Origin: Aliiroseovarius sediminilitoris
GTDB lineage: Bacteria > Pseudomonadota > Alphaproteobacteria > Rhodobacterales > Rhodobacteraceae
Reading direction: 5' to 3'
DNA: 64,000 bases
Assembly: GCF_900109955.1 (NCBI RefSeq)
Contig: NZ_FOJB01000001.1
Coordinates: forward strand, 2,170,001-2,234,000
How positions within the stretch are numbered: the first letter of the stretch is position 1; each line of letters begins with the position of its first letter. Under the pieces are notes generated by a model. It saw only the letters and a program-made list of their open reading frames with translations, ran no database searches and had not been told where the DNA came from. A program made the translations under genes and the position numbers. Shown here in pieces: positions 1 to 64,000 of this stretch.

Positions 1-59
1 CTTTCCTGGTCTCACTCATCGCGTGTGCTCCGGCTGCTGACCGATAAGTCTTGGCACAG

Positions 60-88
60 AAAAAGCGGCCACCCAAGGGGCGACCGCC
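60..88 (-). terminator. Intrinsic terminator of sodB
   Basis: On the minus strand a 9-bp stem (plus-strand arms 66-74 and 80-88, two G-U pairs) closes a 5-base loop and is followed by a run of U (plus-strand A at 60-65). It lies about 55 bases after the sodB stop, as expected for a Rho-independent terminator. The rest of 1-142 shows no gene I can support. Confidence 0.75.
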
Positions 89-142
89 ATGATGTTTCGT
101 GATGCGTCCGGCAACAGAAACGTTGCCGCAGACCGGTCCGGA

Positions 143-742
143 TTACAGGCGCGACGCCACGTTTTCCCAGTTCACGAGGTTGTTCAGGAAGTTGTCCAGA
201 TAGGCGGGGCGCTTGTTGCGGAAGTCGATGTAATAGGAATGCTCCCACACATCGCAGCCCAGCAGCGCGGTCTGACCGAAGCACAGCGGGTTCACGCCGT
301 TTTCGGTCTTGGTGACTTTCAGAGCGCCATCCGTGTCTTTCACCAGCCAGGCCCAACCCGAACCGAACTGGCCCGCACCCGCGGCGGCAAATTGCGATTT
401 GAACTCGTCAACCGAGCCGAAACTGTCATTGATCGCCTTCTCAAGCTCGCCCGGCATCGCGGTCTTGCCCGGCCCCATCATCTCCCAGAATTGGTTGTGG
501 TTCCAAAGCTGGCTGATGTTGTTGAAAATGCCGTTTTGCGCGACGGCCGATTTGTCATAGGTGCCGGTGATGATATCTTCCAGCGACTTGCCGTCCCACT
601 CGGTCCCGGCGATCAGCTTGTTGCCATTGTCCACATAGGCCTTGTGGTGCAGGTCGTGGTGATATTCCAGCGTTTCCGCTGACATACCGAAATCGGCCAG
701 CGCGTCGTGTGCGTAAGGAAGATCGGGAAGTTCAAAAGCCAT
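143..742 (-). CDS. sodB: Superoxide dismutase, Fe-type
   Basis: Cytoplasmic enzyme converting superoxide to oxygen and hydrogen peroxide. The protein is 199 residues, the normal length for the Fe/Mn SOD family. The four metal ligands are visible as His28 (EYHHDLHH), His82 (QLWNH), Asp164 and His168 (DVWEH). Gln78, four residues before His82, is the position typical of Fe-type enzymes; metal choice cannot be settled from sequence and cambialistic behaviour is possible. The start at 742 is preferred over an ATG 18 bases upstream because a G-rich Shine-Dalgarno stretch sits just before it and the family N-terminus begins at MAFELP. It is monocistronic with its own terminator, downstream of the sarcosine oxidase operon, which makes hydrogen peroxide. 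Confidence 0.95.
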   Translation of the reverse strand: MAFELPDLPYAHDALADFGMSAETLEYHHDLHHKAYVDNGNKLIAGTEWDGKSLEDIITGTYDKSAVAQNGIFNNISQLWNHNQFWEMMGPGKTAMPGELEKAINDSFGSVDEFKSQFAAAGAGQFGSGWAWLVKDTDGALKVTKTENGVNPLCFGQTALLGCDVWEHSYYIDFRNKRPAYLDNFLNNLVNWENVASRL

Positions 743-844
743 ATCTAGCCCCCTGTTCATGCGTGTTTCCGTTACAACCTAGATGGGGTAGCGGACGGGG
801 GAAGGTCAAGGGGCAAGGCGGAATTCCACCCAGCCCCCGGACTG

Positions 845-1264
845 TTATTTCACCGTGCATTTGCCTTTGGCGCGAAATGTGTTGCGATAGCCGACCGGCT
901 TCATCGAAGCGATGGCAGTACCTGTTGCCTTCTGATAGGTCAGGCGAAAGACAAGTCTGGCGATCTGGCTTGCCGATCGCTGCGAAACATCACCTTTGAT
1001 TTGTTCCAAAGTCCACGTGTATGTGATCCGCTTGGCATTTTCGGTTTCAACCTGCGCGGCGATGGGTTTGCCAATCGTGTTCTGGATAAGCCCGTCAATC
1101 ACACTGATCTTGCCGTTGTCGTCGGTGACAATGATGTGCGGGGGAATGCCTTTGTTGTCGCCGGACCCGGCTTCGTCAACCTTACAATCATAGGTTTTCG
1201 CAAATCCCGGCGCTGCGACCCCTATTGTTGCAACGCAAGCAACAATCGCCATATACTTTGTCAT
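845..1264 (-). CDS. Secreted protein of unknown function
   Basis: A 139-residue protein whose first about 22 residues form a clear Sec signal peptide (hydrophobic core, cleavage near GFA-KTY), so it is probably periplasmic. The mature part has only two cysteines (near residues 27 and 136), which could form a disulfide tying the ends together. I do not recognise the family. It lies between soxG and sodB on the same strand but is separated from soxG by about 160 bases including a palindrome, so it is probably transcribed separately. Confidence 0.7.
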   Translation of the reverse strand: MTKYMAIVACVATIGVAAPGFAKTYDCKVDEAGSGDNKGIPPHIIVTDDNGKISVIDGLIQNTIGKPIAAQVETENAKRITYTWTLEQIKGDVSQRSASQIARLVFRLTYQKATGTAIASMKPVGYRNTFRAKGKCTVK

Positions 1265-1372
1265 ATTTTCATACCCTTACACTTACTTCTTCGCGCAGCG
1301 GAATATCGGTGCAGGTCAGGGGTGACAACCTCATTGGTTGAGGCTGCGATGAGTTTTCTCTACTTATCATAA

Positions 1373-1402
1373 CGTCACCCCGGATCGCGATCCGAAATGA
1401 CG
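1373..1402. other. Inverted repeat downstream of soxG
   Basis: A 30-base imperfect palindrome: outer arms CGTCA/TGACG, inner arms CGGATC/GATCCG, with three unpaired bases on each side. It sits 19 bases past the soxG stop and upstream of the next minus-strand gene. There is no U-run on either side, so it could be a weak terminator, an mRNA 3'-end stabiliser or a protein-binding site. Confidence 0.5.
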
Positions 1403-1420
1403 TATCCCCGACGGATCAGC

Positions 1421-1978
1421 CTAGCTGAACACCTCGCCCCCCGGCTTGGCCGCATCTTTCAACAGATCAAACGCGTATTGCGCAACCGAGCGGAAACAGA
1501 CCAGAACCGCAGTCTCGTCATCTTCCAGATAGAACGCGGCGGGGATCTGGGCGATGCGGGTGCGACGCAGCATGCCGGGCTGCATGAGCGAGGTATCGGC
1601 GGGGGTCAGTTTGGCGATCACTTCGCGACAAGCGGTCCCCTTCACGCGAAACACCGCGCGGGCGTCTGAGACATTGACCACCAGAGCATGCTCTTTTGCC
1701 AGCGCCCTGGTCGCGGCCTCAACCACTTTCGGGGCCTCAATGTGGTCGGTGATCAGCAAAAGCTCATCGGGAGACATCCAGCCAACACGGCCCTTTACGC
1801 CGTCGGTGATCTTGCCCTGCCCCGGAATGGCCGCGCCCGTGGCGGCTTTCACCGCCTTGGCAACACCTGTCGATGACAGGTCGCCACGCAGCGTGATCAT
1901 GCCGACCAATCCGGCCTCTTCAACCTTACAGTAGCCGTCAAAGGACGCGCCTTGAAGTGCCGACACAGCATCAGACAT
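1421..1978 (-). CDS. soxG: Sarcosine oxidase gamma subunit
   Basis: The small gamma subunit of heterotetrameric sarcosine oxidase, which oxidises sarcosine to glycine and, with tetrahydrofolate, yields 5,10-methylene-THF and hydrogen peroxide. The protein is 185 residues; it has the SoxG-type central region (GRVGWMSPDELLLI) and the later VCFRSVAQYAFDLL segment. The ATG at 1978 overlaps the soxA stop by 8 bases, which argues for translational coupling and for this start rather than the one 24 bases upstream. It is the last gene of soxBDAG. Confidence 0.92.
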   Translation of the reverse strand: MSDAVSALQGASFDGYCKVEEAGLVGMITLRGDLSSTGVAKAVKAATGAAIPGQGKITDGVKGRVGWMSPDELLLITDHIEAPKVVEAATRALAKEHALVVNVSDARAVFRVKGTACREVIAKLTPADTSLMQPGMLRRTRIAQIPAAFYLEDDETAVLVCFRSVAQYAFDLLKDAAKPGGEVFS

Positions 1979-4900
1979 TTTGCTTCTCCCCGTCCTTGTC
2001 ATAGAAGACCGGATCGCAGATCCGCGCCTTGATCACCGTGTTCGACCCATCCACCGTCGGAAAGTCCACCACTTCGCCCATCCGGTCCGGTCCATGCTTC
2101 ACAAGCCCCATCGCAATGCCTTTCTTGAGCGTCGGCGAATAATAGGTCGAGGTCACACGCCCGATCATGTTGCGCTGGCCATATTCGTTATTGCCATCGG
2201 CCACCGCATAGGCCCCGTCCGGCAGAACCGATCCGTCCAGCGTTTCAAGCCCGACCAGTTTCCAGCGATCGGGGTCGGTCATGTGGCTGCGCTGTTGGGC
2301 GCGTTTGCCAAGAAAATCCTCTTTCTTCTTGGAAATCGCCCAGTTCAGCCCCAGATCCTGCGGGATCACGGTGCCGTCGGTTTCGTCCCCGATCATGATG
2401 AACCCCTTTTCGGCCCGCATGATGTGCAGACATTCGGTGCCATACGGCATGACGCCGAACTCTTCCCCCGCCTCAAGCAGCGTATCCCAGAAGGCGCGGC
2501 CCTGGCTGGCGGGCACGGCGATCTCGTATGACAGCTCGCCCGAGAACGAGATGCGATAGACGCGCGCGTCGAACTCACCGATCTTGCCGTCTTTCCACTG
2601 CATGAAGGGCAGAGTTTCCTTGGACACATCCATCCCGCCCAGTTTCTCAAGCAGCTTGCGCGCGTTGGGGCCGACCACGGCGACCTGCGCCAGTTGCTCG
2701 GTCACGTTGGCAACATAAACTTTCCAGTCCCACCATTCGGTTTGCAGCCATTCCTCCATCCACGCGTGGATGCGGTCGGCGCCGCCCGAGGTGGTGTGGC
2801 AGAGCCACGTGTCGTCATCTATGCGGGCCACAACACCGTCATCGGACAGGAAACCGTTTTCCGAGCACATCAGACCATAGCGGCATTTGCCGACGGCCAG
2901 GTTCGACATCATGTTGGTATACATCATGTCCAGAAACTTGCCCGCATCCGGCCCCTTGACGATCAGCTTGCCCAGCGTCGAGGCATCCAGCAGCCCCAGC
3001 TTTTCGCGGGTATTCAGGACCTCGCGATGCACGGCTTGCTCGTTGGTCTCGCCCGGCTTGGCATAGCAATAGGGCCGACGCCAATGGCCGACGGGTTCCA
3101 TATAGGCACCCGCGTCTTCGTGCCACTGGTGCATCGGCGTGCGCCGGATCGGCTGGAAGATTTCGTGGCGCGCTTCGCCAGCAATCGCCCCGAAGCTGAT
3201 CGGGGTATAGGGTGGGCGGAAGGTTGTCGTGCCGGTCGCCGGGATCGGTTGACCCAATGCGTCAGAAAGCACCGCCAATCCATTGATATTGGACAATTTA
3301 CCTTGGTCTGTCGCCATACCCAACGTGGTATAGCGCTTGGTGTGTTCAACGCTTTCATAGCCCTCGCGCGCGGCCAACTGCACGTCCGACACCTTCACGT
3401 CATTCTGATAATCCAGCCACATTTTCATGCGTTTCTGATGACCAGCGCCCTGCGGCATGATCCAGACGGGGGCCATGGGCTGCGTGCTTTCGGCCTCCGC
3501 CTTTGGCCCCGCCTTGCGCACGGCTTTGCCGCCTGCCGCCTTGGCGGCCCGCTTGCCTGCCTCATAGGCATTCGACAAGACCCCCGCCAACCCCATCGGA
3601 CCCGAGGCTGAGCCTGCGGTGACAACAAAGGGCTGACCGTCATGCCCGGTGGGTGCACGGTCCGGATCGGGGCGGAAATGCGCCTGCTCCTCGTCCCAGA
3701 TCAGCTTGCCTCCACAATGCGACCACAGGTGCACGACAGGCGACCAACCGCCCGACATGGCGACTGCGTCGCAGGCAATTTCCTCGACCGCGGCACCCTC
3801 GCCCGCTTGGGCGCAGATCGACACGCCCGTCACGCGCTTGCCGCCGTTCACCTTGGCAATCGCCTTGCCAACCTCGACCCGGATGCCGGCGGCGCGAGCG
3901 GCTTCTGCCAACGGGCCGTTGGAATGATCTCGCGCGTCCAGAATAACCGGAACGTCTAGCCCGGCTTCGTTCATCACAAGTGCAGTGCGGTAAGCGTCAT
4001 CATTGTTGGTCACAACCACGGTGCGGTCGCCCACGGACACGCCCCAGTTCACCGCATAATCGCGCACGGCCGAGGCCAGCATCACGCCGGGGATATCATT
4101 GCCCGCAAAGGACAAGGGACGTTCAATCGCACCGGTCGCGGTGACGATCTGCTGCGCACGGATGCGCCACAGGCGATGGCGCGGGCGGTCATCGCCCGGC
4201 GTATGATCGGCCACACGTTCATAGCCCAGCGCATAGCCGTGGTCGTAGACGCCCGATCCCATCATGCGGGTGCGCAGGGTCACATTGTCCATTGCTTCCA
4301 ACTCGGCCAACGTGGCGGCAATCCAGTCATCGGGCGACTGCCCGTCGATCTCGCCCCCGTCAACCGGCGCACGTCCGCCCCAATGGTGGGTCTGCTCCAT
4401 CACCAGCGTTTTCACGCCCGAACGACCAGCGGCCAGAGCAGCCGCCAGACCGGCAACACCGCCACCGATCACCACGACATCGGTGTGGTGATAGAAATGC
4501 TCATAGCGATCCACGTCCGCCTCGGTCGGCACATTGCCCAGACCAGCGGATTTGCGGATGATCGGCTCGAACACATGTTTCCAAGCGGGCGCGGGTGCCA
4601 TGAAGGTCTTGTAATAGAACCCCGCTGGCAGGAAGCGCGCGGCATAGTTGTTCACCACGCCCACATCGAACTCAAGGCTCGGCCAGTGGTTTTGCGAGGT
4701 GCAGGTCAGACCGTCAAACAGCTCGGTCGTGGTGACGCGTTGGTTGGGTTCAAAACGCCCGCCCTGCCCCATGTTTACAAGCGCGTTGGGTTCTTCCGCG
4801 CCGGATGCGACGATGCCACGCGGGCGGTGGTATTTGAACGACCGACCCACCAGCATCTGGTCTTCGCCCAGAAGGGCCGCGGCCAGCGTGTCGCCCTCAT

Positions 4901-4988
4901 ACCCCTTCATACGTTTGCCGTTGAAGGTGAAGTTTTTCGGTTTGGTGCGGTCGATCAGGCGACCGCCTTGTGCCAGACGGGTGCTCAT
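1971..4988 (-). CDS. soxA: Sarcosine oxidase alpha subunit
   Basis: Large subunit, 1005 residues, full length for the family. The N-terminus has the 2Fe-2S-like fold region without cluster cysteines, then a dinucleotide-binding motif (VVIGGGVAGLAAAL, about residue 177) for NAD, and a C-terminal half from about residue 660 resembling the glycine-cleavage T protein, which binds tetrahydrofolate (EKLGLLDASTLGKL). Its start codon overlaps the soxD stop as ATGA (4985-4988). Partner of soxB, soxD and soxG in sarcosine demethylation, the last step of glycine betaine breakdown. Confidence 0.95.
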   Translation of the reverse strand: MSTRLAQGGRLIDRTKPKNFTFNGKRMKGYEGDTLAAALLGEDQMLVGRSFKYHRPRGIVASGAEEPNALVNMGQGGRFEPNQRVTTTELFDGLTCTSQNHWPSLEFDVGVVNNYAARFLPAGFYYKTFMAPAPAWKHVFEPIIRKSAGLGNVPTEADVDRYEHFYHHTDVVVIGGGVAGLAAALAAGRSGVKTLVMEQTHHWGGRAPVDGGEIDGQSPDDWIAATLAELEAMDNVTLRTRMMGSGVYDHGYALGYERVADHTPGDDRPRHRLWRIRAQQIVTATGAIERPLSFAGNDIPGVMLASAVRDYAVNWGVSVGDRTVVVTNNDDAYRTALVMNEAGLDVPVILDARDHSNGPLAEAARAAGIRVEVGKAIAKVNGGKRVTGVSICAQAGEGAAVEEIACDAVAMSGGWSPVVHLWSHCGGKLIWDEEQAHFRPDPDRAPTGHDGQPFVVTAGSASGPMGLAGVLSNAYEAGKRAAKAAGGKAVRKAGPKAEAESTQPMAPVWIMPQGAGHQKRMKMWLDYQNDVKVSDVQLAAREGYESVEHTKRYTTLGMATDQGKLSNINGLAVLSDALGQPIPATGTTTFRPPYTPISFGAIAGEARHEIFQPIRRTPMHQWHEDAGAYMEPVGHWRRPYCYAKPGETNEQAVHREVLNTREKLGLLDASTLGKLIVKGPDAGKFLDMMYTNMMSNLAVGKCRYGLMCSENGFLSDDGVVARIDDDTWLCHTTSGGADRIHAWMEEWLQTEWWDWKVYVANVTEQLAQVAVVGPNARKLLEKLGGMDVSKETLPFMQWKDGKIGEFDARVYRISFSGELSYEIAVPASQGRAFWDTLLEAGEEFGVMPYGTECLHIMRAEKGFIMIGDETDGTVIPQDLGLNWAISKKKEDFLGKRAQQRSHMTDPDRWKLVGLETLDGSVLPDGAYAVADGNNEYGQRNMIGRVTSTYYSPTLKKGIAMGLVKHGPDRMGEVVDFPTVDGSNTVIKARICDPVFYDKDGEKQNV

Positions 4989-5308
4989 TTCCAGCCCCCC
5001 CATTCAGGATGTTTCTTCTTGATCGCGGCGACCAGTGCTTTCGGCGGCTCATAGGTCTGGGCCGGATAGGTGCCGTAGACCTCGAGCGTCATGGTGTTGC
5101 GCGCCGCGTGGAACCACTTGCCGCAACCCGAGACATGCCGCCAGCGTTCAAAATGAACGCCTTTGGGGTTCGCGCGGTGGAACAGATAGGTCTCGAAATC
5201 ATCATCGGACGAGCCGGGCCCGAAACGCTTCAGATGCGCCTCGCCGCCGCCATGCAGGTCCGTTTCATCGGCCATCACGCCGCAATAGGGGCATTCAAGG
5301 ATCAGCAT
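4985..5308 (-). CDS. soxD: Sarcosine oxidase delta subunit
   Basis: Small zinc-binding subunit, 107 residues. A CxxC pair (Cys6, Cys9) together with His58 and Cys62 (RHVSGC) form the expected zinc site. A strong Shine-Dalgarno (AAAGGAG, 7 bases before ATG) precedes it, so it can be translated independently of soxB. That is relevant because soxB ends about 410 bases upstream instead of immediately before it, as is usual in related operons (from memory). Confidence 0.93.
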   Translation of the reverse strand: MLILECPYCGVMADETDLHGGGEAHLKRFGPGSSDDDFETYLFHRANPKGVHFERWRHVSGCGKWFHAARNTMTLEVYGTYPAQTYEPPKALVAAIKKKHPEWGGWK

Positions 5309-5357
5309 GGCTGCACTCCTTTCAAGAAAAACAGAGGATCGCGCCCGGCCCGTGGGT

Positions 5358-5420
5358 GGGCGTGTTCACGCCCGCCCTGGGGGGCGGGTCGGGCGTGATC
5401 CGTCGCGGCAAGCGCGACGG
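5358..5420. repeat. Cluster of three palindromes in the soxB-soxD gap
   Basis: Three hairpin-forming sequences lie in 63 bases: GGGCGTG/CACGCCC at 5358-5373, a G/C-only stem at about 5372-5390, and CCGTCGCG/CGCGACGG at 5400-5420. A fourth (CGCTGG/CCAGCG, 5492-5509) is followed by five T at 5520-5524 on the plus strand and could be a terminator for plus-strand transcription. All sit inside the gap between soxB and soxD, so they would be present in a soxBDAG mRNA unless the operon is split here. Confidence 0.55.
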
Positions 5421-5540
5421 AAGATGAGGGATTCGCACTCGGGAAACCGCCAGAGGACTTCGTGCATCGGGAAAAACTAAGAACTGCGCGACGCTGGAAC
5501 AAACCAGCGCGGTCTGCGCTTTTTCTTAGGAGAATCCTCA

Positions 5541-5720
5541 ATGTGGATTGACCAACGTGATGTAGAATCTTGGGCAGTTGAGCATTCATGTGATCAGGTG
5601 CGAAGATGGTTCTATCTGCACGAACGGTGTCACAATCGCGAAGCCTACCAAGCGCTTTGCGATCAATATGCCTACGAAACTGATCCTCAAAACATTGGAA
5701 AATGGATAGATGAGCAACCA
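5541..5720 (+). CDS. Possible truncated small gene opposing soxBDAG
   Basis: An ATG at 5541 preceded by AGGAG with an 8-base spacer opens a reading frame opposite to the sox operon. The first 60 codons encode a plausible acidic, Trp/Tyr-rich protein (MWIDQRDVESWAVEH...), with about 46% G+C by hand count against a clearly higher value in the neighbours. The frame has no stop of its own and runs antisense into soxB to 6893; I regard that extension as chance. It may be the 5' part of a gene whose end was lost when the segment was inserted or rearranged. Family unknown. Confidence 0.35.
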
Positions 5721-6968
5721 TCAGTGAGCCACCCCCGCAGCCACGCTCTCATCAATAAAGCGTCCTTCGGTGAAGCGGTTCAGGCCGAACGCGCCAGCAA
5801 GCGATCCGGGTTCGCCTTTGGCAACGGTTTCGGCCATGGCCCAGCCCGATCCGGGGATCGATTTGAAGCCGCCTGTGCCCCAGCCGCAGTTGATGAAGCA
5901 GTTGCCCAAGGGCGTTTTGCCGATGATGGGGGAACGGTCTCCGGTCACGTCCACGATGCCGCCCCATTGGCGCAGCATTTTCAGGCGCGAGATGATGGGG
6001 AAGGTCTCGACCAAGGCGCGCACGGTTTCTTCCACGTGGTGGAACGATCCGCGCTGGGTATAGTTGTTGAACCCGTCAGTGCCGCCGCCAATGACCAGCT
6101 CGCCCTTATCGGACTGAGACATATAGCCGTGCACGGTGTTGGCCATCACGACCACGTCGATGCAGGGTTTGATCGGCTCGGACACCAGCGCTTGCAGCGC
6201 GACGCTTTCCATCGGCAGACGGAAGCCCGCCATATCCGCCAGCGCCCCCGCATTGCCCGCGACAACCATCGCCAGCTTGTCACAATCAATCTGACCGTGG
6301 GTGGTATCAACCCCGGTGACGTTGCCGCCCGACTGACGCACCCCGGTCACTTCGCATTTCTGGATGATGTCCATGCCCATGTCGGAACACGCACGGGCAT
6401 AGCCCCACGCGACCGCATCGTGCCGCGCCGTGCCGCCGCGGGCCTGCCACAGCGCGCCCAGAACGGGATAGCGCGGACCGTTGATGTTCATGATCGGCAC
6501 CAGTTCCTTGACGCGCTGGGGCGAGATGAACTCGGTCTTCACACCTTGCAGCGCATTGGCATGCGCCGTGCGCTCATATCCGCGCACCTCGCTTTCGGTC
6601 TGGGCCAGCATCATGACGCCACGCGGGCTGAACATGACGTTGTAGTTCAGGTCCTGGCTCATCGTCTCGTAAAGCGAGCGGGCCTTTTCATAGATCGCCG
6701 CAGAAGGGTCTTGCAGATAGTTCGACCTGATGATCGTGGTGTTACGACCGGTGTTACCGCCGCCCAGCCAACCCTTTTCGATGATCGCCACATTGGTGAT
6801 CCCGAAGTTTTTACCCAGATAGAAGGCCGTGGCCAACCCGTGCCCACCCGCGCCCACGATGACCACATCGTATTTCTTCTTCGGCTTCGGTGAAGCCCAG
6901 GCGCGTTCCCACCCCTGGTGATAGCGCGCAGCCTCACGCGCAATGGCAAATGCAGAATAGCGTCGCAT
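5721..6968 (-). CDS. soxB: Sarcosine oxidase beta subunit
   Basis: Catalytic flavoprotein subunit, 415 residues. An FAD-binding Rossmann motif (VVIVGAGGHGLATA, about residue 35) is followed by RHDAVAW, in which His183 matches the conserved histidine that carries covalent FMN in this family. The C-terminus has the typical GWGTGGFKSIPGSG segment. First gene of soxBDAG; a Shine-Dalgarno AAGGGG precedes the start. An unusual gap of about 410 bases separates it from soxD. Confidence 0.95.
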   Translation of the reverse strand: MRRYSAFAIAREAARYHQGWERAWASPKPKKKYDVVIVGAGGHGLATAFYLGKNFGITNVAIIEKGWLGGGNTGRNTTIIRSNYLQDPSAAIYEKARSLYETMSQDLNYNVMFSPRGVMMLAQTESEVRGYERTAHANALQGVKTEFISPQRVKELVPIMNINGPRYPVLGALWQARGGTARHDAVAWGYARACSDMGMDIIQKCEVTGVRQSGGNVTGVDTTHGQIDCDKLAMVVAGNAGALADMAGFRLPMESVALQALVSEPIKPCIDVVVMANTVHGYMSQSDKGELVIGGGTDGFNNYTQRGSFHHVEETVRALVETFPIISRLKMLRQWGGIVDVTGDRSPIIGKTPLGNCFINCGWGTGGFKSIPGSGWAMAETVAKGEPGSLAGAFGLNRFTEGRFIDESVAAGVAH

Positions 6969-7007
6969 GCGAATCCCCTTGGTTGGGCGCTCTGTTTCAT
7001 GTCGGTT

Positions 7008-7018
7008 CTAGACTCTAG
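7008..7018. promoter_or_regulatory. CTAG-containing palindrome upstream of soxB
   Basis: An 11-base perfect palindrome, CTAGA-C-TCTAG, lies 40 bases upstream of the soxB start. CTAG is scarce in many bacterial genomes, so two in 11 bases suggests a protein-binding site. No regulator is encoded next to it and no promoter boxes are clear; the role is inferred. Confidence 0.35.
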
Positions 7019-7183
7019 CGACGTTTTCTCACGACAATCCAGCGTCATATGAAATGAAAAAGGCGACATGAACCGTCATTTGCGGCTCTACGCGGCTTCG
7101 TGATTGTCGCACCTGATCATTAAGGGTTTTGCCCGTCCCCTTTGCACATTAGATGAAGGGAAACGTAAACACGCGGAGGAACC

Positions 7184-8449
7184 ATGGTTTTCTGGCTGCT
7201 CATCGGGGCACTGACCCTCGCCACCATTCTGGTTCTGGCGCGACAAATGCTGCGCCTGCGCGATACCGCAACCTCGAATGACGACGACACATCGAAGCTG
7301 AGTTCTGACATGAAGGTCTATCGCGACCAGCTCAGCGAATTGGATCGCGATGTTGCACGTGGCACGGTGACAGCCCAGGACGCAGAACGCGCGCGCATCG
7401 AGATCTCGCGTCGCTTGCTTGAGGCCGACAAGGCAGCTCAAGCCAAAACCCGACCAACCGACGCGCCTCGAACCCTCAGCCGACTGGCGCTCGGTCTGTG
7501 TGCAATCCTGCTGGCAGGCGGCGCATTCGGTCTTTACTGGCTTCTCGGCTCACCGGGCTTTCAGGATTTGGGCCGTGAAAAGCGCATCGCCAAGAGCCAG
7601 GAAATGCGTGAGAGCCGCCCCAGCCAGGCCGAGGTCGAAGCGGACATGCCGCCGTGGCCCGGCCCCCCCGCCGAAGCGCCCGCGGATTATCTTGAGCTGA
7701 TTGAGGGCTTGCGTGACGCCGTCACCAAAAACCCCGATGATCCGCACGGGTTGGACCTGCTGGTCCAGCACGAAGCCGCCATCGGCAATATGGTCGCGGC
7801 GCACAAGGCGATGGGACATCTGATTGAGGTAAAAGGCGCCGCTGCAACAGCAGACGATTTTGTCCGGCAGGCCGACCTGTTGGTCAATGCGGCTGGTGGA
7901 TTCATCTCGCCCGAGGCGGAAGACATGCTCAGAAAGGCGCTTGAGCGTGACCCCAATCACCAATTGGCGCGCTATTATTCCGGGCTGATGTTCGCCCAGA
8001 ACGGCCGCCCCGACATGGGCTTCAACTTGTGGCGCGGTTTGTTGGAAGAAGGACCGGACACGGCCATCTGGTGGTCCTCGGTGCGTTCGCAGATCGGCAG
8101 CCTCGCAACCTTTGCGGGCGTGGACTACACACCGCCTGACGCGCCCACACGCCCGGCCGTGCCCAACCTGACGGGTCCCAGTGCCGATGACATCGAAGCT
8201 GCACAAGAGATGAGCGGAGAAGATCGCGCCGCGATGATTCAGGGGATGATCGACCGGCTTTCCGAACGACTGGCGACCGAAGGTGGCACACCCGAAGAAT
8301 GGGCGCGCCTGATCAACGTGTTGGGCGTTGTCGGCAACACCGGGCGCGCCAGCACGATCTGGGACGAGGCCCAAACCCTGTTTCAGAACAATCCCGATGC
8401 GTTGGCAACCGTTCGCATAGCCGCCGAACAGGCCGGGGTCGCCCCGTGA
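7184..8449 (+). CDS. ccmI: Cytochrome c biogenesis protein CcmI
   Basis: Apocytochrome c chaperone of the System I (Ccm) machinery in the inner membrane. 421 residues: a membrane helix at about 1-20, a cytoplasmic loop with a coiled-coil-like charged stretch (DQLSELDRDVARG), a second helix at about 100-120, then a long periplasmic domain with TPR-like helices (LARYYSGLMFAQNGRPDMGF), as in CcmI/CycH. A strong Shine-Dalgarno (GGAGG) precedes the ATG. Its stop overlaps the GTG start of ruvX. No other ccm gene is in the window. Confidence 0.88.
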   Translation: MVFWLLIGALTLATILVLARQMLRLRDTATSNDDDTSKLSSDMKVYRDQLSELDRDVARGTVTAQDAERARIEISRRLLEADKAAQAKTRPTDAPRTLSRLALGLCAILLAGGAFGLYWLLGSPGFQDLGREKRIAKSQEMRESRPSQAEVEADMPPWPGPPAEAPADYLELIEGLRDAVTKNPDDPHGLDLLVQHEAAIGNMVAAHKAMGHLIEVKGAAATADDFVRQADLLVNAAGGFISPEAEDMLRKALERDPNHQLARYYSGLMFAQNGRPDMGFNLWRGLLEEGPDTAIWWSSVRSQIGSLATFAGVDYTPPDAPTRPAVPNLTGPSADDIEAAQEMSGEDRAAMIQGMIDRLSERLATEGGTPEEWARLINVLGVVGNTGRASTIWDEAQTLFQNNPDALATVRIAAEQAGVAP

Positions 8450-8910
8450 TCTTCGAAACGGTCCAGGAGTTTGCCGCCGCGCTGCCCCCGATGTCGGCGC
8501 TTGCCGGGCTGGACCTTGGCACCAAGACCATCGGGGTTGCGGTCTCTGACCGGATGCGACAGGTCTCGACCCCGCTGGAAACCATCAAACGCACCAAATT
8601 CACTGCTGACGCTGCCCGGTTGCAGACAATTATCACGGATCGTGAATTGGGCGGGTTGATCCTTGGCCTGCCGCGCAACATGGACGGCAGCGAAGGTCCA
8701 CGCGCTCAATCCACCCGCGGTTTCGCCCGCAATCTGGAGAAACTGACCGATATCCCCATCACCTTTTGGGATGAACGCCTGTCCACCGTTGCCGCCGAAC
8801 GCGCCCTGCTAGAGGCGGATACCTCCCGAAAGCGTCGCGCCGAGGTGATCGACCATGTCGCCGCAGGCTATATCCTGCAAGGTGTGTTGGATCGAATGAG
8901 GCATCTGTAA
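8446..8910 (+). CDS. ruvX: Putative pre-16S rRNA nuclease RuvX/YqgF
   Basis: 154-residue protein of the YqgF/RuvX family, with an RNase H-like fold and a role in 16S rRNA 5'-end maturation. Visible signatures are GLDLGTKTIGVAVSD near the N-terminus, LGLPRNMDGSEG, and the acidic WDERLSTVAAERAL segment. The GTG at 8446 overlaps the ccmI stop (GTGA); an internal ATG at 8491 is an alternative start, but the upstream MIFETVQEF stretch matches my recollection of rhodobacterial homologues. The stop and the start of the next gene overlap by one base. Confidence 0.85.
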   Translation: MIFETVQEFAAALPPMSALAGLDLGTKTIGVAVSDRMRQVSTPLETIKRTKFTADAARLQTIITDRELGGLILGLPRNMDGSEGPRAQSTRGFARNLEKLTDIPITFWDERLSTVAAERALLEADTSRKRRAEVIDHVAAGYILQGVLDRMRHL

Positions 8911-9143
8911 TGTCAGACGACATCTGGAAACGGGACGAGGTCGAAAGCCCCTGTATAAACATCTGTGTGGTCCACCCGGCCGCGCGCATCTGCACCGGAT
9001 GTTACCGCTCGATTGACGAGATCGCCCATTGGTCCCGACTATCGCCCGACGCACGCCGCGCGGTGTTAAGTGAATTGCCGGGCCGCAAAACGCAATTGTC
9101 AAAACGACGCGGCGGGCGCAAATCGCGGCTCAGCCAGACCTGA
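8910..9143 (+). CDS. DUF1289 family small protein
   Basis: 77-residue protein with the four conserved cysteines of DUF1289 (SPCINICVV and CTGCYRS), suggesting a small metal-binding module, and a basic C-terminus. Function is unknown for the family. The ATG overlaps the ruvX stop by one base, so it is co-translated with ccmI-ruvX. Confidence 0.85.
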   Translation: MSDDIWKRDEVESPCINICVVHPAARICTGCYRSIDEIAHWSRLSPDARRAVLSELPGRKTQLSKRRGGRKSRLSQT

Positions 9144-9211
9144 AACCGCTCTCCACAACGTGACCCGGCGCGGCGGAAATTGCGGATAGGATCAGGGCAA
9201 AAGGACCCCCG

Positions 9212-9589
9212 ATGACCATATTTCTCCGCTATGTCTTTGGCGCAATTGCGCTGCTTGTTGCGTCACCTTCGCTTGCGGAAGGCTGGAAAACCAGACCCGG
9301 TGACACCAGAATGGAGCAGGCCGACCTGAGCAGCACTGTGTCGGGCCAAACGCTGACATTCTACGATGGCGCCACCGCCGTCTTCAATCGGGACGGGACA
9401 TATTCCTATACCTATGGCGGCAGCGGAACATGGCTGGGCGAATACAAGATCGGCACTGACAGCACTGCCTGCGTGGTGTTCGTAACGGGGGTGTCGCGCT
9501 GCGACCTTTATGTCATGAACAACGACCAACTGGTTCTGATCACGAAAAACGATCTACGATTTCCGATCCAGTCAATCACCGAACATTGA
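9212..9589 (+). CDS. Secreted protein of unknown function
   Basis: 125 residues with a signal peptide of about 22 residues (FGAIALLVASPSLA-EG), so probably periplasmic. The mature part is rich in aromatic and glycine residues (NRDGTYSYTYGGSGTWLGEY) and resembles small beta-rich secreted proteins; it has two cysteines. No family recognised. It follows the DUF1289 gene by 68 bases on the same strand and may be part of that transcript. Confidence 0.7.
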   Translation: MTIFLRYVFGAIALLVASPSLAEGWKTRPGDTRMEQADLSSTVSGQTLTFYDGATAVFNRDGTYSYTYGGSGTWLGEYKIGTDSTACVVFVTGVSRCDLYVMNNDQLVLITKNDLRFPIQSITEH

Positions 9590-9770
9590 CGCCAATGGCC
9601 AACTCAAACCGTCAACGAAGGGGCTTCGCCGCTCATGCCTTTGGTGCTCATCCAAGGATGTTTGGGGCCAGAGGAAGGACAGCAGATCCTACCTCGCAGC
9701 CCGAGCGCACACTGATCGGCATTAAGCACCGCGTGACTTATCAACGACCATGGAAATGCGAGGATTTGCG

Positions 9771-9831
9771 TTTCTTCTGGCCAAAAATATCCTGGGGGTG
9801 AGAGCCGTCGGCTCGAGGGGGCAACGCCCCC
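9771..9831 (-). repeat. 61-base double-hairpin repeat, copy A (3' of ispG)
   Basis: Read on the minus strand, just past the ispG stop: stem GGGGGC-gtt-GCCCCC, then stem GAGCC-gac-GGCTC, then CACCCCC, a conserved AGGATATTTTTGG and CCAGAAGAAA. A second copy (59408-59468) is the same length and differs at 11 positions; within the second stem the changes are compensatory (A-T to G-C, C-G to A-T). Two stems followed by a T-run suggest a terminator or mRNA 3'-end element. Such elements recur in Rhodobacteraceae as far as I recall. The rest of 9590-9770 shows no supportable gene. Confidence 0.75.
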
Positions 9832-9834
9832 ACA

Positions 9835-10959
9835 TTACTCCGCCGCCTCTTCGGACTGCTTCTCGAGTTCCGCGGCGCGCTTCTCGACCAGTTCTACGAT
9901 ATGGTCGACCATTTTTTCGTTGTCGAGCTTGTGATCCTGCTTGCCCGCCACATACACCATGCCTGACCCGGCACCACCGCCAGTAAAGCCGACATCGGTC
10001 ATCAGCGCCTCGCCCGGGCCGTTTACCACGCAGCCGATGATCGACAGGCTCATGGGGGTATGAATATGCGCAAGGCGTTCTTCCAACGTCGCGACGGTCT
10101 TGATCACATCAAACCCCTGCCGCGCACAGGAAGGGCAGGAGATGATGTTGACCCCCCGGTGCCGCAGCCCGAGGCTTTTCAGAATTTCAAAGCCCACCTT
10201 GACCTCTTCCACCGGGTCGGCAGACAGGCTGACACGGATCGTGTCCCCGATCCCGGCCCAAAGCAGATTGCCCAGTCCGACGGCGCTCTTGATGGTGCCG
10301 GACACAAACCCGCCCGCCTCGGTGATCCCAAGATGGATCGGCGCGTCCGTTGCCTCGGCGATGCCGTGATAGGCAGCCGCGGACAGGAACACATCGGAGG
10401 CTTTCACGCTGATCTTGTAGTCCCGGAAATCGTTGTCTTCGAGGATCCGAATGTGGTCCAGACCGCTTTCCACCATCGCTTCGGGGCAAGGTTCGCCATA
10501 TTTTTCAAGCAGGTGGCGTTCAAGGGATCCAGCGTTCACTCCAATGCGGATCGAGCAGCCGTGATCTTTTGCGGCCTTGATCACTTCACGTACTCGGCTT
10601 TCATCACCGATATTGCCGGGGTTGATGCGCAGGCAGGCCGCGCCTGCCTCGGCAGCTTCGATGGCGCGTTTGTAGTGAAAATGGATATCCGCCACAATCG
10701 GCACCGGGCTTTCAGCGGTGATCTCTTTCAGCGCGGTTGTCGCTGCAACATCCGGGCAGGAGATGCGCACGATATCGGCTCCGGCCTCGGCGGCCGCCAT
10801 AACCTGTGCCAATGTCGCCTTCACATCAGAGCTGTCGGTGTTCGTCATCGTTTGCACGGCAATCGGTGCCCCGCCGCCCACCGGTACGTTGCCGACCATA
10901 ACCTGCCGCGACTGACGCCGTTCGATGTCACGCCATGGACGGATTGGATTGTGAGACAT
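9835..10959 (-). CDS. ispG: 4-hydroxy-3-methylbut-2-enyl diphosphate synthase (flavodoxin/ferredoxin)
   Basis: Iron-sulfur enzyme of the MEP isoprenoid pathway, converting MEcPP to HMBPP in the cytoplasm. 374 residues. A TIM-barrel-like N-terminal part has the family [12 protein letters not shown] motif, and the 4Fe-4S ligands are visible near the C-terminus in [11 protein letters not shown] and [10 protein letters not shown]. The start at 10959 (MSHNPIRPW) fits the family; the 30 codons upstream look non-coding. It lies about 100 bases downstream of the rodZ-like gene on the same strand and ends in the repeated double hairpin. Confidence 0.95.
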
Positions 10960-11058
10960 GGGGATCACTCTTTCGCCGATATGTTCGCGGCCAGGGATAG
11001 CGCGCGCGGGACGCGGCGACAAGCACGCACCGCCACTGCGCGATTGCAATGTATGATG

Positions 11059-12372
11059 TTACTGAGCCGGGTTCAGTTCAGCCACATAGGTCGCCAGATC
11101 GGCGTCATTCGCCAGATCAGCGATGGCGAAGACCTCGGTCAAGGCCTCTTGTGACAAGGCCACGTTTTTCACGACAGACGGACCATCACCCGATGGGCCA
11201 TAGGCGGTGCCGTTCACGGCGAAGTAAACCGATCCCGCATTGCCGGTGCGCATCACAGGTGCCTGTTCGGTTTTGGGCAACACGTAATGCTCTCCCGCAT
11301 CCAGTATCTTTTCGAAGATGACGGTTCCATCCGCAGATTGGATACGAACCCAAGACGGGCGTACGGCAAATATGGCGACTTCCGCTGCTTCAGCACCCAG
11401 AACTTGCACTGCACGGGTGGCAGATTCGGCATTTCCTTCAGCGGTCGGGGAAATTCCATCAGCGGTCGGGGAAATTGCATTTGCTGCAATCCGTTGCGTG
11501 TCACGCGAAGCAATCGCATCGCTGTTCGGGCGTGATCCAAACAACGCGGGTGCGGCCCCCAGATCAGGCGCAGTCACACCGGCCAGCACACCAACGCTGG
11601 CAGGGTCGAGCGTCGAGATTGGTGCATCCCGATGGGTCAGAACCGGCACTTCCAGCGCCTGCGGACGATAAAGCCGATCCAGTGCTTCCGCCGACGGGGG
11701 CTGGGACAGTCCCGCACCGGCTTCGGCCATGATTTCAGTGTCGTCATCCGCGGCAAAGCTGGCAGGTCCACCGCCAACATCCGGCAACTCGGCCAGCACA
11801 CCGGGCGTTTGTTCAATCGGCGCGAAATCGACACGTTGAATTTCCTGCAACACGGACCAACCGCCATAGCCAAGCAACCCGATCAGCGCCGCAAGCACGG
11901 CCACCGAGCCGACAGCGCCGGGCTCGATCCCTGCAAAAATGCTTTCGGTCTGGGGCACCCAGTTGGCATTGGGATTGGCCAGCGGATCGCCACTGTGATC
12001 AGCCCGTTTCGTAACTTTTTTGGTCTTGTCAGACTGGCTGGAGGCACTTGCGGAAAGTCCATGCGCGGTGGTGAACCCACTTTCCTTGCAGAAGGTCTTA
12101 TAGGCCCATTCCGGGTCCATCCCCAAATACCGGGCATAGGACCGGACATAGCCTGCTATGAAGCCCTGTGTTTCAAACGCGGACACATCGGCGTTTTCAA
12201 TGGCGGCAATATAGGTGGCTTTGATCTTGAGTTCGCGCTGGACATCCAACAGCGATTTACCAAGCGTCGCACGTTCGCCACGCATGACATCGCCAAGTCG
12301 CAGATCGAAAGAATCAAAGCCGGTTGGCTTCTCTTCTTCCTCGACCCGAGACGTGTTCCAACGCCCGATCAT
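11059..12372 (-). CDS. RodZ-like helix-turn-helix membrane protein (DUF4115)
   Basis: 437 residues: a cytoplasmic HTH domain at about 20-110 (RLGDVMRGERATLGKSLLDVQ), a basic linker, one membrane helix at about 155-180, a Pro/Ala/Asp-rich periplasmic linker and a C-terminal beta domain (DUF4115-like, about 330-405: PSWVRIQSADGTVIFEKIL). This architecture is that of RodZ, which links MreB filaments to the envelope and shapes rods. The linker contains a 7-residue tandem duplication. Start supported by AGGAG upstream. It lies upstream of ispG, an arrangement also known elsewhere. Confidence 0.8.
   Translation of the reverse strand: MIGRWNTSRVEEEEKPTGFDSFDLRLGDVMRGERATLGKSLLDVQRELKIKATYIAAIENADVSAFETQGFIAGYVRSYARYLGMDPEWAYKTFCKESGFTTAHGLSASASSQSDKTKKVTKRADHSGDPLANPNANWVPQTESIFAGIEPGAVGSVAVLAALIGLLGYGGWSVLQEIQRVDFAPIEQTPGVLAELPDVGGGPASFAADDDTEIMAEAGAGLSQPPSAEALDRLYRPQALEVPVLTHRDAPISTLDPASVGVLAGVTAPDLGAAPALFGSRPNSDAIASRDTQRIAANAISPTADGISPTAEGNAESATRAVQVLGAEAAEVAIFAVRPSWVRIQSADGTVIFEKILDAGEHYVLPKTEQAPVMRTGNAGSVYFAVNGTAYGPSGDGPSVVKNVALSQEALTEVFAIADLANDADLATYVAELNPAQ
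11438..11479. repeat. Tandem 21-base duplication inside the RodZ-like gene
   Basis: Two adjacent 21-base units (11438-11458 and 11459-11479) differ by a single base. They encode two ISPTA(D/E)G-type heptads in the disordered periplasmic linker and keep the frame, consistent with recent slippage. Confidence 0.85.
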
Positions 12373-12485
12373 CCAGCTGCTCCTCGTGCCTCATGTGTCC
12401 CAAATGAAGCCAACGATTCGCGGTCGTTGCCTTCGCTAACGGAAAGGTAACACATTCTCACAAAATGTGCAGTCCGTGATTGGAG

Positions 12486-13709
12486 TTAAGCAGAAAGCTC
12501 GGCGCGATTTAGCTCACAATGCGACCAGAGCTGATCAAGGGCGTTGATCAGGGCATCCATTTCCTTGGGTCCATGCACCGGCGACGGGGTAAACCGCAGC
12601 CGTTCCGTACCGCGTGGGACCGTAGGAAAATTGATCGGCTGAACGTAAATACCGAAGTTTTCCAATAACATATCTGACAGTTGCTTGGTATGGACGGGGT
12701 CGCCGACAATCAGCGGAACGATGTGCGAATCATGGTCGATGATTGGAAGTCCAAGCGCTTTCAAGCGGGTTTTTAGAATCTTGGCCTGGGTCTGGTGCGC
12801 CTCGCGCAAAGCCTGATCTTCTTTCAGGTGTCTGACCGACGCCGCTGCCCCTGCCGCCACGGCCGGGGGGAGCGATGTGGTGAAGATAAAGCCCGGTGCA
12901 TAAGAGCGCACGGCGTCACACATTTTCGCGGATGCGGCGATATAGCCGCCCATCACGCCATAGGCTTTTGCCAGGGTGCCGTTGATGATGTCGATCCGGT
13001 GCGCAAGGTTGTCACGCTCTGACACCCCTGCCCCGCGCGGGCCATACATGCCCACCGCATGCACTTCGTCGATATAGGTCAGGGCGCCGAACTCGTCCGC
13101 CAGATCACAAAGGGCTTCGATCGGGCCGAAATCGCCATCCATCGAATAGACGCTTTCAAACGCGATCAGCTTCGGGGCGGCCGGGTCGTCGGCTTCCAGA
13201 AGCTCGCGCAGATGGGCAACGTCATTATGGCGGAAGATTCGTTTCGCACCGCCATTGCGGCGCACGCCTTCGATCATCGAGGCATGGTTCAACGCATCGG
13301 AATAGATGATCAGGCCGGGGAACAGTTTCGGCAGAGTAGACAGGGTCGCATCATTCGCGATGTAGGCCGAGGTGAAGATCAGCGCGTCTTCCTTCCGGTG
13401 AAGGTCGGCAATCTCGGCTTCCAGCCGTTTGTGATAGATGGTCGTGCCCGAGATGTTGCGGGTTCCACCCGACCCTGCGCCGGTCGCCTCGATCGCTTCG
13501 TGCATGGCGTCACGCACTTTGGGGTGCTGCCCCATGCCCAGATAGTCGTTGCCGCACCAGACGGTCACCGGCATCTCGGAGCCATCGGGCTTTTTCCACG
13601 TGGCGTGGGGGAACTGGCCTTGATGACGCTCGATTTCGATGAACGTGCGATAGCGGCCTTCGTCATGCAGACGCTGCAGCGCCACATCAAGCTCGTGATT
13701 ATAATCCAA
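12486..13709 (-). CDS. hemA: 5-aminolevulinate synthase
   Basis: PLP enzyme condensing glycine and succinyl-CoA to 5-aminolevulinate, the first step of haem (and, where present, bacteriochlorophyll) synthesis by the C4 route used by alphaproteobacteria. 407 residues, full length; PLP lysine at Lys248 ([12 protein letters not shown]), with SVYSMDGD and DEVHAVG motifs. The start codon is TTG, supported by AGGAGGGAACC directly upstream and by the family N-terminus MDYN. Downstream, 12451-12469 has an inverted repeat CACATT/AATGTG without a T-run. Upstream 13710-13977 separates it from a divergent gene and shows no further gene. Confidence 0.95.
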
Positions 13710-13977
13710 GGTTCCCTCCTGGCCGGTCTGATCCTGTTCGTTCGTTCAACATACAGGGTATCACCTCACAAACATATTCGAAAACTCGATATGTTTTTCC
13801 CTGAACGTCGCTGCTTGCCGAGTTAACGGTTTGCAGGCGGGTTTTACATTGATCCATCTCAAACGGAACCCTTTTTGGGTTTTCCGCGACACTACGTCCC
13901 CCTTTTCTGCGCAGGGTGGACAGTGCCGGTCGGCCTGTTAGGGTCTGCGCCGATAACACCTGATATGGGAGCTTTCC

Positions 13978-15354
13978 ATGACGCTCGGCCCTGTTCTGGA
14001 CCGCATTGATGCGGACCTTCCCGACGCAATCGACCGCCTGCTTGCGCTGCTGCGGATCCCGTCCATTTCGACCGATCCGGCTTATGCGGTGGAGTGTCAG
14101 AAGGCCGCAGATTGGCTGGTGGATGATCTGAAAACGGTTGGTTTTCAAGCCGATAAGCGACAAACGCCGGGTCATCCCATGGTCGTCGCACACGCCGATG
14201 GACCCGCGGATACGCCGCATTTGATGTTCTATGGCCATTATGACGTGCAGCCGGTGGACCCCTTGGATTTGTGGGACACGCCGCCCTTTGAACCCGCCCT
14301 TGAGGACACGCCAGCGGGCAAGGTGATCCGGGGCCGCGGGTCGTCAGATGACAAGGGTCAGCTGATGACTTTTGTCGAGGCCTGTCGGGCGTGGACTGCG
14401 GTCCACGGCAGCCTGCCGGCCCGCATTTCACTGTTTTTTGAAGGCGAAGAAGAATCGGGGTCTCCGTCGCTGATCCCCTTCATGGAAGAAAACAAGGATG
14501 AGCTGACCACCGACATTGCGCTGATCTGCGACACCGGTTTGTTCGAATCAAAGACCCCCGCGATCATCACCCAACTGCGCGGTATGACCTGCGAGGATTT
14601 CACCATCACCGGCCCCGACCGCGACCTGCATTCGGGCATGTATGGTGGTGTGGCGATGAACCCAATCCGCATCCTGACCCGTGCGCTGGCAGACCTGCAT
14701 GACGACACGGGGCGCATCACCCTGCCCGGCTTTTATGACGGGGTCGAGGAGTTGTCAGACGAGATTCGCGCCCAATGGCAGGGGCTGGGCTTTGATCATG
14801 TAAAATTCCTTGCCGATGTCGGATTGAAACATCCGGCAGGCGAACAGGACCGCATGCCGATTGAAATGCTGTGGTCGCGGCCCACCTGTGATGTGAACGG
14901 CATCTGGGGTGGCTATACCGGCGACGGGTTCAAGACCGTGCTGCCCAGCAAGGCGTCCGCCAAGGTCAGTTTCAGACTGGTGGGCAAGCAAGACCCGGAC
15001 GCGATCCGCAAGACCTTCCGCGCCTATTTGGAAGACCGTCTGCCCGACGGGTTCACCATCGAATACCGCACCGAAAAAGGCGCGCCTGCCGCGCAGGTCT
15101 CAACAGATAACCCGATGTTTGAACAAGCCCGAAAGGCGCTGACCGACGAGTGGGGCATCCCGGCGGCTTTTGCTGGCTGTGGCGGCTCGATTCCGATTGC
15201 GGGCTATTTCAAGGATATTCTGGGCGTCGATGCGATGCTGATCGGATTTGGCAAGGATGACGACAACATCCACAGCCCGAACGAGAAATACGATCTGGAG
15301 AGCTTCCATAAAGGCATCCGCAGCTGGGCACGTATTCTGGCAGAACTGTCCTGA
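13978..15354 (+). CDS. M20 family dipeptidase
   Basis: Zinc-dependent peptidase of the M20/CNDP type, 458 residues and full length. Motifs: YGHYDVQP (metal His and catalytic Asp), GRGSSDDKGQ (bridging Asp), EGEEESGSPS (general-base Glu and metal Glu), and HSPNEKYDL near the C-terminus (metal His). An inserted dimerisation domain is expected between about residues 200 and 330. No signal peptide, so cytosolic, probably cleaving imported dipeptides; exact substrate unknown. Single gene with GGGAGC upstream of the ATG. Confidence 0.88.
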   Translation: MTLGPVLDRIDADLPDAIDRLLALLRIPSISTDPAYAVECQKAADWLVDDLKTVGFQADKRQTPGHPMVVAHADGPADTPHLMFYGHYDVQPVDPLDLWDTPPFEPALEDTPAGKVIRGRGSSDDKGQLMTFVEACRAWTAVHGSLPARISLFFEGEEESGSPSLIPFMEENKDELTTDIALICDTGLFESKTPAIITQLRGMTCEDFTITGPDRDLHSGMYGGVAMNPIRILTRALADLHDDTGRITLPGFYDGVEELSDEIRAQWQGLGFDHVKFLADVGLKHPAGEQDRMPIEMLWSRPTCDVNGIWGGYTGDGFKTVLPSKASAKVSFRLVGKQDPDAIRKTFRAYLEDRLPDGFTIEYRTEKGAPAAQVSTDNPMFEQARKALTDEWGIPAAFAGCGGSIPIAGYFKDILGVDAMLIGFGKDDDNIHSPNEKYDLESFHKGIRSWARILAELS

Positions 15355-15361
15355 ACAATCT

Positions 15362-15386
15362 GGTCCGGTGCCGTGTGTGCCGGGCC
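15362..15386. terminator. Hairpin between convergent genes
   Basis: GGTCCGG/CCGGGCC (one G-U pair) with an 11-base loop lies just after the M20 peptidase stop and before the stop of the convergent small membrane protein gene; a short TTT follows on the plus strand. Weak U-tract, so only a candidate terminator. Confidence 0.4.
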
Positions 15387-15391
15387 GGTCT

Positions 15392-15625
15392 TTAACCTTC
15401 GCGAGATGTCGGCCCCGACCGATAATAACGCACGATCTTGATCAACAAGATCACCCACGGCCCGCCATGCATCACCAGATCCAGCATATCGAGCGGACGC
15501 ACCACGCTGCCTGAAAACAACAGCCCCAGCTTTTCCCAGACATGCGGCGGCGTAAACGGGGCCAGGCCGATGGTTGCGCAGAAAATCACAACGGTGAAAA
15601 ACGGAATGTCGTCAAAGATCGACAT
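15392..15625 (-). CDS. Small membrane protein
   Basis: 77 residues with two hydrophobic segments (about 6-26, FFTVVIFCATIGLAPF, and about 45-66, LDLVMHGGPWVILLIKIV), so probably a two-helix inner-membrane protein with both ends on the same side. The tail (KIVRYYRSGPTSREG) is basic. No function recognised. Convergent with the M20 peptidase gene and just downstream of the tRNA-Asp genes on the same strand. Confidence 0.65.
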   Translation of the reverse strand: MSIFDDIPFFTVVIFCATIGLAPFTPPHVWEKLGLLFSGSVVRPLDMLDLVMHGGPWVILLIKIVRYYRSGPTSREG

Positions 15626-15712
15626 CTTGCGTACCTTCTTTGCAAGCCTTATTCCCGCGCGCTCGACACAGGCAGTTTACCGTTTGAACTTCTGGCTGAA
15701 TATGTGGTGAAG

Positions 15713-15789
15713 TGGCGCGGTTGACGGGGCTCGAACCCGCGACCCCCGGCGTGACAGGCCGGTACTCTAACCAACTGAGCTACAACCGC
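15713..15789 (-). tRNA. tRNA-Asp (GTC)
   Basis: A 77-base cloverleaf on the minus strand with 7-bp acceptor stem GCGGTTG/CAACCGC, discriminator G and encoded CCA. The anticodon loop CTGTCAC gives GTC. Identical over its whole length to the gene at 15929-16005. Confidence 0.97.
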
Positions 15790-15887
15790 GCGTGGCGGCG
15801 TGAATACAGCGGCGGTGATGGGCCGTCAATGGGGAAATGGCACGCTTTGGCGGGCTGGTTTGCGCGTATGACAAGAGGCCCGAAAAC

Positions 15888-15911
15888 GAAGAAACCCCGC
15901 CAATGGCGGGG
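15888..15911 (-). terminator. Terminator after the upstream tRNA-Asp
   Basis: On the minus strand, CCCCGCC-att-GGCGGGG followed by TTTCTT, located between the two tRNA-Asp genes, so it would end transcripts of the first copy (15929-16005). Confidence 0.65.
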
Positions 15912-15928
15912 TCGCTTTCGGGCAGTGG

Positions 15929-16005
15929 TGGCGCGGTTGACGGGGCTCGAACCCGCGACCCCCGGCGTGACAGGCCGGTACTCTAACCAACTGAGCTACA
16001 ACCGC
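15929..16005 (-). tRNA. tRNA-Asp (GTC), second copy
   Basis: Identical 77-base tRNA with encoded CCA and GTC anticodon. The two copies are 139 bases apart with a terminator-like hairpin between them, so each is probably transcribed on its own. Confidence 0.97.
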
Positions 16006-16087
16006 TCACTGCCAAGCCTTGCGGCTTGTTCGGGCGTTCTAGGCCGCAGGCCCAAGGGCGTCAAGCGGCCATTTCCCATTTTCCGGA

Positions 16088-16684
16088 TTATTTTTCGATG
16101 GTCCGGTGCCCATGCCGGGGCGACAGGTGAAAGATGATCCCCTGACCGCCGGGAAGGTCCAGCATGTCATCCGCGGTCAGCCCCATCCAGCGTGTGCGCA
16201 GCACCCTTGACAGGATGCCATGGGTGAAGATGACTGCCGGGCCTGCCAAATCCCCAAGAAACGCATCCGCCCTCAGCTCGAGATCACGGTAGCGCTCGCC
16301 CCCCGGAGACCTGAAATGCCAGTTGATCGGATCCTCTTCAGACATCGCGGCAAGCGCGGGCCAACCGGCTTTGATCCGGGCTTGGGTCAGCCCTTCCCAC
16401 GCACCGAACGCTACTTCACAAAGTCGCGCATCTTCGGTCACGGGCCAGCCGAACGGTGCCAGCGACAGGGCCGCGGTCTGAAGCGCCCGCCCCTGCGGTG
16501 AACTGAAGGCTTTTATATCCTCGCGTTCGCCGACGACGCGTTGCAACATCTCGCCCATGTCACGGGCTTGCTGACACCCCAACTCGGTCAGGGGTGAATC
16601 CAGGCGCCCTTGTTGGCGCCGCGCCAGGTTCCATTCGGTCTGTCCGTGACGGATGACGAAGATTTCGGGATAGAGCTTGGTCAT
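16088..16684 (-). CDS. Histidine phosphatase family protein
   Basis: 198 residues of the phosphoglycerate-mutase-like superfamily. The phosphohistidine motif is IRHGQTEWN near residue 12, with the second catalytic His in FTHGILSRVL and the conserved acid in CEVAFGAWEG. Length and motifs fit small broad-specificity phosphatases (CobC/GpmB-like); the true substrate cannot be told. No signal peptide. Single gene between tRNA genes on the same strand. Confidence 0.85.
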   Translation of the reverse strand: MTKLYPEIFVIRHGQTEWNLARRQQGRLDSPLTELGCQQARDMGEMLQRVVGEREDIKAFSSPQGRALQTAALSLAPFGWPVTEDARLCEVAFGAWEGLTQARIKAGWPALAAMSEEDPINWHFRSPGGERYRDLELRADAFLGDLAGPAVIFTHGILSRVLRTRWMGLTADDMLDLPGGQGIIFHLSPRHGHRTIEK

Positions 16685-16755
16685 GCTGATCCACGGCTAT
16701 GGCTTAACATGCACCAATATTACCGCAGCCAACATGAAATACCACTGAAGGGGAG

Positions 16756-16831
<76 letters not shown>

Positions 16832-17007
16832 GTTGCGCAGCTAATAGCCTTGGCAAACCGGGGATTGCAAGAGTGGTTTGCACCAAGGGGTGAAAAAATC
16901 TGCGACACTCCGCCGTCCAACCCTCACCCGGCCCGGCCACCTCAAATGGTTGCACTTTGCATTACGTGACGTATGGTGCCTGCATTCCACCAGTGAGGAC
17001 CAAGAAC

Positions 17008-18009
17008 ATGTCGGCCCCTGTCGTTCCCAAAGGCGTTGCCCATGTCGCGATTGACGCACAAGACAGCCCCGAGCCGATTGTTTTTGTTCTGCTGCCCAAC
17101 CTGTCGATGCTGGCCTTCACCTCTGCCATCGAACCGTTGCGCATAGCAAACCAACTGACGGGGCAGAGCCTCTACACCTGGACGACCATGTCCGAAGATG
17201 GCGCGAATGTGCGCTGTTCCAACGGGATCGAAATCGGCATTGACCGCGCGTTGGGGGACACGCCCAGCGACAGCCGGATCTTCATCTGTTCCGGTGTGCA
17301 GCCTGAGCTTTCGACAAGCAACAAGGTCGCGGATTGGACCCGCAAGCAATGGCGCATGGGGCGCACTGTCGGGGCGTTGTGCACAGGTACGTATACATTG
17401 GCCAAGGCGGGAATATTGGCCGGGCACAAGTTCACCCTGCATTGGGAAAACATCGCGCCGTTTCGCGAACATTTTCCGGATCTGGACCCGGTCGAGCAAC
17501 TCTATACCATGGACAACCGCGTTCTGACCTGCGGCGGCGGATCGGCCGCCACGGACCTGTTCTTCAAGCTGATCTATGACACCCACGGACCGGTGCTGGC
17601 ACAGGCCGTCCTGAACATGTGCCTGCACACCGTCCAGCGGTCCGAAACGGATCGCCAGCAAAGCTCGACCTCGGCGTCAATCGGTGTGCGCAACGAAAAA
17701 TTGGTGCGCATCATCAACCATTTCGAAGAACATCTGGATGATCATATCAACCTGGACATCGTCACCGAGGAGCTTGGCATCTCGCGCCGCCAGATGGAGA
17801 GGCTTTTTCGGCATTATTTGGACATTACCCCCAAGAAATACCTGCAAAACCTGCGCCTTCAACGCGCCCGCATCCTGCTGGCGGAAACCAATCTGGCGGT
17901 GGTCGATGTGGCGGTGGCTTGCGGATTTGAATCTGCGGCTTATTTCTCGAAACGGTTTCGCGAAGCGTTCGGCATGTCGCCGCACAAGTTTTCCACCGGC
18001 CACGTCTAG
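17008..18009 (+). CDS. GlxA-type AraC-family transcriptional regulator
   Basis: 333 residues: an N-terminal DJ-1/PfpI-like amidotransferase-type domain (about 15-190, including GALCTGTYTLAKAGIL with the nucleophile-position Cys) followed by a C-terminal AraC double HTH (about 230-330: LGISRRQMERLFRHYLDITPKKYL and ACGFESAAYFSKRFREAFG). Regulators of this architecture (GbdR, CdhR, ArgR types) often control use of glycine betaine, carnitine or amino acids, so a link to soxBDAG or the MttB gene is possible but only inferred. The ATG at 17008 is chosen because GTGAGGA lies 8 bases upstream; an earlier ATG at 16957 lacks such a site. It lies between two tRNA-Val genes. Confidence 0.88.
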   Translation: MSAPVVPKGVAHVAIDAQDSPEPIVFVLLPNLSMLAFTSAIEPLRIANQLTGQSLYTWTTMSEDGANVRCSNGIEIGIDRALGDTPSDSRIFICSGVQPELSTSNKVADWTRKQWRMGRTVGALCTGTYTLAKAGILAGHKFTLHWENIAPFREHFPDLDPVEQLYTMDNRVLTCGGGSAATDLFFKLIYDTHGPVLAQAVLNMCLHTVQRSETDRQQSSTSASIGVRNEKLVRIINHFEEHLDDHINLDIVTEELGISRRQMERLFRHYLDITPKKYLQNLRLQRARILLAETNLAVVDVAVACGFESAAYFSKRFREAFGMSPHKFSTGHV

Positions 18010-18068
18010 TAGCGTTGCGATGCCGGGCGGCACAAAGGCTGCACCCAGTCCATGCCAAAGGGATAACT

Positions 18069-18143
18069 TGGTGGGTGATAAGAGATTTGAACTCCTGACA
18101 TCTTCGATGTGAACGAAGCGCTCTACCACTGAGCTAATCACCC
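18069..18143 (-). tRNA. tRNA-Val (CAC)
   Basis: 75 bases with encoded CCA; acceptor stem GGGTGAT/ATCACCC; anticodon loop TTCACAT giving CAC. Same strand as the TAC isoacceptor 1.2 kb away. Confidence 0.96.
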
Positions 18144-18162
18144 AACGGGGCAGGTTCTAGCG

Positions 18163-18564
18163 TCAGTCGTCAGTGGGCGCAAGAGGGTCTTTGACCTTGT
18201 CCGACGCCTTGTTGCGACGGATTTTGCAGATCAGGACATCCGCATCGGGCAAGGTTTTCTGCCGGTTGACTTTTATCATGCCAAGCGGTGGAAGGCGCAA
18301 CTTTTCACCGCGCATCAAGGCGGTACCCAGCTCTTCCAAAACAGCCTCGTATACATCGCGGACCTGATTGGGACGAAGGTCAGTACGGGCAGCCACCCGC
18401 GCCAGCATGTCTTTCGTCTTCACCACCGGGTCTGACGGCGTGGTGGGTCTGCCCTCAATCGGCTTGGTGGCCTTCGCCTTTGGTGCGGCCGTTGTCGCCG
18501 CCGCTTTACTTGCCGCAGCCGGGCTGCGTGTGGCTTTGGACTTTGATTTCGAGCTTACGGCCAT
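18163..18564 (-). CDS. HU/IHF-family DNA-binding protein with basic tail
   Basis: 133 residues. The first about 45 residues are an Ala/Lys/Ser/Pro-rich tail, then a divergent HU-like domain (about 50-125: KTKDMLARVAARTDL, RGEKLRLPPLGMIKV). Longer than the usual 90-residue HU; the Lys/Ala tail resembles histone-H1-like extensions. Likely a nucleoid protein; substrate preference unknown. The ATG at 18564 has AAGGGG upstream; the upstream in-frame residues look non-coding. It follows lon on the same strand by about 125 bases, echoing the lon-hupB order of many proteobacteria. Confidence 0.8.
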   Translation of the reverse strand: MAVSSKSKSKATRSPAAASKAAATTAAPKAKATKPIEGRPTTPSDPVVKTKDMLARVAARTDLRPNQVRDVYEAVLEELGTALMRGEKLRLPPLGMIKVNRQKTLPDADVLICKIRRNKASDKVKDPLAPTDD

Positions 18565-18646
18565 AGGATACCCCTTGGGTTGAGTGGTGGTGCCAGCTTG
18601 CGTCGCGTCAAGGAAGATACAGCACCATAAGCCACCTTCAATGTGC

Positions 18647-18673
18647 AACGTGCGGACACTTGGCCCGCACGTT
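18647..18673. terminator. Hairpin between lon and the HU-like gene
   Basis: A perfect 9-bp stem (AACGTGCGG/CCGCACGTT) with a 9-base loop lies 16 bases after the lon stop. No U-run follows on the minus strand, so termination is uncertain; it may also stabilise the lon mRNA end. Confidence 0.5.
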
Positions 18674-18689
18674 CTTTGTTATCTGCCAA

Positions 18690-21095
18690 TCAGTGCGCGA
18701 CCGGGGGGGCGCTTGCGGGGTTCTTCGCCAGAGCAGCCGCTGCCGCCTCTTCTGCCGCTTCATCCCATTCGACCGCGACCGGCTTGCGCACCAAGGCGTG
18801 CTTCAAAACCTCTGACACGTGGCTCACAGGGATGATTTCCAACCCTTGCTTCACGTTGTCCGGTATTTCGCGCAGGTCTTTTTCATTCTCCTGCGGGATC
18901 AGCACGGTTTTGATGCCACCACGCAACGCCGCCAGCAGCTTTTCCTTCAAACCGCCAATAGCCAGCGCGTTGCCGCGCAGCGTAACCTCGCCGGTCATGG
19001 CAAGGTCTTTCTTCACCGGAATACCCGTCAGCACCGACACGATGGACGTGACCATCGCCAGACCAGCAGAAGGTCCATCTTTCGGTGTCGCACCTTCCGG
19101 CACGTGGACGTGAATGTCCCACTTTTCAAATTGGGGCGGCTTCACACCGATTTCGGGCGCAATCGAGCGGACATACGAGCTGGCCGCATCAATCGATTCC
19201 TTCATGACATCGCCCAGTTTCCCGGTGGTCTTCATCCGGCCCTTGCCCGGCAGGCGCAGTGCTTCGATGGACAGAAGATCGCCACCGACACTTGTCCAGG
19301 CCAGACCGGTGACAACACCAATCTGATCTTCTTGCTCCGCCAGACCAAAGCGATGTTTCCGCACCCCCAGATATTCGTCCAGAAGGTCGGGAGTCACCTC
19401 GATGGCTTCAACCTCTTTCTTGACCAGCTTGGTCACGGCCTTGCGCGCCAGCTTGGCCAGTTCGCGTTTCAGGTTCCGCACGCCGGCCTCGCGGGTATAA
19501 TAGCGGATAATGTCGGTCAGCGTTTGCTCAGGCACCAAGAATTCACCCTTTTTCAACCCGTGATCCTTGATCACTTCCGGCAGAAGGTGACGCGTGGCAA
19601 TCTCGCGCTTCTCGTCTTCGGTGTAACCGGCCAGCGGAATGATCTCCATCCGGTCCAGAAGCGGACCCGGCATGTTGTAGGAGTTCGCGGTGGTCAGAAA
19701 CATCACGTTCGACAGGTCGTATTCGACCTCAAGATAGTGATCCACGAAGGTCGAGTTCTGCTCCGGGTCAAGCACTTCCAGCATCGCCGATGCAGGGTCG
19801 CCACGGAAATCCTGCCCCATTTTGTCGATTTCATCGAGCAATATGAGCGGGTTCGTGGTTTTCGCCTTTTTCAGCGCCTGAATGATCTTACCGGGCATCG
19901 AGCCGATATAGGTCCGGCGGTGGCCGCGAATCTCGCTTTCGTCACGCACGCCACCCAGCGAGATGCGGATGAACTCGCGTCCCGTGGCCTTGGCAACCGA
20001 CTTCCCAAGCGAGGTTTTACCCACACCCGGGGGGCCAACCAAGCACATGATCGGGCCTTTCAGCTTTTTCGAGCGTTGCTGAACGGCCAGATATTCCACG
20101 ATGCGTTCCTTGACCTTCTCAAGTCCATAGTGATCGGCGTCGAGCACTTTCTGAGCGTTGTTCAGGTCTTTTTTCACGCGGCTCTTGGTGCCCCACGGCA
20201 GGCCCAGCATCCAATCCAGATAGTTGCGCACAACAGTGGCTTCCGCCGACATGGGCGACATGCTCTTGAGCTTTTTCAGCTCGGCATCCGCCTTTTCGCG
20301 TGCCTCTTTCGACAGCTTGGTGGCTTCGATCTTCTCTTCCAGCTCGGTCAGCTCGTTCTGGCCTTCTTCGCCGTCGCCAAGCTCCTTCTGAATGGCCTTC
20401 ATTTGCTCATTCAGGTAATACTCGCGCTGGGTGCGCTCCATCTGGCTTTTGACGCGGGTCTTGATCTTCTTCTCGACCCGCAGAACGGACATTTCGCCCT
20501 GCATCAGGCCATAGACCTTCTCAAGCCGTTCGCTGACGGTGAAGGTTTCAAGAAGCTCTTGCTTCTGATCGACCTCGACACCCAGATGACCGGCCACAAG
20601 ATCGGCCAGCTTGTCCGGCGCGCGGGTTTCCGACACGGCGGCAAGGGCTTCCTCGGGAATGTTTTTCTTGATCTTGGCGTAGCGTTCGAACTCTTCACCG
20701 ACTGAACGCAACAGCGCCTCAATCTCGTTCGGGTCGCCGGGGCGTTCTTCGATCACTTCGGCAAAGGCTTCGAAATACTCGGCATTGTCCACATAGTCGG
20801 TGATCCGAACACGCGACTGTCCTTCGACCAGCACCTTCACGGTGCCGTCGGGCAGCTTCAAGAGTTGCAGCACATTGGCCAGAACACCGACGTCATAGAT
20901 GCCTTCCACGTCCGGCTCATCGATCGAGGGGTCGATCTGACTGGACAGAAGGATTTGTTTGTCATCTGCCATCACTTCTTCCAGAGCGCGGACGGATTTT
21001 TCGCGTCCGACAAACAGCGGCACGATCATGTGGGGGAAGACCACGATGTCGCGCAGCGGCAGGACCGGGAAGGATTGGCTCAGTTGCTCACTCAT
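18690..21095 (-). CDS. lon: ATP-dependent Lon protease
   Basis: Cytoplasmic AAA+ serine protease, 801 residues, full length. N-terminal substrate-binding domain (FPVLPLRDIVVFPHMIVPL), Walker A GPPGVGKTS and Walker B LILLDEID in the ATPase core, sensor region LTTANS, and the Ser-Lys catalytic dyad: Ser675 in PKDGPSAG and the Lys in GGLKEKLLAALRGG. AAGGA upstream of the ATG. It degrades misfolded and regulatory proteins. Upstream lies a 190-base gap to the tgt stop. Confidence 0.97.
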   Translation of the reverse strand: MSEQLSQSFPVLPLRDIVVFPHMIVPLFVGREKSVRALEEVMADDKQILLSSQIDPSIDEPDVEGIYDVGVLANVLQLLKLPDGTVKVLVEGQSRVRITDYVDNAEYFEAFAEVIEERPGDPNEIEALLRSVGEEFERYAKIKKNIPEEALAAVSETRAPDKLADLVAGHLGVEVDQKQELLETFTVSERLEKVYGLMQGEMSVLRVEKKIKTRVKSQMERTQREYYLNEQMKAIQKELGDGEEGQNELTELEEKIEATKLSKEAREKADAELKKLKSMSPMSAEATVVRNYLDWMLGLPWGTKSRVKKDLNNAQKVLDADHYGLEKVKERIVEYLAVQQRSKKLKGPIMCLVGPPGVGKTSLGKSVAKATGREFIRISLGGVRDESEIRGHRRTYIGSMPGKIIQALKKAKTTNPLILLDEIDKMGQDFRGDPASAMLEVLDPEQNSTFVDHYLEVEYDLSNVMFLTTANSYNMPGPLLDRMEIIPLAGYTEDEKREIATRHLLPEVIKDHGLKKGEFLVPEQTLTDIIRYYTREAGVRNLKRELAKLARKAVTKLVKKEVEAIEVTPDLLDEYLGVRKHRFGLAEQEDQIGVVTGLAWTSVGGDLLSIEALRLPGKGRMKTTGKLGDVMKESIDAASSYVRSIAPEIGVKPPQFEKWDIHVHVPEGATPKDGPSAGLAMVTSIVSVLTGIPVKKDLAMTGEVTLRGNALAIGGLKEKLLAALRGGIKTVLIPQENEKDLREIPDNVKQGLEIIPVSHVSEVLKHALVRKPVAVEWDEAAEEAAAAALAKNPASAPPVAH

Positions 21096-21285
21096 AATAT
21101 TTCCTTGTTTTTGGCAAAGCGCCCTACCCCTGTGTTTCGGCAGTTCGGGCGCCTCCTGTTCGGATATTCAGATGGGGGTCGCACCGCCCAACGTCAACCC
21201 GCTTTGCCCCTACACTCTGCCCCTGCCGCGTGCCGACAACAAGGGCAAACCAGGGCATATTTTGCATCAACAGGTTTCCGTTCCC

Positions 21286-22437
21286 TTAAAGCGGGTCGAT
21301 ATCGCCCTGTGCGCGGCCTGCATGGAACGCGGTCTCCCATTCGGCAAAGGCCTGCTTGGCAATCGCATCGCGCATTCCCTGCATGATGTCCTGAAAATAA
21401 TGCAGATTGTGCCATGTCAACAGCATCCCCGAAATCATCTCCTGCGCGCGGAAAACATGGTGCAGATAGGCGCGGGAATAATTGCGGCAAGCGGGACAGC
21501 CACAGCTTTCATCCAAGGGACGCGGGTCATCCTGATGACGGGCGTTCTTGATATTCAAAACTCCGTGACGGGTGAACACCTGCCCGGTGCGTCCCGATCG
21601 CGACGGCAAAACACAGTCCATCATGTCGATACCGCGTTTGACCGCGCCCACGATGTCATCGGGCTTGCCGACACCCATCAGATAGCGCGGCTTGTCGTCG
21701 GGCAGAAAACCGGGCGCGAAGTCGAGGCAATCGAACATGGACGCCTGCCCTTCACCAACGGCCAGACCGCCGACCGCATAACCGTCAAAGCCGATCTTCT
21801 TCAATGCCTCGGCGCTTTCTTCGCGGAAGTCCCGTTCCAACCCACCCTGCATGATGCCGAACAGGGCATGGCCGGGACGATCGCCGAACGCCTCTTTCGA
21901 CCGGGCCGCCCAGCGCATCGACAGGCGCATGCTTTCGGCAATCCGGCCGCGGTCAGCAGGAAGCGCGGGACATTCATCGAAACACATGACAATGTCCGAT
22001 CCCAGAAGCCGCTGGATGTCCATCGAGCGTTCTGGCGTCAACTCGTGTTTCGAGCCATCAATATGGGATTTGAACGTCACGCCCTTTTCAGTCAGCTTGC
22101 GCAATCCGGCAAGGCTCATCACCTGAAACCCACCGCTGTCGGTCAGGATTGGCTTATCCCAGTTCATGAACTTGTGCAGCCCGCCCAACCGATCAATTCT
22201 TTCGGCGGTCGGGCGCAGCATCAGGTGATAGGTGTTGCCAAGCAGAATGTCGGCGCCTGTCGCCGCCACGCTTTCGGGCATCATGGCCTTGACGGTGGCG
22301 GCGGTGCCAACGGGCATGAAGGCTGGGGTGCGAATATCGCCACGCGGGGTGGAAATCACACCCGTGCGGGCCTTGCCGTCCGTGGCATTCAGGGAAAAGG
22401 TGATGCGGTTCTGGCTCTGATCTTGCATGCGGCTCAT
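21286..22437 (-). CDS. tgt: tRNA-guanine transglycosylase
   Basis: Enzyme exchanging guanine-34 for preQ1 in GUN-anticodon tRNAs, in the queuosine pathway. 383 residues. Motifs: [12 protein letters not shown] (catalytic Asp), GTAATVKAM, the nucleophile region [13 protein letters not shown], and the zinc site [16 protein letters not shown]. The start is uncertain: ATG at 22437 is given, with ATG 22428 and a TTG at 22446 (closest to GAGGAC) as alternatives; this affects only a few residues. Confidence 0.95.
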
Positions 22438-22505
22438 GTGGCGCAAGACGTCCTCAATGCCAAGGGTTTTCTGTCACCCAGACCGTGTTTTGGCGCGCCT
22501 GCCGA

Positions 22506-22730
22506 TCAGCTGTCGTCGTCGTGGCTGATCTTGACGGCCCCAAGATTGGCGGCGTTCACCCGCTCAGACAGTCGTTCGAGCTTGCGACTGGTCAGCATCA
22601 GCTCTGTCAGCGTCGTGTTATCCACACGGTTTGCCAGCGCATAAGCAATGTCCTGCACCATCCGTGCCGCCTGATCCAGCTGCTCGGTACATGTCACCGT
22701 TTTCGTCTCACCGTTTTTCGTCGAAATCAC
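22506..22730 (-). CDS. Small hypothetical protein, GTG start
   Basis: 74 residues, all-helical appearance with a central heptad-like region (LDQAARMVQDIAYALANRV, LMLTSRKLERLSERV) and an acidic tail ending HDDDS. The start codon is GTG, supported by AGGAG with an 8-base spacer. Function unknown; it may be a small regulator or subunit. It lies 68 bases upstream of tgt on the same strand and may be co-transcribed. Confidence 0.65.
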   Translation of the reverse strand: MISTKNGETKTVTCTEQLDQAARMVQDIAYALANRVDNTTLTELMLTSRKLERLSERVNAANLGAVKISHDDDS

Positions 22731-23071
22731 CGCCTAGGCTCCTCGTGTCGCACCTGTTTACGCAAAAGAGCGCTTTCCGTCATAGATTCAAGTCGAACAC
22801 GTCCATTTTATGGCGAATTATAGGCGTTTGCGCATCATGCGGTTGTGATTTTCGACACAATGCAGAGAATTTCCAGGGTTTTGGCTCAAATCTCGAAACA
22901 TGCAACATATTCAACACTCTAAATGCACCCTCTCCAGCATCAATGGACAGTTCACCAACCCACAATCCCTGCACCATACCACAGTCTCCGTCTTGTTCCG
23001 ACCTGGCTCTGGACCTTGCCGGCATCAATCCTTATATGATCAGTCAGGATTAGAATGATGGCGCAATTACT
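22731..23071. other. Gene-free leader region upstream of sufT
   Basis: 341 bases with no supportable gene and visibly lower G+C than the flanks. It separates a minus-strand small gene from the plus-strand sufT-like gene and should hold both promoters. An imperfect inverted repeat ATCCT...AGGAT centred on TGATCA lies at 23028-23050, about 20 bases before sufT; it is a possible operator for an iron or Fe-S regulator, but I could not match it to a known box. Confidence 0.35.
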
Positions 23072-23431
23072 ATGAACACAACCGACAAGATAGAAGGCGA
23101 GCCGCTGATCAAGCCATCAACGGTTGATCATCCGCTGTATGACAGCGTGGTCGAAGCCTGCCGTACGGTCTATGACCCTGAAATTCCAGTCAATATATTT
23201 GACCTTGGTCTGGTGTATACAATCGAGATCAACGACCGGAACGAGGTTGATCTGATCATGACCCTGACGGCTCCGGGTTGCCCGGTGGCGGGCGAAATGC
23301 CCGGCTGGCTGGTCGAAGCGATCGAGCCGGTCGCGGGCGTGAAACAGGTGAATGTCGACATGACATGGGATCCGCCCTGGGGGATGGAGATGATGTCGGA
23401 TGAAGCGCGTCTTGAACTGGGTTTCATGTAA
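23072..23431 (+). CDS. SufT-like Fe-S assembly protein (MIP18/DUF59)
   Basis: 119 residues of the DUF59/MIP18 family. The N-terminal DPEIPVNIFDLGLVY and the following APGCPVAGEMP with the conserved Cys are family hallmarks; the C-terminal WDPPW segment is typical of SufT/PaaD-like proteins. Members help maturation of Fe-S proteins. In related bacteria this gene usually closes the suf operon; here only an A-type carrier gene follows, 67 bases later, and no sufBCDS is in the window. Confidence 0.85.
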   Translation: MNTTDKIEGEPLIKPSTVDHPLYDSVVEACRTVYDPEIPVNIFDLGLVYTIEINDRNEVDLIMTLTAPGCPVAGEMPGWLVEAIEPVAGVKQVNVDMTWDPPWGMEMMSDEARLELGFM

Positions 23432-23498
23432 CCCCAGAGGCACCCTGCTCTTGAGCGACGCTACGTGAGCGCCTAGCTTAAGGCTGAAGGAGAAGCAG

Positions 23499-23873
23499 AT
23501 GTTTGGTATTCCCGGCAAATCGCCGATCACCATGACACAGGCCGCAGAAGCCCAGATCGCCAAGCTGATGGCGTCTGGCGGGCATAAGGGTTTGCGCATC
23601 GGGGTCAAGAAAGGCGGCTGTGCGGGCATGGAATACACCATGGATTACGTTGATGAAGTTGACCCCCATGAAGAAGTGGTCGAACAGGGCGATGCCCGCG
23701 TGATCATCGCCCCCATGGCGCAGATGTTCCTGTTCGGGACCGAGATCGACTATGAAATCTCGCTGCTGGAGTCCGGTTTCAAATTCCGCAATCCCAATGT
23801 CAGCGAGGCCTGCGGTTGCGGAGAATCGATCAAGTTCGATGAGGCTCTGACCGAGGGGTCGTCGCAAAGCTGA
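23499..23873 (+). CDS. sufA: A-type Fe-S carrier protein (SufA/IscA family)
   Basis: 124 residues. The three conserved cysteines are present: one in KKGGCAGMEY and two in EACGCGES near the C-terminus, the pattern used by A-type carriers to hold and deliver Fe-S clusters. Longer than IscA because of an N-terminal extension (FGIPGKSPITMT) and an acidic tail. GAAGGAGAAGCAG precedes the ATG. Its stop overlaps the start of the TfoX-domain gene by one base. A second A-type carrier is at 60740-61069. Confidence 0.9.
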   Translation: MFGIPGKSPITMTQAAEAQIAKLMASGGHKGLRIGVKKGGCAGMEYTMDYVDEVDPHEEVVEQGDARVIIAPMAQMFLFGTEIDYEISLLESGFKFRNPNVSEACGCGESIKFDEALTEGSSQS

Positions 23874-24184
23874 TGGCCGTCACCGACGCCGATATCGCCT
23901 TTGTGAAAGAACTGTTCGACGGGCTTGGCCCCGTAACCCATCGCAAGATGATGGGCGGGGCCACTTTCTATTCCGACGGGCAGGTCTTCGCGATCCTCTC
24001 CAGCAGCGGCGAAGTCTATCTGAAAGCCAAAGGCCCGTTTGCCGAAGCATTGGAGGCAGAAGGCAGCCATATCTTTGGCATGGACGGCAAAACGATGGGC
24101 TACTGGACCCTGCCCGACGCCGCGCTGGACGACCCCGATCGTGCCTGCGACTGGGCGCGGCGGGCGCTGTCGGCCCTGTCCTGA
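23873..24184 (+). CDS. TfoX N-terminal-domain protein
   Basis: 103 residues, matching the TfoX/Sxy N-terminal domain (FDGLGPVTHRKMMGGATFYSDGQVFAIL). In gamma-proteobacteria TfoX promotes competence, but stand-alone N-terminal-domain proteins in alphaproteobacteria have no established role. Coupled to sufA by a one-base stop/start overlap, so co-expressed with the Fe-S genes. Its convergent neighbour begins 27 bases beyond. Confidence 0.8.
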   Translation: MAVTDADIAFVKELFDGLGPVTHRKMMGGATFYSDGQVFAILSSSGEVYLKAKGPFAEALEAEGSHIFGMDGKTMGYWTLPDAALDDPDRACDWARRALSALS

Positions 24185-24211
24185 TCTATCCTCAAGCCGG
24201 TCGCACGAGCT

Positions 24212-25129
24212 TCAACCTGGCGGCGCTTCTTTCAGGTGCAGATAGGTTTCATCGAACCGTTTCTTAAGGTGATCGCCGGCTAGGATCGGCTTGTCCGCCC
24301 CCACCGGCGCGACATTCGTGTCATGGTTGGGGTTGAAAAACATCGGGACCGAGATCCGCTCTTCTTTTGACCCGATCACCCGATGCATCGTCGCCTTGAC
24401 CCAACCGCCGGTCCACATTTCCAGCATCTCGCCGAAATTGATCACGAACTCGCCGACCGGTGCATCGACAGGCAGCCACTGCCCGTCCGCCCCCAGAACT
24501 TCAAGCCCGGCCACGCCATCGGATGCCAGAAGCGTCAGGCAGCCGTAATCGGTGTGCGGGGCAATGCCGAAATCCCTGTCGCTTGCCCAATCCGGACGCG
24601 GCGGATAGTAATTGCCCCGCAACAGCGCCATTGGGCGGGAAAAGGCATTGTCAAAGAAGTGCTCGTCTTCACCAATCGCCACCGAAATCGCGCGCAACAG
24701 GTCCAGAGAAATGGTCAAGGCCTGCGCATAATAGCTTTGGATGGTTTCGCGAAATCCAGGCAGGTCGGGCCATTGGTTATCACCATAGACCAACAGGCCC
24801 TGAGCCCGCAGTGGATCGCCCTTGTCGAGTTCAAATCCGCAATCAAAGACCTGTTTGAAATCGGGATTGGCTGCCGGATCGACCTGTTCAGACCCCGCCG
24901 CACCCCATCCGCGATTCGAACCGGTCCGCGCCATATCAACCACCCGTTTCCGAGCGTCCGGTAGCCGGAAAAATTCGCGGTAACTTTCCAGCACGCCGTT
25001 CATCTGGGGACGTGAAATCGGTGTATTGTGAATGATCAGAACGCCGACGTCTTCCACACCAAGTTTCAGCGCAGCCATCGTTTCGGGATCACGGGCCGCA
25101 ATCTTTGCGGCGTCCAGTCTTGGGATCAT
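24212..25129 (-). CDS. 2-oxoglutarate/Fe(II) oxygenase, isopenicillin N synthase-like
   Basis: 305 residues of the non-haem iron dioxygenase superfamily. N-terminal DIOX-N-like domain (EDVGVLIIHNTPI), then the double-stranded beta helix with iron ligands His and Asp in HTDYGCLTLL and the distal His in ATMHRVIG, plus the RISVPMFFN arginine that binds the co-substrate carboxylate. Substrate unknown; such genes are annotated as oxidoreductases in many Rhodobacteraceae. Start at 25129 is supported by AAGGA 9 bases upstream. Divergent from tpiA; the 130-base gap has an inverted repeat CAAGCCC/GGGCTTG at 25190-25210. Confidence 0.85.
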   Translation of the reverse strand: MIPRLDAAKIAARDPETMAALKLGVEDVGVLIIHNTPISRPQMNGVLESYREFFRLPDARKRVVDMARTGSNRGWGAAGSEQVDPAANPDFKQVFDCGFELDKGDPLRAQGLLVYGDNQWPDLPGFRETIQSYYAQALTISLDLLRAISVAIGEDEHFFDNAFSRPMALLRGNYYPPRPDWASDRDFGIAPHTDYGCLTLLASDGVAGLEVLGADGQWLPVDAPVGEFVINFGEMLEMWTGGWVKATMHRVIGSKEERISVPMFFNPNHDTNVAPVGADKPILAGDHLKKRFDETYLHLKEAPPG

Positions 25130-25261
25130 CGCGCCTGTCCTTCTGCAAGAGCCGCTTTGACGGATTTGTAGCAAGCCATGTTTTCGGTGCAAGCCCCCCG
25201 GCAGGGCTTGACGCCTTGGGTTTTGCGTCGGACAACACATCAACCAACGAGGAGATAAGCG

Positions 25262-26011
25262 ATGACCCGGCGCAGATTGGCAGCAGGCAATTGGAAGATG
25301 AACGGAACCGGTGCGAATCTTTCCGAGCTGGATGCGCTGGCCAAGGCGCACCCGACGCCGGGTTGTGACATCCTGATCTGCCCGCCTGCAACATTGATTT
25401 CGCGAGCTTCTGCCGCAACTCCCGCCCAAATCTCAATCGGCGGTCAGGATTGCCATCAAAACGAAACCGGTGCTCATACCGGCGACATCTCGGCACAGAT
25501 GCTGGTCGATGCCGGGGCCAGCTATGTCATTCTGGGCCATTCCGAACGGCGCGAAGATTACGAGGAAAGTGACACAGATGTCCGCAACAAGGTCATGGCC
25601 GCCCTGTCAGCTGGATTGAAAACCATTGTCTGCGTGGGTGAAAGCCTGTCCGAGCGCGAGGCCAACAATACGCTCGACATTATCGGCGGTCAGATGGCCG
25701 GGTCGATCCCGGATGTGGTGACAGGCGACAGCCTTGTCGTCGCTTATGAACCGATCTGGGCCATCGGCACCGGTAAAGTGCCGACGCTGGATCAAATCGG
25801 TGAAGTGCATGATTTCATCCGGTCACGTCTGGAACGCCGGTTTGGGGCGGGTGTCGGACGCTCGACCCGCATTCTCTATGGTGGTTCGGTCAAACCCACG
25901 AATGCTGCCGACATCTTTGCCGTCTCGAATGTGGATGGAGCCTTGGTGGGCGGGGCCAGCCTGTCGGTCGCCGATTTCTCGCCGATCATCGCGGCGCTGG
26001 AAAACGCCTGA
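25262..26011 (+). CDS. tpiA: Triose-phosphate isomerase
   Basis: Glycolytic/gluconeogenic enzyme interconverting dihydroxyacetone phosphate and glyceraldehyde 3-phosphate. 249 residues. Active-site Lys in AGNWKMNG, electrophile His in LGHSERR, catalytic Glu in AYEPIWAIGTG, and the phosphate-binding YGGSVKP. GAGGAG lies upstream of the ATG. Single gene. Confidence 0.96.
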   Translation: MTRRRLAAGNWKMNGTGANLSELDALAKAHPTPGCDILICPPATLISRASAATPAQISIGGQDCHQNETGAHTGDISAQMLVDAGASYVILGHSERREDYEESDTDVRNKVMAALSAGLKTIVCVGESLSEREANNTLDIIGGQMAGSIPDVVTGDSLVVAYEPIWAIGTGKVPTLDQIGEVHDFIRSRLERRFGAGVGRSTRILYGGSVKPTNAADIFAVSNVDGALVGGASLSVADFSPIIAALENA

Positions 26012-26084
26012 TCCCCGTTGGGCCACCGATGACTTGACGCCGCTCCACGGTTCGTTAACGGGTTAACAAAATATTGCGGAGCAG

Positions 26085-27485
26085 ATGATGGATTATTCAG
26101 ACCTCGCTGATTGGCAGAAACGTGCGGCGGACTGGGCGAGCGGTTATCATACCGGACTGCGTGACCGCCCGGTGCGCCCCGACCTCGCACCTGGCGAGTT
26201 TCTGGACAAGATCGAAGCTCCTGTCCCTGAAACGCCAGAACCGATTGAAACGATTTTCGACGATTTCACTCGGCTCGTGCCTGACGCGATGACACACTGG
26301 CAGCACCCGCGTTTCTTTGCCTATTTTCCGGCCAATGCCGCCCCGGCCTCGATGCTGGCCGAGCAATTGGCCAACGCCATGTCCGCACAAGCCATGCTAT
26401 GGCAGACCGCCCCCGCCGCCAACGAGATGGAAGAACTGGTGATCCGCTGGCTGCGCGACGCGTTGGGCCTGCCGACTGCGTTCACCGGCACGATCCATGA
26501 CAGCGCGACCACCGCAACTTTCGCGGCCGTGACCACGATGCGCGAACTTGCCTTGGGACACGAAGGCATCACCAGAGGGCTGTCCGGCGCACCCACCCTG
26601 CGCATCTATGCCAGCGCCCAAACTCATTCCAGCGTGGACAAGGCGGTGCGCCTGTCCGGCATCGGGCAGGACAACCTTGTGAAAGTGCGCACCATCCCCA
26701 ACCATCCAACGTGGTCGATGGATCCGGAAGCGCTGGACCAGTTGATCCGCGACGACATTGCGGCAGGGTTGAAACCGGCAGGCGTCGTGCTGTGCGTTGG
26801 GGGCACCTCCATCGGGGCTTGTGACGACATCGCAGCCTGTATCGAAGTTGCGCACGCCCATGGTTTGACTGTCCATGTGGATGCCGCATGGGCAGGTTCT
26901 GCCATGATTTGCGAAGAATTCCGCACCCTTTGGGCCGGGATCGAGGCCGCCGACAGCATTATCTTCAACCCGCACAAATGGCTGGGTGCACAGTTCGACT
27001 GTGCCGTCCAGTTCCTGCGCGACCCTGCCCCGCAGATCGGAGCGATGGGCTTGCGCCCCGAATACCTCAAGACCCAGGGCGCAGATGAGGTCGTCAATTA
27101 CAACGAATGGACCCTGCCCCTTGGCCGACGTTTTCGGGCGCTGAAGCTGTGGTTCCTGCTGCGCTCGGAAGGCCTGACCGGATTGCGCGCGCGCATCCGC
27201 AATCATGTCGCCTGGGCGGCAGAGGCCGCCGAGGTGATCGCCGCCCTGCCCGGCTTTGAGATCACCACACCCCCGATTCTGTCTTTGTTTTCATTCCGCT
27301 TCAAAGGTGATGCGAAGACCGCAGAGCTGCTGGAACGGGTAAACCGCGACGGGCGCCTCTATCTGACCCAGACCAACCATGCGGGGCAATTCGTGATCCG
27401 TGTGGCTGTCGGGCAGTTCGCGTGCACGCGCGAAGATGTGATGATGATCCCCCAAGTGCTGGGCGATCTGGCGCAAGACCTGTAA
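26085..27485 (+). CDS. PLP-dependent decarboxylase, aromatic-L-amino-acid decarboxylase family
   Basis: 466 residues of the group II decarboxylases. The PLP lysine lies in FNPHKWLGAQFDC, the PLP-interacting Asp in VHVDAAWAGSA, and the N-terminal region has the HWQHPRFFAYFPAN motif typical of the aromatic decarboxylases. Substrate (Tyr, Trp, DOPA, Phe or other) cannot be set from sequence. No transporter or amine oxidase gene is adjacent. It starts 73 bases after tpiA on the same strand. Confidence 0.85.
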   Translation: MMDYSDLADWQKRAADWASGYHTGLRDRPVRPDLAPGEFLDKIEAPVPETPEPIETIFDDFTRLVPDAMTHWQHPRFFAYFPANAAPASMLAEQLANAMSAQAMLWQTAPAANEMEELVIRWLRDALGLPTAFTGTIHDSATTATFAAVTTMRELALGHEGITRGLSGAPTLRIYASAQTHSSVDKAVRLSGIGQDNLVKVRTIPNHPTWSMDPEALDQLIRDDIAAGLKPAGVVLCVGGTSIGACDDIAACIEVAHAHGLTVHVDAAWAGSAMICEEFRTLWAGIEAADSIIFNPHKWLGAQFDCAVQFLRDPAPQIGAMGLRPEYLKTQGADEVVNYNEWTLPLGRRFRALKLWFLLRSEGLTGLRARIRNHVAWAAEAAEVIAALPGFEITTPPILSLFSFRFKGDAKTAELLERVNRDGRLYLTQTNHAGQFVIRVAVGQFACTREDVMMIPQVLGDLAQDL

Positions 27486-27629
27486 GAGCAAGAAATCTTT
27501 ACATTTCCGTGTCAACGTATACACTGGATGCGGGTCGTGCCCTATGCGGCGGACATTAAACTTACCGCATAACGGCATGCCGGCACCCGCTTTGGTTCTT
27601 ATCTATTTGATAGGCGAAAGGGGAATCCA

Positions 27630-28271
27630 ATGGAGTTCGGGAAGGACTTTACATATCACGAGTACGTCGCCGATGGCGTCGTACACGGTTTGGGGGTGAT
27701 CGCCGCTATTATCGGTTCTGTCGCCCTGATCTACTGGGCAATGGGTGACGCACCGTTGGGCCGATTGCCGCCGATGTTGGTCTATGGGGCCGGATTGATC
27801 GCAAGTTTCACATTGTCTGCGGCGTATAACATGACGCTGCACCGGTCCGCACGCCAAGTATTGCGCAAGTTCGATCACGCCGCGATCTATCTGATGATTG
27901 CGGGCACCTATACACCGATTGCGCTGATCGGAGTTGGTGGCACCAATGGGTATGCTCTGGTTGCGGCAGCATGGACATTGGCCATCGTCGGTATTGCCAT
28001 AAAGCTGTTTTTCTTTGGTCGGTTTGAACGGTTTGGCTTGATGTTGACCTTGATGCAGGGATGGATGGCGGTATTGATGATCGGGCCGCTGATCGCCTCG
28101 TTCAGCCCTGTTGTTCTGGTGCTGCTGGTCGGAGGTGGATTGCTGTTCACGTTGGGGATTTTCTTCCATCTGGGTGAACACCTGCCCTTCAATCGCGCGA
28201 TCTGGCATGTCCATGTGCTGTTGGGCGCTGCGGCTCACTATGCCGCCGTTGTGATGGTTGTGGGCACATAA
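27630..28271 (+). CDS. Hemolysin III family membrane protein (TrhA/PAQR-like)
   Basis: 213 residues with about seven hydrophobic segments. Family signatures are present: the N-terminal ADGVVHGLGV, the RKFDHAAIYLMIAGTYTP block and the C-terminal His pair in WHVHVLLGAAAHY, thought to bind a metal by analogy to PAQR proteins. Despite the name, the roles recorded for bacterial members concern membrane lipid homeostasis. AAGGGG precedes the ATG. The 144-base gap before it has two small palindromes (ATGCGG/CCGCAT at 27544-27570 and CGGCATGCCG at 27573-27582). Confidence 0.85.
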   Translation: MEFGKDFTYHEYVADGVVHGLGVIAAIIGSVALIYWAMGDAPLGRLPPMLVYGAGLIASFTLSAAYNMTLHRSARQVLRKFDHAAIYLMIAGTYTPIALIGVGGTNGYALVAAAWTLAIVGIAIKLFFFGRFERFGLMLTLMQGWMAVLMIGPLIASFSPVVLVLLVGGGLLFTLGIFFHLGEHLPFNRAIWHVHVLLGAAAHYAAVVMVVGT

Positions 28272-28356
28272 AGCTGAATTTAACCGCCCGGCATGACGCG
28301 AACAGAACAGACCTGTCGTTTCCTGACCCGCTACGCTTGGGGTAAGGAGGACGGAA

Positions 28357-28440
28357 ATGGATCGGCTGGACTGGCTCATTTCAATTGTTGTGCGGACCAT
28401 TGGGGCCGAACGCGGACGTGCGGCGCGCGGGCGGCCTTGA
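28357..28440 (+). CDS. 27-residue ORF with consensus ribosome-binding site
   Basis: TAAGGAGG, a near-perfect anti-16S match, lies 6 bases before an ATG opening a 27-codon frame that ends in TGA at 28440. The peptide starts with an amphipathic/hydrophobic stretch (MDRLDWLISIVVRTIG) and ends in an Arg/Gly-rich tail (RGRAARGRP). It lies 47 bases upstream of the MttB-family gene, which itself has a poor ribosome-binding site. It could be a small membrane peptide or a leader controlling the methyltransferase gene. No homologue known to me. Confidence 0.5.
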   Translation: MDRLDWLISIVVRTIGAERGRAARGRP

Positions 28441-28487
28441 CGGCCCTTTACCGTCACCCAAACGCCACAACAACTCAGGTTTATGCA

Positions 28488-30026
28488 ATGACAAAGACTT
28501 TTGCCCGCCGCTCCGGTGGACGCGCTGCCCGCCAAGCCCTGCGTGCAGCCCCCCTTGCCCAAGATGTTCGCCCCGTCCGCCCGGGAATGGAGGGCGGCAC
28601 CTTCAAGCCCCTCACCCCGGACGGCATCAATCGCATTCACCTTGCGGCGCTGGACGCTTTGGAACAGATCGGTCTGGCAGACGCGCCGCCATCCGGTATC
28701 GACATCATGACACGGGCGGGCGCGATCCTTGGCGACGATGGGCGCCTGCGTTTTCCGCGCGCATTGGTCGAAGATATGCTGGACAAGGCAGCCAAGGGCA
28801 TCACCCTGTGCGGGCGTGACCCAAAGCATGACCTGACCCTCAGCGGCAAGCGTGTGCATTACGGCACCGCAGGCGCGGCGGTTCACATGGTCGACCCGCA
28901 TGGGCGGGAATACCGCGAAAGCACGGTTCAGGACCTGCATGATGCCGCGCGCATCGTCGATCAACTGGACAACATCCATTTCCTTCAACGCCCGATGGTC
29001 TGTCGTGACATTCCCGACAACCGGGAGATGGACCTGAACTCGATCTACGCCTGCACATCAGGAACAAAAAAGCATGTCGGCGTCTCGTTTTCAGAGCCTG
29101 ACTTCGTCGAAGACGGTATCGAGCTGTTGCACTTGATCGCGGGCGGCGAAGACGCATGGCGTGCGCGCCCCTTCGTGTCAAACTCCAACTGTTTTGTCGT
29201 GCCGCCGATGAAATTCGCCACAGAAAGCTGTCAGGTGATGGAGAAGGCGATCGCGGCAGGCATGCCCGTATTGCTGCTGTCGGCTGGCATGGCCACAGCC
29301 ACAGCGCCCCCAACGCTGGCAGGTGCCATCGTTCAGGCGGTAGCGGAATGTCTGGCAGGCGTCGTCTATGTCAATGCAATCGCACCGGGGCACCCGGCGA
29401 TCTTCGGCACATGGCCCTTCCTTGTTGATCTGCGGTCAGGTGCCATGTCGGGCGGATCGGGTGAACAGGCGTTGATGACAGCGGGCTGTGCCCAGATGCA
29501 CCAGTTTTATGGCCTGCCCGGTGGGGCGGCGGCCGGGTTCTCGGATTCGAAACTGCCGGATATGCAGGCGGGGTGGGAACAGATGTGTTCCAATGTGCTG
29601 GCCGGTCTGTCGGGTCTGAACATGGTCTATGAGGCTGCGGGCATGCACGCATCGCTTCTGGGCTTCTGCCATGAAAGCCTGATCTTAGGCGACGACATCA
29701 TCGGGCAAGCCCTGCGCTGCGTGCGCGGGATCGAGATCACTGAGGATTCGGTCAGCATCGAGATGATGAAGTCAGTCTGTCTTGAGGGGCCGGGTCACTA
29801 CCTTGGGGAAGATCAGACGCTCAGCCGGATGCAGACCGATTTCGTCTATCCGACCCTTGGTGATCGGACGTCCCCGAAAGAATGGGCCGAGGTTGGCAAA
29901 CCCGATCTGATCGCCGCGGCCACTGCGCGGAAAGAGGATATTCTGGCGCAGCGGGGCAGTGCGCGCTTTGACCCGCAAGTTGACGCGGCGATCCGGGCGC
30001 GGTTCAACATTCACCTTCCCGTGTAA
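28488..30026 (+). CDS. MttB-family (trimethylamine methyltransferase-like) protein, non-pyrrolysine
   Basis: 512 residues of the MttB superfamily, TIM-barrel methyltransferases that move a methyl group from a quaternary or tertiary amine to a corrinoid protein. Typical segments include RVHYGTAGAAVHMVDPHGREY, PGHPAIFGTWPFLVDLRSGAMSGG and CHESLILGDDIIG. No in-frame amber codon is present, so it belongs to the non-pyrrolysine branch, whose studied members (such as MtgB) act on glycine betaine and related compounds. No corrinoid protein or reductive activase is next to it. The ATG at 28488 is the family-like start (TKTFARRSGGR). Confidence 0.85.
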   Translation: MTKTFARRSGGRAARQALRAAPLAQDVRPVRPGMEGGTFKPLTPDGINRIHLAALDALEQIGLADAPPSGIDIMTRAGAILGDDGRLRFPRALVEDMLDKAAKGITLCGRDPKHDLTLSGKRVHYGTAGAAVHMVDPHGREYRESTVQDLHDAARIVDQLDNIHFLQRPMVCRDIPDNREMDLNSIYACTSGTKKHVGVSFSEPDFVEDGIELLHLIAGGEDAWRARPFVSNSNCFVVPPMKFATESCQVMEKAIAAGMPVLLLSAGMATATAPPTLAGAIVQAVAECLAGVVYVNAIAPGHPAIFGTWPFLVDLRSGAMSGGSGEQALMTAGCAQMHQFYGLPGGAAAGFSDSKLPDMQAGWEQMCSNVLAGLSGLNMVYEAAGMHASLLGFCHESLILGDDIIGQALRCVRGIEITEDSVSIEMMKSVCLEGPGHYLGEDQTLSRMQTDFVYPTLGDRTSPKEWAEVGKPDLIAAATARKEDILAQRGSARFDPQVDAAIRARFNIHLPV

Positions 30027-30036
30027 AAGATAAGAT

Positions 30037-30055
30037 GCGGGGCCTGCGGCCCCGC
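30037..30055. terminator. Hairpin between convergent MttB-family and ABC-F genes
   Basis: A perfect 8-bp stem GCGGGGCC-tgc-GGCCCCGC lies in the 30-base gap between two convergent stop codons. It could end both transcripts, although there is no U-run. Confidence 0.5.
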
Positions 30056-30056
30056 C

Positions 30057-31883
30057 TCACCCGCGCGCGGCCTCTGCCTTTTCTTCGAGCGCCAGCCATT
30101 CCTCTTCGGCGGCGGCCAAGGCATGTTGCCGCTGGGCCAAACCTTCAGATGCTTTCTTGAACTTCACCGGTTCTTTGGTGAACAGGTCCGGGTCCATCAG
30201 GAACTCTTCCAGCTTGGCAATCTCGGCCGACAGGCGATCCATCTCGGCAGGAAGGGCGTCAAGACGGTGACGTTCGGTAAAGGACAGCCCGTCGGGTTCA
30301 GACTTCATGTCCTGCTTTATGTTATCCACTTTAGGCTTTGATTTATCTTTCTTTTTTTCGGGCAACGCACCATGACCCCCACGCTGCGCCTGATAGTCAG
30401 ACCAGCCGCCGGGATAGATTGTGGCGCGTCCGTCACCTTCCATCGCGATGGTGCGTTCGGCCACACGGTCAAGGAAATCGCGATCGTGGCTGACCACCAG
30501 AACGGTCCCGTCATAGGCGGTGATCAGCTCTTGCAGCAGGTCCAGCGTTTCCACGTCCAGATCGTTGGTGGGTTCGTCCATCACCAAAAGGTTTGATTGT
30601 CGCGCCATGATCTTTGCCAGAATCAACCGCGCCTTTTCACCGCCCGACAAAGACCGCACGGGCGCGCGCGCCTGCGCGTCAGAGAACAGGAATTCTTTCA
30701 GATAGCCGACGACGTGTTTCGGATTGCCGCGCACCATCACCTGATCGGCCTTGCCCGACACCCGCATTTCAGGGTCGCCCGTCAGGTTTTCCCACAGGCT
30801 GTCATCTTCAACCAACCCGGTGCGGTTCTGGTCAAACACGGCAATTTCCAGCCCGGTGCCGTGTTGCACGCTGCCGGTGTCAGGCGTTTCATGCCCGATC
30901 AGCATCTTCAGAAGCGTGGTTTTGCCGGCCCCGTTCGGGCCGACAAAGGCAATGGTTTCACCGCGCATCACACGCAGGTCAAAATCGCTCAGGATCACCC
31001 GACCGTCATAGGATTTCGAGATGCCACGCGCCTCGATCACCTTGCGACCCGACTTCGGCCCGGCCTCCAGCGCCATTTCGGCCGCCCCCTGCCGGTTGAT
31101 CTGAGCCGCGCGCTCAGCCTTCAACTCGCCCAGCGCCCGCAGTCGACCCTGATTGCGTTTGCGCCGCGCGCTAATACCTTCGACGGCCCAGCGCGCCTCG
31201 GCCTTGATCTTGCGGTTCAGCTTGTGGCGGCTTTGGTCTTCTTCGTCCCAAACCCTGTCGCGCCACGCCTCGAAGCCCTCGAACCCCTTTTCCTGCCGCC
31301 GCACCTGTCCGCGATCGACCCAGAGCGTGGCACGGGTCAACGCCCGCAGAAAGGCCCGGTCGTGGCTGATCAGGACAAACCCGGCGCGGGTTTGTGACAA
31401 CTCGGCCTCCAGCCACTCAATCGCGTGAATGTCCAGATGGTTGGTGGGTTCGTCCAGCAGCATCAGGTCTGGCGCTTCAGCCAGCAGCTTGGCCAGCGCC
31501 GCGCGTCGCCTCTCGCCCCCCGAAGCGGTGCCGACCGGCGCATCCAGACGCATTTTCAGACCTTCGGCCACCCGTTCGACCAAGTAATCCTGCCCCGGCT
31601 CCAACCCCGAGGTCGCGAAATCGCCCAGCGTGGCAAACTGCGACAAGTCAGGGTGTTGCTCCATATATCCAACCGAAACTCCGGGCGACAGAATGCGCGT
31701 TCCATGATCAGGTTCTACCAGACCCGCCATGACCTTCATCAGTGTCGATTTGCCCGATCCGTTGCGCCCCACCAGCGCCACGCGATCGCCCGGTTGGATC
31801 ACCAGATCAAGCGCATCGAACACAGGATCGCCGCCAAAAGTCAGCGAGATATCGGACATCTGAAGAAGGGGTATACGAGCCAT
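30057..31883 (-). CDS. ABC-F family ATPase, Uup-like
   Basis: 608 residues with two ABC cassettes in one chain and no membrane segments: Walker A GRNGSGKST (about 38) and GPNGAGKTT (about 315), signatures ASGGERRR and LSGGEKAR, Walker B LMLLDEPTNHL and LLVMDEPTNDL. A linker of charged helices lies between the cassettes and a charged C-terminal coiled coil follows (EEEWLALEEKAEAARG). ABC-F proteins act on ribosomes; the C-terminal coiled coil points to the Uup branch, but EttA/Uup assignment needs a tree. Confidence 0.88.
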   Translation of the reverse strand: MARIPLLQMSDISLTFGGDPVFDALDLVIQPGDRVALVGRNGSGKSTLMKVMAGLVEPDHGTRILSPGVSVGYMEQHPDLSQFATLGDFATSGLEPGQDYLVERVAEGLKMRLDAPVGTASGGERRRAALAKLLAEAPDLMLLDEPTNHLDIHAIEWLEAELSQTRAGFVLISHDRAFLRALTRATLWVDRGQVRRQEKGFEGFEAWRDRVWDEEDQSRHKLNRKIKAEARWAVEGISARRKRNQGRLRALGELKAERAAQINRQGAAEMALEAGPKSGRKVIEARGISKSYDGRVILSDFDLRVMRGETIAFVGPNGAGKTTLLKMLIGHETPDTGSVQHGTGLEIAVFDQNRTGLVEDDSLWENLTGDPEMRVSGKADQVMVRGNPKHVVGYLKEFLFSDAQARAPVRSLSGGEKARLILAKIMARQSNLLVMDEPTNDLDVETLDLLQELITAYDGTVLVVSHDRDFLDRVAERTIAMEGDGRATIYPGGWSDYQAQRGGHGALPEKKKDKSKPKVDNIKQDMKSEPDGLSFTERHRLDALPAEMDRLSAEIAKLEEFLMDPDLFTKEPVKFKKASEGLAQRQHALAAAEEEWLALEEKAEAARG

Positions 31884-31914
31884 ATCGCCGAGTTAGGCAA
31901 TCCGCCCTGTAACG

Positions 31915-32661
31915 TCAACCGAAGGCTTGACCCGATACCGCACGCAACAGACGCAAACGCGCGGGCGGCACGGCAGACACCTCAAGCCCCATGAACACAT
32001 GCAGCGTGTTCAGATCGTGATCCACCACCGCATGATCTGACACCCATCCCCCCATCACAAGATAACTGCGCAGCAGCGGAGGCATCGACCGCAAAGCCAG
32101 TTTTGCATTTGGCTTTCGGCGCAGCCGTTGTGTAAAGCGGAAGACCTTGGGGGCCTTCACCCGGGGCAGCCATCGGTTCGGGGCAAGATGGCGATCACGC
32201 AGCATGGCAAACGTATCAAGATAGCGGGCCGCGTCGGTGCCTTGAAATGATGCGCAGCCAAATAGCATCCCAATGCCTTCGGCTTCTACATGTCTCGTCA
32301 TCATGCTCCACGCGATGCGCAGAATATCGGCCCTGTCCGGTGCCTCGGGCGCAATGCAAAAGCGCCCTATCTCGATCATCGGCGCGTCATAGGCTTGCAG
32401 GGCAGATAGCTCGTAGAACTGGGCGGCATAGCTGCCCCCGATCCCCGCGCCATTGGCAAGCGGCATAAGGCGGCAGCACCCGAGCAGTGTTCGTGTCACG
32501 CGATCTTCGATCAGCAGGTGTCGACAGCGTGAATCAAACGCATCTGCGTCCAAACCATCACCACCGCGAAAGCAACGATAACGCAGGGATTGCGCGGCGC
32601 GAAGGTCAGCGTCGGTGCTTGCGAACCGGGCGGCATAGCGACCTGTGGTCAATATCGGCAT
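31915..32661 (-). CDS. olsB: L-ornithine N-alpha-acyltransferase
   Basis: 248 residues of the GNAT-like OlsB family, which transfers a 3-hydroxyacyl group from ACP to ornithine, the first step in ornithine-lipid synthesis. Typical blocks: AAQSLRYRCF, FDSRCRHLLIED, EIGRFCIAPEA and the LFGCASFQGTD segment. The ATG at 32661 has GGAGG 6 bases upstream. olsA, usually its partner, is not in the window. 32 bases upstream of the ABC-F gene on the same strand. Confidence 0.85.
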   Translation of the reverse strand: MPILTTGRYAARFASTDADLRAAQSLRYRCFRGGDGLDADAFDSRCRHLLIEDRVTRTLLGCCRLMPLANGAGIGGSYAAQFYELSALQAYDAPMIEIGRFCIAPEAPDRADILRIAWSMMTRHVEAEGIGMLFGCASFQGTDAARYLDTFAMLRDRHLAPNRWLPRVKAPKVFRFTQRLRRKPNAKLALRSMPPLLRSYLVMGGWVSDHAVVDHDLNTLHVFMGLEVSAVPPARLRLLRAVSGQAFG

Positions 32662-32763
32662 ATCGGACCTCCGCCCTGAAGCCGGGCTAACTGCTGCAAT
32701 ATATGCGCCCCGGAAGGGATACGGGCAAGATGCGACAGAAATACGAGGCCGCATCAGAGAACG

Positions 32764-32795
32764 AAAAAAGCGCGGCGACCTTTCGGCCCCGCGCT
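32764..32795 (-). terminator. Intrinsic terminator of bamE
   Basis: On the minus strand AGCGCGG/CCGCGCT with a 13-base inner loop is followed by six U (plus-strand A 32764-32769). It lies 24 bases after the bamE stop. Confidence 0.8.
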
Positions 32796-32818
32796 GCTTC
32801 ATTTCATGTCGTCGCGGG

Positions 32819-33292
32819 CTAGTTTCCGCGGATTTGTTCGGCCACGTCGATCCGGCCGATTGATCCGAACAACTGACGCAGGAACCCCACACCTTTGATG
32901 TTGCTGTCTGTCACACGGCGTTCCAACACAACGATACGCCCATCCTCAAGCCCGAAGCGTTCGATGTTTTCGACCACACCGTTTTCGGTGAATGTGATGG
33001 CCAGCACTTCGCGGTCGATCTCTTGCGGTGCGTTGTAAAGATAATACTTGAAACGCGAACGAACATAGTAATATCCGCTGCCCGCCAACAAGCCCGACGT
33101 GCCGGGTTTGCCAATTGACGCCGATACGGTTTCGCGCGTGTCTTTGCCGACCTCGATCAGGTCAACGTCTTCTTTCGGCGGCAAATATCCGTGATTGCGG
33201 TATGTTGCCGAACAGCCTGCAACAAGTGCCAGAAGCAACAATGCCCCGACCATCTTGCCCATATTCCTGCCCATTTGGCGCAGATAAGACAT
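32819..33292 (-). CDS. bamE: Outer-membrane assembly lipoprotein BamE (SmpA/OmlA)
   Basis: 157 residues; a basic N-terminus and hydrophobic core end in the lipobox ALVAGC, giving a lipid-modified Cys at about residue 27. The mature domain has the BamE pattern (HGYLPPKEDVDLIEVGKDTRETVSASIGKPG, then TFTENGVVENIERF). It is part of the BAM complex that inserts beta-barrel proteins. Divergent from yceD, as in related genomes. Internal Met codons at positions 7 and 11 are alternative starts. Confidence 0.92.
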   Translation of the reverse strand: MSYLRQMGRNMGKMVGALLLLALVAGCSATYRNHGYLPPKEDVDLIEVGKDTRETVSASIGKPGTSGLLAGSGYYYVRSRFKYYLYNAPQEIDREVLAITFTENGVVENIERFGLEDGRIVVLERRVTDSNIKGVGFLRQLFGSIGRIDVAEQIRGN

Positions 33293-33440
33293 ACCGCCCC
33301 CCTTGCGTTCGCCACTCTGTCTTGGGTATCGGCTTAGCGTAGGATCGCGCGTGGTTCAAGAAACGATCACGGGCATTCTTCGCTTGGCATATGTATATGC
33401 TCGACCAAACGCGACACCGAACAATCAGCGGAGACGCAAT

Positions 33441-34013
33441 ATGACCGACACGACCCCATCAGGCGATGCCCTGCCGTTCACCCATCCCATTCGCGTGGCC
33501 GATCTTCCGACCGGACGCCCAACCCAGTTTGAACTTGTGCCAGATCAGGCCGCATGTGACGCGATCGCTGACGATCTTGGGATCACCGGCGTGCGCAAGC
33601 TGCGATTTACAGGCCAGTTAAAACCGCTGGGCAAGCACGATTGGCAAATGGCAGCCGATCTTGGTGCGACCGTGGTTCAGGACTGCGTTGTGACACTGAA
33701 CCCGGTGACGACCAGAATTGATGACACGGTCGAACGCCGGTGGCTTAGCCATTTTAACGAGCCTGCCGGTGGTGAAGAGGTCGAGATGCCGGAAGATGAC
33801 AGTGTCGACGCGCTGCGTGACGTGATCGATCTGGGTCAGGTGATGATCGAGGCACTCGCCCTTGCCCTGCCGCTCTACCCCCGTGTGGAAGGTGCCGAGA
33901 TTCAGGCAAGCGTTTTTGCCGAACCGGGCACCAAGCCCATGACGGATGATGATGCAAAGCCCTTTGCGGGGCTTTCTGAACTGCGCGACAGGCTTTCGGG
34001 GAAGGACAAATAG
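33441..34013 (+). CDS. yceD: DUF177 (YceD) family protein
   Basis: 190 residues. The family is encoded next to rpmF across bacteria and has been linked to 23S rRNA levels; a molecular function is not settled. Recognisable features are the central VVQDCVVTLNPV segment and the acidic region before LGQVMIEALALALPLYPR. The ATG at 33441 has GGAGA upstream. The gap of about 260 bases to rpmF is longer than usual and holds a small hairpin at 34026-34040 (GGCAA/TTGCC) but no gene I can support. Confidence 0.88.
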   Translation: MTDTTPSGDALPFTHPIRVADLPTGRPTQFELVPDQAACDAIADDLGITGVRKLRFTGQLKPLGKHDWQMAADLGATVVQDCVVTLNPVTTRIDDTVERRWLSHFNEPAGGEEVEMPEDDSVDALRDVIDLGQVMIEALALALPLYPRVEGAEIQASVFAEPGTKPMTDDDAKPFAGLSELRDRLSGKDK

Positions 34014-34272
34014 GCTTGAGGGTCGGGCAATGGTCTTGCCTCAGCCGATAATTTTCATCTGAAATGCGATATTCGTCCACACACGGCGCAATTCATCCTT
34101 GCAAGAATCAAGAAAGACAGTATTTTCCCGCCTTCTTCCAAAAGATGGGTTGGACAGCGCACCGCAAACCGCGTATGAGGCGCCGAGACTCAGGAATGAC
34201 TTGAGAACATCGGGCGATTGCGCCCCAGAATGACACCGGGCAACAATGCCCCCGAAACCGAAGGTTGAGACC

Positions 34273-34482
34273 ATGGCTGTCCAACAGAACAAAGTATCGA
34301 AGTCGCGCCGCAACAACCGCCGTGCGCATGACGCGCTGGTTGCCGCGAACCCGAACGAATGTTCGAATTGCGGCGAGCTGAAGCGCCCCCACCACGTGTG
34401 TCCCTCGTGCGGGCATTATGACGATCGCGAAGTGGTCGCCATTGCTGACGAAGTCGAATTCGACGACGAAGACGCGGCGTAA
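34273..34482 (+). CDS. rpmF: Large ribosomal subunit protein bL32
   Basis: 69 residues. [20 protein letters not shown] is the bL32 N-terminus; it carries a four-cysteine zinc ribbon (CSNCGELK and CPSCGHYD) and an acidic tail. The ATG at 34273 is the family start. First gene of the conserved rpmF-plsX-fabH block. Confidence 0.97.
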
Positions 34483-34538
34483 GCCTCTTGCCCGACGCGG
34501 GCGGGCGTGTCAGAAAATCCCCGAGCATGGGATGAAGA

Positions 34539-35627
34539 ATGACAATGGACGCCCCCAAACGCACTATCGTATCGGTCGACGCCATGGGCGGAGATCTCGG
34601 ACCGGCAGCCGTGGTTGCCGGTCTTGCGCTGTCTGCGGACAAAAACCCCGAAATCGGGTTCATCCTGCACGGCAACAAATCCGAGCTTGAACAACTGGTC
34701 GCCCGCACCGAGGGATTGTCCGACGTGTGCGAGATTCGTCATGCCGACGAGGTCGTCACGATGGACGACAAGCCCAGCCAGGTGATGCGCAACGGTCAGA
34801 AAACCTCGATGTGGTCAGCGATTGACGCGGTGCGTGATGGTGACGCCGAGGTGGTGGTCAGTTGCGGCAACACCGGCGCGCTGATGCTTCTGTCGATGGT
34901 GCGGCTGCGCAAGCTGCCCGGTGTGAACCGCCCCGCCATCGCCTGCCTGTGGCCGTCGCACAATCCGTCCGGCTTCAACGTGATGCTGGATGTGGGCGCG
35001 GATGTGCGCGCAGACGAAGACGATCTGCTGCAATACGCGATGATGGGTGCCTCCTATGCGCGCAACGGGCTGGGCATCGCGCGTCCCCGTGTTGGCCTTC
35101 TGAATGTCGGGACTGAAGAACATAAAGGCCGCAGCGAACTGAAGGCCGCACATGAGCTGATCACCAATGCCGCTGACGGCGCACAGATCGACTTTGTCGG
35201 TTTCATCGAAGGTGTGGACCTGCCCTCGGACCGCGTTGACGTGATTGTCACCGACGGGTTTACGGGCAATGTTGCGCTGAAAACGGGTGAAGGCACCGCC
35301 AAGTTGATTTCCGGCCTGCTGCGCGAGGCATTCGGTGCCACGTTCCTGTCCAAGCTTGCCGCTGTTCTTGCGATGGGACCGCTGAAACGGATGGGCCAAC
35401 GCGTCGACCCCAGCCGCAATAATGGCGGCGTGTTCCTGGGCCTGAACGGAACCGTTGTCAAAAGCCACGGATCGGCGGATGCCACCGGAATCTCCGCCGC
35501 CGTCCGGCTGGCGTTTCAACTGGCCAAGGGTGGCTTCAATCAGAAGCTCGCAGCGCGGGTTGCATCCGGCGACGCATCGCGCCAAGATGTCGCAACCGAA
35601 TGCCGGCAGGGTGAGCAGCAAGAATGA
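34539..35627 (+). CDS. plsX: Phosphate acyltransferase PlsX
   Basis: Makes acyl-phosphate from acyl-ACP for phosphatidic acid synthesis; peripheral membrane enzyme. 362 residues with VSVDAMGGDLGP at the N-terminus, SCGNTGALM, and VTDGFTGNVALKTGEG. An ATG two codons later (34545) is an alternative start. It overlaps fabH by four bases (ATGA), which couples phospholipid and fatty-acid initiation genes. Confidence 0.95.
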   Translation: MTMDAPKRTIVSVDAMGGDLGPAAVVAGLALSADKNPEIGFILHGNKSELEQLVARTEGLSDVCEIRHADEVVTMDDKPSQVMRNGQKTSMWSAIDAVRDGDAEVVVSCGNTGALMLLSMVRLRKLPGVNRPAIACLWPSHNPSGFNVMLDVGADVRADEDDLLQYAMMGASYARNGLGIARPRVGLLNVGTEEHKGRSELKAAHELITNAADGAQIDFVGFIEGVDLPSDRVDVIVTDGFTGNVALKTGEGTAKLISGLLREAFGATFLSKLAAVLAMGPLKRMGQRVDPSRNNGGVFLGLNGTVVKSHGSADATGISAAVRLAFQLAKGGFNQKLAARVASGDASRQDVATECRQGEQQE

Positions 35628-36598
35628 CAAGACGCGCCGTGGTCAAGGGCGTCGGGCACTATCTGCCCGAACGCGTTGTCCCGAACTCTTATTTCGAAGA
35701 CATTGTGGACACCTCGGACGAGTGGATTCGCACCCGCTCGGGCATTGAACGACGCCATTTTGCCGCCGAAGGGGAAACCACGTCGCAGATGGCTGCTCAT
35801 GCGGCCCGAGAAGCTCTGAAAAACGCCAGTCTGGACGTGGATGATATCGACGCCATCATCGTGGCCACATCGACACCCGACCTGACCTTTCCGTCCGTTG
35901 CCACCATGGTTCAGAGCGAACTGGGCATGACGCGCGGCTTCGGCTTTGACGTGCAGGCCGTCTGTGCTGGGTTCGTCTTTGCGCTGACAAATGCCAACGC
36001 TTTGATCATGTCAGGACAGGTCGACCGGGTGCTGGTGATCGGTTCGGAAACCTTCTCGCGCATCCTGGACATGACAGACCGTGCGACCTGCGTCCTGTTT
36101 GGCGATGGTGCCGGGGCACTGGTTCTGGAAGCGCAGGACGGCAGCGGCGAGAATACCGATCGCGGCATCCTGTCGGCCGATCTGAACTCGGACGGTCGTA
36201 TGCGCGACATGCTCTATGTCGATGGTGGGGTGTCAACGACACAGACATCTGGCCATTTGCGGATGCAGGGAAACCCGCTGTTCCGCCAAGCGGTTGGCAA
36301 GCTGACCGAGACTGCGGAAACCGCTCTTGGCAAGGTTGGCCTGACCGATGATGATCTTGACTGGATCGTTCCCCACCAAGCCAATATCCGCATCATTCAG
36401 GGCACCGCCAAAAAGATGGGCGTGCCGATGGATCGTGTGATCCTGACGGTGCAGGACCACGGCAACACCTCGGCCGCATCGATTCCTTTGGCCCTGTCGG
36501 TGGGTTGCACCGAGGGCAAGATCAAACAAGGTGATCTGGTCGTGACCGAAGCCATTGGCGGGGGATTGGCCTGGGGCGCGGTCGTCATCCGCTGGTAA
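35624..36598 (+). CDS. fabH: Beta-ketoacyl-ACP synthase III
   Basis: Condensing enzyme that starts type II fatty acid synthesis from acetyl-CoA and malonyl-ACP. 324 residues with the catalytic triad visible: Cys114 in QAVCAGFVFA, His in WIVPHQANIRI, Asn in GNTSAASIPLAL. Start overlaps the plsX stop. Confidence 0.96.
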   Translation: MTRRAVVKGVGHYLPERVVPNSYFEDIVDTSDEWIRTRSGIERRHFAAEGETTSQMAAHAAREALKNASLDVDDIDAIIVATSTPDLTFPSVATMVQSELGMTRGFGFDVQAVCAGFVFALTNANALIMSGQVDRVLVIGSETFSRILDMTDRATCVLFGDGAGALVLEAQDGSGENTDRGILSADLNSDGRMRDMLYVDGGVSTTQTSGHLRMQGNPLFRQAVGKLTETAETALGKVGLTDDDLDWIVPHQANIRIIQGTAKKMGVPMDRVILTVQDHGNTSAASIPLALSVGCTEGKIKQGDLVVTEAIGGGLAWGAVVIRW

Positions 36599-36618
36599 AT
36601 CCCTTAAACCCCTATGCG

Positions 36619-36639
36619 AACGGCTTTTCCCAAGCCGTT
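36619..36639 (+). terminator. Hairpin between fabH and ihfA
   Basis: An 8-bp stem AACGGCTT-ttccc-AAGCCGTT lies 20 bases after the fabH stop; it lacks a U-run, so it may only attenuate read-through into ihfA. Confidence 0.4.
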
Positions 36640-36697
36640 GATATTGACTCGGAAATTCAAACCACCCATGCTTCCTGAAAATAATCAGGGGGACGAC

Positions 36698-37000
36698 ATG
36701 AGTGAAAAGACTTTGACCCGCATGGACCTGAGCGAGGCCGTATTTCGCGAAGTCGGCCTGTCGCGCAACGAAAGCGCGCAATTGGTCGAGACTGTATTGG
36801 GTCATGTTTCCGACGCCTTGGTGGCCGGTGAAAGCGTGAAAATATCATCTTTCGGAACGTTTTCGGTGCGCGACAAAGCCGCCCGCGTGGGCCGAAACCC
36901 GAAAACAGGCGAAGAAGCGCCGATCCCGCCGCGTCGGGTTCTGACATTTCGCCCGTCGCATCTTATGAAAGACCGGGTCGACGAAGGGAACAAGCGCTGA
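36698..37000 (+). CDS. ihfA: Integration host factor alpha subunit
   Basis: 100 residues, DNA-bending protein acting with Ihf[23 protein letters not shown] and the [24 protein letters not shown] arm with conserved Pro identify the IHF/HU family; length and the MDLSEAV start favour the alpha subunit. The ATG at 36698 has AGGGGGAC upstream. Followed by merR as in related genomes; a GGGCG/CGCCC hairpin sits at 37024-37037. Confidence 0.93.
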
Positions 37001-37073
37001 CCCTTTCGCGGCACGCCACGGACGGGCGCTTGCGCCCTAATGAATAAAAGAAGCAGAACAGACAGGTCTGGAC

Positions 37074-38024
37074 ATGGAAAAGAAGTCACCCGACGCCTTC
37101 CGCACCATCAGCGAGGTGGCAGAATGGCTTGGTGTGCCGACCCATGTGCTGCGGTTCTGGGAAAGCCGGTTCAGTCAGGTCAAACCCGTGAAGCGCGCCG
37201 GTGGGCGACGCTATTACAGACCCAACGACATGGAACTTCTGGGCGGCATCCGAAAGCTCTTGCATCAAGACGGAATGACCATTCGCGGCGTTCAAAAGCT
37301 GCTGCGCGAAGAAGGTGTGAAACACGTGGCTGCGATGTCGCCACCGCTGGACAGCGACGAGATGCGCGATATTACACCGTCCAATGTTGTCCCGCTGGCT
37401 GGCAAATCCGCCCCGGAAGACCAACCGGATGACAGCCGCCACCAAGATGAAATCGCTGATACATCAGCTGCCGAGGACGCCGCCGCCGCCAAACCACAGC
37501 CTGAGCTTGACCAGCCAGACGCCGCTTCCGCCCAGCCAGCGCAAACTGAAGACGTGGCTTCAGCGACACAAAGCGAGGCGGAGCCGCATTTTACCCGCAG
37601 CGATGTCGACACGCCATCTGGAACACCCGCGTCCAACGAACGCCCCCAGCCCGCTGACGACCCCACGGAAGATCCGGCACCGCAACAGGTCTTTGGCTCG
37701 TCTCGCGTGGCAGCGGAGGCTTCATCAGACAACGCAAAAGACACAGCTGACGAACCCAGTTCGGCCACGCCAGAGCTTCCGGGGCTTCACGGCGCGTCCG
37801 AATCGTCGGATGTGGCGTCTGCTCCTGCCCCGCTGATTGATATCTCCCATATTCCTGCCGATCCCGGCGATGGTGACGCGACACCCACACCATCGCTGAC
37901 CAACACTCTGCGGCGCGCGCGTCAGACCGGGACCGGTGCACGTATTGCCGCCCTTCAGGCCCTTGCCGATCGGCTGGAATCGCTGGCAGCGCAGATGGGT
38001 CGCGATCCCGGACAAACACCGTAA
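37074..38024 (+). CDS. MerR-family regulator with long disordered tail
   Basis: 316 residues. The first about 75 form a MerR winged helix ([22 protein letters not shown]...[14 protein letters not shown]). Residues about 115-270 are a low-complexity Ala/Asp/Pro/Ser/Glu region, and the last about 40 form a predicted helix ([20 protein letters not shown]). No effector domain of a known MerR type. It follows ihfA in Rhodobacteraceae as far as I recall; target genes unknown. Confidence 0.85.
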
Positions 38025-38127
38025 GCAGGCGGATGTTTGATCGAACTCTGCCCGAACGCGGATTGATGAAATTCCTGCCGTTTCCCGCTTGCCCTGCCTG
38101 CGAAAATCACTATGTAAGGTCTCCAGT

Positions 38128-38204
38128 CGGGCTATGGCGCAGCCTGGTAGCGCGTCCGTCTGGGGGACGGAAGGTCGCAGGTTCGAGTCCTGCTAGCCCG
38201 ACCA
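38128..38204 (+). tRNA. tRNA-Pro (GGG)
   Basis: 77 bases with encoded CCA; acceptor stem CGGGCTA/TAGCCCG; anticodon stem TCCGT/ACGGA with loop CTGGGGG giving GGG. Followed at once by an intrinsic terminator. Confidence 0.97.
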
Positions 38205-38216
38205 ACTTCAAAACCG

Positions 38217-38244
38217 CCCGCCCGTTTTTCGGGCGGGTGTTTTT
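38217..38244 (+). terminator. Intrinsic terminator of tRNA-Pro
   Basis: Perfect 8-bp stem CCCGCCCG-ttttt-CGGGCGGG followed by TGTTTTT, 12 bases after the tRNA. Confidence 0.85.
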
Positions 38245-38277
38245 GTATCCGGGAGGCGAAGCCAAAGGGGAATGCAG

Positions 38278-39354
38278 ATGAAAACCGGCGTATTGGCAGA
38301 CCGGCAGATCCGGCAGATGATCACCGATGGCGGGATCGCGGCGTCCTCGCCGATCCTGAATGAACAGATTCAACCTGCATCACTGGACCTGCGGCTGGGG
38401 GATACAGCCTATCGCGTGCGCGCCTCGTTTCTGCCCGGCAATACCTCGACCGTGGCCGAACGGCTGGACGAGTTGACCATGCACGAGGTGTCGCTGACCG
38501 GCGGCGCGGTGCTGGAAAAGGGTTGCGTTTATGTCGTGCCCTTGATGGAGCGCCTGCGCTTGCCCGAAGGCATGACGGCGGCGGCCAGTGCCAAATCGTC
38601 AATCGGTCGTGTCGATCTGATGACCCGCGTGATCACCGATCACGGGATCGAGTTTGATCGCGTGCCCGAAGGATATGACGGCCCTCTCTATGCCGAACTG
38701 TGCCCGCAGAGTTTCTCGGTCGTGGCTCAGCCCGGCCAGTTGTTGAACCAGATTATCTTCCGGCAGGGCAAAACGATCCTGACCGACGACGAGTTGCGCG
38801 CGGTCCATGCCCGCACCCCAATCGTGTCCGGCGACCCTGTGATCTCTGACGGGTTGGGATTTTCGGTCGATCTGAAACCGGCCAAGGGCGATCTGGTGGG
38901 ATATCGCGCCAAACGCCACACCGGCGTTGTCGACCTGTCAAGGCTCGCCCATTACGATCCAGCGGAATACTGGGAAGAGGTGCATACCACCGACGGACGC
39001 ATTATTCTGGACCCCGGTGCCTTCTATATCCTTGTCAGCCGTGAGGCGATCGCGATTCCACCCGATTGCGCCGCCGAGATGGCCCCCTATCTGGCGATGG
39101 TCGGCGAGTTTCGCGTGCATTACGCAGGCTTCTTCGACCCCGGCTTCGGCTTCGATGCAGCCGGTGGCACCGGATCACGCGGGGTGCTTGAGGTGCGGTG
39201 CCACGAAGCGCCCTTCGTGTTGGAACACGGGCAGGTCGTGGGTCGATTGGTCTATGAACGGATGAGCGAAGTGCCCGAAGTGCTATATGGCGCTGACATC
39301 AAGTCGAACTATCAGGGACAAGGGCTGAAACTGTCGAAGCATTTTCGATCATGA
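38278..39354 (+). CDS. dcd: dCTP deaminase, long two-part form
   Basis: 358 residues, about twice the usual 190-residue Dcd, as in the long alphaproteobacterial form. The N-terminal half has the Dcd/dUTPase core motifs (IQPASLDLRLGD, AAASAKSSIGRVDL, GIEFDRVPEGYDG); the C-terminal half repeats the fold (LDPGAFYILVSREAIAIPPD, HYAGFFDPGFGFDAAGG, GRLVYERMSEVPE). It makes dUTP from dCTP for thymidylate synthesis. The ATG at 38278 is preferred over the one at 38272 because AAAGGGG is then 7 bases upstream. Confidence 0.9.
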   Translation: MKTGVLADRQIRQMITDGGIAASSPILNEQIQPASLDLRLGDTAYRVRASFLPGNTSTVAERLDELTMHEVSLTGGAVLEKGCVYVVPLMERLRLPEGMTAAASAKSSIGRVDLMTRVITDHGIEFDRVPEGYDGPLYAELCPQSFSVVAQPGQLLNQIIFRQGKTILTDDELRAVHARTPIVSGDPVISDGLGFSVDLKPAKGDLVGYRAKRHTGVVDLSRLAHYDPAEYWEEVHTTDGRIILDPGAFYILVSREAIAIPPDCAAEMAPYLAMVGEFRVHYAGFFDPGFGFDAAGGTGSRGVLEVRCHEAPFVLEHGQVVGRLVYERMSEVPEVLYGADIKSNYQGQGLKLSKHFRS

Positions 39355-39393
39355 TCGCCCCATGGCCCGCTCGATAGCGAAGGATAGGCTTGC

Positions 39394-39966
39394 TTAGCCC
39401 TGCTGTTCAGGTCGAGGAATATTGATCGCAACGGTGTTCGAAAGGTCGATCCGACGCAGTTTCGTCTCGACCACCGTCACTTTTTCCACCTTGATCTTGA
39501 CTGACGGGTGCAGATATCCCGCCGCAACTCCAACGATCTGGCGATCCCTGACGGTCAGGGAAACACCCGCGACCTCGACCGTCAAGGCAATCGGGATGCG
39601 CACTTTTCGCACGTCAACTGACTCACCTAGGGTCAGACGAACCTCTGGGGTGTGCGTCGCTTTGAGTTTGTGCTTCAACAACGCCGCCACCCGCGTCCTG
39701 CCATCCATCGGACCTTTTTCACCCGTCAGGGCTTGCACCGACTTCATGCCCTCCCACGCCTTCAGAAGCGTATCAATCAGCGAGATCGACAGGGCCTCTT
39801 CGACCGCAGCCGCCACAGTTTTGTGCAGGGTTCCGGCGTCCAGCCCTATCCCGGCAAGGCGAACCCCCGGATCGCCTTCGTCCAACGCGGATTTGACGGC
39901 TTCGACAACTGTGCTGAAATCGGCAGGCGGAATGGCAGATTCGAGCGTTTCGGTGCGTTCGGTCAT
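39394..39966 (-). CDS. Hypothetical protein, partner of the envelope protein upstream
   Basis: 190 residues, no signal peptide or membrane helix. A helical N-terminal half (about 15-85) is followed by a beta-rich half with regular hydrophobic alternation (IPIALTVEVAGVSLTVRDRQIVGVAAGYLHPSV, split by charged turns). No family recognised. Its ATG overlaps the stop of the preceding 654-residue gene by four bases (39963-39966), so the two are translationally coupled and probably work together, one cytosolic and one envelope-facing. Confidence 0.7.
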   Translation of the reverse strand: MTERTETLESAIPPADFSTVVEAVKSALDEGDPGVRLAGIGLDAGTLHKTVAAAVEEALSISLIDTLLKAWEGMKSVQALTGEKGPMDGRTRVAALLKHKLKATHTPEVRLTLGESVDVRKVRIPIALTVEVAGVSLTVRDRQIVGVAAGYLHPSVKIKVEKVTVVETKLRRIDLSNTVAINIPRPEQQG

Positions 39967-41927
39967 GACTCGTCGCTCCCGTCTTGTTCACGGATGATGG
40001 TGATGTCGGTCGGCCCACCCCGGTCAACTGTCAGGACGATCTGCGGCATCTGATCTGGTTTGACCGACATCGTGGGCGTGGTGTCGGGCACGGCATCCAC
40101 GTGGGGAATGATCGTTGGCGCAGATGGTTTTTGCTCCTGCATTTTCTTGAAAAATCTGAAGCCCTTGATGGGCCATATGACGCTGCCCAGAAGCAACAAA
40201 CCGACCGCACCGGGCAATAGCCAAGCGGGAGGGCCAGCAGCAAGACGGCGCAGCGCAATGGTGCGCAGGTCGTGTTCTGCGCCGGACCGATCACGCGCGC
40301 GGATCAATATCGGGCGGCTCTGTCCGGGCGGCGGCATCGCAACCGATATGGCACGAGGTTCACCGCCATAGGTCCAGATTTCGGTCATGCCATCGCCCAT
40401 CTCGATGCTGAGTTCAGCATCGGGCCAGGCATTCACAAGATCGACGAAAACTGTCGTGTCAGGGGTTGTCGCCTCGATCATATCCTCCTCAAGGTCATCG
40501 GCCCTTATTTGCAATCGCATCTCCTGCAATCGGAAAAGCGTCAGCGATTTGCGTGCGCGGATCGTGCCCTCCCTATCGACCGCAAGAAAGATGGCGACGC
40601 TGCTTTCATTGGGGCTGGGCATCGGCAGATCGATCGCGATCGGCGCACCGGCATAGCGCTGCCGGTCGCCCACATCAGAGTTGCCGATCTGCCAGTCCAC
40701 GCTGGCACCGGGCCACGGATCGCGTAATGTCATGACCACCTGCACAGCGTCAGTGCTTGCCTCAATGCGCCCGCCTCGCAACTGCTCTGATGCGAGGATC
40801 AGTGCCATATCGGGCAATCGCCTAAGGGTCAGATCTGTCTGGGCAAGGCTGCGCGCACGACCGTCCAATGCCTCGATACGAACGCTCTGCACCTCGCCGG
40901 GGGCGAGCACAACGCGATAAGTTGTTTCACCGCGCTGAACCCGGCGGTCCGGCTCGGGGTCGCGGCGATCTGCGGACATGCGGATCCACTCGACCGCTCC
41001 GGTATTGCGCGGATCGCTGATGGCGACAGCAACCAACTGTTCAGCCTGTGTCGGATCGCTGAGCACCTGCGCGGTGATTCCAATCCGCGCACGCGCCAAA
41101 GCCGTTAGCAACGCTGGCCAATTGTTAAATGGCGTCTGATCGAACCGCCGGATGGCCGCACAGCTTCGGGCCCCGATAAGTCCGTCGACACTGCCGACAT
41201 TCAAACCAAGAGCATTCAAGTCAAACTGGATCTCCCGCGCCATGGCGATGTCCAGCCCTGTGGGGGATCCGCAGGCCGGAATGCGGCGAACGGCAACGCG
41301 GCGCGCACTGGCATTGCCTATTCGGTCTTCAGCAGAAATTGTCACCGGTATCGGCGCATAATCATTCGGCAACCTGATCTTGAACTCATACCGGTCCCCA
41401 TTGCGCTGAACCGATGTTGCCCCATTTGCCACGGCATTCGCCACGCCGCTTGGGTCTTTGATATCGGCGATGATGGCAACTGACCCGGAGGATGCGGTAA
41501 ATTCGTCGGCAGCAGGCTGGATCGTCGGGCCATCACGGTCTGTGGGTGTCGGACCGGGATCGGGTCGCGCTGAACTCAAAGCTGCCCTCACCCACCTGAC
41601 CGCCGCCCCTTCGATCAGAAGATCGCATCGACCGGCGCGCAGTGCCAACGGGCCGGACCGGGCGGTGATCAACAGGGTTCTGATGCCACGTTCATTCAGG
41701 AACCGCGCAAAAGTCCGATCATCTGTGCAGATAACCTGCCTTTGCAAAAAACTTTGAAGGTTGAGGTTTGACTGCCCTGCCAACATGTCGATGAACAAAG
41801 ATCGCATCCGGTCATCACCAAGCGTCAGCCCGTCCGGCAGGTTTTGCGCAAACGCATCGGCCAGAAATACCAGGCAGACAAACGCGGCAGAAATACCGCG
41901 GCGAATCCAGCGCATCTTGTTATCCAT
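39963..41927 (-). CDS. Membrane-anchored envelope protein with PG-binding-like domain and tandem repeats
   Basis: 654 residues. Signal sequence at about 8-28; a periplasmic Ig-like stretch at about 145-215; a peptidoglycan-binding-1-like domain at about 228-266 (REIQFDLNALGLNVGSVDGLIG); three tandem modules of about 95 residues (about 277-365, 366-461, 462-556), the last two clearly alike (LTL(R/F)RL...PWPGASVDW / AWPDAELSI); one membrane helix at about 568-587 and a cytosolic tail of about 65 residues. No enzyme motif. Topology suggests a protein that reaches the cell wall and signals or attaches to a cytosolic partner, probably the coupled 190-residue protein. Function unknown. Confidence 0.72.
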   Translation of the reverse strand: MDNKMRWIRRGISAAFVCLVFLADAFAQNLPDGLTLGDDRMRSLFIDMLAGQSNLNLQSFLQRQVICTDDRTFARFLNERGIRTLLITARSGPLALRAGRCDLLIEGAAVRWVRAALSSARPDPGPTPTDRDGPTIQPAADEFTASSGSVAIIADIKDPSGVANAVANGATSVQRNGDRYEFKIRLPNDYAPIPVTISAEDRIGNASARRVAVRRIPACGSPTGLDIAMAREIQFDLNALGLNVGSVDGLIGARSCAAIRRFDQTPFNNWPALLTALARARIGITAQVLSDPTQAEQLVAVAISDPRNTGAVEWIRMSADRRDPEPDRRVQRGETTYRVVLAPGEVQSVRIEALDGRARSLAQTDLTLRRLPDMALILASEQLRGGRIEASTDAVQVVMTLRDPWPGASVDWQIGNSDVGDRQRYAGAPIAIDLPMPSPNESSVAIFLAVDREGTIRARKSLTLFRLQEMRLQIRADDLEEDMIEATTPDTTVFVDLVNAWPDAELSIEMGDGMTEIWTYGGEPRAISVAMPPPGQSRPILIRARDRSGAEHDLRTIALRRLAAGPPAWLLPGAVGLLLLGSVIWPIKGFRFFKKMQEQKPSAPTIIPHVDAVPDTTPTMSVKPDQMPQIVLTVDRGGPTDITIIREQDGSDES

Positions 41928-42272
41928 TCAATCAATGATCGGCGGAAGGCGCCCAGAAACAGCGATAATACTAGCACAACTTTACAGAGAACCCAAAATG
42001 CAGCCCGTGACCCGCATCGCACAGAATGCATTCCCTTGGGCGCGAACGCTCGGCACAGGATGACGTGATGTCGGATGGGGCAGGAGTTCAGATCGCAGAA
42101 AATCTGCTTTCAGGAACATCGAAAATAGATGAGGCAGATTGTCCAAACCACATGATCAATTACCCCGGATTTGTCCCACTGTTGCAAAAAAACCGACCTG
42201 AGGCGAGAATAGGAGCATTATTTAAAACCTAAAATTGATTCTATTTCGAATATCTTACCGAGGAGTTTAGCC
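41928..42272. other. Promoter-bearing gap upstream of the redox operon
   Basis: 345 bases between divergent operons. A 54-codon frame (42068-42232, MSDGAGVQIAENLLSG...) is open but has a poor ribosome-binding site and no known relative; it could be a remnant or a short leader gene. The last 100 bases are A+T-rich, as expected for a promoter of the operon beginning at 42273, but I cannot place convincing -35/-10 boxes. Confidence 0.35.
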
Positions 42273-44684
42273 ATGATGCTCCGTGTTATTTCGTGTGTTT
42301 TGGCCGGTCTGTTGATGCCACACTCAGCACTGGCCCAGCTTTTCTCAGGCCCTCTGGACGAAGCGCTTTTGGTTGGGCGGGACGAAACCACCTTCCCCCC
42401 GGCAGACGAAAACTACTTTGCCGATATGGACAACGGCATTGCGCTAACCGCTGACGAGGTCAAGGGGCGCAACATGTGGATGGTCTGGACCGGCGGCAAT
42501 GACCTGTTGTGGGACACGCTGACGGTGGACACGTTCGGGCAGTTCGATCTGCTGAAGACTCTGTCCTCGCACCCCAGCCTTGCCGCCAAGCGCAGCAACA
42601 GGTTCGAGCAGTTGGGCTTGATCAACGAGCCGTGCTTTGACGAGGCGACCGGTCCGGTCGCAGATCGTTACGGGCTGTGGCTGGACATCCGGCGCGACGA
42701 TTGCGCCCCCGACCCCTTCGCCAACGCCGAGAAATATCCTGGCGTCGAGATTGGCGCGCGCGGGCGCAACATGCCCGTCTGGTCTTACTACGGAGAGCCG
42801 ACCGGCGTGCTTGGCCTGCGCCTGTTTCCAAACCCCGAATTTGATGAACGTGCCGAAAACCTTTGGGATGCCGAACGTTTTTACAATGATCCCGACTACT
42901 ATAACGACGATGATCTTGTGCGGCCCTATCGCGTCGGCATGTCCTGTGCGTTCTGCCATGTCGGACCCAGTCCGATTGACCCGCCCGCCGACCCGGAAAA
43001 CCCCGAGATGCGCAATCTGAACGCCACCGTAGGCGCGCAGTATTTCTGGTTCGACCGGATCTTTGCGTGGAAGCCCGACAAGCGGCAATACATGGTGCAG
43101 CTGATCCACACCGCGCGACCCGGCACGCTGGATACCTCGCTTGTGTCGCCCGACTACATCAACAACCCGCGCACGATGAACGCGATCTATCTGCTGGAAG
43201 AACGGCTGGCCGTCGCCCGTCGTTTTGGCGAAGAACGGCTTCAGGGCGGCGAGTTGGACAACAAGCAGTTTCAGGACTACGTCCCCGACGGTCCCCTGAC
43301 CGAATACTTCGAAGACCCGGACCTGAGCTTCAGCCCCCGTGTCCTGAAGGACGGGGCGGATTCGGTGGGGGCGCTGGGGGCGCTCAACCGGGTTTACATG
43401 AACATCGGGCTGTTCAGCGAGGAATGGACGCGCCATTTCAACCCCATCGTGGGCGGGCGCGACATAACGCCGATCAAGATCGAGACTGCGCAGAAAAACT
43501 CGGCCTATTGGCGCGCGACCGAAGATCAGACCCCGCTGACTGCGCTTTATTTCCTGAAAGCCGGGCGGCCAGATCGGCTGGTGGACGCGCCGGGCGGGGG
43601 GGATTTTCTGACCGAGGATGCCGCACAGGTGGATCGTGGCAAGACAGTTTTTGCCGAGAATTGCGCCGGGTGCCATTCCTCCAAGCTGCCGGAAAGCGCC
43701 TATGAGGCAATGCCGGGCGGCTGTTCCGGCGCCGGTTATCTGGAGTGTTTCAACCGCTATGGCGCGTTGACCCGAACCGAGGATTTCAAGGCCCAGATGC
43801 GCGAGATCGTGCTTGCCGAGGATTTTCTGGAGGGCAACTACCTGTCCAGTGAGTTGCGCATTCCGGTGACTCTGCTGGAAACCAACGCGTGCAGCCCGCT
43901 GGCGACCAACGCGATTGAGGGCAACATCTGGGATAACTTCTCGTCCTCGACCTACAAGGCGCTGCCGTCGGTGGGCACGATCAAGGTGCATCACCCGAAG
44001 ACCGGCGAGGAGTATGACTATGAGATGCCGGCTGGCGGACGGGGCTATACCCGTGTGCCGTCGCTGATCAGCCTGTGGTCCTCGGCGCCTTATCTGCTGA
44101 ACAACACGGTCGGTTATTACAATCACGACCCGTCCGTCGCCGGGCGGATGGCAGCGTTCGAGGATGGAATCACCAAAATGCTCTGGCCCGAAAAGCGCCT
44201 GCGCGACACGGTGCTGGGCGACAAGGTCCCCGGCCTGATAGACCGCACGACCGAGCAGAGCTATCTTATCGTGCCACGCGGTTTTCAGCCCGATTTTCTG
44301 GTGAAACTGCTGACGCCCTTGCGCGACGATCTGCCGTGGCTGTTCGATTTGGATGGCAATATCGAACTTGGCCCGATCCCGGCGGGCACGCCCATCGGGC
44401 TGCTGGCGAACCTGAATGTCCGGCTGGATCAAGCCGATCTTCTGGAGCGGTTGAGCCATGATTTCGAGTTGGCCAAACTGATCATCAAGATCAAGCGCAA
44501 CCTGAAGGAACTGCCCGACGACGCGAGCGACGAGCAGGCCCGCGCGATCTTTGCGGATCTGATCGAGCCACTCTTGGAACTGAGCAAATGCCCCGATTTC
44601 GTGGTCAATCGCGGGCATTATTTCGGGACCAAGCTGGAAGACGACGACAAGAACGCACTGATCGCCTTTCTCAAACGCTTCTGA
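42273..44684 (+). CDS. Large periplasmic di-heme cytochrome c (MauG/CcpA/RoxA-like)
   Basis: 803 residues with a signal peptide (cleavage near ALA-Q, residue 21) and two haem c motifs, CAFCH at 225-229 and CAGCH at 464-468. The region after the second haem (RVPSLISLWSSAPYLLNNTVGYY) resembles the C-terminal pocket of di-heme peroxidase/MauG proteins and of the rubber oxygenases RoxA/RoxB. It is much longer than bacterial CcpA (about 330 residues). Likely a periplasmic oxidase, oxygenase or peroxidase; substrate unknown. GAGGAG lies upstream of the ATG. First gene of a six-gene operon; 11 bases separate it from the GMC gene. Confidence 0.82.
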   Translation: MMLRVISCVLAGLLMPHSALAQLFSGPLDEALLVGRDETTFPPADENYFADMDNGIALTADEVKGRNMWMVWTGGNDLLWDTLTVDTFGQFDLLKTLSSHPSLAAKRSNRFEQLGLINEPCFDEATGPVADRYGLWLDIRRDDCAPDPFANAEKYPGVEIGARGRNMPVWSYYGEPTGVLGLRLFPNPEFDERAENLWDAERFYNDPDYYNDDDLVRPYRVGMSCAFCHVGPSPIDPPADPENPEMRNLNATVGAQYFWFDRIFAWKPDKRQYMVQLIHTARPGTLDTSLVSPDYINNPRTMNAIYLLEERLAVARRFGEERLQGGELDNKQFQDYVPDGPLTEYFEDPDLSFSPRVLKDGADSVGALGALNRVYMNIGLFSEEWTRHFNPIVGGRDITPIKIETAQKNSAYWRATEDQTPLTALYFLKAGRPDRLVDAPGGGDFLTEDAAQVDRGKTVFAENCAGCHSSKLPESAYEAMPGGCSGAGYLECFNRYGALTRTEDFKAQMREIVLAEDFLEGNYLSSELRIPVTLLETNACSPLATNAIEGNIWDNFSSSTYKALPSVGTIKVHHPKTGEEYDYEMPAGGRGYTRVPSLISLWSSAPYLLNNTVGYYNHDPSVAGRMAAFEDGITKMLWPEKRLRDTVLGDKVPGLIDRTTEQSYLIVPRGFQPDFLVKLLTPLRDDLPWLFDLDGNIELGPIPAGTPIGLLANLNVRLDQADLLERLSHDFELAKLIIKIKRNLKELPDDASDEQARAIFADLIEPLLELSKCPDFVVNRGHYFGTKLEDDDKNALIAFLKRF

Positions 44685-44695
44685 GGAGCGGACAA

Positions 44696-46579
44696 TTGGA
44701 GCCAGAACATGACTATATCGTCGTCGGCTCCGGGGCTGGCGGAGGGACCGTGGCCGCACGGTTGGCCGAGAACGGGATGCGTGTGCTGCTTTTGGAGGCG
44801 GGTGGCGACCCCCGCACCTTGTCCGGTGGCGTGCGCGGAATGGACGAGGCCGCGAACCGGTTGCCGGAAGACTACGATGTGCCCGCCTTTCACCCTTTCG
44901 CGACCGAGAATGCGGCGATCCGGTGGGATTTCATGGTCAACCACTATCACGACAAGAATACACAGGCACGTGACCCGAAGGCCGGGCCGGATGGCGTTTT
45001 GTATCCGCGCGCAGGCACTTTGGGCGGCTGCACAGCGCACAACGCGATGATTTTCTTGTATCCGCACAATGCCGACTGGCAGGGGATTGCGGATCTGACC
45101 GGCGATGACGGCTGGGCGCCCGCGGCCATGCGCAAGGTCTTCCAGCGGTTGGAAAACTGTCGTCACCGGCCGGTGCAGCGCGTGTTGAACACGTTCGGCA
45201 TCGACCGCACCGGCCACGGTTTCGATGGCTGGTTGTCAACCGAAAAAGCGATCCCGCGTGCGGCGATGCGGGATGACGATATCATGGATATGGTGCGTAA
45301 CTCGCTGCGCGAAAGCTGGGGTTCGGCACAGGATTTCCTGAAAAGGCTGCGTTGGCTGGCCAACAGCGCCGCCGACCCCAATGACCGCGACCGGATCGAC
45401 GATGACGCTGTCGGCATGGTCTATACACCCTTGACCACGCGCAAAGGCGTGCGGGTGGGTGCGCGCGAACGCGTGCTGGACGTGGCACAGCGTCACCCGG
45501 ATCGGCTGACGGTCGAACTCGACGCGCTGGCGACGCGTGTTTTGCTGGACGATTGCAACCGCGCCATCGGGGTCGAATACCTGAAAGGTGCGCGGCTTTA
45601 CCGCGCACATGCAGCCCCGTGCAACGCGCCGGGAGAAACGAAACAGGCCATGGCCGCACGCGAGGTCATTCTGGCAGGGGGGGCCTTCAACACGCCGCAG
45701 CTTTTGATGTTGTCTGGCATCGGCGACCCGAAGACATTGGCGCCGCATGGCATCACGCCAAAGGTCACACTGCCCGGTGTCGGGCGGTCGTTGCAGGACC
45801 GATACGAGGTCTGTGTGGTCAATCGGATGGCGTTTGACAGCTGGGACAGCATGATCCAGTGCAGATATGAAAAAGATGACGGGCTTTGGCGGCAGTGGCG
45901 GGCGCGCGGCGACGGTCTGTATGCCACCAATGGCGCAGCCCTTGCCGTGATCCGCAAATCGTCAGAGACGCAGCCCCTGCCCGACTTGTTCTGCATGGCG
46001 CTTCTGGGACGGTTCAGCGGCTATTACCCCGGCTATGCCGCCGATCTGGCGCAAAGCCGCAACCATCTGAGCTGGGCGGTGTTGAAAGCGCACACGCAGA
46101 ACCGCGCGGGTCGGGTGACGTTGGCCTCGGCCGATCCGCGCGACAGGCCGGTGATCGACTTCAACTATTTCGCGGAAGGCGGCGAAGAAGACCTGTCGGC
46201 TGTCGTTGAAGGGGTCAAATTTGTGCGTAAGCTCTGCCAGCCGCTGCACGAAGCCGGGCGCATCAAAGCCGAGGAAATCCCCGGCCCGGAGGTGCAGACC
46301 GACGCCGAGATTGCGCAATTCGTGCGCGACCATTGCTGGGGTCATCACGCGTCCTGTTCCTGCCCTATAGGGCCAGCGGACAAAGGCGGGGTCCTCGACA
46401 GCCGTTTGCGGGTTCACGGCACCAAAGGCTTGCGGATCGCAGATGCGTCCGTCTTTCCGCACATCCCCGGATTTTTCATCGCGTCCGCCGTTTACATGAT
46501 CGGCGAGAAAGCCGCCGAGATGCTGCTTTCCGACACGCAATCCCTCACTCAGCACGCGGAGGTGCAATATGGCACATGA
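44696..46579 (+). CDS. GMC-family FAD-dependent oxidoreductase, TTG start
   Basis: 627 residues. N-terminal FAD motif YIVVGSGAGGGTVAARL, GMC signature regions LYPRAGTLGGCTAHNAMI and AREVILAGGAFNTPQLLMLSGIG, and the C-terminal active site WGHHASCSCPIG with LRIADASVFPHIPGFF. GMC enzymes oxidise alcohols, sugars or sterols; a fatty-acid photodecarboxylase branch also exists. No signal peptide, so cytosolic. The TTG at 44696 is chosen because GAGGAG lies 7 bases upstream and the family N-terminus begins here. Overlaps the next gene by 11 bases. Confidence 0.85.
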   Translation: MEPEHDYIVVGSGAGGGTVAARLAENGMRVLLLEAGGDPRTLSGGVRGMDEAANRLPEDYDVPAFHPFATENAAIRWDFMVNHYHDKNTQARDPKAGPDGVLYPRAGTLGGCTAHNAMIFLYPHNADWQGIADLTGDDGWAPAAMRKVFQRLENCRHRPVQRVLNTFGIDRTGHGFDGWLSTEKAIPRAAMRDDDIMDMVRNSLRESWGSAQDFLKRLRWLANSAADPNDRDRIDDDAVGMVYTPLTTRKGVRVGARERVLDVAQRHPDRLTVELDALATRVLLDDCNRAIGVEYLKGARLYRAHAAPCNAPGETKQAMAAREVILAGGAFNTPQLLMLSGIGDPKTLAPHGITPKVTLPGVGRSLQDRYEVCVVNRMAFDSWDSMIQCRYEKDDGLWRQWRARGDGLYATNGAALAVIRKSSETQPLPDLFCMALLGRFSGYYPGYAADLAQSRNHLSWAVLKAHTQNRAGRVTLASADPRDRPVIDFNYFAEGGEEDLSAVVEGVKFVRKLCQPLHEAGRIKAEEIPGPEVQTDAEIAQFVRDHCWGHHASCSCPIGPADKGGVLDSRLRVHGTKGLRIADASVFPHIPGFFIASAVYMIGEKAAEMLLSDTQSLTQHAEVQYGT

Positions 46580-47012
46580 TATCGAGAGTTTGATGGACAT
46601 GGAACAAGAGGAGCTGGACGAGCTGTTCTCAAGCGTTGCCGCCGGCCCCATCCCGGATGGCGAGGCCGAAGGCACCGCGATCATCGCGCCGGGCACACGG
46701 TTCACGCCGCTGATCTCGCGGTTCATCAACGGTTTTGCCTGGCAAGGGAAGGTTTTCGACAGCGAAAAAAGCGTGCTGAAAAACCGCATCCTGCCCTTCG
46801 GGCTGAACGCCATTCTGGCCAAGGTTTACAAGGATAAAAGCTGGCTGGATGGCAACGAATGTATCGTGCTGGATTATTCCGACACGTCGATTGTGGCGCA
46901 ATGGATCCGCGACGAGATCCGCCTGATCGAGCCGGGCTTGTATCTGGGCAAGGTCTATTGGGACGACACGCGACTGATTGACTTCGCCCTTGATTTCAAC
47001 GCGGAAAGCTAG
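46569..47012 (+). CDS. Small protein of unknown family in the redox operon
   Basis: 147 residues, acidic, no membrane or signal segment. The N-terminus is Asp/Glu/Met-rich (MDMEQEELDELFSS) and may be flexible; the rest looks like a compact beta-barrel-type domain with WQGKVF, SWLDGNECIVLDYSDTS and IEPGLYLGKVYW. Loosely reminiscent of GXWXG/DUF4334 proteins, but I cannot confirm that. GGAGG sits 6 bases before ATG inside the GMC gene. Perhaps a lipid- or cofactor-binding accessory. Confidence 0.65.
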   Translation: MAHDIESLMDMEQEELDELFSSVAAGPIPDGEAEGTAIIAPGTRFTPLISRFINGFAWQGKVFDSEKSVLKNRILPFGLNAILAKVYKDKSWLDGNECIVLDYSDTSIVAQWIRDEIRLIEPGLYLGKVYWDDTRLIDFALDFNAES

Positions 47013-47018
47013 ATCCTG

Positions 47019-48320
47019 ATGACACCGCAAGACACATTCTTCATTCTTGCCCCGGTCGCCGAAGGCCGGGCCGAAGATTTGGTGGCCTTGCTCAACACGA
47101 TGACGGTGAAGCCAGGTTTCGCTGATCCCCAAAACCGGCTGCTTCCCTTTGGCCGGTTTGACCAGTTGCACGTCGCGCGGTTTTTTCTGGTCGAGGCTCA
47201 GACCTGGCGCGACATCGAGGCTTATGGCGAGCCCCCGCAACCCTATCCCCTCCAGATTGCGTTTCTTGGCGATGTGGACGGAGATCGGCACGCGTTTCTA
47301 AGGGAACTGGTCGCCCATTGTGCCGACGGCCTGTCCGAAATTTTCAGCCATTGCAACGGGTTCGGTCAGGGCGCCGATCTGTTGCGCTGGATGGAAGATC
47401 ACAATGTCGACGAGGCCGCCAACTACGTAAACACACGCGGTCGAACCGTGCGTCAGGTGCACGAAGAAGCGACGCTTGCCACGACCTTGCGAACCAAGCT
47501 GGACGCCATCGTTGAAGAGCGAGGGACAGCTGATCCATTCGGACTTCACAAGCAATTGGTCGAACATGTCCGGCGGCAACAGGCCAACGGGTCGCTTCAC
47601 CTGACGCCACCCGCGCGACTGAGTCTGCGCCAACGTGTTACCGGTTGGGTCGATCTGCTGAGCGTGCCAGTGATCCTGCTGGTGATCTCGCCCCTTCTGC
47701 TGATGGCCTTGCCGTTTTTTCTGGTATGGCTGCGCACCCTTGAACGCTCTGACCCCGAGATCTTGCCCCGCCCGGACGACGCACGCTTGGCCGAACTGAG
47801 CCGCTATGAGGATCACGATGTGACCAACCCGTTTTCCGCCTTTGGCGATGTGAAGCCCGGCCCGTTGCGCCGCATGATCACGACTGTCGCGCTTTACCTG
47901 CTGAACTACTCGGCCCGGCATATCTATGGGCGTGGCTACCTGACCCGTGTCCAGACCATCCACTTCGCGCGATGGGTCTTTGTCGATGACAAGCGCCGGG
48001 TCATGTTTTGCAGCAATTATGACGGCGCCGTCGAAAGCTATATGGATGATTTCGTGAACAAGGTCGCCTGGGGCCTGAACCTCGTTTTTTCAAACGGTGT
48101 CGGCTATCCATCGACGCGTTTTCTGATCAAGGGCGGGGCCGAACAAGAGGATAAATTCAAGCGTTTCCTGCGCAACCGCCAACTGCCCACGCAGGTCTGG
48201 TACAAAGCCTATCCCGGCCTGACCGCGCGGGACCTGGCCCGCAACAGTGAAATCCGATTTGGGCTGGAAAAGCGCCCGAATGGCGCCAAGGCCCTGCGCA
48301 ACTGGGTGTCAAAGATATGA
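47019..48320 (+). CDS. Membrane protein with duplicated ferredoxin-like domains
   Basis: 433 residues. Two regions resemble each other: about 48-116 (DQLHVARFFLVEA ... FLRELVAHCADGLSEIF) and about 312-363 (QTIHFARWVFVDD ... YMDDFVNKVAWGLNLVF). Each has the pattern of a strand H(V/F)AR(F/W), a second strand, then a helix, as in dimeric alpha-beta barrel proteins such as the DyP and chlorite-dismutase folds. Between them is a strongly hydrophobic stretch (about 213-237) that anchors the protein. No catalytic motif recognised. It is next to the DyP gene and overlaps it by four bases. Confidence 0.7.
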   Translation: MTPQDTFFILAPVAEGRAEDLVALLNTMTVKPGFADPQNRLLPFGRFDQLHVARFFLVEAQTWRDIEAYGEPPQPYPLQIAFLGDVDGDRHAFLRELVAHCADGLSEIFSHCNGFGQGADLLRWMEDHNVDEAANYVNTRGRTVRQVHEEATLATTLRTKLDAIVEERGTADPFGLHKQLVEHVRRQQANGSLHLTPPARLSLRQRVTGWVDLLSVPVILLVISPLLLMALPFFLVWLRTLERSDPEILPRPDDARLAELSRYEDHDVTNPFSAFGDVKPGPLRRMITTVALYLLNYSARHIYGRGYLTRVQTIHFARWVFVDDKRRVMFCSNYDGAVESYMDDFVNKVAWGLNLVFSNGVGYPSTRFLIKGGAEQEDKFKRFLRNRQLPTQVWYKAYPGLTARDLARNSEIRFGLEKRPNGAKALRNWVSKI

Positions 48321-49831
48321 GCAACGCGCCCGACATACCCACCGACGCCGTGGAATTCGACGACATGCAAGGGCTGATCCGGTTCGGTCATGGTGCCCTG
48401 ATCGAGGCTGAGTTCATTTTATGCACCGTGAAGGATCGCACGACAGCAGGGACCTGGCTGCGGAACGCACCGGTTACTTCGGCAAAGACGCTGGATGCCC
48501 CTCCTGACACCGCGCTGCAAGTTGCCTTCACCGCGACTGGTTTAACAGCCCTCGGCCTGACTGACGACGCCACCGACGGGTTTGCTTATCCATACCTGTC
48601 GGGGATGGCTGGTGAAGAAAGCAGGTCCCGCCGTTTGGGCGATACTGGGGCGAACGCGCCGGACAAATGGGGCTGGAACGATCAGGCGACGCATGTGCTG
48701 ATCATGCTCTATGCCCGCAAGGGCGGATTGAGCGGATGGAAAGACACTGTTCTAAACGCCACCTTCGACACCGCGTTTGCACGGGTTCACAGCTTCCCCA
48801 CCCGCCCGAATGACGGGACCGAGCCGTTTGGATTTCGCGATGGCATCTCTGAGCCGAAGATCGACTGGAAAAATGCACACCCACCCTCGAAACACGGGCG
48901 GGAAGAGTTCAGCAATCAGATCTCGCCAGGCGAAGTCGTGCTGGGGCATCGCAACGAATACAACGCGCGCTCGGCTTCCCCGTCGCTGAGTCCATCTGTT
49001 CCGGGCAGCGAGGTTTTGGCCGACGCGCCGGACACAGACGGCCTGCGTGATCTCGGGCGCAACGGCAGTTATCTTGTGTTTCGCCAGTTGAACCAGGATG
49101 TGCCAGGGTTCTGGCGCTACCTGGACACCGCCACGCAAGGCGACCCAAACCGCCGCAACGCCCTTGCCGCCAAGATGGTGGGGCGGCAGATGGATGGCAC
49201 CCCGCTTGTGCACAACACACGCGATGTCGCCGGATCACCGCACAGCAACGATTTCACCTATGAAGATGATGTCGACGGCCTGTCCTGCCCGCTTGGCGCC
49301 CATATCCGACGCGCAAATCCGCGCACCGGGGATCATCCGCATCACATCGAAGGACGATTTGCTTGGTTGCTTAGCACTTTGGGGTTCCGGCGACGACGTG
49401 ACAAACTGCCGGGGCGGCATGATCTGGTCGCGTCGACCCGGTTTCACCGACTGGTGCGGCGGGGGCGGGTCTATGGCTCCAGAATATCGCCGGAGGATGC
49501 GCTGAAAGACGGTGCCGCAATGGGCGAACGCGGCCTTTTGTTCGTCTGCCTTTGTGCGGATATTGTGCGGCAGTTTGAATTCGTTCAGAACGCGTGGATC
49601 GCATCGCCCAAGTTCGACGGGTTGACCGGCGAGGCTGACCCGCTGCTTGGCAGTCGCGCGCCGATCAGTGGCGTGCCAAGTGACGGGTTCTCGATCCAGA
49701 AGGCAGATGGCGTGCCGGACCGGCACCCCCACCTGCCCCGGTTTGTGACCGTAAAAGGCGGCGGCTATTTCTTCCTGCCCGGCCTGCGCGCCCTGAAATT
49801 CATTGCCAGCCGTGGCAGTAAGGAGGTCTGA
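48317..49831 (+). CDS. DyP-type peroxidase
   Basis: 504 residues of the dye-decolorizing peroxidase superfamily, a haem b peroxidase. The distal motif GxxDG is at 172-176 (FGFRDG, Asp175) and a probable axial His329 is in CPLGAHIRRANPR; a second conserved block is RFHRLVRRGRVYG. No signal or Tat peptide, so cytosolic unless exported by a partner. Longer than bacterial A/B-type DyPs, closer in size to the fungal-type or class C/D enzymes. Stop codon abuts the next start. Confidence 0.88.
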   Translation: MSNAPDIPTDAVEFDDMQGLIRFGHGALIEAEFILCTVKDRTTAGTWLRNAPVTSAKTLDAPPDTALQVAFTATGLTALGLTDDATDGFAYPYLSGMAGEESRSRRLGDTGANAPDKWGWNDQATHVLIMLYARKGGLSGWKDTVLNATFDTAFARVHSFPTRPNDGTEPFGFRDGISEPKIDWKNAHPPSKHGREEFSNQISPGEVVLGHRNEYNARSASPSLSPSVPGSEVLADAPDTDGLRDLGRNGSYLVFRQLNQDVPGFWRYLDTATQGDPNRRNALAAKMVGRQMDGTPLVHNTRDVAGSPHSNDFTYEDDVDGLSCPLGAHIRRANPRTGDHPHHIEGRFAWLLSTLGFRRRRDKLPGRHDLVASTRFHRLVRRGRVYGSRISPEDALKDGAAMGERGLLFVCLCADIVRQFEFVQNAWIASPKFDGLTGEADPLLGSRAPISGVPSDGFSIQKADGVPDRHPHLPRFVTVKGGGYFFLPGLRALKFIASRGSKEV

Positions 49832-51028
49832 ATGCACAGGATCCTGATCCCAATTCGCCGCCTGATCCATCGCGCAACGCAGGTCGGACTGCATGTCGAG
49901 CGGCGGTTGGAGCCATTCTTTCGTCAGCGCCTGAACGCCTGGCTTCGCCCGCCGCTGGCAAAGTGGATCCAGCGAACGAAGAACAAAAAGCGCGAGGATC
50001 TTGGGTTGGCATTGGCGGAAGAAAAAATCTTCGATTGGGAAGAAGAGGCGCTTCAAACCATCATTGATGAGATGCGCGAGCAGATGAACCTGCATTTTCA
50101 ACCTGGCGCCTATGAGCGCGGCGGAAACACCAAGACGCACGGCCTGGTGCGCGCGACCCTTACTGTGTTGCCCGACCTGCCCGATCATCTGCGCCACGGG
50201 GTGTTTGCGACCCAACGGGATTATCCGGCCTATATCCGCTTTGCCGGCCCCGGCCCCGACGTGCCCGAGGATATTCGCGATGTGGGCTTCGGGTCGATGT
50301 CGGTGAAGTTGATGGACGTGCCCGGCCCGAAGCTGATGGAGGAAGAGAAGTTCACGCAGGACTGGCCCGCCGTCGTGACACCCACCTTTGTCACACCCGA
50401 CGCCCGCGAAAATGCCAAGCTGCAATATTGGAGCACCATTGACGAGCCGCTTTGGTATTTCCTCAACCCGAAAGATAGCCATTTGCTGGATTTCCTGATG
50501 CAGGGGCTGTGGAACGAGACGCAATTTAACCCGCTGGGGCAGCGTTACTACAGTTGCGTGCCCTACCTGTTGGGCGAAGGGCGGGCGATGCTCTATTCCT
50601 ATGTGCCGCGCACGGACGTGCCGATGGACATCCCCGGCGTACCTTTTGGCCGCGTGCCGCCGAATTACCTGCGCGACAACATGGCCCGGACGCTGCGTGA
50701 CAAGCCGGTCGAGTTCGACATGGTGGTGCAGATACAGACTGACCCGCACCTGATGCCGATCGAGGATGCGTCAGTCCTCTGGCCCGAAGATCTGTCGCCA
50801 TGGATCCCTGTCGCGCGCATTCATGTCCCGATGCAGGATTTCGACACACCCGCCCAGATGGCCTTTGCGCGCAATCTGCGGATCAATCCCTGGCATTGCC
50901 TGCCCGCGCACCGCCCGTTAGGCAATCAGAGCCGCGCGCGGCGGCGGATGTATCAGGAACTGGCAGCGTATCGGCAACACATGAACCTGGCGGACCATGT
51001 CGAGCCGACCGGAGATGAGCAGTTTTAG
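49832..51028 (+). CDS. Short catalase-family haem protein
   Basis: 398 residues against about 480 or more for true catalases. Distal His103 in KTHGLVRATLTV, then YPAYIRFAGPG and DVGFGSMSVKLMDVPG, and a probable axial Tyr374 in RARRRMYQEL. It lacks the C-terminal part of true catalases. Short catalase-like proteins of this kind include mini-catalases and, in animals, allene oxide synthase domains, so it may handle organic hydroperoxides rather than H2O2. AAGGAGG lies 5 bases before the ATG. Basic N-terminus, no signal peptide. Last gene of the operon; no clear terminator follows. Confidence 0.8.
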   Translation: MHRILIPIRRLIHRATQVGLHVERRLEPFFRQRLNAWLRPPLAKWIQRTKNKKREDLGLALAEEKIFDWEEEALQTIIDEMREQMNLHFQPGAYERGGNTKTHGLVRATLTVLPDLPDHLRHGVFATQRDYPAYIRFAGPGPDVPEDIRDVGFGSMSVKLMDVPGPKLMEEEKFTQDWPAVVTPTFVTPDARENAKLQYWSTIDEPLWYFLNPKDSHLLDFLMQGLWNETQFNPLGQRYYSCVPYLLGEGRAMLYSYVPRTDVPMDIPGVPFGRVPPNYLRDNMARTLRDKPVEFDMVVQIQTDPHLMPIEDASVLWPEDLSPWIPVARIHVPMQDFDTPAQMAFARNLRINPWHCLPAHRPLGNQSRARRRMYQELAAYRQHMNLADHVEPTGDEQF

Positions 51029-51092
51029 CTGCCCATGGGTGCCGGTCAAAGCGGCGAAGCCAGACGGTCAACCGGATGGCAGACGACTGCAT

Positions 51093-51749
51093 TCAAGCAA
51101 CGCCCCACCAACGCAGCGTTTGTGCGCAGTGATGGTCAATAGCCTGCAACGCGCGCTCGATATCTCTGTTGTGCATGGCATCTATGATTGCCAGATGTTC
51201 GTCCATCGCCGAAACGATACGATCCTGAAGAAACGGGCGCACATTCTGGATGATCGCGATGCGCATTCGGTTGGCATCATAAGCGGCCACCAGTTGAGAG
51301 TTTTCCAGCCCTCCGGCTAGATAATTATGCAGTGACAGATCGACAGCGATGGCCTTTGGCGGAAGCTCCGGCCCTGCATCGGCCTGTGCGGCCTTGCGCA
51401 TCGCGTCGTGTTGCTGGCGCAGGGCGTTCAAACCCGACAAGGCGTTGCGCGATATCCGTCGCCGTGCGCCCTCCTGGTCCAGCACCATACGGAAATCGAG
51501 ACACTCGCGAATGGTGTCGGGAAGGGCTTCCATCACCTGCACACCGCGCTTTGGAAATGTGGCGACCAGACCTTGCGAACTGGCCTGCTTCACGGCCTCA
51601 CGCACCGCTGCAATCGGAAAGTCCAGCAGGGCAACCAGTTGCGAGATGGAAATGAACTGACCACCGCGCAGCTTGCCGGTTCGCAACGCGGACCACAATT
51701 CTTCCTGCGCCTTATCGGCCAGAAGTTGAACGTCGCGTGATTGGGTCAC
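51093..51749 (-). CDS. GntR-family transcriptional regulator (FCD type)
   Basis: 218 residues: winged helix at about 10-75 (GGQFISISQLVALLDFPIAAVREAVKQASSQGLVATFPKRG) and an FCD ligand domain with metal-binding Asp and His residues (DLSLHNYL, DEHLAIIDAMHNRD, DHHCAQTL). The start is GTG with GGGGAAG upstream. Divergent from the NCS1 permease gene, which it probably controls; its 3' end converges on the redox operon. Confidence 0.87.
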   Translation of the reverse strand: MTQSRDVQLLADKAQEELWSALRTGKLRGGQFISISQLVALLDFPIAAVREAVKQASSQGLVATFPKRGVQVMEALPDTIRECLDFRMVLDQEGARRRISRNALSGLNALRQQHDAMRKAAQADAGPELPPKAIAVDLSLHNYLAGGLENSQLVAAYDANRMRIAIIQNVRPFLQDRIVSAMDEHLAIIDAMHNRDIERALQAIDHHCAQTLRWWGVA

Positions 51750-51819
51750 GGCTTCCCCGCTTTCTGCATTCTCAATTAAAACCTCAAAGTGCTACGTGAT
51801 TTTCTTGATAGCTGCAAAC

Positions 51820-51830
51820 TAGAATATCTA
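51820..51830. promoter_or_regulatory. Candidate operator between the GntR and NCS1 genes
   Basis: TAGA-ata-TCTA, a small palindrome in a strongly A+T-rich intergenic stretch, lies between the divergent starts. Position and base composition fit an operator or promoter, but the motif is short and unproven. Confidence 0.3.
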
Positions 51831-51916
51831 CTAAAATGTTAGTTGCAAGTTCAATTTTCAAGATGTTCAGCAGAACGTCAAACTGCCGCCCACTGGGCGG
51901 TCGCAGGGAGGAAAGC

Positions 51917-53359
51917 ATGGCTTCTATCGAAGAAACACACGTCGTCCACGGCGGCACGATGGATCCGGAGGGCAACACACTTAACCCGGTCGGTGCCGAC
52001 GAAAAAACCTGGGGATGGTTCGCCATTTTCAACATTTGGGCCAATGACGTTCAATCGCTGTTTGGATATTCGCTGGTTGCGTCGCTGTTTATTTCATACG
52101 GTGTAGGAGGTTGGACGGCCTTTGCGGCGCTGATCGCCGCCGGACTGTTTGTCATGTGGATGGTCAATCTGTCCGGCGCTGCCGGTGAAAAATACGGCAT
52201 CCCCTATCCAGTCCTTGCCCGCGCCAGTCTGGGCACACAGGGCGCAAAACTTCCAGCAATTCTCCGCGCAACGGTCGCGGTGTTCTGGTACGGGGTTCAG
52301 GTCTATTTCGCCTCGACCGCCGTGGCTCTTTTGATCCGCTCGATCACCGGGGCAAGCGGAGGGGCGGAAATCCTTGGCCTGACTGGCATTGACTGGTTTT
52401 CATTCATAATCGTTTGGGCGTTTCACATTGTGATCTTCTGGCGTGGCATGAACTGGGTCGAAACATTCCTGAATATCGCTGGCCCGTTTGTCTACATCGT
52501 GATGATCGGTCTGGTGATCGTCCTTTGGCAACGGTCCGACGGTCAGCTTCTGTCCGCTACAGCGACGATCTTCGCCAACCCCGAAGGCACGTTCTGGACC
52601 GAGCTTAAAGGGTTCGTTGCCATTGTTGGAACAATGGTGGCCTATTTTGCCGCCGTGATGATCAACTTCAGCGATTTCTCGCGCTATGCCAAAGACAAGC
52701 GGACCATGGTTCTGGGCAACCTTGCGGGATTGCCGTTCAACATGATCCTGTTCTCGGCGCTTGCATTGTTGACCACAGGCGGTGCCGCCGTTGTCTTCGG
52801 TGAAGAAATCATCAATCCAACCGAGATTGTCGAACGGACCGACAGCGTGCTTTTGGGCGTTATCGCCGCGATCACATTCTTCGCGGCAACCGTCGGCATC
52901 AATCTTGTGGCCAACTTTATTCCCGCCGTTAACGGCATCGCCAACCTGTCACCCGAGAAGATCAGCTTCCGCAAGGCAGGCTTGATCACATCGCTTTTCG
53001 CGCTGGTGATTGGCGGGTTCTGGAACAGCTTCATCAGCCAGTTCGGGATCAGCGGCTTCGTCAACACTTTGGGAGCCGTTCTTGCGCCGATCTTCGGGAT
53101 CATGATCGTCGACTACTATCTGCACCGCAAAGAGGTTCTGAGAGAAGACGACCTGTATAACATGGGCGAAGGCATCTATCACTACAACAATGGCTGGAAC
53201 AGTGCGGCAGTCAAAGCGTTCGGCATCGCAGCCATCTTCTCGGTCGCGACGGTCTGGGTGCCGTGGTTCGCGATCTTGTCCGGCTTCAACTGGGTGGTTG
53301 GCGCGATCCTGGGCGGCGTCATCTACAACGTAATGGCGAAGGATAACGTGACGGTCTGA
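51917..53359 (+). CDS. NCS1 nucleobase:cation symporter-family permease
   Basis: 480 residues and about twelve membrane helices. Family marks: WGWFAIFNIWANDVQSLFGYS in helix 1, GIPYPVLARASLG, MINFSDFSRYA and GIMIVDYYLHRKE. NCS1 carriers import hydantoins, allantoin, uracil, cytosine or related compounds; the exact substrate cannot be set, and no catabolic genes are adjacent. The ATG at 51917 has AGGGAGGAAAG directly upstream. A strong terminator follows. Confidence 0.9.
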   Translation: MASIEETHVVHGGTMDPEGNTLNPVGADEKTWGWFAIFNIWANDVQSLFGYSLVASLFISYGVGGWTAFAALIAAGLFVMWMVNLSGAAGEKYGIPYPVLARASLGTQGAKLPAILRATVAVFWYGVQVYFASTAVALLIRSITGASGGAEILGLTGIDWFSFIIVWAFHIVIFWRGMNWVETFLNIAGPFVYIVMIGLVIVLWQRSDGQLLSATATIFANPEGTFWTELKGFVAIVGTMVAYFAAVMINFSDFSRYAKDKRTMVLGNLAGLPFNMILFSALALLTTGGAAVVFGEEIINPTEIVERTDSVLLGVIAAITFFAATVGINLVANFIPAVNGIANLSPEKISFRKAGLITSLFALVIGGFWNSFISQFGISGFVNTLGAVLAPIFGIMIVDYYLHRKEVLREDDLYNMGEGIYHYNNGWNSAAVKAFGIAAIFSVATVWVPWFAILSGFNWVVGAILGGVIYNVMAKDNVTV

Positions 53360-53373
53360 CAGTCGGAAATGTG

Positions 53374-53407
53374 AAGGTTGGTGAGGCTTGTGGCTCACCA
53401 ACCTTTC
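53374..53407 (+). terminator. Terminator of the NCS1 permease gene
   Basis: A perfect 12-bp stem AAGGTTGGTGAG/CTCACCAACCTT with an 8-base loop, 14 bases after the stop, followed by a short T-run. Confidence 0.7.
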
Positions 53408-53473
53408 GTGCCTTCCGATGCACCTCACGCTACCTACACAAAGGATCTGACCGGCATCACGCCCAGTCAGACA

Positions 53474-53695
53474 TCAAAACAGCCGACGGGTCAGCTTGCG
53501 AGATTGACGGGCACGTTTTGCCATATCCTTGGCCTGACCGGCCTGATTGTCCGCGCGGGCGCGTTCTTCGTCGGTCATCTGGTCACGCGCCTTGCCCCGA
53601 CGGGATGCAAGGTCGATCCCGACATCGACGCCCTTGTTGACCAAACGGCGTGTCACCTGTCGGACGATCATGTTGATGATTTGATTGACGTTCAT
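53474..53695 (-). CDS. Small basic protein downstream of scpB
   Basis: 73 residues: a helical N-terminal half (NVNQIINMIVRQVTRRLVNKG) and a highly charged C-terminal half rich in Arg, Lys, Asp (ARDQMTDEERARADNQAG). AGGAGA lies 6 bases before the ATG at 53695. Function unknown; the pattern is of a small conserved protein co-transcribed with scpAB. It is 84 bases after scpB on the same strand. Confidence 0.65.
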   Translation of the reverse strand: MNVNQIINMIVRQVTRRLVNKGVDVGIDLASRRGKARDQMTDEERARADNQAGQAKDMAKRARQSRKLTRRLF

Positions 53696-53779
53696 GTCAC
53701 TTCTCCTGCCCATTGCGCGGATATTAACCGCAAACTCAGGCAATTTCACGGCGAACCGCAAACCTGATGCGGGTTTGCA

Positions 53780-54466
53780 TCAATCTTCGAACAGTTCAGA
53801 CTGACCTTCGGGGCTTTCGTCTTCGTCCTCGGTTTCTGGGCCTGGCATCGCACCGGGGGGCGGACGGCTTTCCAAAAGCCCGGCCGAGCGCAGTTCTTTC
53901 AGACCCGGCAGATCGCGGGCGCTTTCCAGCCCGAAATGGTCCAGGAACCCGGACGTTACAACAAATGTCACCGGGCGACCCGGAGTCATCCTGCGGCGGC
54001 CGAACCGGATCCACTCCATCTCGATCAGTTGGTCGATGGTGCCACGGCTGACGGATACACCCCGGATTTCCTCGATCTCGGCGCGGGTGACGGGCTGGTG
54101 ATAGGCGATGATCGCCAGCGTTTCGATCGCGGCGCGCGACAGTTTGCGGGTTTCGACCGTTTCCTTCTGCATCAGATAGCCAAGGTCCGGCGCGGTACGG
54201 ATTGCCCAGGCATCGCCCACCTTGACCACGGACACGCCGCGCCCCTCGTATCGCTTACGAAGGTAAACCAAAGCCTCGGCCGCATCCGATCCGTGCGGCA
54301 TCCGCGCCTCAAGCTCTTTCACCGTGACCGGCTCGGCCGAGGCGAACAGAATGGCCTCAACCATGCGTTCCTGTTCGCCCATCGGCGGGGCTTCGAACAG
54401 ACTGTCATTGGCCGTATCCAAGCGGCCTTCGGTCGTGGCATCGTTAGGCGTTACATCAGCCGTCAT
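53780..54466 (-). CDS. scpB: Segregation and condensation protein B
   Basis: 228 residues, kleisin-interacting subunit of the SMC-ScpAB condensin. Winged-helix blocks VEAILFASAEPVTVKELEARMP and LSRAAIETLAIIAYHQPVTRAEIEEIRGVS are diagnostic. The acidic tail ends ELFED. The ATG at 54466 lies 11 bases inside the end of scpA, giving translational coupling. Confidence 0.95.
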   Translation of the reverse strand: MTADVTPNDATTEGRLDTANDSLFEAPPMGEQERMVEAILFASAEPVTVKELEARMPHGSDAAEALVYLRKRYEGRGVSVVKVGDAWAIRTAPDLGYLMQKETVETRKLSRAAIETLAIIAYHQPVTRAEIEEIRGVSVSRGTIDQLIEMEWIRFGRRRMTPGRPVTFVVTSGFLDHFGLESARDLPGLKELRSAGLLESRPPPGAMPGPETEDEDESPEGQSELFED

Positions 54467-55250
54467 TCGGTTTCCTGCGGATTTGAATGGGGGCGAACAC
54501 GTCGCCTTGTCGAAGTTCAACCGCACCACGTTTGGCCAGTTCCAGTGTAGCCGCGAAATTTGCAGCGGTGGCCGACCGGCGGCGGACGGGATCGGTTTCC
54601 CAACCTTCAGGCAGGTACGAGGTCAAATCGGTCCAGTCGCCTGCAAAACCGATCAGGCCGCGCATGCGGTCCAGCGCCTGCTCCATCGTCATCACCGCGT
54701 CACGGTCCATGACAAAGGGGCGAAATTCGTCCTTGGTGCGGATGCGGGCATAGCCCTGCATCAGGTCCAGAAGGTTCGCCGTATAGGTTACACGACGCAC
54801 GCGTGCAACGTCTTCGGGAATGCCCCGCGCAAAGAAATCACGCCCCAACTGGTCACGCGCCATCAGCTTGGCGGCCACATCGCGCATTCCCTGCAAGCGC
54901 TCAAGCTGAAAGGCAAGGTGGGCGGCCAGTTCTTCGCCAGATGGGCCATCTTCAGTCGGATCAGGCGGTAACAGCAAACGGGATTTAAGAAACGCCAACC
55001 ATGCGGCCATCACCAGATAATCCGCCGCAAGTTCAATGCGCAGATGACGTGCTTTCTCGACAAAGCCCAAATATTGCTCGGCCAATTCCAGAACCGAGAT
55101 TTTGCGAAGATCGACTTTCTGCGTGCGGCTCAGGGTCAATAGCAGGTCAAGCGGTCCCTCGAACCCCTCGACATCCACGATCAGCGCCTCGGCCGCCAAC
55201 CGCGCCGAGACCGACATCGCGTCGCTTTCAAATTCCTCAGTCTCGCTCAT
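54456..55250 (-). CDS. scpA: Segregation and condensation protein A
   Basis: 264 residues, kleisin subunit linking the SMC heads; VDVEGFEGPLDLLLTLSRTQKVDLRKISV is the N-terminal signature and the C-terminal half carries the winged helix that binds SMC. Its start overlaps the nagZ stop by 14 bases. Essential partner of scpB in chromosome segregation. Confidence 0.95.
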   Translation of the reverse strand: MSETEEFESDAMSVSARLAAEALIVDVEGFEGPLDLLLTLSRTQKVDLRKISVLELAEQYLGFVEKARHLRIELAADYLVMAAWLAFLKSRLLLPPDPTEDGPSGEELAAHLAFQLERLQGMRDVAAKLMARDQLGRDFFARGIPEDVARVRRVTYTANLLDLMQGYARIRTKDEFRPFVMDRDAVMTMEQALDRMRGLIGFAGDWTDLTSYLPEGWETDPVRRRSATAANFAATLELAKRGAVELRQGDVFAPIQIRRKPNDG

Positions 55251-56268
55251 CCGCAGCCCGTTCAGACCCCTGACCTGTCATCAGGCTCTGAAACTCTGCG
55301 TCAAGCGCGGAAATGTCAACAGGATCGGGGGTGCGCCGCCAGTCCAGCGCGGCATTGGCGCGGTTCAATGCCTGCCCCGTCAGTTCCCCGACGGCCTCAG
55401 CGACCTCTTCCATCCGCTCCAACACACCGTTGCAGTGCAGAACCATGTCGCACCCGGCCTGAAGCGATCTGCGCGCCCGAAGCGAGAGCGGCCCGGACAA
55501 CGCTTCCATTGACAGATCGTCCGTCATCAGAAGCCCCTCAAACCCGATCTGATCCCGGATCAGCCTGATGACCTTCGGACTTTGTGTCGCGGGGTTATCC
55601 GCGTCGATATCTTCGTAAACCACATGCGCCGTCATACCGATCGGCAGACCCGCCAATGGCTCGAACGCCATGAAGTCGGTGCGGCTCAATTCCTTGGCCT
55701 TGGTCTTGACGCGCGGCAGTTCCTGGTGACTGTCTAGATTGGCACGCCCCTGACCGGGGATGTGTTTGACAACGGGCAAGATGCCGCCTTCCAGAAGCGC
55801 CTGTGCCACCATGCCCGCGCGTTCAGCGACGCGCACCACATCTTCGCCATAACAGCGATTGCGCAGGATCGGGTGCGTATCGGCATTTGCAATATCGGCC
55901 ACCGGGGCGCAGTTGCCATCGATTCCAACCGCAAGAAGCTCGTCCGCGATCAAGCGATAGCGAATGTAGAGCGTGCGCAGCGCATTGCCCTTGTTAAATT
56001 TCACCTGATCAAGCGCGGGCAGCCACTCGCGCCAGTAAGGCCCGGTCATCCGGGCCACGCGCCCGCCTTCCTGATCTATGAAAACAGGCACATCGCGCCC
56101 GACTGCGCCGCGAAGATCCGCAGTCAGCGCTCGGATCTGATCAGGGCTTTCAATGTTACGGGCGAACAGGATGAAGCCCCAAGGCTGGGCGCGCTCGTAG
56201 AAATCACGCTCGGATAGCGAAAGCCGCGGCCCATTACATCCGAAGATATACGCGCCCGGGCTTTGCAT
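55237..56268 (-). CDS. nagZ: Beta-N-acetylhexosaminidase, GH3 (NagZ)
   Basis: 343 residues, cytosolic enzyme releasing GlcNAc from anhydro-muropeptides in cell-wall recycling. The GH3 motif reads KHIPGQGRANLDSH: the usual second His (PGHG) is Gln, while the DSH acid/base loop is intact. Catalytic Asp is in LLMTDDLSMEAL. It overlaps scpA and is one base from the SPOR gene, so all belong to one operon. Confidence 0.9.
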   Translation of the reverse strand: MQSPGAYIFGCNGPRLSLSERDFYERAQPWGFILFARNIESPDQIRALTADLRGAVGRDVPVFIDQEGGRVARMTGPYWREWLPALDQVKFNKGNALRTLYIRYRLIADELLAVGIDGNCAPVADIANADTHPILRNRCYGEDVVRVAERAGMVAQALLEGGILPVVKHIPGQGRANLDSHQELPRVKTKAKELSRTDFMAFEPLAGLPIGMTAHVVYEDIDADNPATQSPKVIRLIRDQIGFEGLLMTDDLSMEALSGPLSLRARRSLQAGCDMVLHCNGVLERMEEVAEAVGELTGQALNRANAALDWRRTPDPVDISALDAEFQSLMTGQGSERAADERD

Positions 56269-56269
56269 A

Positions 56270-57481
56270 TCAGCGGTTCACAACCGGGATACAGGCGGCT
56301 TTCGAGGCCATCAGAACCGAACAGAACCGGCGCGCATCGGCGAGATCCTCGAACCCAACAGCGCGCAGGCGATAGAACGTCTTTCCGCCAGACTGGGCTT
56401 TTTGGACGACACGCGACTTGCCCGCGAAGTAATCTTCAAACCGAGAGCTCAGCCTGTCCCATTCGGAGCGTGCAACCTGGTCGCTGTCGAAAGCGCCAAG
56501 CTGAACCAATCGTGTGCCGGCCGCGAGCTGGTCTGGAGCCACTTCCGTTGCGACCACCGCGGGTGCAACCGGAGTGGCTGCGACGCGCGTTGTCAGGTCA
56601 GCCGGCCGATTTGACGGGCGCGGCGACTGGCTCACACCCGGAACCGAGGCGGGGATGATCTTCACAGCAACGACCTCGGTCAGGTCTTCGGCAGTGTCAG
56701 AAAGCGACGCCAACGTCGTTTCGTCCGCCGCATCGTCTGACAGCGTTTCGACATCGGCGGCAATCCGTTCGGCTATGGCAAGTGCCGCTGCAACGGGGTC
56801 TACCGGCGCAGGGTCTGCGTCCGGCAAGATTGCGGCGGCTTCATGCAGCGGCAAATCCGTTCCTGGCGCCGTCTCGGCGCGGGTCGCAACGTCGGACATC
56901 ATATCCTCGTCCGCCAGATCTTCAGGCGCGGGGGCCAATACCAGCCGGTCAGCGGGGGCGGCGGCCTGACCTTCTGATTGTACGTCATTCACGGCAAAGC
57001 CCTGATGGTCGGCAGCTTCGCCGCCGGGGTTGTCCGGCTGCACGCGCATTGGCCCTTCCAGCGCGCGCACCACTGGGATGCCCGTGACATCCCGCACCGC
57101 CAGCTTGTATCCCCAAACGCCCAGCCCCACGATCAGGGCCAGCGACAGGGCTGCGCCTGCATAGTTGAATGCAGTGCCGAACCTACCGGGCGCAGAAGGT
57201 GCGGCGGCGGACAGTGTTTCGTCGTCGGCCATGTCTGCCATCGGGGCATCATAATCACCATACTGGCCATGTTGGCTGACGCTCTGCGGGTGTGAGGGAT
57301 ACCCTTGGTGAAGATGCTGTGATCGCGGCCCGCCATGCGTCGGATGCACATATTGCGGCAAGGCTTGATGTGTGGGCGCCACCAAAGGCGGCTCTGCCCG
57401 ATGTGGGGACGCATAGCCCTGATCATATTGATTGTTAAACGTCGCCTGACGGGTCCCGGGACCCCAATTCGCTTCTGCCAT
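56270..57481 (-). CDS. SPOR-domain membrane protein
   Basis: 403 residues: a Gln/His/Pro-rich cytosolic N-terminus (1-100), one membrane helix at about 108-128 (AGAALSLALIVGLGVWGYKLAV), a long acidic Ala/Asp-rich periplasmic linker, and a C-terminal SPOR domain from about 325 (RLVQLGAFDSDQVARSEWDRLSSRF), which binds denuded septal peptidoglycan. Probably a cell-division protein. Sits between argS and nagZ as in related genomes. Confidence 0.85.
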   Translation of the reverse strand: MAEANWGPGTRQATFNNQYDQGYASPHRAEPPLVAPTHQALPQYVHPTHGGPRSQHLHQGYPSHPQSVSQHGQYGDYDAPMADMADDETLSAAAPSAPGRFGTAFNYAGAALSLALIVGLGVWGYKLAVRDVTGIPVVRALEGPMRVQPDNPGGEAADHQGFAVNDVQSEGQAAAPADRLVLAPAPEDLADEDMMSDVATRAETAPGTDLPLHEAAAILPDADPAPVDPVAAALAIAERIAADVETLSDDAADETTLASLSDTAEDLTEVVAVKIIPASVPGVSQSPRPSNRPADLTTRVAATPVAPAVVATEVAPDQLAAGTRLVQLGAFDSDQVARSEWDRLSSRFEDYFAGKSRVVQKAQSGGKTFYRLRAVGFEDLADARRFCSVLMASKAACIPVVNR

Positions 57482-57584
57482 ATTGCCTCACTCCGGATGC
57501 GAACGCGCCGGCCATTCTTGGCTCTTCCTGCGTCCCGTTCCGGTTACTGCGTCAACCTCTCTCCACGCCAGGCAGCACTTGTGA

Positions 57585-59306
57585 TCAGCGCATTTCCTCG
57601 GCAGGAGTGACACCCAAAATACCCAAGCCTGACGAAATGACAACGGCTACCGCACGCGGCAGGGCGATTTTCGCCGCTGATGATGCGTTATTACCATCCT
57701 GGAGGAAGCGCAGTTCGGGCTTGTCATTGCCACGGTTCCACAAGGCGTGGAAATCCGACGCCAGTTCATAAAGATAGAACGCAATCCGGTGCGGCTCATG
57801 CGTGCGCGCCGCAATCTCTATCAGTCGCGGCCATTCGGCCAACTTCCGGGCCACGGCAAACTCGGCCTCATCCTCGATCCTGGGCGTGCCGGTCAGGACG
57901 ATCCCCTGATCGTCTGCCTTGCGCAGAACCGACCGCACGCGTGCGTGGGCATATTGCACATAGAACACGGGGTTGTCGCGGCTTTGCTCCAACACCTTGT
58001 CGAAATCGAAATCCAACGGCGCGTCGTTCTTGCGCGTCAGCATGACGAACCGGGTCACGTCCGACCCGACTTGTTCGACCACATCGCGCAAGGTGACAAA
58101 AGTGCCTGCCCGTTTCGACATTTTGAACGGCGCGCCATTCTTGTACAGTTTCACAAGCTGGGTCAGCTTCACATCCAGCGGCACACGTCCATCCGACAAC
58201 GCCGACACGGCTGCCTTCATCCGCTTCACATAGCCACCATGATCCGCGCCAAACACGTCGATCAGCGCGTCAAAGCCGCGTTCGATCTTGTCGAAATGAT
58301 AAGCGATGTCAGGCGCAAAATAGGTCCAGCTGCCATCCGATTTCTTCACCGGACGATCCACATCGTCACCGTGATCGGTGGATTTGAACAAGGTCTGCTC
58401 GCGCGGTTCCCAATCTTCGGGCTTTTTGCCCTTGGGCGGCTCCAGCACGCCTTCATAGATCAGACCCTTGTCTTTCAACGCCGCCAAGGCCTCTTCGATG
58501 CGGCCCGTGCCATACAGCGATTTTTCCGAGAAGAAGACATCCATCTTCACCCCCAGCATCGCCAGATCCTCGCGGATCAGGTCCAGCATCTTCTCGGTGG
58601 CAAACTTGCGAATCTCGGCCAGCCAATACTGCTCGCCCTTTCCGACGAACGCATCGCCAACCTGATCTTTCAGTGCCTGCCCTACCGGCACCAGATAGTC
58701 ACCCGGATAAGTGCCATCCGCGAACGCCACCTCCTGCCCGTGGGCCTCCAGATAGCGCAGATAGACCGAGCGCGCCAACACATCGACCTGTGCGCCGCCG
58801 TCGTTGATGTAATACTCCCGCGTCACGTCATGACCGGCATATTCCAGAAGACTTGCCAACGCGTCGCCAAAGACCGCACCGCGTGTGTGACCCACATGCA
58901 AAGGACCTGTCGGGTTTGCCGACACATATTCCACATTGACCTTCTGGCCTGCCCCCATGGACGACCGACCATAGCCCGCATTGCCCAGAACACCCTCGAC
59001 CAAACCGGCCCAAACCGCCGCATTCAGCCGCAGGTTCAAAAACCCCGGCCCCGCCACTTCGGCCACGTCGATGCGGTCATCAGTGGTCAGCTTGCCCGCC
59101 AAAGCCTCTGCAATATCGCGCGGTTTCATCCCCGCTGGCTTTGCCAGGACCATAGCCGCATTGGTCGCCATATCGCCATGGGCCGCATCACGCGGCGGCT
59201 CGACCGTCACGTTGTCAAAGCTCAGACGTTCGGGCAGCGCGCCCTCGGCCACCATCGCATTCAGCGCATCGATCACAAGGCTGCGAATATCGGCAAACAG
59301 GTTCAT
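57585..59306 (-). CDS. argS: Arginyl-tRNA synthetase
   Basis: 573 residues, class I synthetase charging tRNA-Arg. The HIGH-like HVGH motif lies in [20 protein letters not shown] and the KMSK-like motif is MSKRAGT, with an N-terminal Add-1 domain and the C-terminal DALR anticodon-binding helices ([23 protein letters not shown]). Starts about 160 bases after dgt on the same strand. Confidence 0.96.
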
Positions 59307-59407
59307 GTCTATGGTCCCTTTCTCTCAGCCGCACTCCTAGCACCCCGGCCTCAAAGGTCAAGCGACGCAGGCAACTGAACACAGGCAACAGAACACAGAC
59401 GCGCCCG

Positions 59408-59468
59408 CTTCTTCTGGCTAAAAATATCCCGGGGGTGAGGGACACGGTCCCGAGGGGGCAGCGCCCCC
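59408..59468 (-). repeat. 61-base double-hairpin repeat, copy B (3' of dgt)
   Basis: Same element as 9771-9831, on the same strand relative to the gene it follows. Minus-strand order: stem GGGGGC-gct-GCCCCC starting at the last base of the dgt stop codon, stem GGGAC-cgt-GTCCC, CACCCCC, GGGATATTTTTAG, CCAGAAGAAG. In the second stem two base pairs differ from copy A on both sides, keeping pairing. It lies between dgt and argS, so it would act inside that transcript. Confidence 0.75.
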
Positions 59469-60610
59469 TAATCATCCAACCCAAACCGCTTGTGTTCCTG
59501 CAAGGCAAAACGGTCCGTCATTCCGGCGATATAATCCGCCACCAAACGCGCCAGTCGGCGGTCGCTGGTGGCCGCCTCAATCTCGACTCGCCATTCGCCA
59601 GGCAGGTCGGACGGAACAGCGCGATAATGGGCAAACAGGTCTTCCACGACCCGTGTGACACGCGCGCGCATCGTCACAACCGACGGAGCACGATACATGC
59701 GGGTGAACAGGAATTCCCGGATCACCTTCAGATCCGACCAAAGTGCGGGCGAGAACCGGATCACCGCGTGATCCAGCGCGCGGATGTCCTCGACCGATTG
59801 CGGGGCGGCCTCGGCCAACACCGCCTGCGAGGTGGTCAAAACATCTTCCACCATCACGCCGAACACCCGGCGCAACGCCTCATGTCGGCGGCGGCCTGCA
59901 TCCAGACCGGGATAAAGCGCGTCGACCTCGGCTATTGCCGGCCCGATGATTGGCAAAGCCGCGATCTCGTCCAGGGTGAACAGACCCGCGCGCAGCCCAT
60001 CATGCAGGTCATGGTTGTTATAGGCGATGTCGTCGGCCAGCGCGGCGGCTTGTGCCTCGGCCCCCGCATGGGTGTGCAGTTCCAGATCGTGACGGGTGTT
60101 ATACTCCGCCAGCGCAGGTGGCAGTTCTCCTGTCACAGGTCCGTTATGTTTCGCAATTCCTTCAAGGGTTTCCCAGGTCAGGTTCAACCCGTCCCATTCG
60201 GCATAGTGGCGTTCCAGCGAGGTCACGATCTTTAACGCCTGCGCGTTGTGGTCAAAGCCGCCAAAGGGCTTCATCATCGCGTCCAGCGCATCCTCGCCCG
60301 TGTGACCAAACGGCGTGTGCCCCAGATCATGGGCCAGCGCCACCGCTTCGGTCAGGTGACTGTTCAACCCCAGCGCGCCCGCGATGGTGCGTGCCACCTG
60401 TGCCACCTCGATCGAGTGGGTCAGCCGCGTGCGGAAGTAATCGCCCTCATGCTCCACGAACACCTGAGTCTTGTGCTTCAGTCTGCGAAAAGCCGAGCTG
60501 TGGATGATCCGGTCGCGATCGCGCTGAAACGGTTCGCGAAAGGCGCTTTCGCCTTCGTCATAAAGCCGCCCCCGGCTGCCACCGGGATGGGTTGCATAAA
60601 TGGCGAGCAT
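59468..60610 (-). CDS. dgt: Deoxyguanosinetriphosphate triphosphohydrolase-like protein
   Basis: 380 residues of the HD hydrolase family that removes triphosphate from dNTPs. The HD metal site is visible: HSIEVAQVAR, then AHDLGHTPFGHTGEDALD. N-terminal FQRDRDRIIHSSAFRRLKHKTQVF is typical of the dGTPase-like group. Substrate range uncertain. First gene of the dgt-argS-SPOR-nagZ-scpAB block; divergent from the A-type carrier gene. Confidence 0.9.
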   Translation of the reverse strand: MLAIYATHPGGSRGRLYDEGESAFREPFQRDRDRIIHSSAFRRLKHKTQVFVEHEGDYFRTRLTHSIEVAQVARTIAGALGLNSHLTEAVALAHDLGHTPFGHTGEDALDAMMKPFGGFDHNAQALKIVTSLERHYAEWDGLNLTWETLEGIAKHNGPVTGELPPALAEYNTRHDLELHTHAGAEAQAAALADDIAYNNHDLHDGLRAGLFTLDEIAALPIIGPAIAEVDALYPGLDAGRRRHEALRRVFGVMVEDVLTTSQAVLAEAAPQSVEDIRALDHAVIRFSPALWSDLKVIREFLFTRMYRAPSVVTMRARVTRVVEDLFAHYRAVPSDLPGEWRVEIEAATSDRRLARLVADYIAGMTDRFALQEHKRFGLDD

Positions 60611-60739
60611 ACGGCCCCCTTCCGCCTGTCAACGTCGGCGCGCAGGGATGTCCCGTCCCGTCTCCGCCGTCCGGACGTCTTGTCGCGCCCGCATGGCATC
60701 CCTATATTCCCTTTGGCGTGAACATGAAATGGATTTCCA

Positions 60740-61069
60740 ATGGACCTGACCCTGCCCCCTACCGTCACAGACCGCGCCTTCGCGCGCCTGTCCGAAATTG
60801 GTGCGGGCGCTCAGGGCAAGGCGCTGCGCGTGGCCGTTGAAGGTGGCGGGTGTTCGGGGTTTCAGTATGACATTTCTCTGGATGACCCGGCCGAGGGCGA
60901 TCTGGTGCTGGAAGGCGCGGGCGAACGCGTCGTGGTGGACGAAGTGTCCCTGCCCTTCCTGACCAATGCGACCATTGATTTCAGCGAAGAGCTGATCGGC
61001 GCGCGGTTCATCGTGGACAACCCGAACGCCTCGGCCTCCTGCGGGTGCGGCACATCCTTTTCGATGTAA
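60740..61069 (+). CDS. erpA: A-type Fe-S carrier (ErpA/IscA-like)
   Basis: 109 residues with the three carrier cysteines: VEGGGCSGFQY and ASASCGCGTSF. Likely delivers Fe-S clusters to apo-proteins such as IspG, encoded elsewhere in the window. Divergent from dgt and near the YhiN gene. It is a second A-type carrier besides 23499-23873; ErpA versus IscA cannot be fixed without a tree. Confidence 0.88.
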   Translation: MDLTLPPTVTDRAFARLSEIGAGAQGKALRVAVEGGGCSGFQYDISLDDPAEGDLVLEGAGERVVVDEVSLPFLTNATIDFSEELIGARFIVDNPNASASCGCGTSFSM

Positions 61070-61110
61070 TCCCCCTTTTCTTGCCCCATCCAACCCGCTA
61101 GGTGCAGCCC

Positions 61111-62304
61111 ATGCACACCGACTGGGACACCATCATCATTGGCGCAGGCGCTGCGGGATTGTTTTGCGCACCCTTCGCGGCGGCAGGCGGCAAGCGCGTG
61201 CTGGTCATTGACCACGCCGCCAAACCCGGCGAGAAAATCCGTATCTCCGGCGGTGGGCGCTGCAATTTCACCAATATGCACGCGGAACCCGCGAACTTCA
61301 CCGGCCAGAACCGGCATTTCCACAAATCCGCGCTCGCACGATACACCCAATGGGATTTCATCGAGTTGATCGACCGCGCCAGCATTGCATGGCATGAAAA
61401 GACGCTCGGGCAGTTGTTTTGTGACGGAAAGTCCACGCAAATCGTTGACCTGCTGGTCCGAAATCTACTCGACGCCGGGGCCGAATTGCGTCTGTCGACC
61501 ACCGTTCAAATTGTCGCCCGAACGGATGCAGGATTCGCGCTTGAAACCACGGTGGGCACGCTGACATGCAAAAACCTCGTCCTTGCCACGGGCGGCAAGT
61601 CGATCCCCAAGATGGGTGCGACAGGTTTTGCCTATGACATCGCCCGCCAGTTTGGGCACGAGGTCATCGAACCCCGCCCCGCACTCGTTCCCCTGACCTT
61701 CCCCGAAGGCCGCTTTGCCTCCCTGTCCGGCGTGTCCCTGCCGGTCCGCGTCTGGACCGACCGGGCGCGCTTTGACGAAGCGATGCTGTTCACCCATCGC
61801 GGCCTGTCCGGGCCTGCGATCCTGCAAATCTCATCCTTCTGGCGCGAGGGTGAACCAATCCATATTGACCTGGCCGGCGGGCGCGACCTGTTCACCACGC
61901 TCCGCAATCAACGTCAGGCCGAGGGGCGGCGGCAAATCTCGACCGAGCTGGCGCGTCATCTGCCTGCGCGTCTGGTGGAGTTTCTGACGGCGGACTTGGC
62001 CGACCGGTTCGACCTGACCGCGCGTCTGGCAGACCAGTCGGACACAGCATTGCGCGCGCTGACCGATCAACTGTCTGACTGGACGCTGACCCCGTCCGGG
62101 TCAGAGGGCTATCGCACCGCCGAAGTTACCTTGGGCGGGATCGACACCGGCGGGATCGACAGCAGGTCCATGATGTCGAAAACCGTCCACGGGCTCTACT
62201 TCATCGGCGAATGCGTGGATGTGACGGGCTGGCTTGGCGGGTTCAACTTTCAATGGGCGTGGTCCAGCGCTCACGCCGCCGGGCAGCATATCGCCGAAGC
62301 CTGA
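61111..62304 (+). CDS. NAD(P)/FAD-dependent oxidoreductase, HI0933/YhiN family
   Basis: 397 residues. FAD motif TIIIGAGAAGLFCA at the N-terminus, KIRISGGGRCNFTN (family hallmark), LATGGKSIPKMGATGFAYDIA, and the C-terminal GECVDVTGWLGGFNFQWAWSSA. The family is widespread with no fixed reaction. The ATG at 61111 is preferred to an upstream GTG at 61102. It lies 41 bases after erpA on the same strand. Confidence 0.85.
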   Translation: MHTDWDTIIIGAGAAGLFCAPFAAAGGKRVLVIDHAAKPGEKIRISGGGRCNFTNMHAEPANFTGQNRHFHKSALARYTQWDFIELIDRASIAWHEKTLGQLFCDGKSTQIVDLLVRNLLDAGAELRLSTTVQIVARTDAGFALETTVGTLTCKNLVLATGGKSIPKMGATGFAYDIARQFGHEVIEPRPALVPLTFPEGRFASLSGVSLPVRVWTDRARFDEAMLFTHRGLSGPAILQISSFWREGEPIHIDLAGGRDLFTTLRNQRQAEGRRQISTELARHLPARLVEFLTADLADRFDLTARLADQSDTALRALTDQLSDWTLTPSGSEGYRTAEVTLGGIDTGGIDSRSMMSKTVHGLYFIGECVDVTGWLGGFNFQWAWSSAHAAGQHIAEA

Positions 62305-62368
62305 AACCCATCGCTTGCACCCCCGCCCGTTTGCGCCCACATTGACCGCCAAACACAGGAGGGGCCGC

Positions 62369-63148
62369 ATGAAAATCGCCAGTTTCAACATCAACGGGAT
62401 CAAGGCGCGTCTGCCCGCGCTGATGGATTGGCTGGACGAGGCGCAACCTGATGTGGCGATCTTGCAGGAAATCAAGTCGATCGACGAAAACTTCCCGCGC
62501 GAAGCTTTTGAAGACAAAGGATATAACGTCGAAACCCATGGCCAGAAAAGCTTCAACGGCGTGGCGCTTTTGTCCAAACTGCCGCTTGAGGATGTGACCC
62601 ACGGGCTGCCCGGTGACGCCGACGATGAACAGGCCCGCTATATCGAGGCAACCGTGGTTGGCGATCACGCCGTGCGGATCTGCGGGCTCTACCTGCCGAA
62701 CGGCAACCCGGTGCCGGGGCCGAAATATGACTATAAGCTTGCGTGGATGGATCGACTGCGCACCCGTGCCGAGGAATTGCTGGCAGATGAGATGCCGTTC
62801 CTGATGGCGGGCGACTACAACATCATCCCGCAACCCGAAGATGCCGCCCGCCCGCAAGATTGGGTCGACGACGCCCTGTTCCGTCCTGAAAGCCGCGAGG
62901 CATGGCGCAAGATCGTGAACCTTGGTCTGACCGAAGCGTTTCGCGCCCGCAATCAGGCATCCGAGCACTACACCTTCTGGGACTTTCAACGCGGCGCGTG
63001 GCAGCGCAATGACGGCATTCGGATTGACCATTTCCTGTTGTCGCCGGAATGCGCTGACCTTCTGACCGACTGTCAGATCGACAAGGATGTGCGCGGGCGC
63101 GAAAAGCCGTCTGATCATGTCCCGATTTGGGTTGAGTTGGCGGCGTAA
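62369..63148 (+). CDS. xth: Exodeoxyribonuclease III
   Basis: 259 residues, AP endonuclease/3'-5' exonuclease of the ExoIII family acting in base-excision repair. Motifs: KIASFNINGIKARLPAL, catalytic Glu in LQEIKS, metal Asp/Asn in AGDYNIIP, and the DRIDH-like IRIDHFLLS with the final SDHVPIW. AGGAGG lies directly upstream of the ATG. Confidence 0.93.
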   Translation: MKIASFNINGIKARLPALMDWLDEAQPDVAILQEIKSIDENFPREAFEDKGYNVETHGQKSFNGVALLSKLPLEDVTHGLPGDADDEQARYIEATVVGDHAVRICGLYLPNGNPVPGPKYDYKLAWMDRLRTRAEELLADEMPFLMAGDYNIIPQPEDAARPQDWVDDALFRPESREAWRKIVNLGLTEAFRARNQASEHYTFWDFQRGAWQRNDGIRIDHFLLSPECADLLTDCQIDKDVRGREKPSDHVPIWVELAA

Positions 63149-63157
63149 GGGTTTGAT

Positions 63158-64000
63158 ATGACGCGAAAAATCATCATTGACACTGACCCCGGACAGGACG
63201 ACGCCGTGGCCATCCTGCTGGCCTTGGCCAGCCCCGAGAAGATCGAGGTTCTGGGCATCACAACCGTTGCCGGAAACGTGCCTTTGGCACTGACGTCAAA
63301 GAATGCCCGGATCGTCTGCGAACTGGCGGGAAAGCCGGATACCAAGGTGTTCGCGGGCTGTGACCGCCCCTTGCGGCGCGATCTGGTCACGGCGGAATAT
63401 GTGCATGGCAAGACGGGGCTGAACGGCCCGGTTCTGCCGGACCCGACCATGCCGCTGCAAGACCAGCACGCCGTTGATTTCATCATAGACACCCTGCGCG
63501 CCCATGATGAGGGCACCGTGACCCTGTGCCCGCTCGGCCCGCTGACCAACATCGCCACCGCCTTTGAACGTGCGCCCGATATCATTGACCGCGTGCAGGA
63601 GATCATTCTGATGGGCGGGGCCTATTTTGAGGTTGGAAATGTCACCCCCGCGGCCGAATTCAATATCTATGTTGACCCGCAAGCAGCTGATATTGTGTTC
63701 AGATCTGGCGTTCCGCTGGTCGTGATGCCCTTGGATGTCACCCACAAGGCGCTGGTGACGAAAGCGCGCAACGACGCCTTTCGCGCCCTGCCCGGCGACG
63801 TGGGTCATGCGGTGGCCGAGATGACGGATTTCTTCGAACGGTTCGACAAGGAAAAATACGGATCAGACGGCGCACCGCTGCACGACCCGACCGTGATCGC
63901 CTATCTGATCCAGCCCGACCTGTTTCACGGACGCCACGTCAACGTGCAGATCGAAACGCGGTCGGAGCTGACGATGGGCATGACCGTTGCCGATTGGTGG
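63158..64000 (+). CDS. Nucleoside hydrolase, 5' part (cut by window end)
   Basis: At least 281 codons, open to the last base of the window; the family is about 310 residues, so only the C-terminus is missing. N-terminal IIIDTDPGQDDAVAILLAL is the metal/ribose-binding signature, with VTLCPLGPLTNIA and ILMGGAYFEVGNVTPAAEFN. It cleaves the N-glycosidic bond of purine or pyrimidine nucleosides for salvage; specificity cannot be set. 9 bases after the exonuclease III stop. Confidence 0.92.
   Translation, partial: MTRKIIIDTDPGQDDAVAILLALASPEKIEVLGITTVAGNVPLALTSKNARIVCELAGKPDTKVFAGCDRPLRRDLVTAEYVHGKTGLNGPVLPDPTMPLQDQHAVDFIIDTLRAHDEGTVTLCPLGPLTNIATAFERAPDIIDRVQEIILMGGAYFEVGNVTPAAEFNIYVDPQAADIVFRSGVPLVVMPLDVTHKALVTKARNDAFRALPGDVGHAVAEMTDFFERFDKEKYGSDGAPLHDPTVIAYLIQPDLFHGRHVNVQIETRSELTMGMTVADWW

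Follow-up and report, generated by a model that had tools for sequence, protein, structure and literature searches.

What process could require six adjacent genes that encode a diheme protein, a flavoprotein, a peroxidase, a catalase-related protein, and two proteins outside known families? The question is raised by a locus of Aliiroseovarius sediminilitoris at positions 42273..51028 of the window, as we call the whole stretch of 64,000 nucleotides that was analyzed. An earlier note had read the genes (here g1 to g6) as one pathway that oxidizes a hydrophobic compound, be it a lipid, an isoprenoid, or a sterol-like molecule, and disposes of the resulting peroxides. On balance, we read them as a pathway for fatty acid oxygenation and lipid hydroperoxide processing (oxylipin-like), a reading in which we have moderate confidence and for which we infer the substrate, the product, and cotranscription of the genes.

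Gene organization and conservation

All six open reading frames lie on the + strand, with junctions of +11, -11, +6, -4, and 0 bases, exactly as had been claimed. In a sigma-70-type scan, the + strand between 41900 and 51900 has no promoter-like site; the counts of promoter-like sites (1, against 3.0 expected from shuffles) and terminator-like sites (12, against 10.3) are near expectation and so carry no signal. None of the three neighbors of the operon that were scanned against Pfam and NCBIfam is clearly a fatty acid gene.

A genome-wide scan seeded with g4 returned 80 loci, all of which contain a DyP-type peroxidase gene, along with g3 (73 loci), g6 (71), g1 (58), g2 (52), and the complete set of six (45). 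These counts are lower bounds, as contig ends leave 31 loci with less than 20 kb; in the other 49, of at least 20 kb, g3 and g6 are each found 48 times, g1 42 times, and g2 37 times. The g1 count takes in three divergent homologues (L061, L119, and L127) with 26-31% identity. The 45 complete loci display seven arrangements of order and strand. With the g3 profile as an independent seed, 2 other genomes were matched among 398 (own genome included), and both have g4, g5, and g6 alongside g3. The six-gene arrangement is not due to chance, for these families are repeatedly grouped in records from several phyla. In many genomes, homologues of both unknown genes thus adjoin genes for DyP, catalase-like, and GMC proteins, which is the co-occurrence that the earlier note had asked for; the opposite outcome, which it had named as refuting its proposal, was not what we found. 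Within the genus, g4 was found in only 8 of 21 genomes, including this one, and a housekeeping role was therefore rejected. A literature search returned no description of this gene set among its best matches, as judged by titles and the beginnings of abstracts.

An exported diheme protein and its replacement

The protein encoded by g1 (42273..44684; 803 amino acids) fits the earlier description as a periplasmic diheme cytochrome c, in that it has two CxxCH motifs and, judged by eye, an N-terminal export signal. The first heme c motif, CAFCH (C225-H229; 42945..42959), and the second, CAGCH (C464-H468; 43662..43676), are kept in all 41 aligned rows, window included, as is a C-terminal GH-x-x-G (GHYFG in the window). 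Its histidine, H782 (44616..44618; 41 of 41 rows), is matched to the GHEY/GHEF segment of NF040606 members in a profile alignment run with the global-alignment flag, and we infer that it may be the second axial ligand of the C-terminal heme and the counterpart of PA2077 H611 and RoxA H641, as those residues are numbered in excerpts of PMC4496055 and PMC6311187.

Profile searches suggest that g1 is a divergent relative of the diheme family comprising RoxA, FadCcp (oleate-10S-dioxygenase), and NF040606, and dioxygenase activity is proposed for it on this basis. NF040606 was matched by all 19 members searched (the window protein plus 18 relatives; best E of 2e-10), RoxC by 3 (best E of 0.0006), and RoxB by 2 (best E of 0.003). 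The window protein itself scores 32.5 bits against NF040606, below the cutoff of 150, and neither RoxB nor RoxC is among its NCBIfam matches; the NF040606 model found no match at an E of 0.001 in its own genome. The local alignment of g1 with the NF040606 profile spans only 27 columns, and the 534-column alignment comes from the global-flag run, which leaves the first heme motif unaligned. The MauG motif P[YF]xHN[GS]SVP, whose His is present in RoxA, RoxB, PA2077, and PA2078 according to the portions of PMC4496055 and PMC6311187 used here, is not kept: the window has APYLLNNTVG, with Leu609 at the position of the His, which occurs in only 6 of 41 rows. The two heme motifs are 239 residues apart, compared with 245 in PA2077, 235 in PA2078, and 199 in RoxA. 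The AF2 model of g1 has a pLDDT of 83.8. A RoxA fold was considered and not adopted, as Foldseek returned no match at E values up to 0.001 and RoxA is absent from its 21 rows; about two-thirds of the RoxA structure consists of loops (excerpt of PMC6311187). In a PDB sequence search for RoxA, g1 and its profiles matched only chance rows and the heme-motif stretch of other cytochromes.

The front end of the gene set is interchangeable. Six of the 49 longer loci lack the diheme gene and have a heme peroxidase gene at its position; one front end or the other is present in 48 of the 49. This gene stands in for g1 and g2 in loci of Sedimenticola, Methylomonas, Methylomicrobium, and Gemmatimonadaceae. 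Two of the encoded proteins (L062 and L110) match the Pfam animal heme peroxidase family (E of 6e-65 and 3e-57) and, in the PDB, plant fatty acid alpha-dioxygenase (E of 5e-54 and 4e-53). The family occurs in ten loci among 103 searched, a number that includes some places fetched twice, and all ten proteins have the catalytic Tyr-Arg-x-His as YRLH, with Y640, R641, and H643 (L062 numbering) invariant; the catalytic residues are those of the rice enzyme, which has YRMH (passages of PMC8720084). Alpha-dioxygenase sequences in five bacterial phyla were reported previously in the same source; what is new is their placement beside this back end. The front end is also separable, given that two genomes have g1-g2 pairs that lack g4.

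The replacement favors fatty acids over sterols and isoprenoids. The part of the earlier proposal that posited one pathway for a hydrophobic compound and its peroxides is supported as the best fit, while its sterol-like and isoprenoid options lose ground. Cleavage of isoprenoids or polyisoprenoids, in which a RoxA/RoxB-like g1 would act on a hopanoid, carotenoid, terpene, or polyisoprene fragment and leave its aldehyde and ketone products to be oxidized by the remaining enzymes, would accommodate the RoxC and RoxB matches; GMC enzymes also include sterol oxidases, and a cholesterol-oxidase-like GMC (240 bits, against a cutoff of 850) is found beside g3 to g6 in L052. We nevertheless regard it as unlikely, given the alpha-dioxygenase-like replacement with its catalytic motif kept, a heme spacing in g1 closer to that of FadCcp than to that of RoxA, and the absence of the RoxA MauG motif.

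The back end

Immediately upstream of the peroxidase gene, g4 (47019..48320; 433 amino acids) encodes what had been called a two-domain membrane protein, and computation does reveal an internal duplication, in which one domain occurs twice, on either side of a hydrophobic segment placed by eye, from sequence and alignment, at about residues 209-237 (approximately 47643..47729). It has no match in Pfam and only two chance-level rows each in NCBIfam (E of 0.064 and 0.22) and in the PDB (E of 0.64 and 0.69). It is a partner gene of DyP, which it precedes in 80 of 80 loci seeded with g4. Homology to DyP was considered for g4 and rejected: no match emerged when the profiles of g4 and g5 were compared, and we therefore claim partnership alone.

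The assignment of g5 (48317..49831; 504 amino acids) as a DyP-type peroxidase holds, with 26.0 bits for Pfam Dyp_perox_C (cutoff of 20) and 80.4 bits for TIGR01413, the latter below its cutoff of 100.5. G172, D175, and H329 are kept in 38 of 38 rows and G176 in 37, the glycines and the aspartate presumably representing the GxxDG motif of DyP. No export signal was seen by eye. Elsewhere, DyP is fused to a catalase in L053 and to a P450 in L039.

The last gene, g6 (49832..51028; 398 amino acids), encodes a catalase-related heme protein with proximal R370-x3-Y374 and distal T102-H103. By itself, the protein had no match up to an E of 1 in either Pfam, its catalase family included, or NCBIfam, and the nearest PDB entry to its profile is the coral allene oxide synthase 1u5u, at a weak E of 0.0021. 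R370, Y374, and R381 (the Arg at +7) are kept in 17 of 17 rows. The distal His-Asn combination is not: H103 is present in the window protein and kept in 11 of 17 rows, with Gln or Tyr replacing it in the other 6, and the Asn, the place of which was located by eye, occurs in 1 of 17 rows and is absent from the window protein. Because of the 1u5u match and the kept RxxxY, the earlier term “short catalase-like” is fair, although the relation is remote.

Two genes between g1 and g4 complete the set. The GMC flavoprotein claimed for g2 (44696..46579; 627 amino acids, TTG start; FAD) was borne out, with GMC_oxred_N and GMC_oxred_C at 111.3 and 67.5 bits (cutoffs of 24.6 and 23); no export signal was seen by eye. 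With 12 of the 49 longer loci lacking it, GMC is a dispensable member of the set. The 147-residue product of g3 (46569..47012) is indeed without a Pfam or NCBIfam match up to an E of 1. Its AF2 model (pLDDT of 79.3) has a single fold match at an E of up to 0.001, to 4mve (TM of 0.60), which we take to be calycin-like, followed by weakly scoring retinoid-binding proteins; a calycin-like beta barrel is thus predicted.

DyP, catalase-related, and diheme peroxidase families are all able to act on peroxides, and NF040606 is named as a diheme cytochrome c peroxidase, both of which would suit a role in peroxide defense only, with g1 as a peroxidase-type diheme enzyme rather than an oxygenase and with lipid or organic hydroperoxides of other origin being detoxified. 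We give this explanation a low probability, as it leaves unexplained the hydroperoxide-making alpha-dioxygenase-like gene that replaces g1 and g2, as well as the GMC flavoenzyme, a member of a family in which many enzymes make H2O2. Catabolism of aromatic or lignin-like compounds by DyP, with GMC supplying H2O2 as such enzyme pairs do in fungal wood decay, draws on the discussion of DyP with lignin in parts of the literature but is very improbable, since the exported enzyme is g1 rather than g5 or g2 and the alpha-dioxygenase replacement, the allene oxide synthase-like g6, and the calycin-like g3 would have no explanation.

Proposed pathway

In the fatty acid pathway that we favor, exported g1 would insert O2 into an unsaturated acyl chain, yielding a hydroperoxide, a step that the alpha-dioxygenase-like enzyme would perform where it takes the place of g1. 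The hydroperoxide would then be turned into an alcohol, ketone, aldehyde, or epoxide by g6 and by g5, which its partner g4 would hold at the membrane, and g2 could oxidize the resulting hydroxyl or aldehyde. The small predicted barrel of g3 may bind or hand over a lipid intermediate. As a precedent, overexpressed PA2077 of P. aeruginosa was toxic, which was attributed to its hydroperoxide, and coexpressed PA2078 relieved the toxicity (excerpt of PMC4496055).

Lipase genes at a few loci favor the fatty acid reading: Pfam confirms patatin in L050 and L127, and LCAT adjoins P450 and DyP in L031. Patatin as a general neighbor was considered and rejected, since Pfam confirms it in no further locus; another five (L083, L095, L096, L102, and L106) have it by tblastn similarity only, and pieces of two of these five have no Pfam match.

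More tentatively, the loci may represent a widespread, modular bacterial oxylipin cascade, in which interchangeable fatty acid dioxygenases (a new diheme subfamily or alpha-dioxygenase) would feed a membrane-held back end; there DyP, with g4 as its near-obligate partner, and a catalase-related isomerase or lyase would make defined products from lipid hydroperoxides. If so, one large branch of DyP would gain a long-missing physiological substrate. If the fatty acid reading is right, oxylipin-type metabolism would extend across Alpha-, Beta-, and Gammaproteobacteria and records labeled Verrucomicrobia, Acidobacteria, and others. For g3 and g4, families without Pfam names, the set supplies a functional context. 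To our knowledge, little has been established about what bacterial DyP peroxidases act on in nature; the presence of this branch in a conserved set with g4 and dioxygenase-type genes makes the question directly testable.

Comparison with known systems

Like DyP-type peroxidases (TIGR01413; PDB 8re3 and 4au9), to which it is homologous, g5 keeps GFxD and the heme His in 38 of 38 rows, but it falls under the family cutoff and is preceded by a partner family of its own. The coral catalase-related allene oxide synthase/hydroperoxide lyase (as described in part of PMC5617202) shares with g6 the proximal Tyr, the Arg at +7, and a distal Thr-His pair, whereas the E is only 0.002, the distal Asn is absent by eye, and the coral enzyme is fused to a lipoxygenase while g6 stands alone. 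The plant fatty acid alpha-dioxygenase (PIOX/alpha-DOX) is the closest solved relative of the replacement gene, which is absent from the window; YRLH is kept, in proteins of 936-1040 amino acids compared with plant chains of 621-652. The diheme rubber oxygenases RoxA and RoxB have the same order of CxxCH, CxxCH, MauG-like segment, and C-terminal His as g1 (portions of PMC6311187), although g1 differs in its MauG motif and spacing, is below the RoxB and NF040606 cutoffs, and gave no fold match in the search. Fungal dioxygenase-P450 fusions of linoleate metabolism (excerpt of PMC13049297) follow a like logic, a heme dioxygenase feeding a second heme enzyme; the window operon lacks a P450, and the likeness, which extends to the DyP-P450 fusion of L039, is one of logic.

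The oleate-diol synthase operon of Pseudomonas aeruginosa (PA2077, 10S-DOX; PA2078, 7,10-DS; FadCcp) has two genes only, and the portion of PMC4496055 drawn on here mentions no DyP, GMC, catalase-related protein, g3, or g4. Sequence similarity to g1 is remote, with the MauG-motif His in place of Leu609. However, that operon shares with the window an exported diheme c-type enzyme with a C-terminal His and two CxxCH motifs spaced about 240 residues apart, and it likewise pairs a hydroperoxide maker with a hydroperoxide remover.

Conservation and arrangement of the six genes

The six same-strand genes that the earlier note placed at 42273..51028, with their positions and junctions, were confirmed on the + strand by an ORF check of the window, which lies in a 3.41-Mb genome assembled in six contigs. 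Pfam and NCBIfam identify g2 as a GMC protein and g5 as a DyP; in g1 they detect cytochrome c motifs and, weakly, a di-haem peroxidase family, and g3 (147 aa), g4 (433 aa), and the catalase-related g6 receive no family name from either database. All counts of alignment rows include the window's own row.

The expectation that these families co-occur elsewhere was borne out with g4 and g3 as seeds, since both lie beside DyP and catalase-like genes in other genomes. g4 was found in 15 of 101 relative genomes searched (8 of 21 in the genus, its own included); of 240 genomes sampled from the class, 6 carry it. Surroundings were fetched for all 18 g4-matched genomes other than its own, and a DyP homologue is near the g4-like gene in every one, including distant genomes in which g4 is recognisable by its C-terminal domain only. 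A g4-seeded scan over genomes of 84,980 species gave 88 confirmed relatives. At tblastn E up to 1e-5, the best 80 of these 88 loci contain DyP in 80 cases, g3 in 73, g6 in 71, g1 in 58, g2 in 52, and all six in 45. Thirty-one of the 80 loci are shorter than 20 kb; the other 49, counted separately, contain g3 in 48, g6 in 48, g1 in 42, g2 in 37, and all six in 37. Both g1 counts take in L061, L119, and L127, whose g1 homologues are divergent (26-31% identity). g4 and DyP are co-oriented in 80/80, with -6 to 886 bases between the matched regions. Record titles for the 80 loci name Roseovarius, Litoreibacter, Rhizobium, Variovorax, Rhodoferax, Rhodanobacter, Sedimenticola, and Methylomonas, along with Verrucomicrobia, Acidobacteria-type, Gemmatimonadaceae, Planctomycetota, Chloroflexi, and Solirubrobacterales assemblies; several of these records are metagenome bins, whose assignment may be wrong, and Variovorax contributes a disproportionate share.

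A g3 profile matched 3 of 398 genomes, its own included, and both others carry g4, g5, and g6 alongside, in independent agreement with the g4-seeded clustering. A g1 profile matched four of the 398, again including its own; g2 adjoins in two of the three others, and g4 is absent at E 0.001 from all three. Because g1-g2 occur without g4 elsewhere and g3 occurs with g4-g6, the set comprises two sub-modules: a front end, g1-g2, and a back end, g3-g4-g5-g6.

The window's gene order is found in 36 of 45 complete loci, and the remaining nine show six further arrangements, some divergent (g6- g3+ g4+ g5+ g2- g1- in L106 and L111; g3+ g4+ g5+ g6- g2- g1- in L117). That the clustering survives rearrangement argues for a functional link among the six genes. 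Seven neighbours of the block in the window were looked for in four same-genus loci (L023-L026), and none turned up in the 20 kb retrieved, so the block occupies different chromosomal sites within the genus or has moved; a further locus, L022, is a short contig beginning inside the block. The dcd-like left neighbour and the scpB right neighbour are kept in two genus genomes (L027/L058 and L028). Directly downstream (window 51093-53359), Pfam and NCBIfam identify a divergent GntR/FCD regulator and an NCS1-type (allantoin/purine) permease. Among the genus loci searched, only L027/L058 has this pair beside the block; L028 and the rest do not, and the pair is thus probably unrelated to it. To the left, window 39963-41927 encodes, on the minus strand, a 654-aa protein whose sole Pfam or NCBIfam hit is a weak peptidoglycan-binding motif that falls short of its cut-off.

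Replacement of the front end

Alpha-dioxygenases are enzymes of a type that makes fatty-acid hydroperoxides. A long haem-peroxidase gene is present in 10 of 103 loci searched (some places having been fetched twice), nine of them in the best-80 set, and in seven of these nine g1 and g2 were not found. Two such genes scanned with Pfam are both animal haem peroxidases, and the PDB structures nearest to the same two (E 5e-54 and 4e-53) are fatty-acid alpha-dioxygenases of plants. All 10 family members keep Y-R-L-H, the counterpart of Y379-R380-M381-H382, which holds the catalytic Tyr and proximal His of the rice enzyme as given in an excerpt of PMC8720084. The plant chain reads HTIDWT where L110 has HTIEWT, and, judged by spacing, this plant segment carries rice H311. 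Among the 49 longer loci, g1 is present in 42 and the alpha-dioxygenase-like gene alone in six, while L133, the most distant of them, lacks both; both front ends are present in L082 and L128. The PDB matches, the kept Y-R-L-H, and the absence of g1 and g2 indicate that a predicted hydroperoxide-making enzyme type replaces g1 beside the same back end.

Relationship of g1 to di-haem oxygenases

The di-haem cytochrome c peroxidase model NF040606 is matched by all 19 members of an alignment of g1 relatives (the window and 18 others), RoxC by three, and RoxB by two. Window g1 scores 32.5 bits, far below the cut-off of 150 that all 14 members of the NF040606 comparison set exceed. Profile comparison with these 14 members gave 97% in two runs: over 534 columns when a global-alignment flag was set, and over 27 columns at the second haem under the default local settings. 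The global alignment matches up the second haem motif, the segment SLISLWSSAPYLLNNTVG (g1) with SLNGIWATAPYLHNGSVP (NF040606), and NRGHYFG...ALIAFLKRF with NSGHEY...LLEYLKTL, and leaves the first haem motif of g1 unaligned. The haem spacing is 239 in g1 and 232-237 in 13 of the 14 NF040606 members, compared with 245 in PA2077, 235 in PA2078, and 199 in RoxA (values from part of PMC4496055). At the position of the MauG-motif His of RoxA, RoxB, PA2077, and PA2078, 32 of 41 rows have Leu (Leu609 in the window) and six have His. From the sub-cut-off score, partial alignment, and Leu substitution, g1 is a divergent branch, not a RoxA or FadCcp member by the tests applied. A predicted model of g1 (mean pLDDT 83.8) had no significant Foldseek match in the PDB, a weak test because RoxA is about two-thirds loops (PMC6311187, in excerpt).

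Upstream of the set, a Verrucomicrobia assembly has an extra g1-like gene with a g2-like gene after it (L089:64-2634 and 2848-4761). Near divergent g1-like genes lies a further family of 553-749 aa (L061:7661-9910, L119:4048-5721, L051:11719-13416, and L127:7078-8739), three members of which had no Pfam match above the cut-off.

Back-end proteins

The best PDB match of the g6 profile is coral allene oxide synthase (AOS; E 0.0021). R370, Y374, and R381 are kept in 17/17 rows, and Y374/R381 have the same spacing as the proximal Y353 and R360 of coral AOS; the residue preceding the distal His is Thr in 16 of 17 rows (Ser in one), as in coral T66-H67 (coral residues from an excerpt of PMC5617202). 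The distal His itself is kept in 11 rows and is Gln in three and Tyr in three. The structures nearest to g5 are DyP-related (8re3, E 2.5e-36; 8re2, E 2e-35), and its haem His and Asp are kept in 38/38 rows. A g3 model (pLDDT 79.3) matches 4mve (TM 0.60, E 2e-4), followed at weak scores by cellular retinoic-acid-binding proteins, making a calycin-like, lipid-binding barrel plausible. The N- and C-terminal domains of g4 are homologous (hhalign 96%, E 3e-9, 76 columns), with a hydrophobic segment between them; profile-profile comparison found no homology of g4 to DyP, and no consistent Pfam match emerged among the 58 g3 rows and 39 g4 rows scanned.

Single loci, viewed case by case, contain natural fusions of DyP with a catalase-related protein (about 878 aa; L053:15753-18386) and of DyP with a P450, beside a g4-like domain (L039:713-3487), as well as a single 1202-aa open frame in which a g4-like domain and DyP are joined to a C-terminal region that Pfam does not match (L038:9925-13533). 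In the L053 genome, a second catalase-like gene lies beside g3, and an alpha-dioxygenase-like gene is also present. A P450 adjoins DyP in L031 and L035, an LCAT-type lipase is found in L031, patatin (Pfam) in L050 and L127, and a cholesterol-oxidase-like GMC and an alpha/beta hydrolase adjoin g3-g6 in L052. These fusions and neighbours agree with lipid release, oxygenation, and hydroperoxide conversion.

Proposed function and comparison with known systems

On sequence grounds, we hold it moderately probable that the six genes serve fatty-acid metabolism, in which an acyl chain would first be oxygenated and the resulting hydroperoxide would then be converted. Cleavage of isoprenoids is an unlikely purpose of the set, and peroxide defence as its only role is unlikely to the same degree. 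The pieces are known enzyme classes; among the matches listed in openly licensed literature (titles and abstract starts), no description of the six-gene set, the swap, or the g3 and g4 families was found, which is weak evidence. For acyl oxygenation followed by hydroperoxide conversion, the Pseudomonas pair PA2077 (10S-DOX) and PA2078 (7,10-DS) offers a precedent: according to part of PMC4496055, PA2077 requires both of its haems to form 10-H(P)OME, and its overexpression was toxic, a toxicity that PA2078 relieved.
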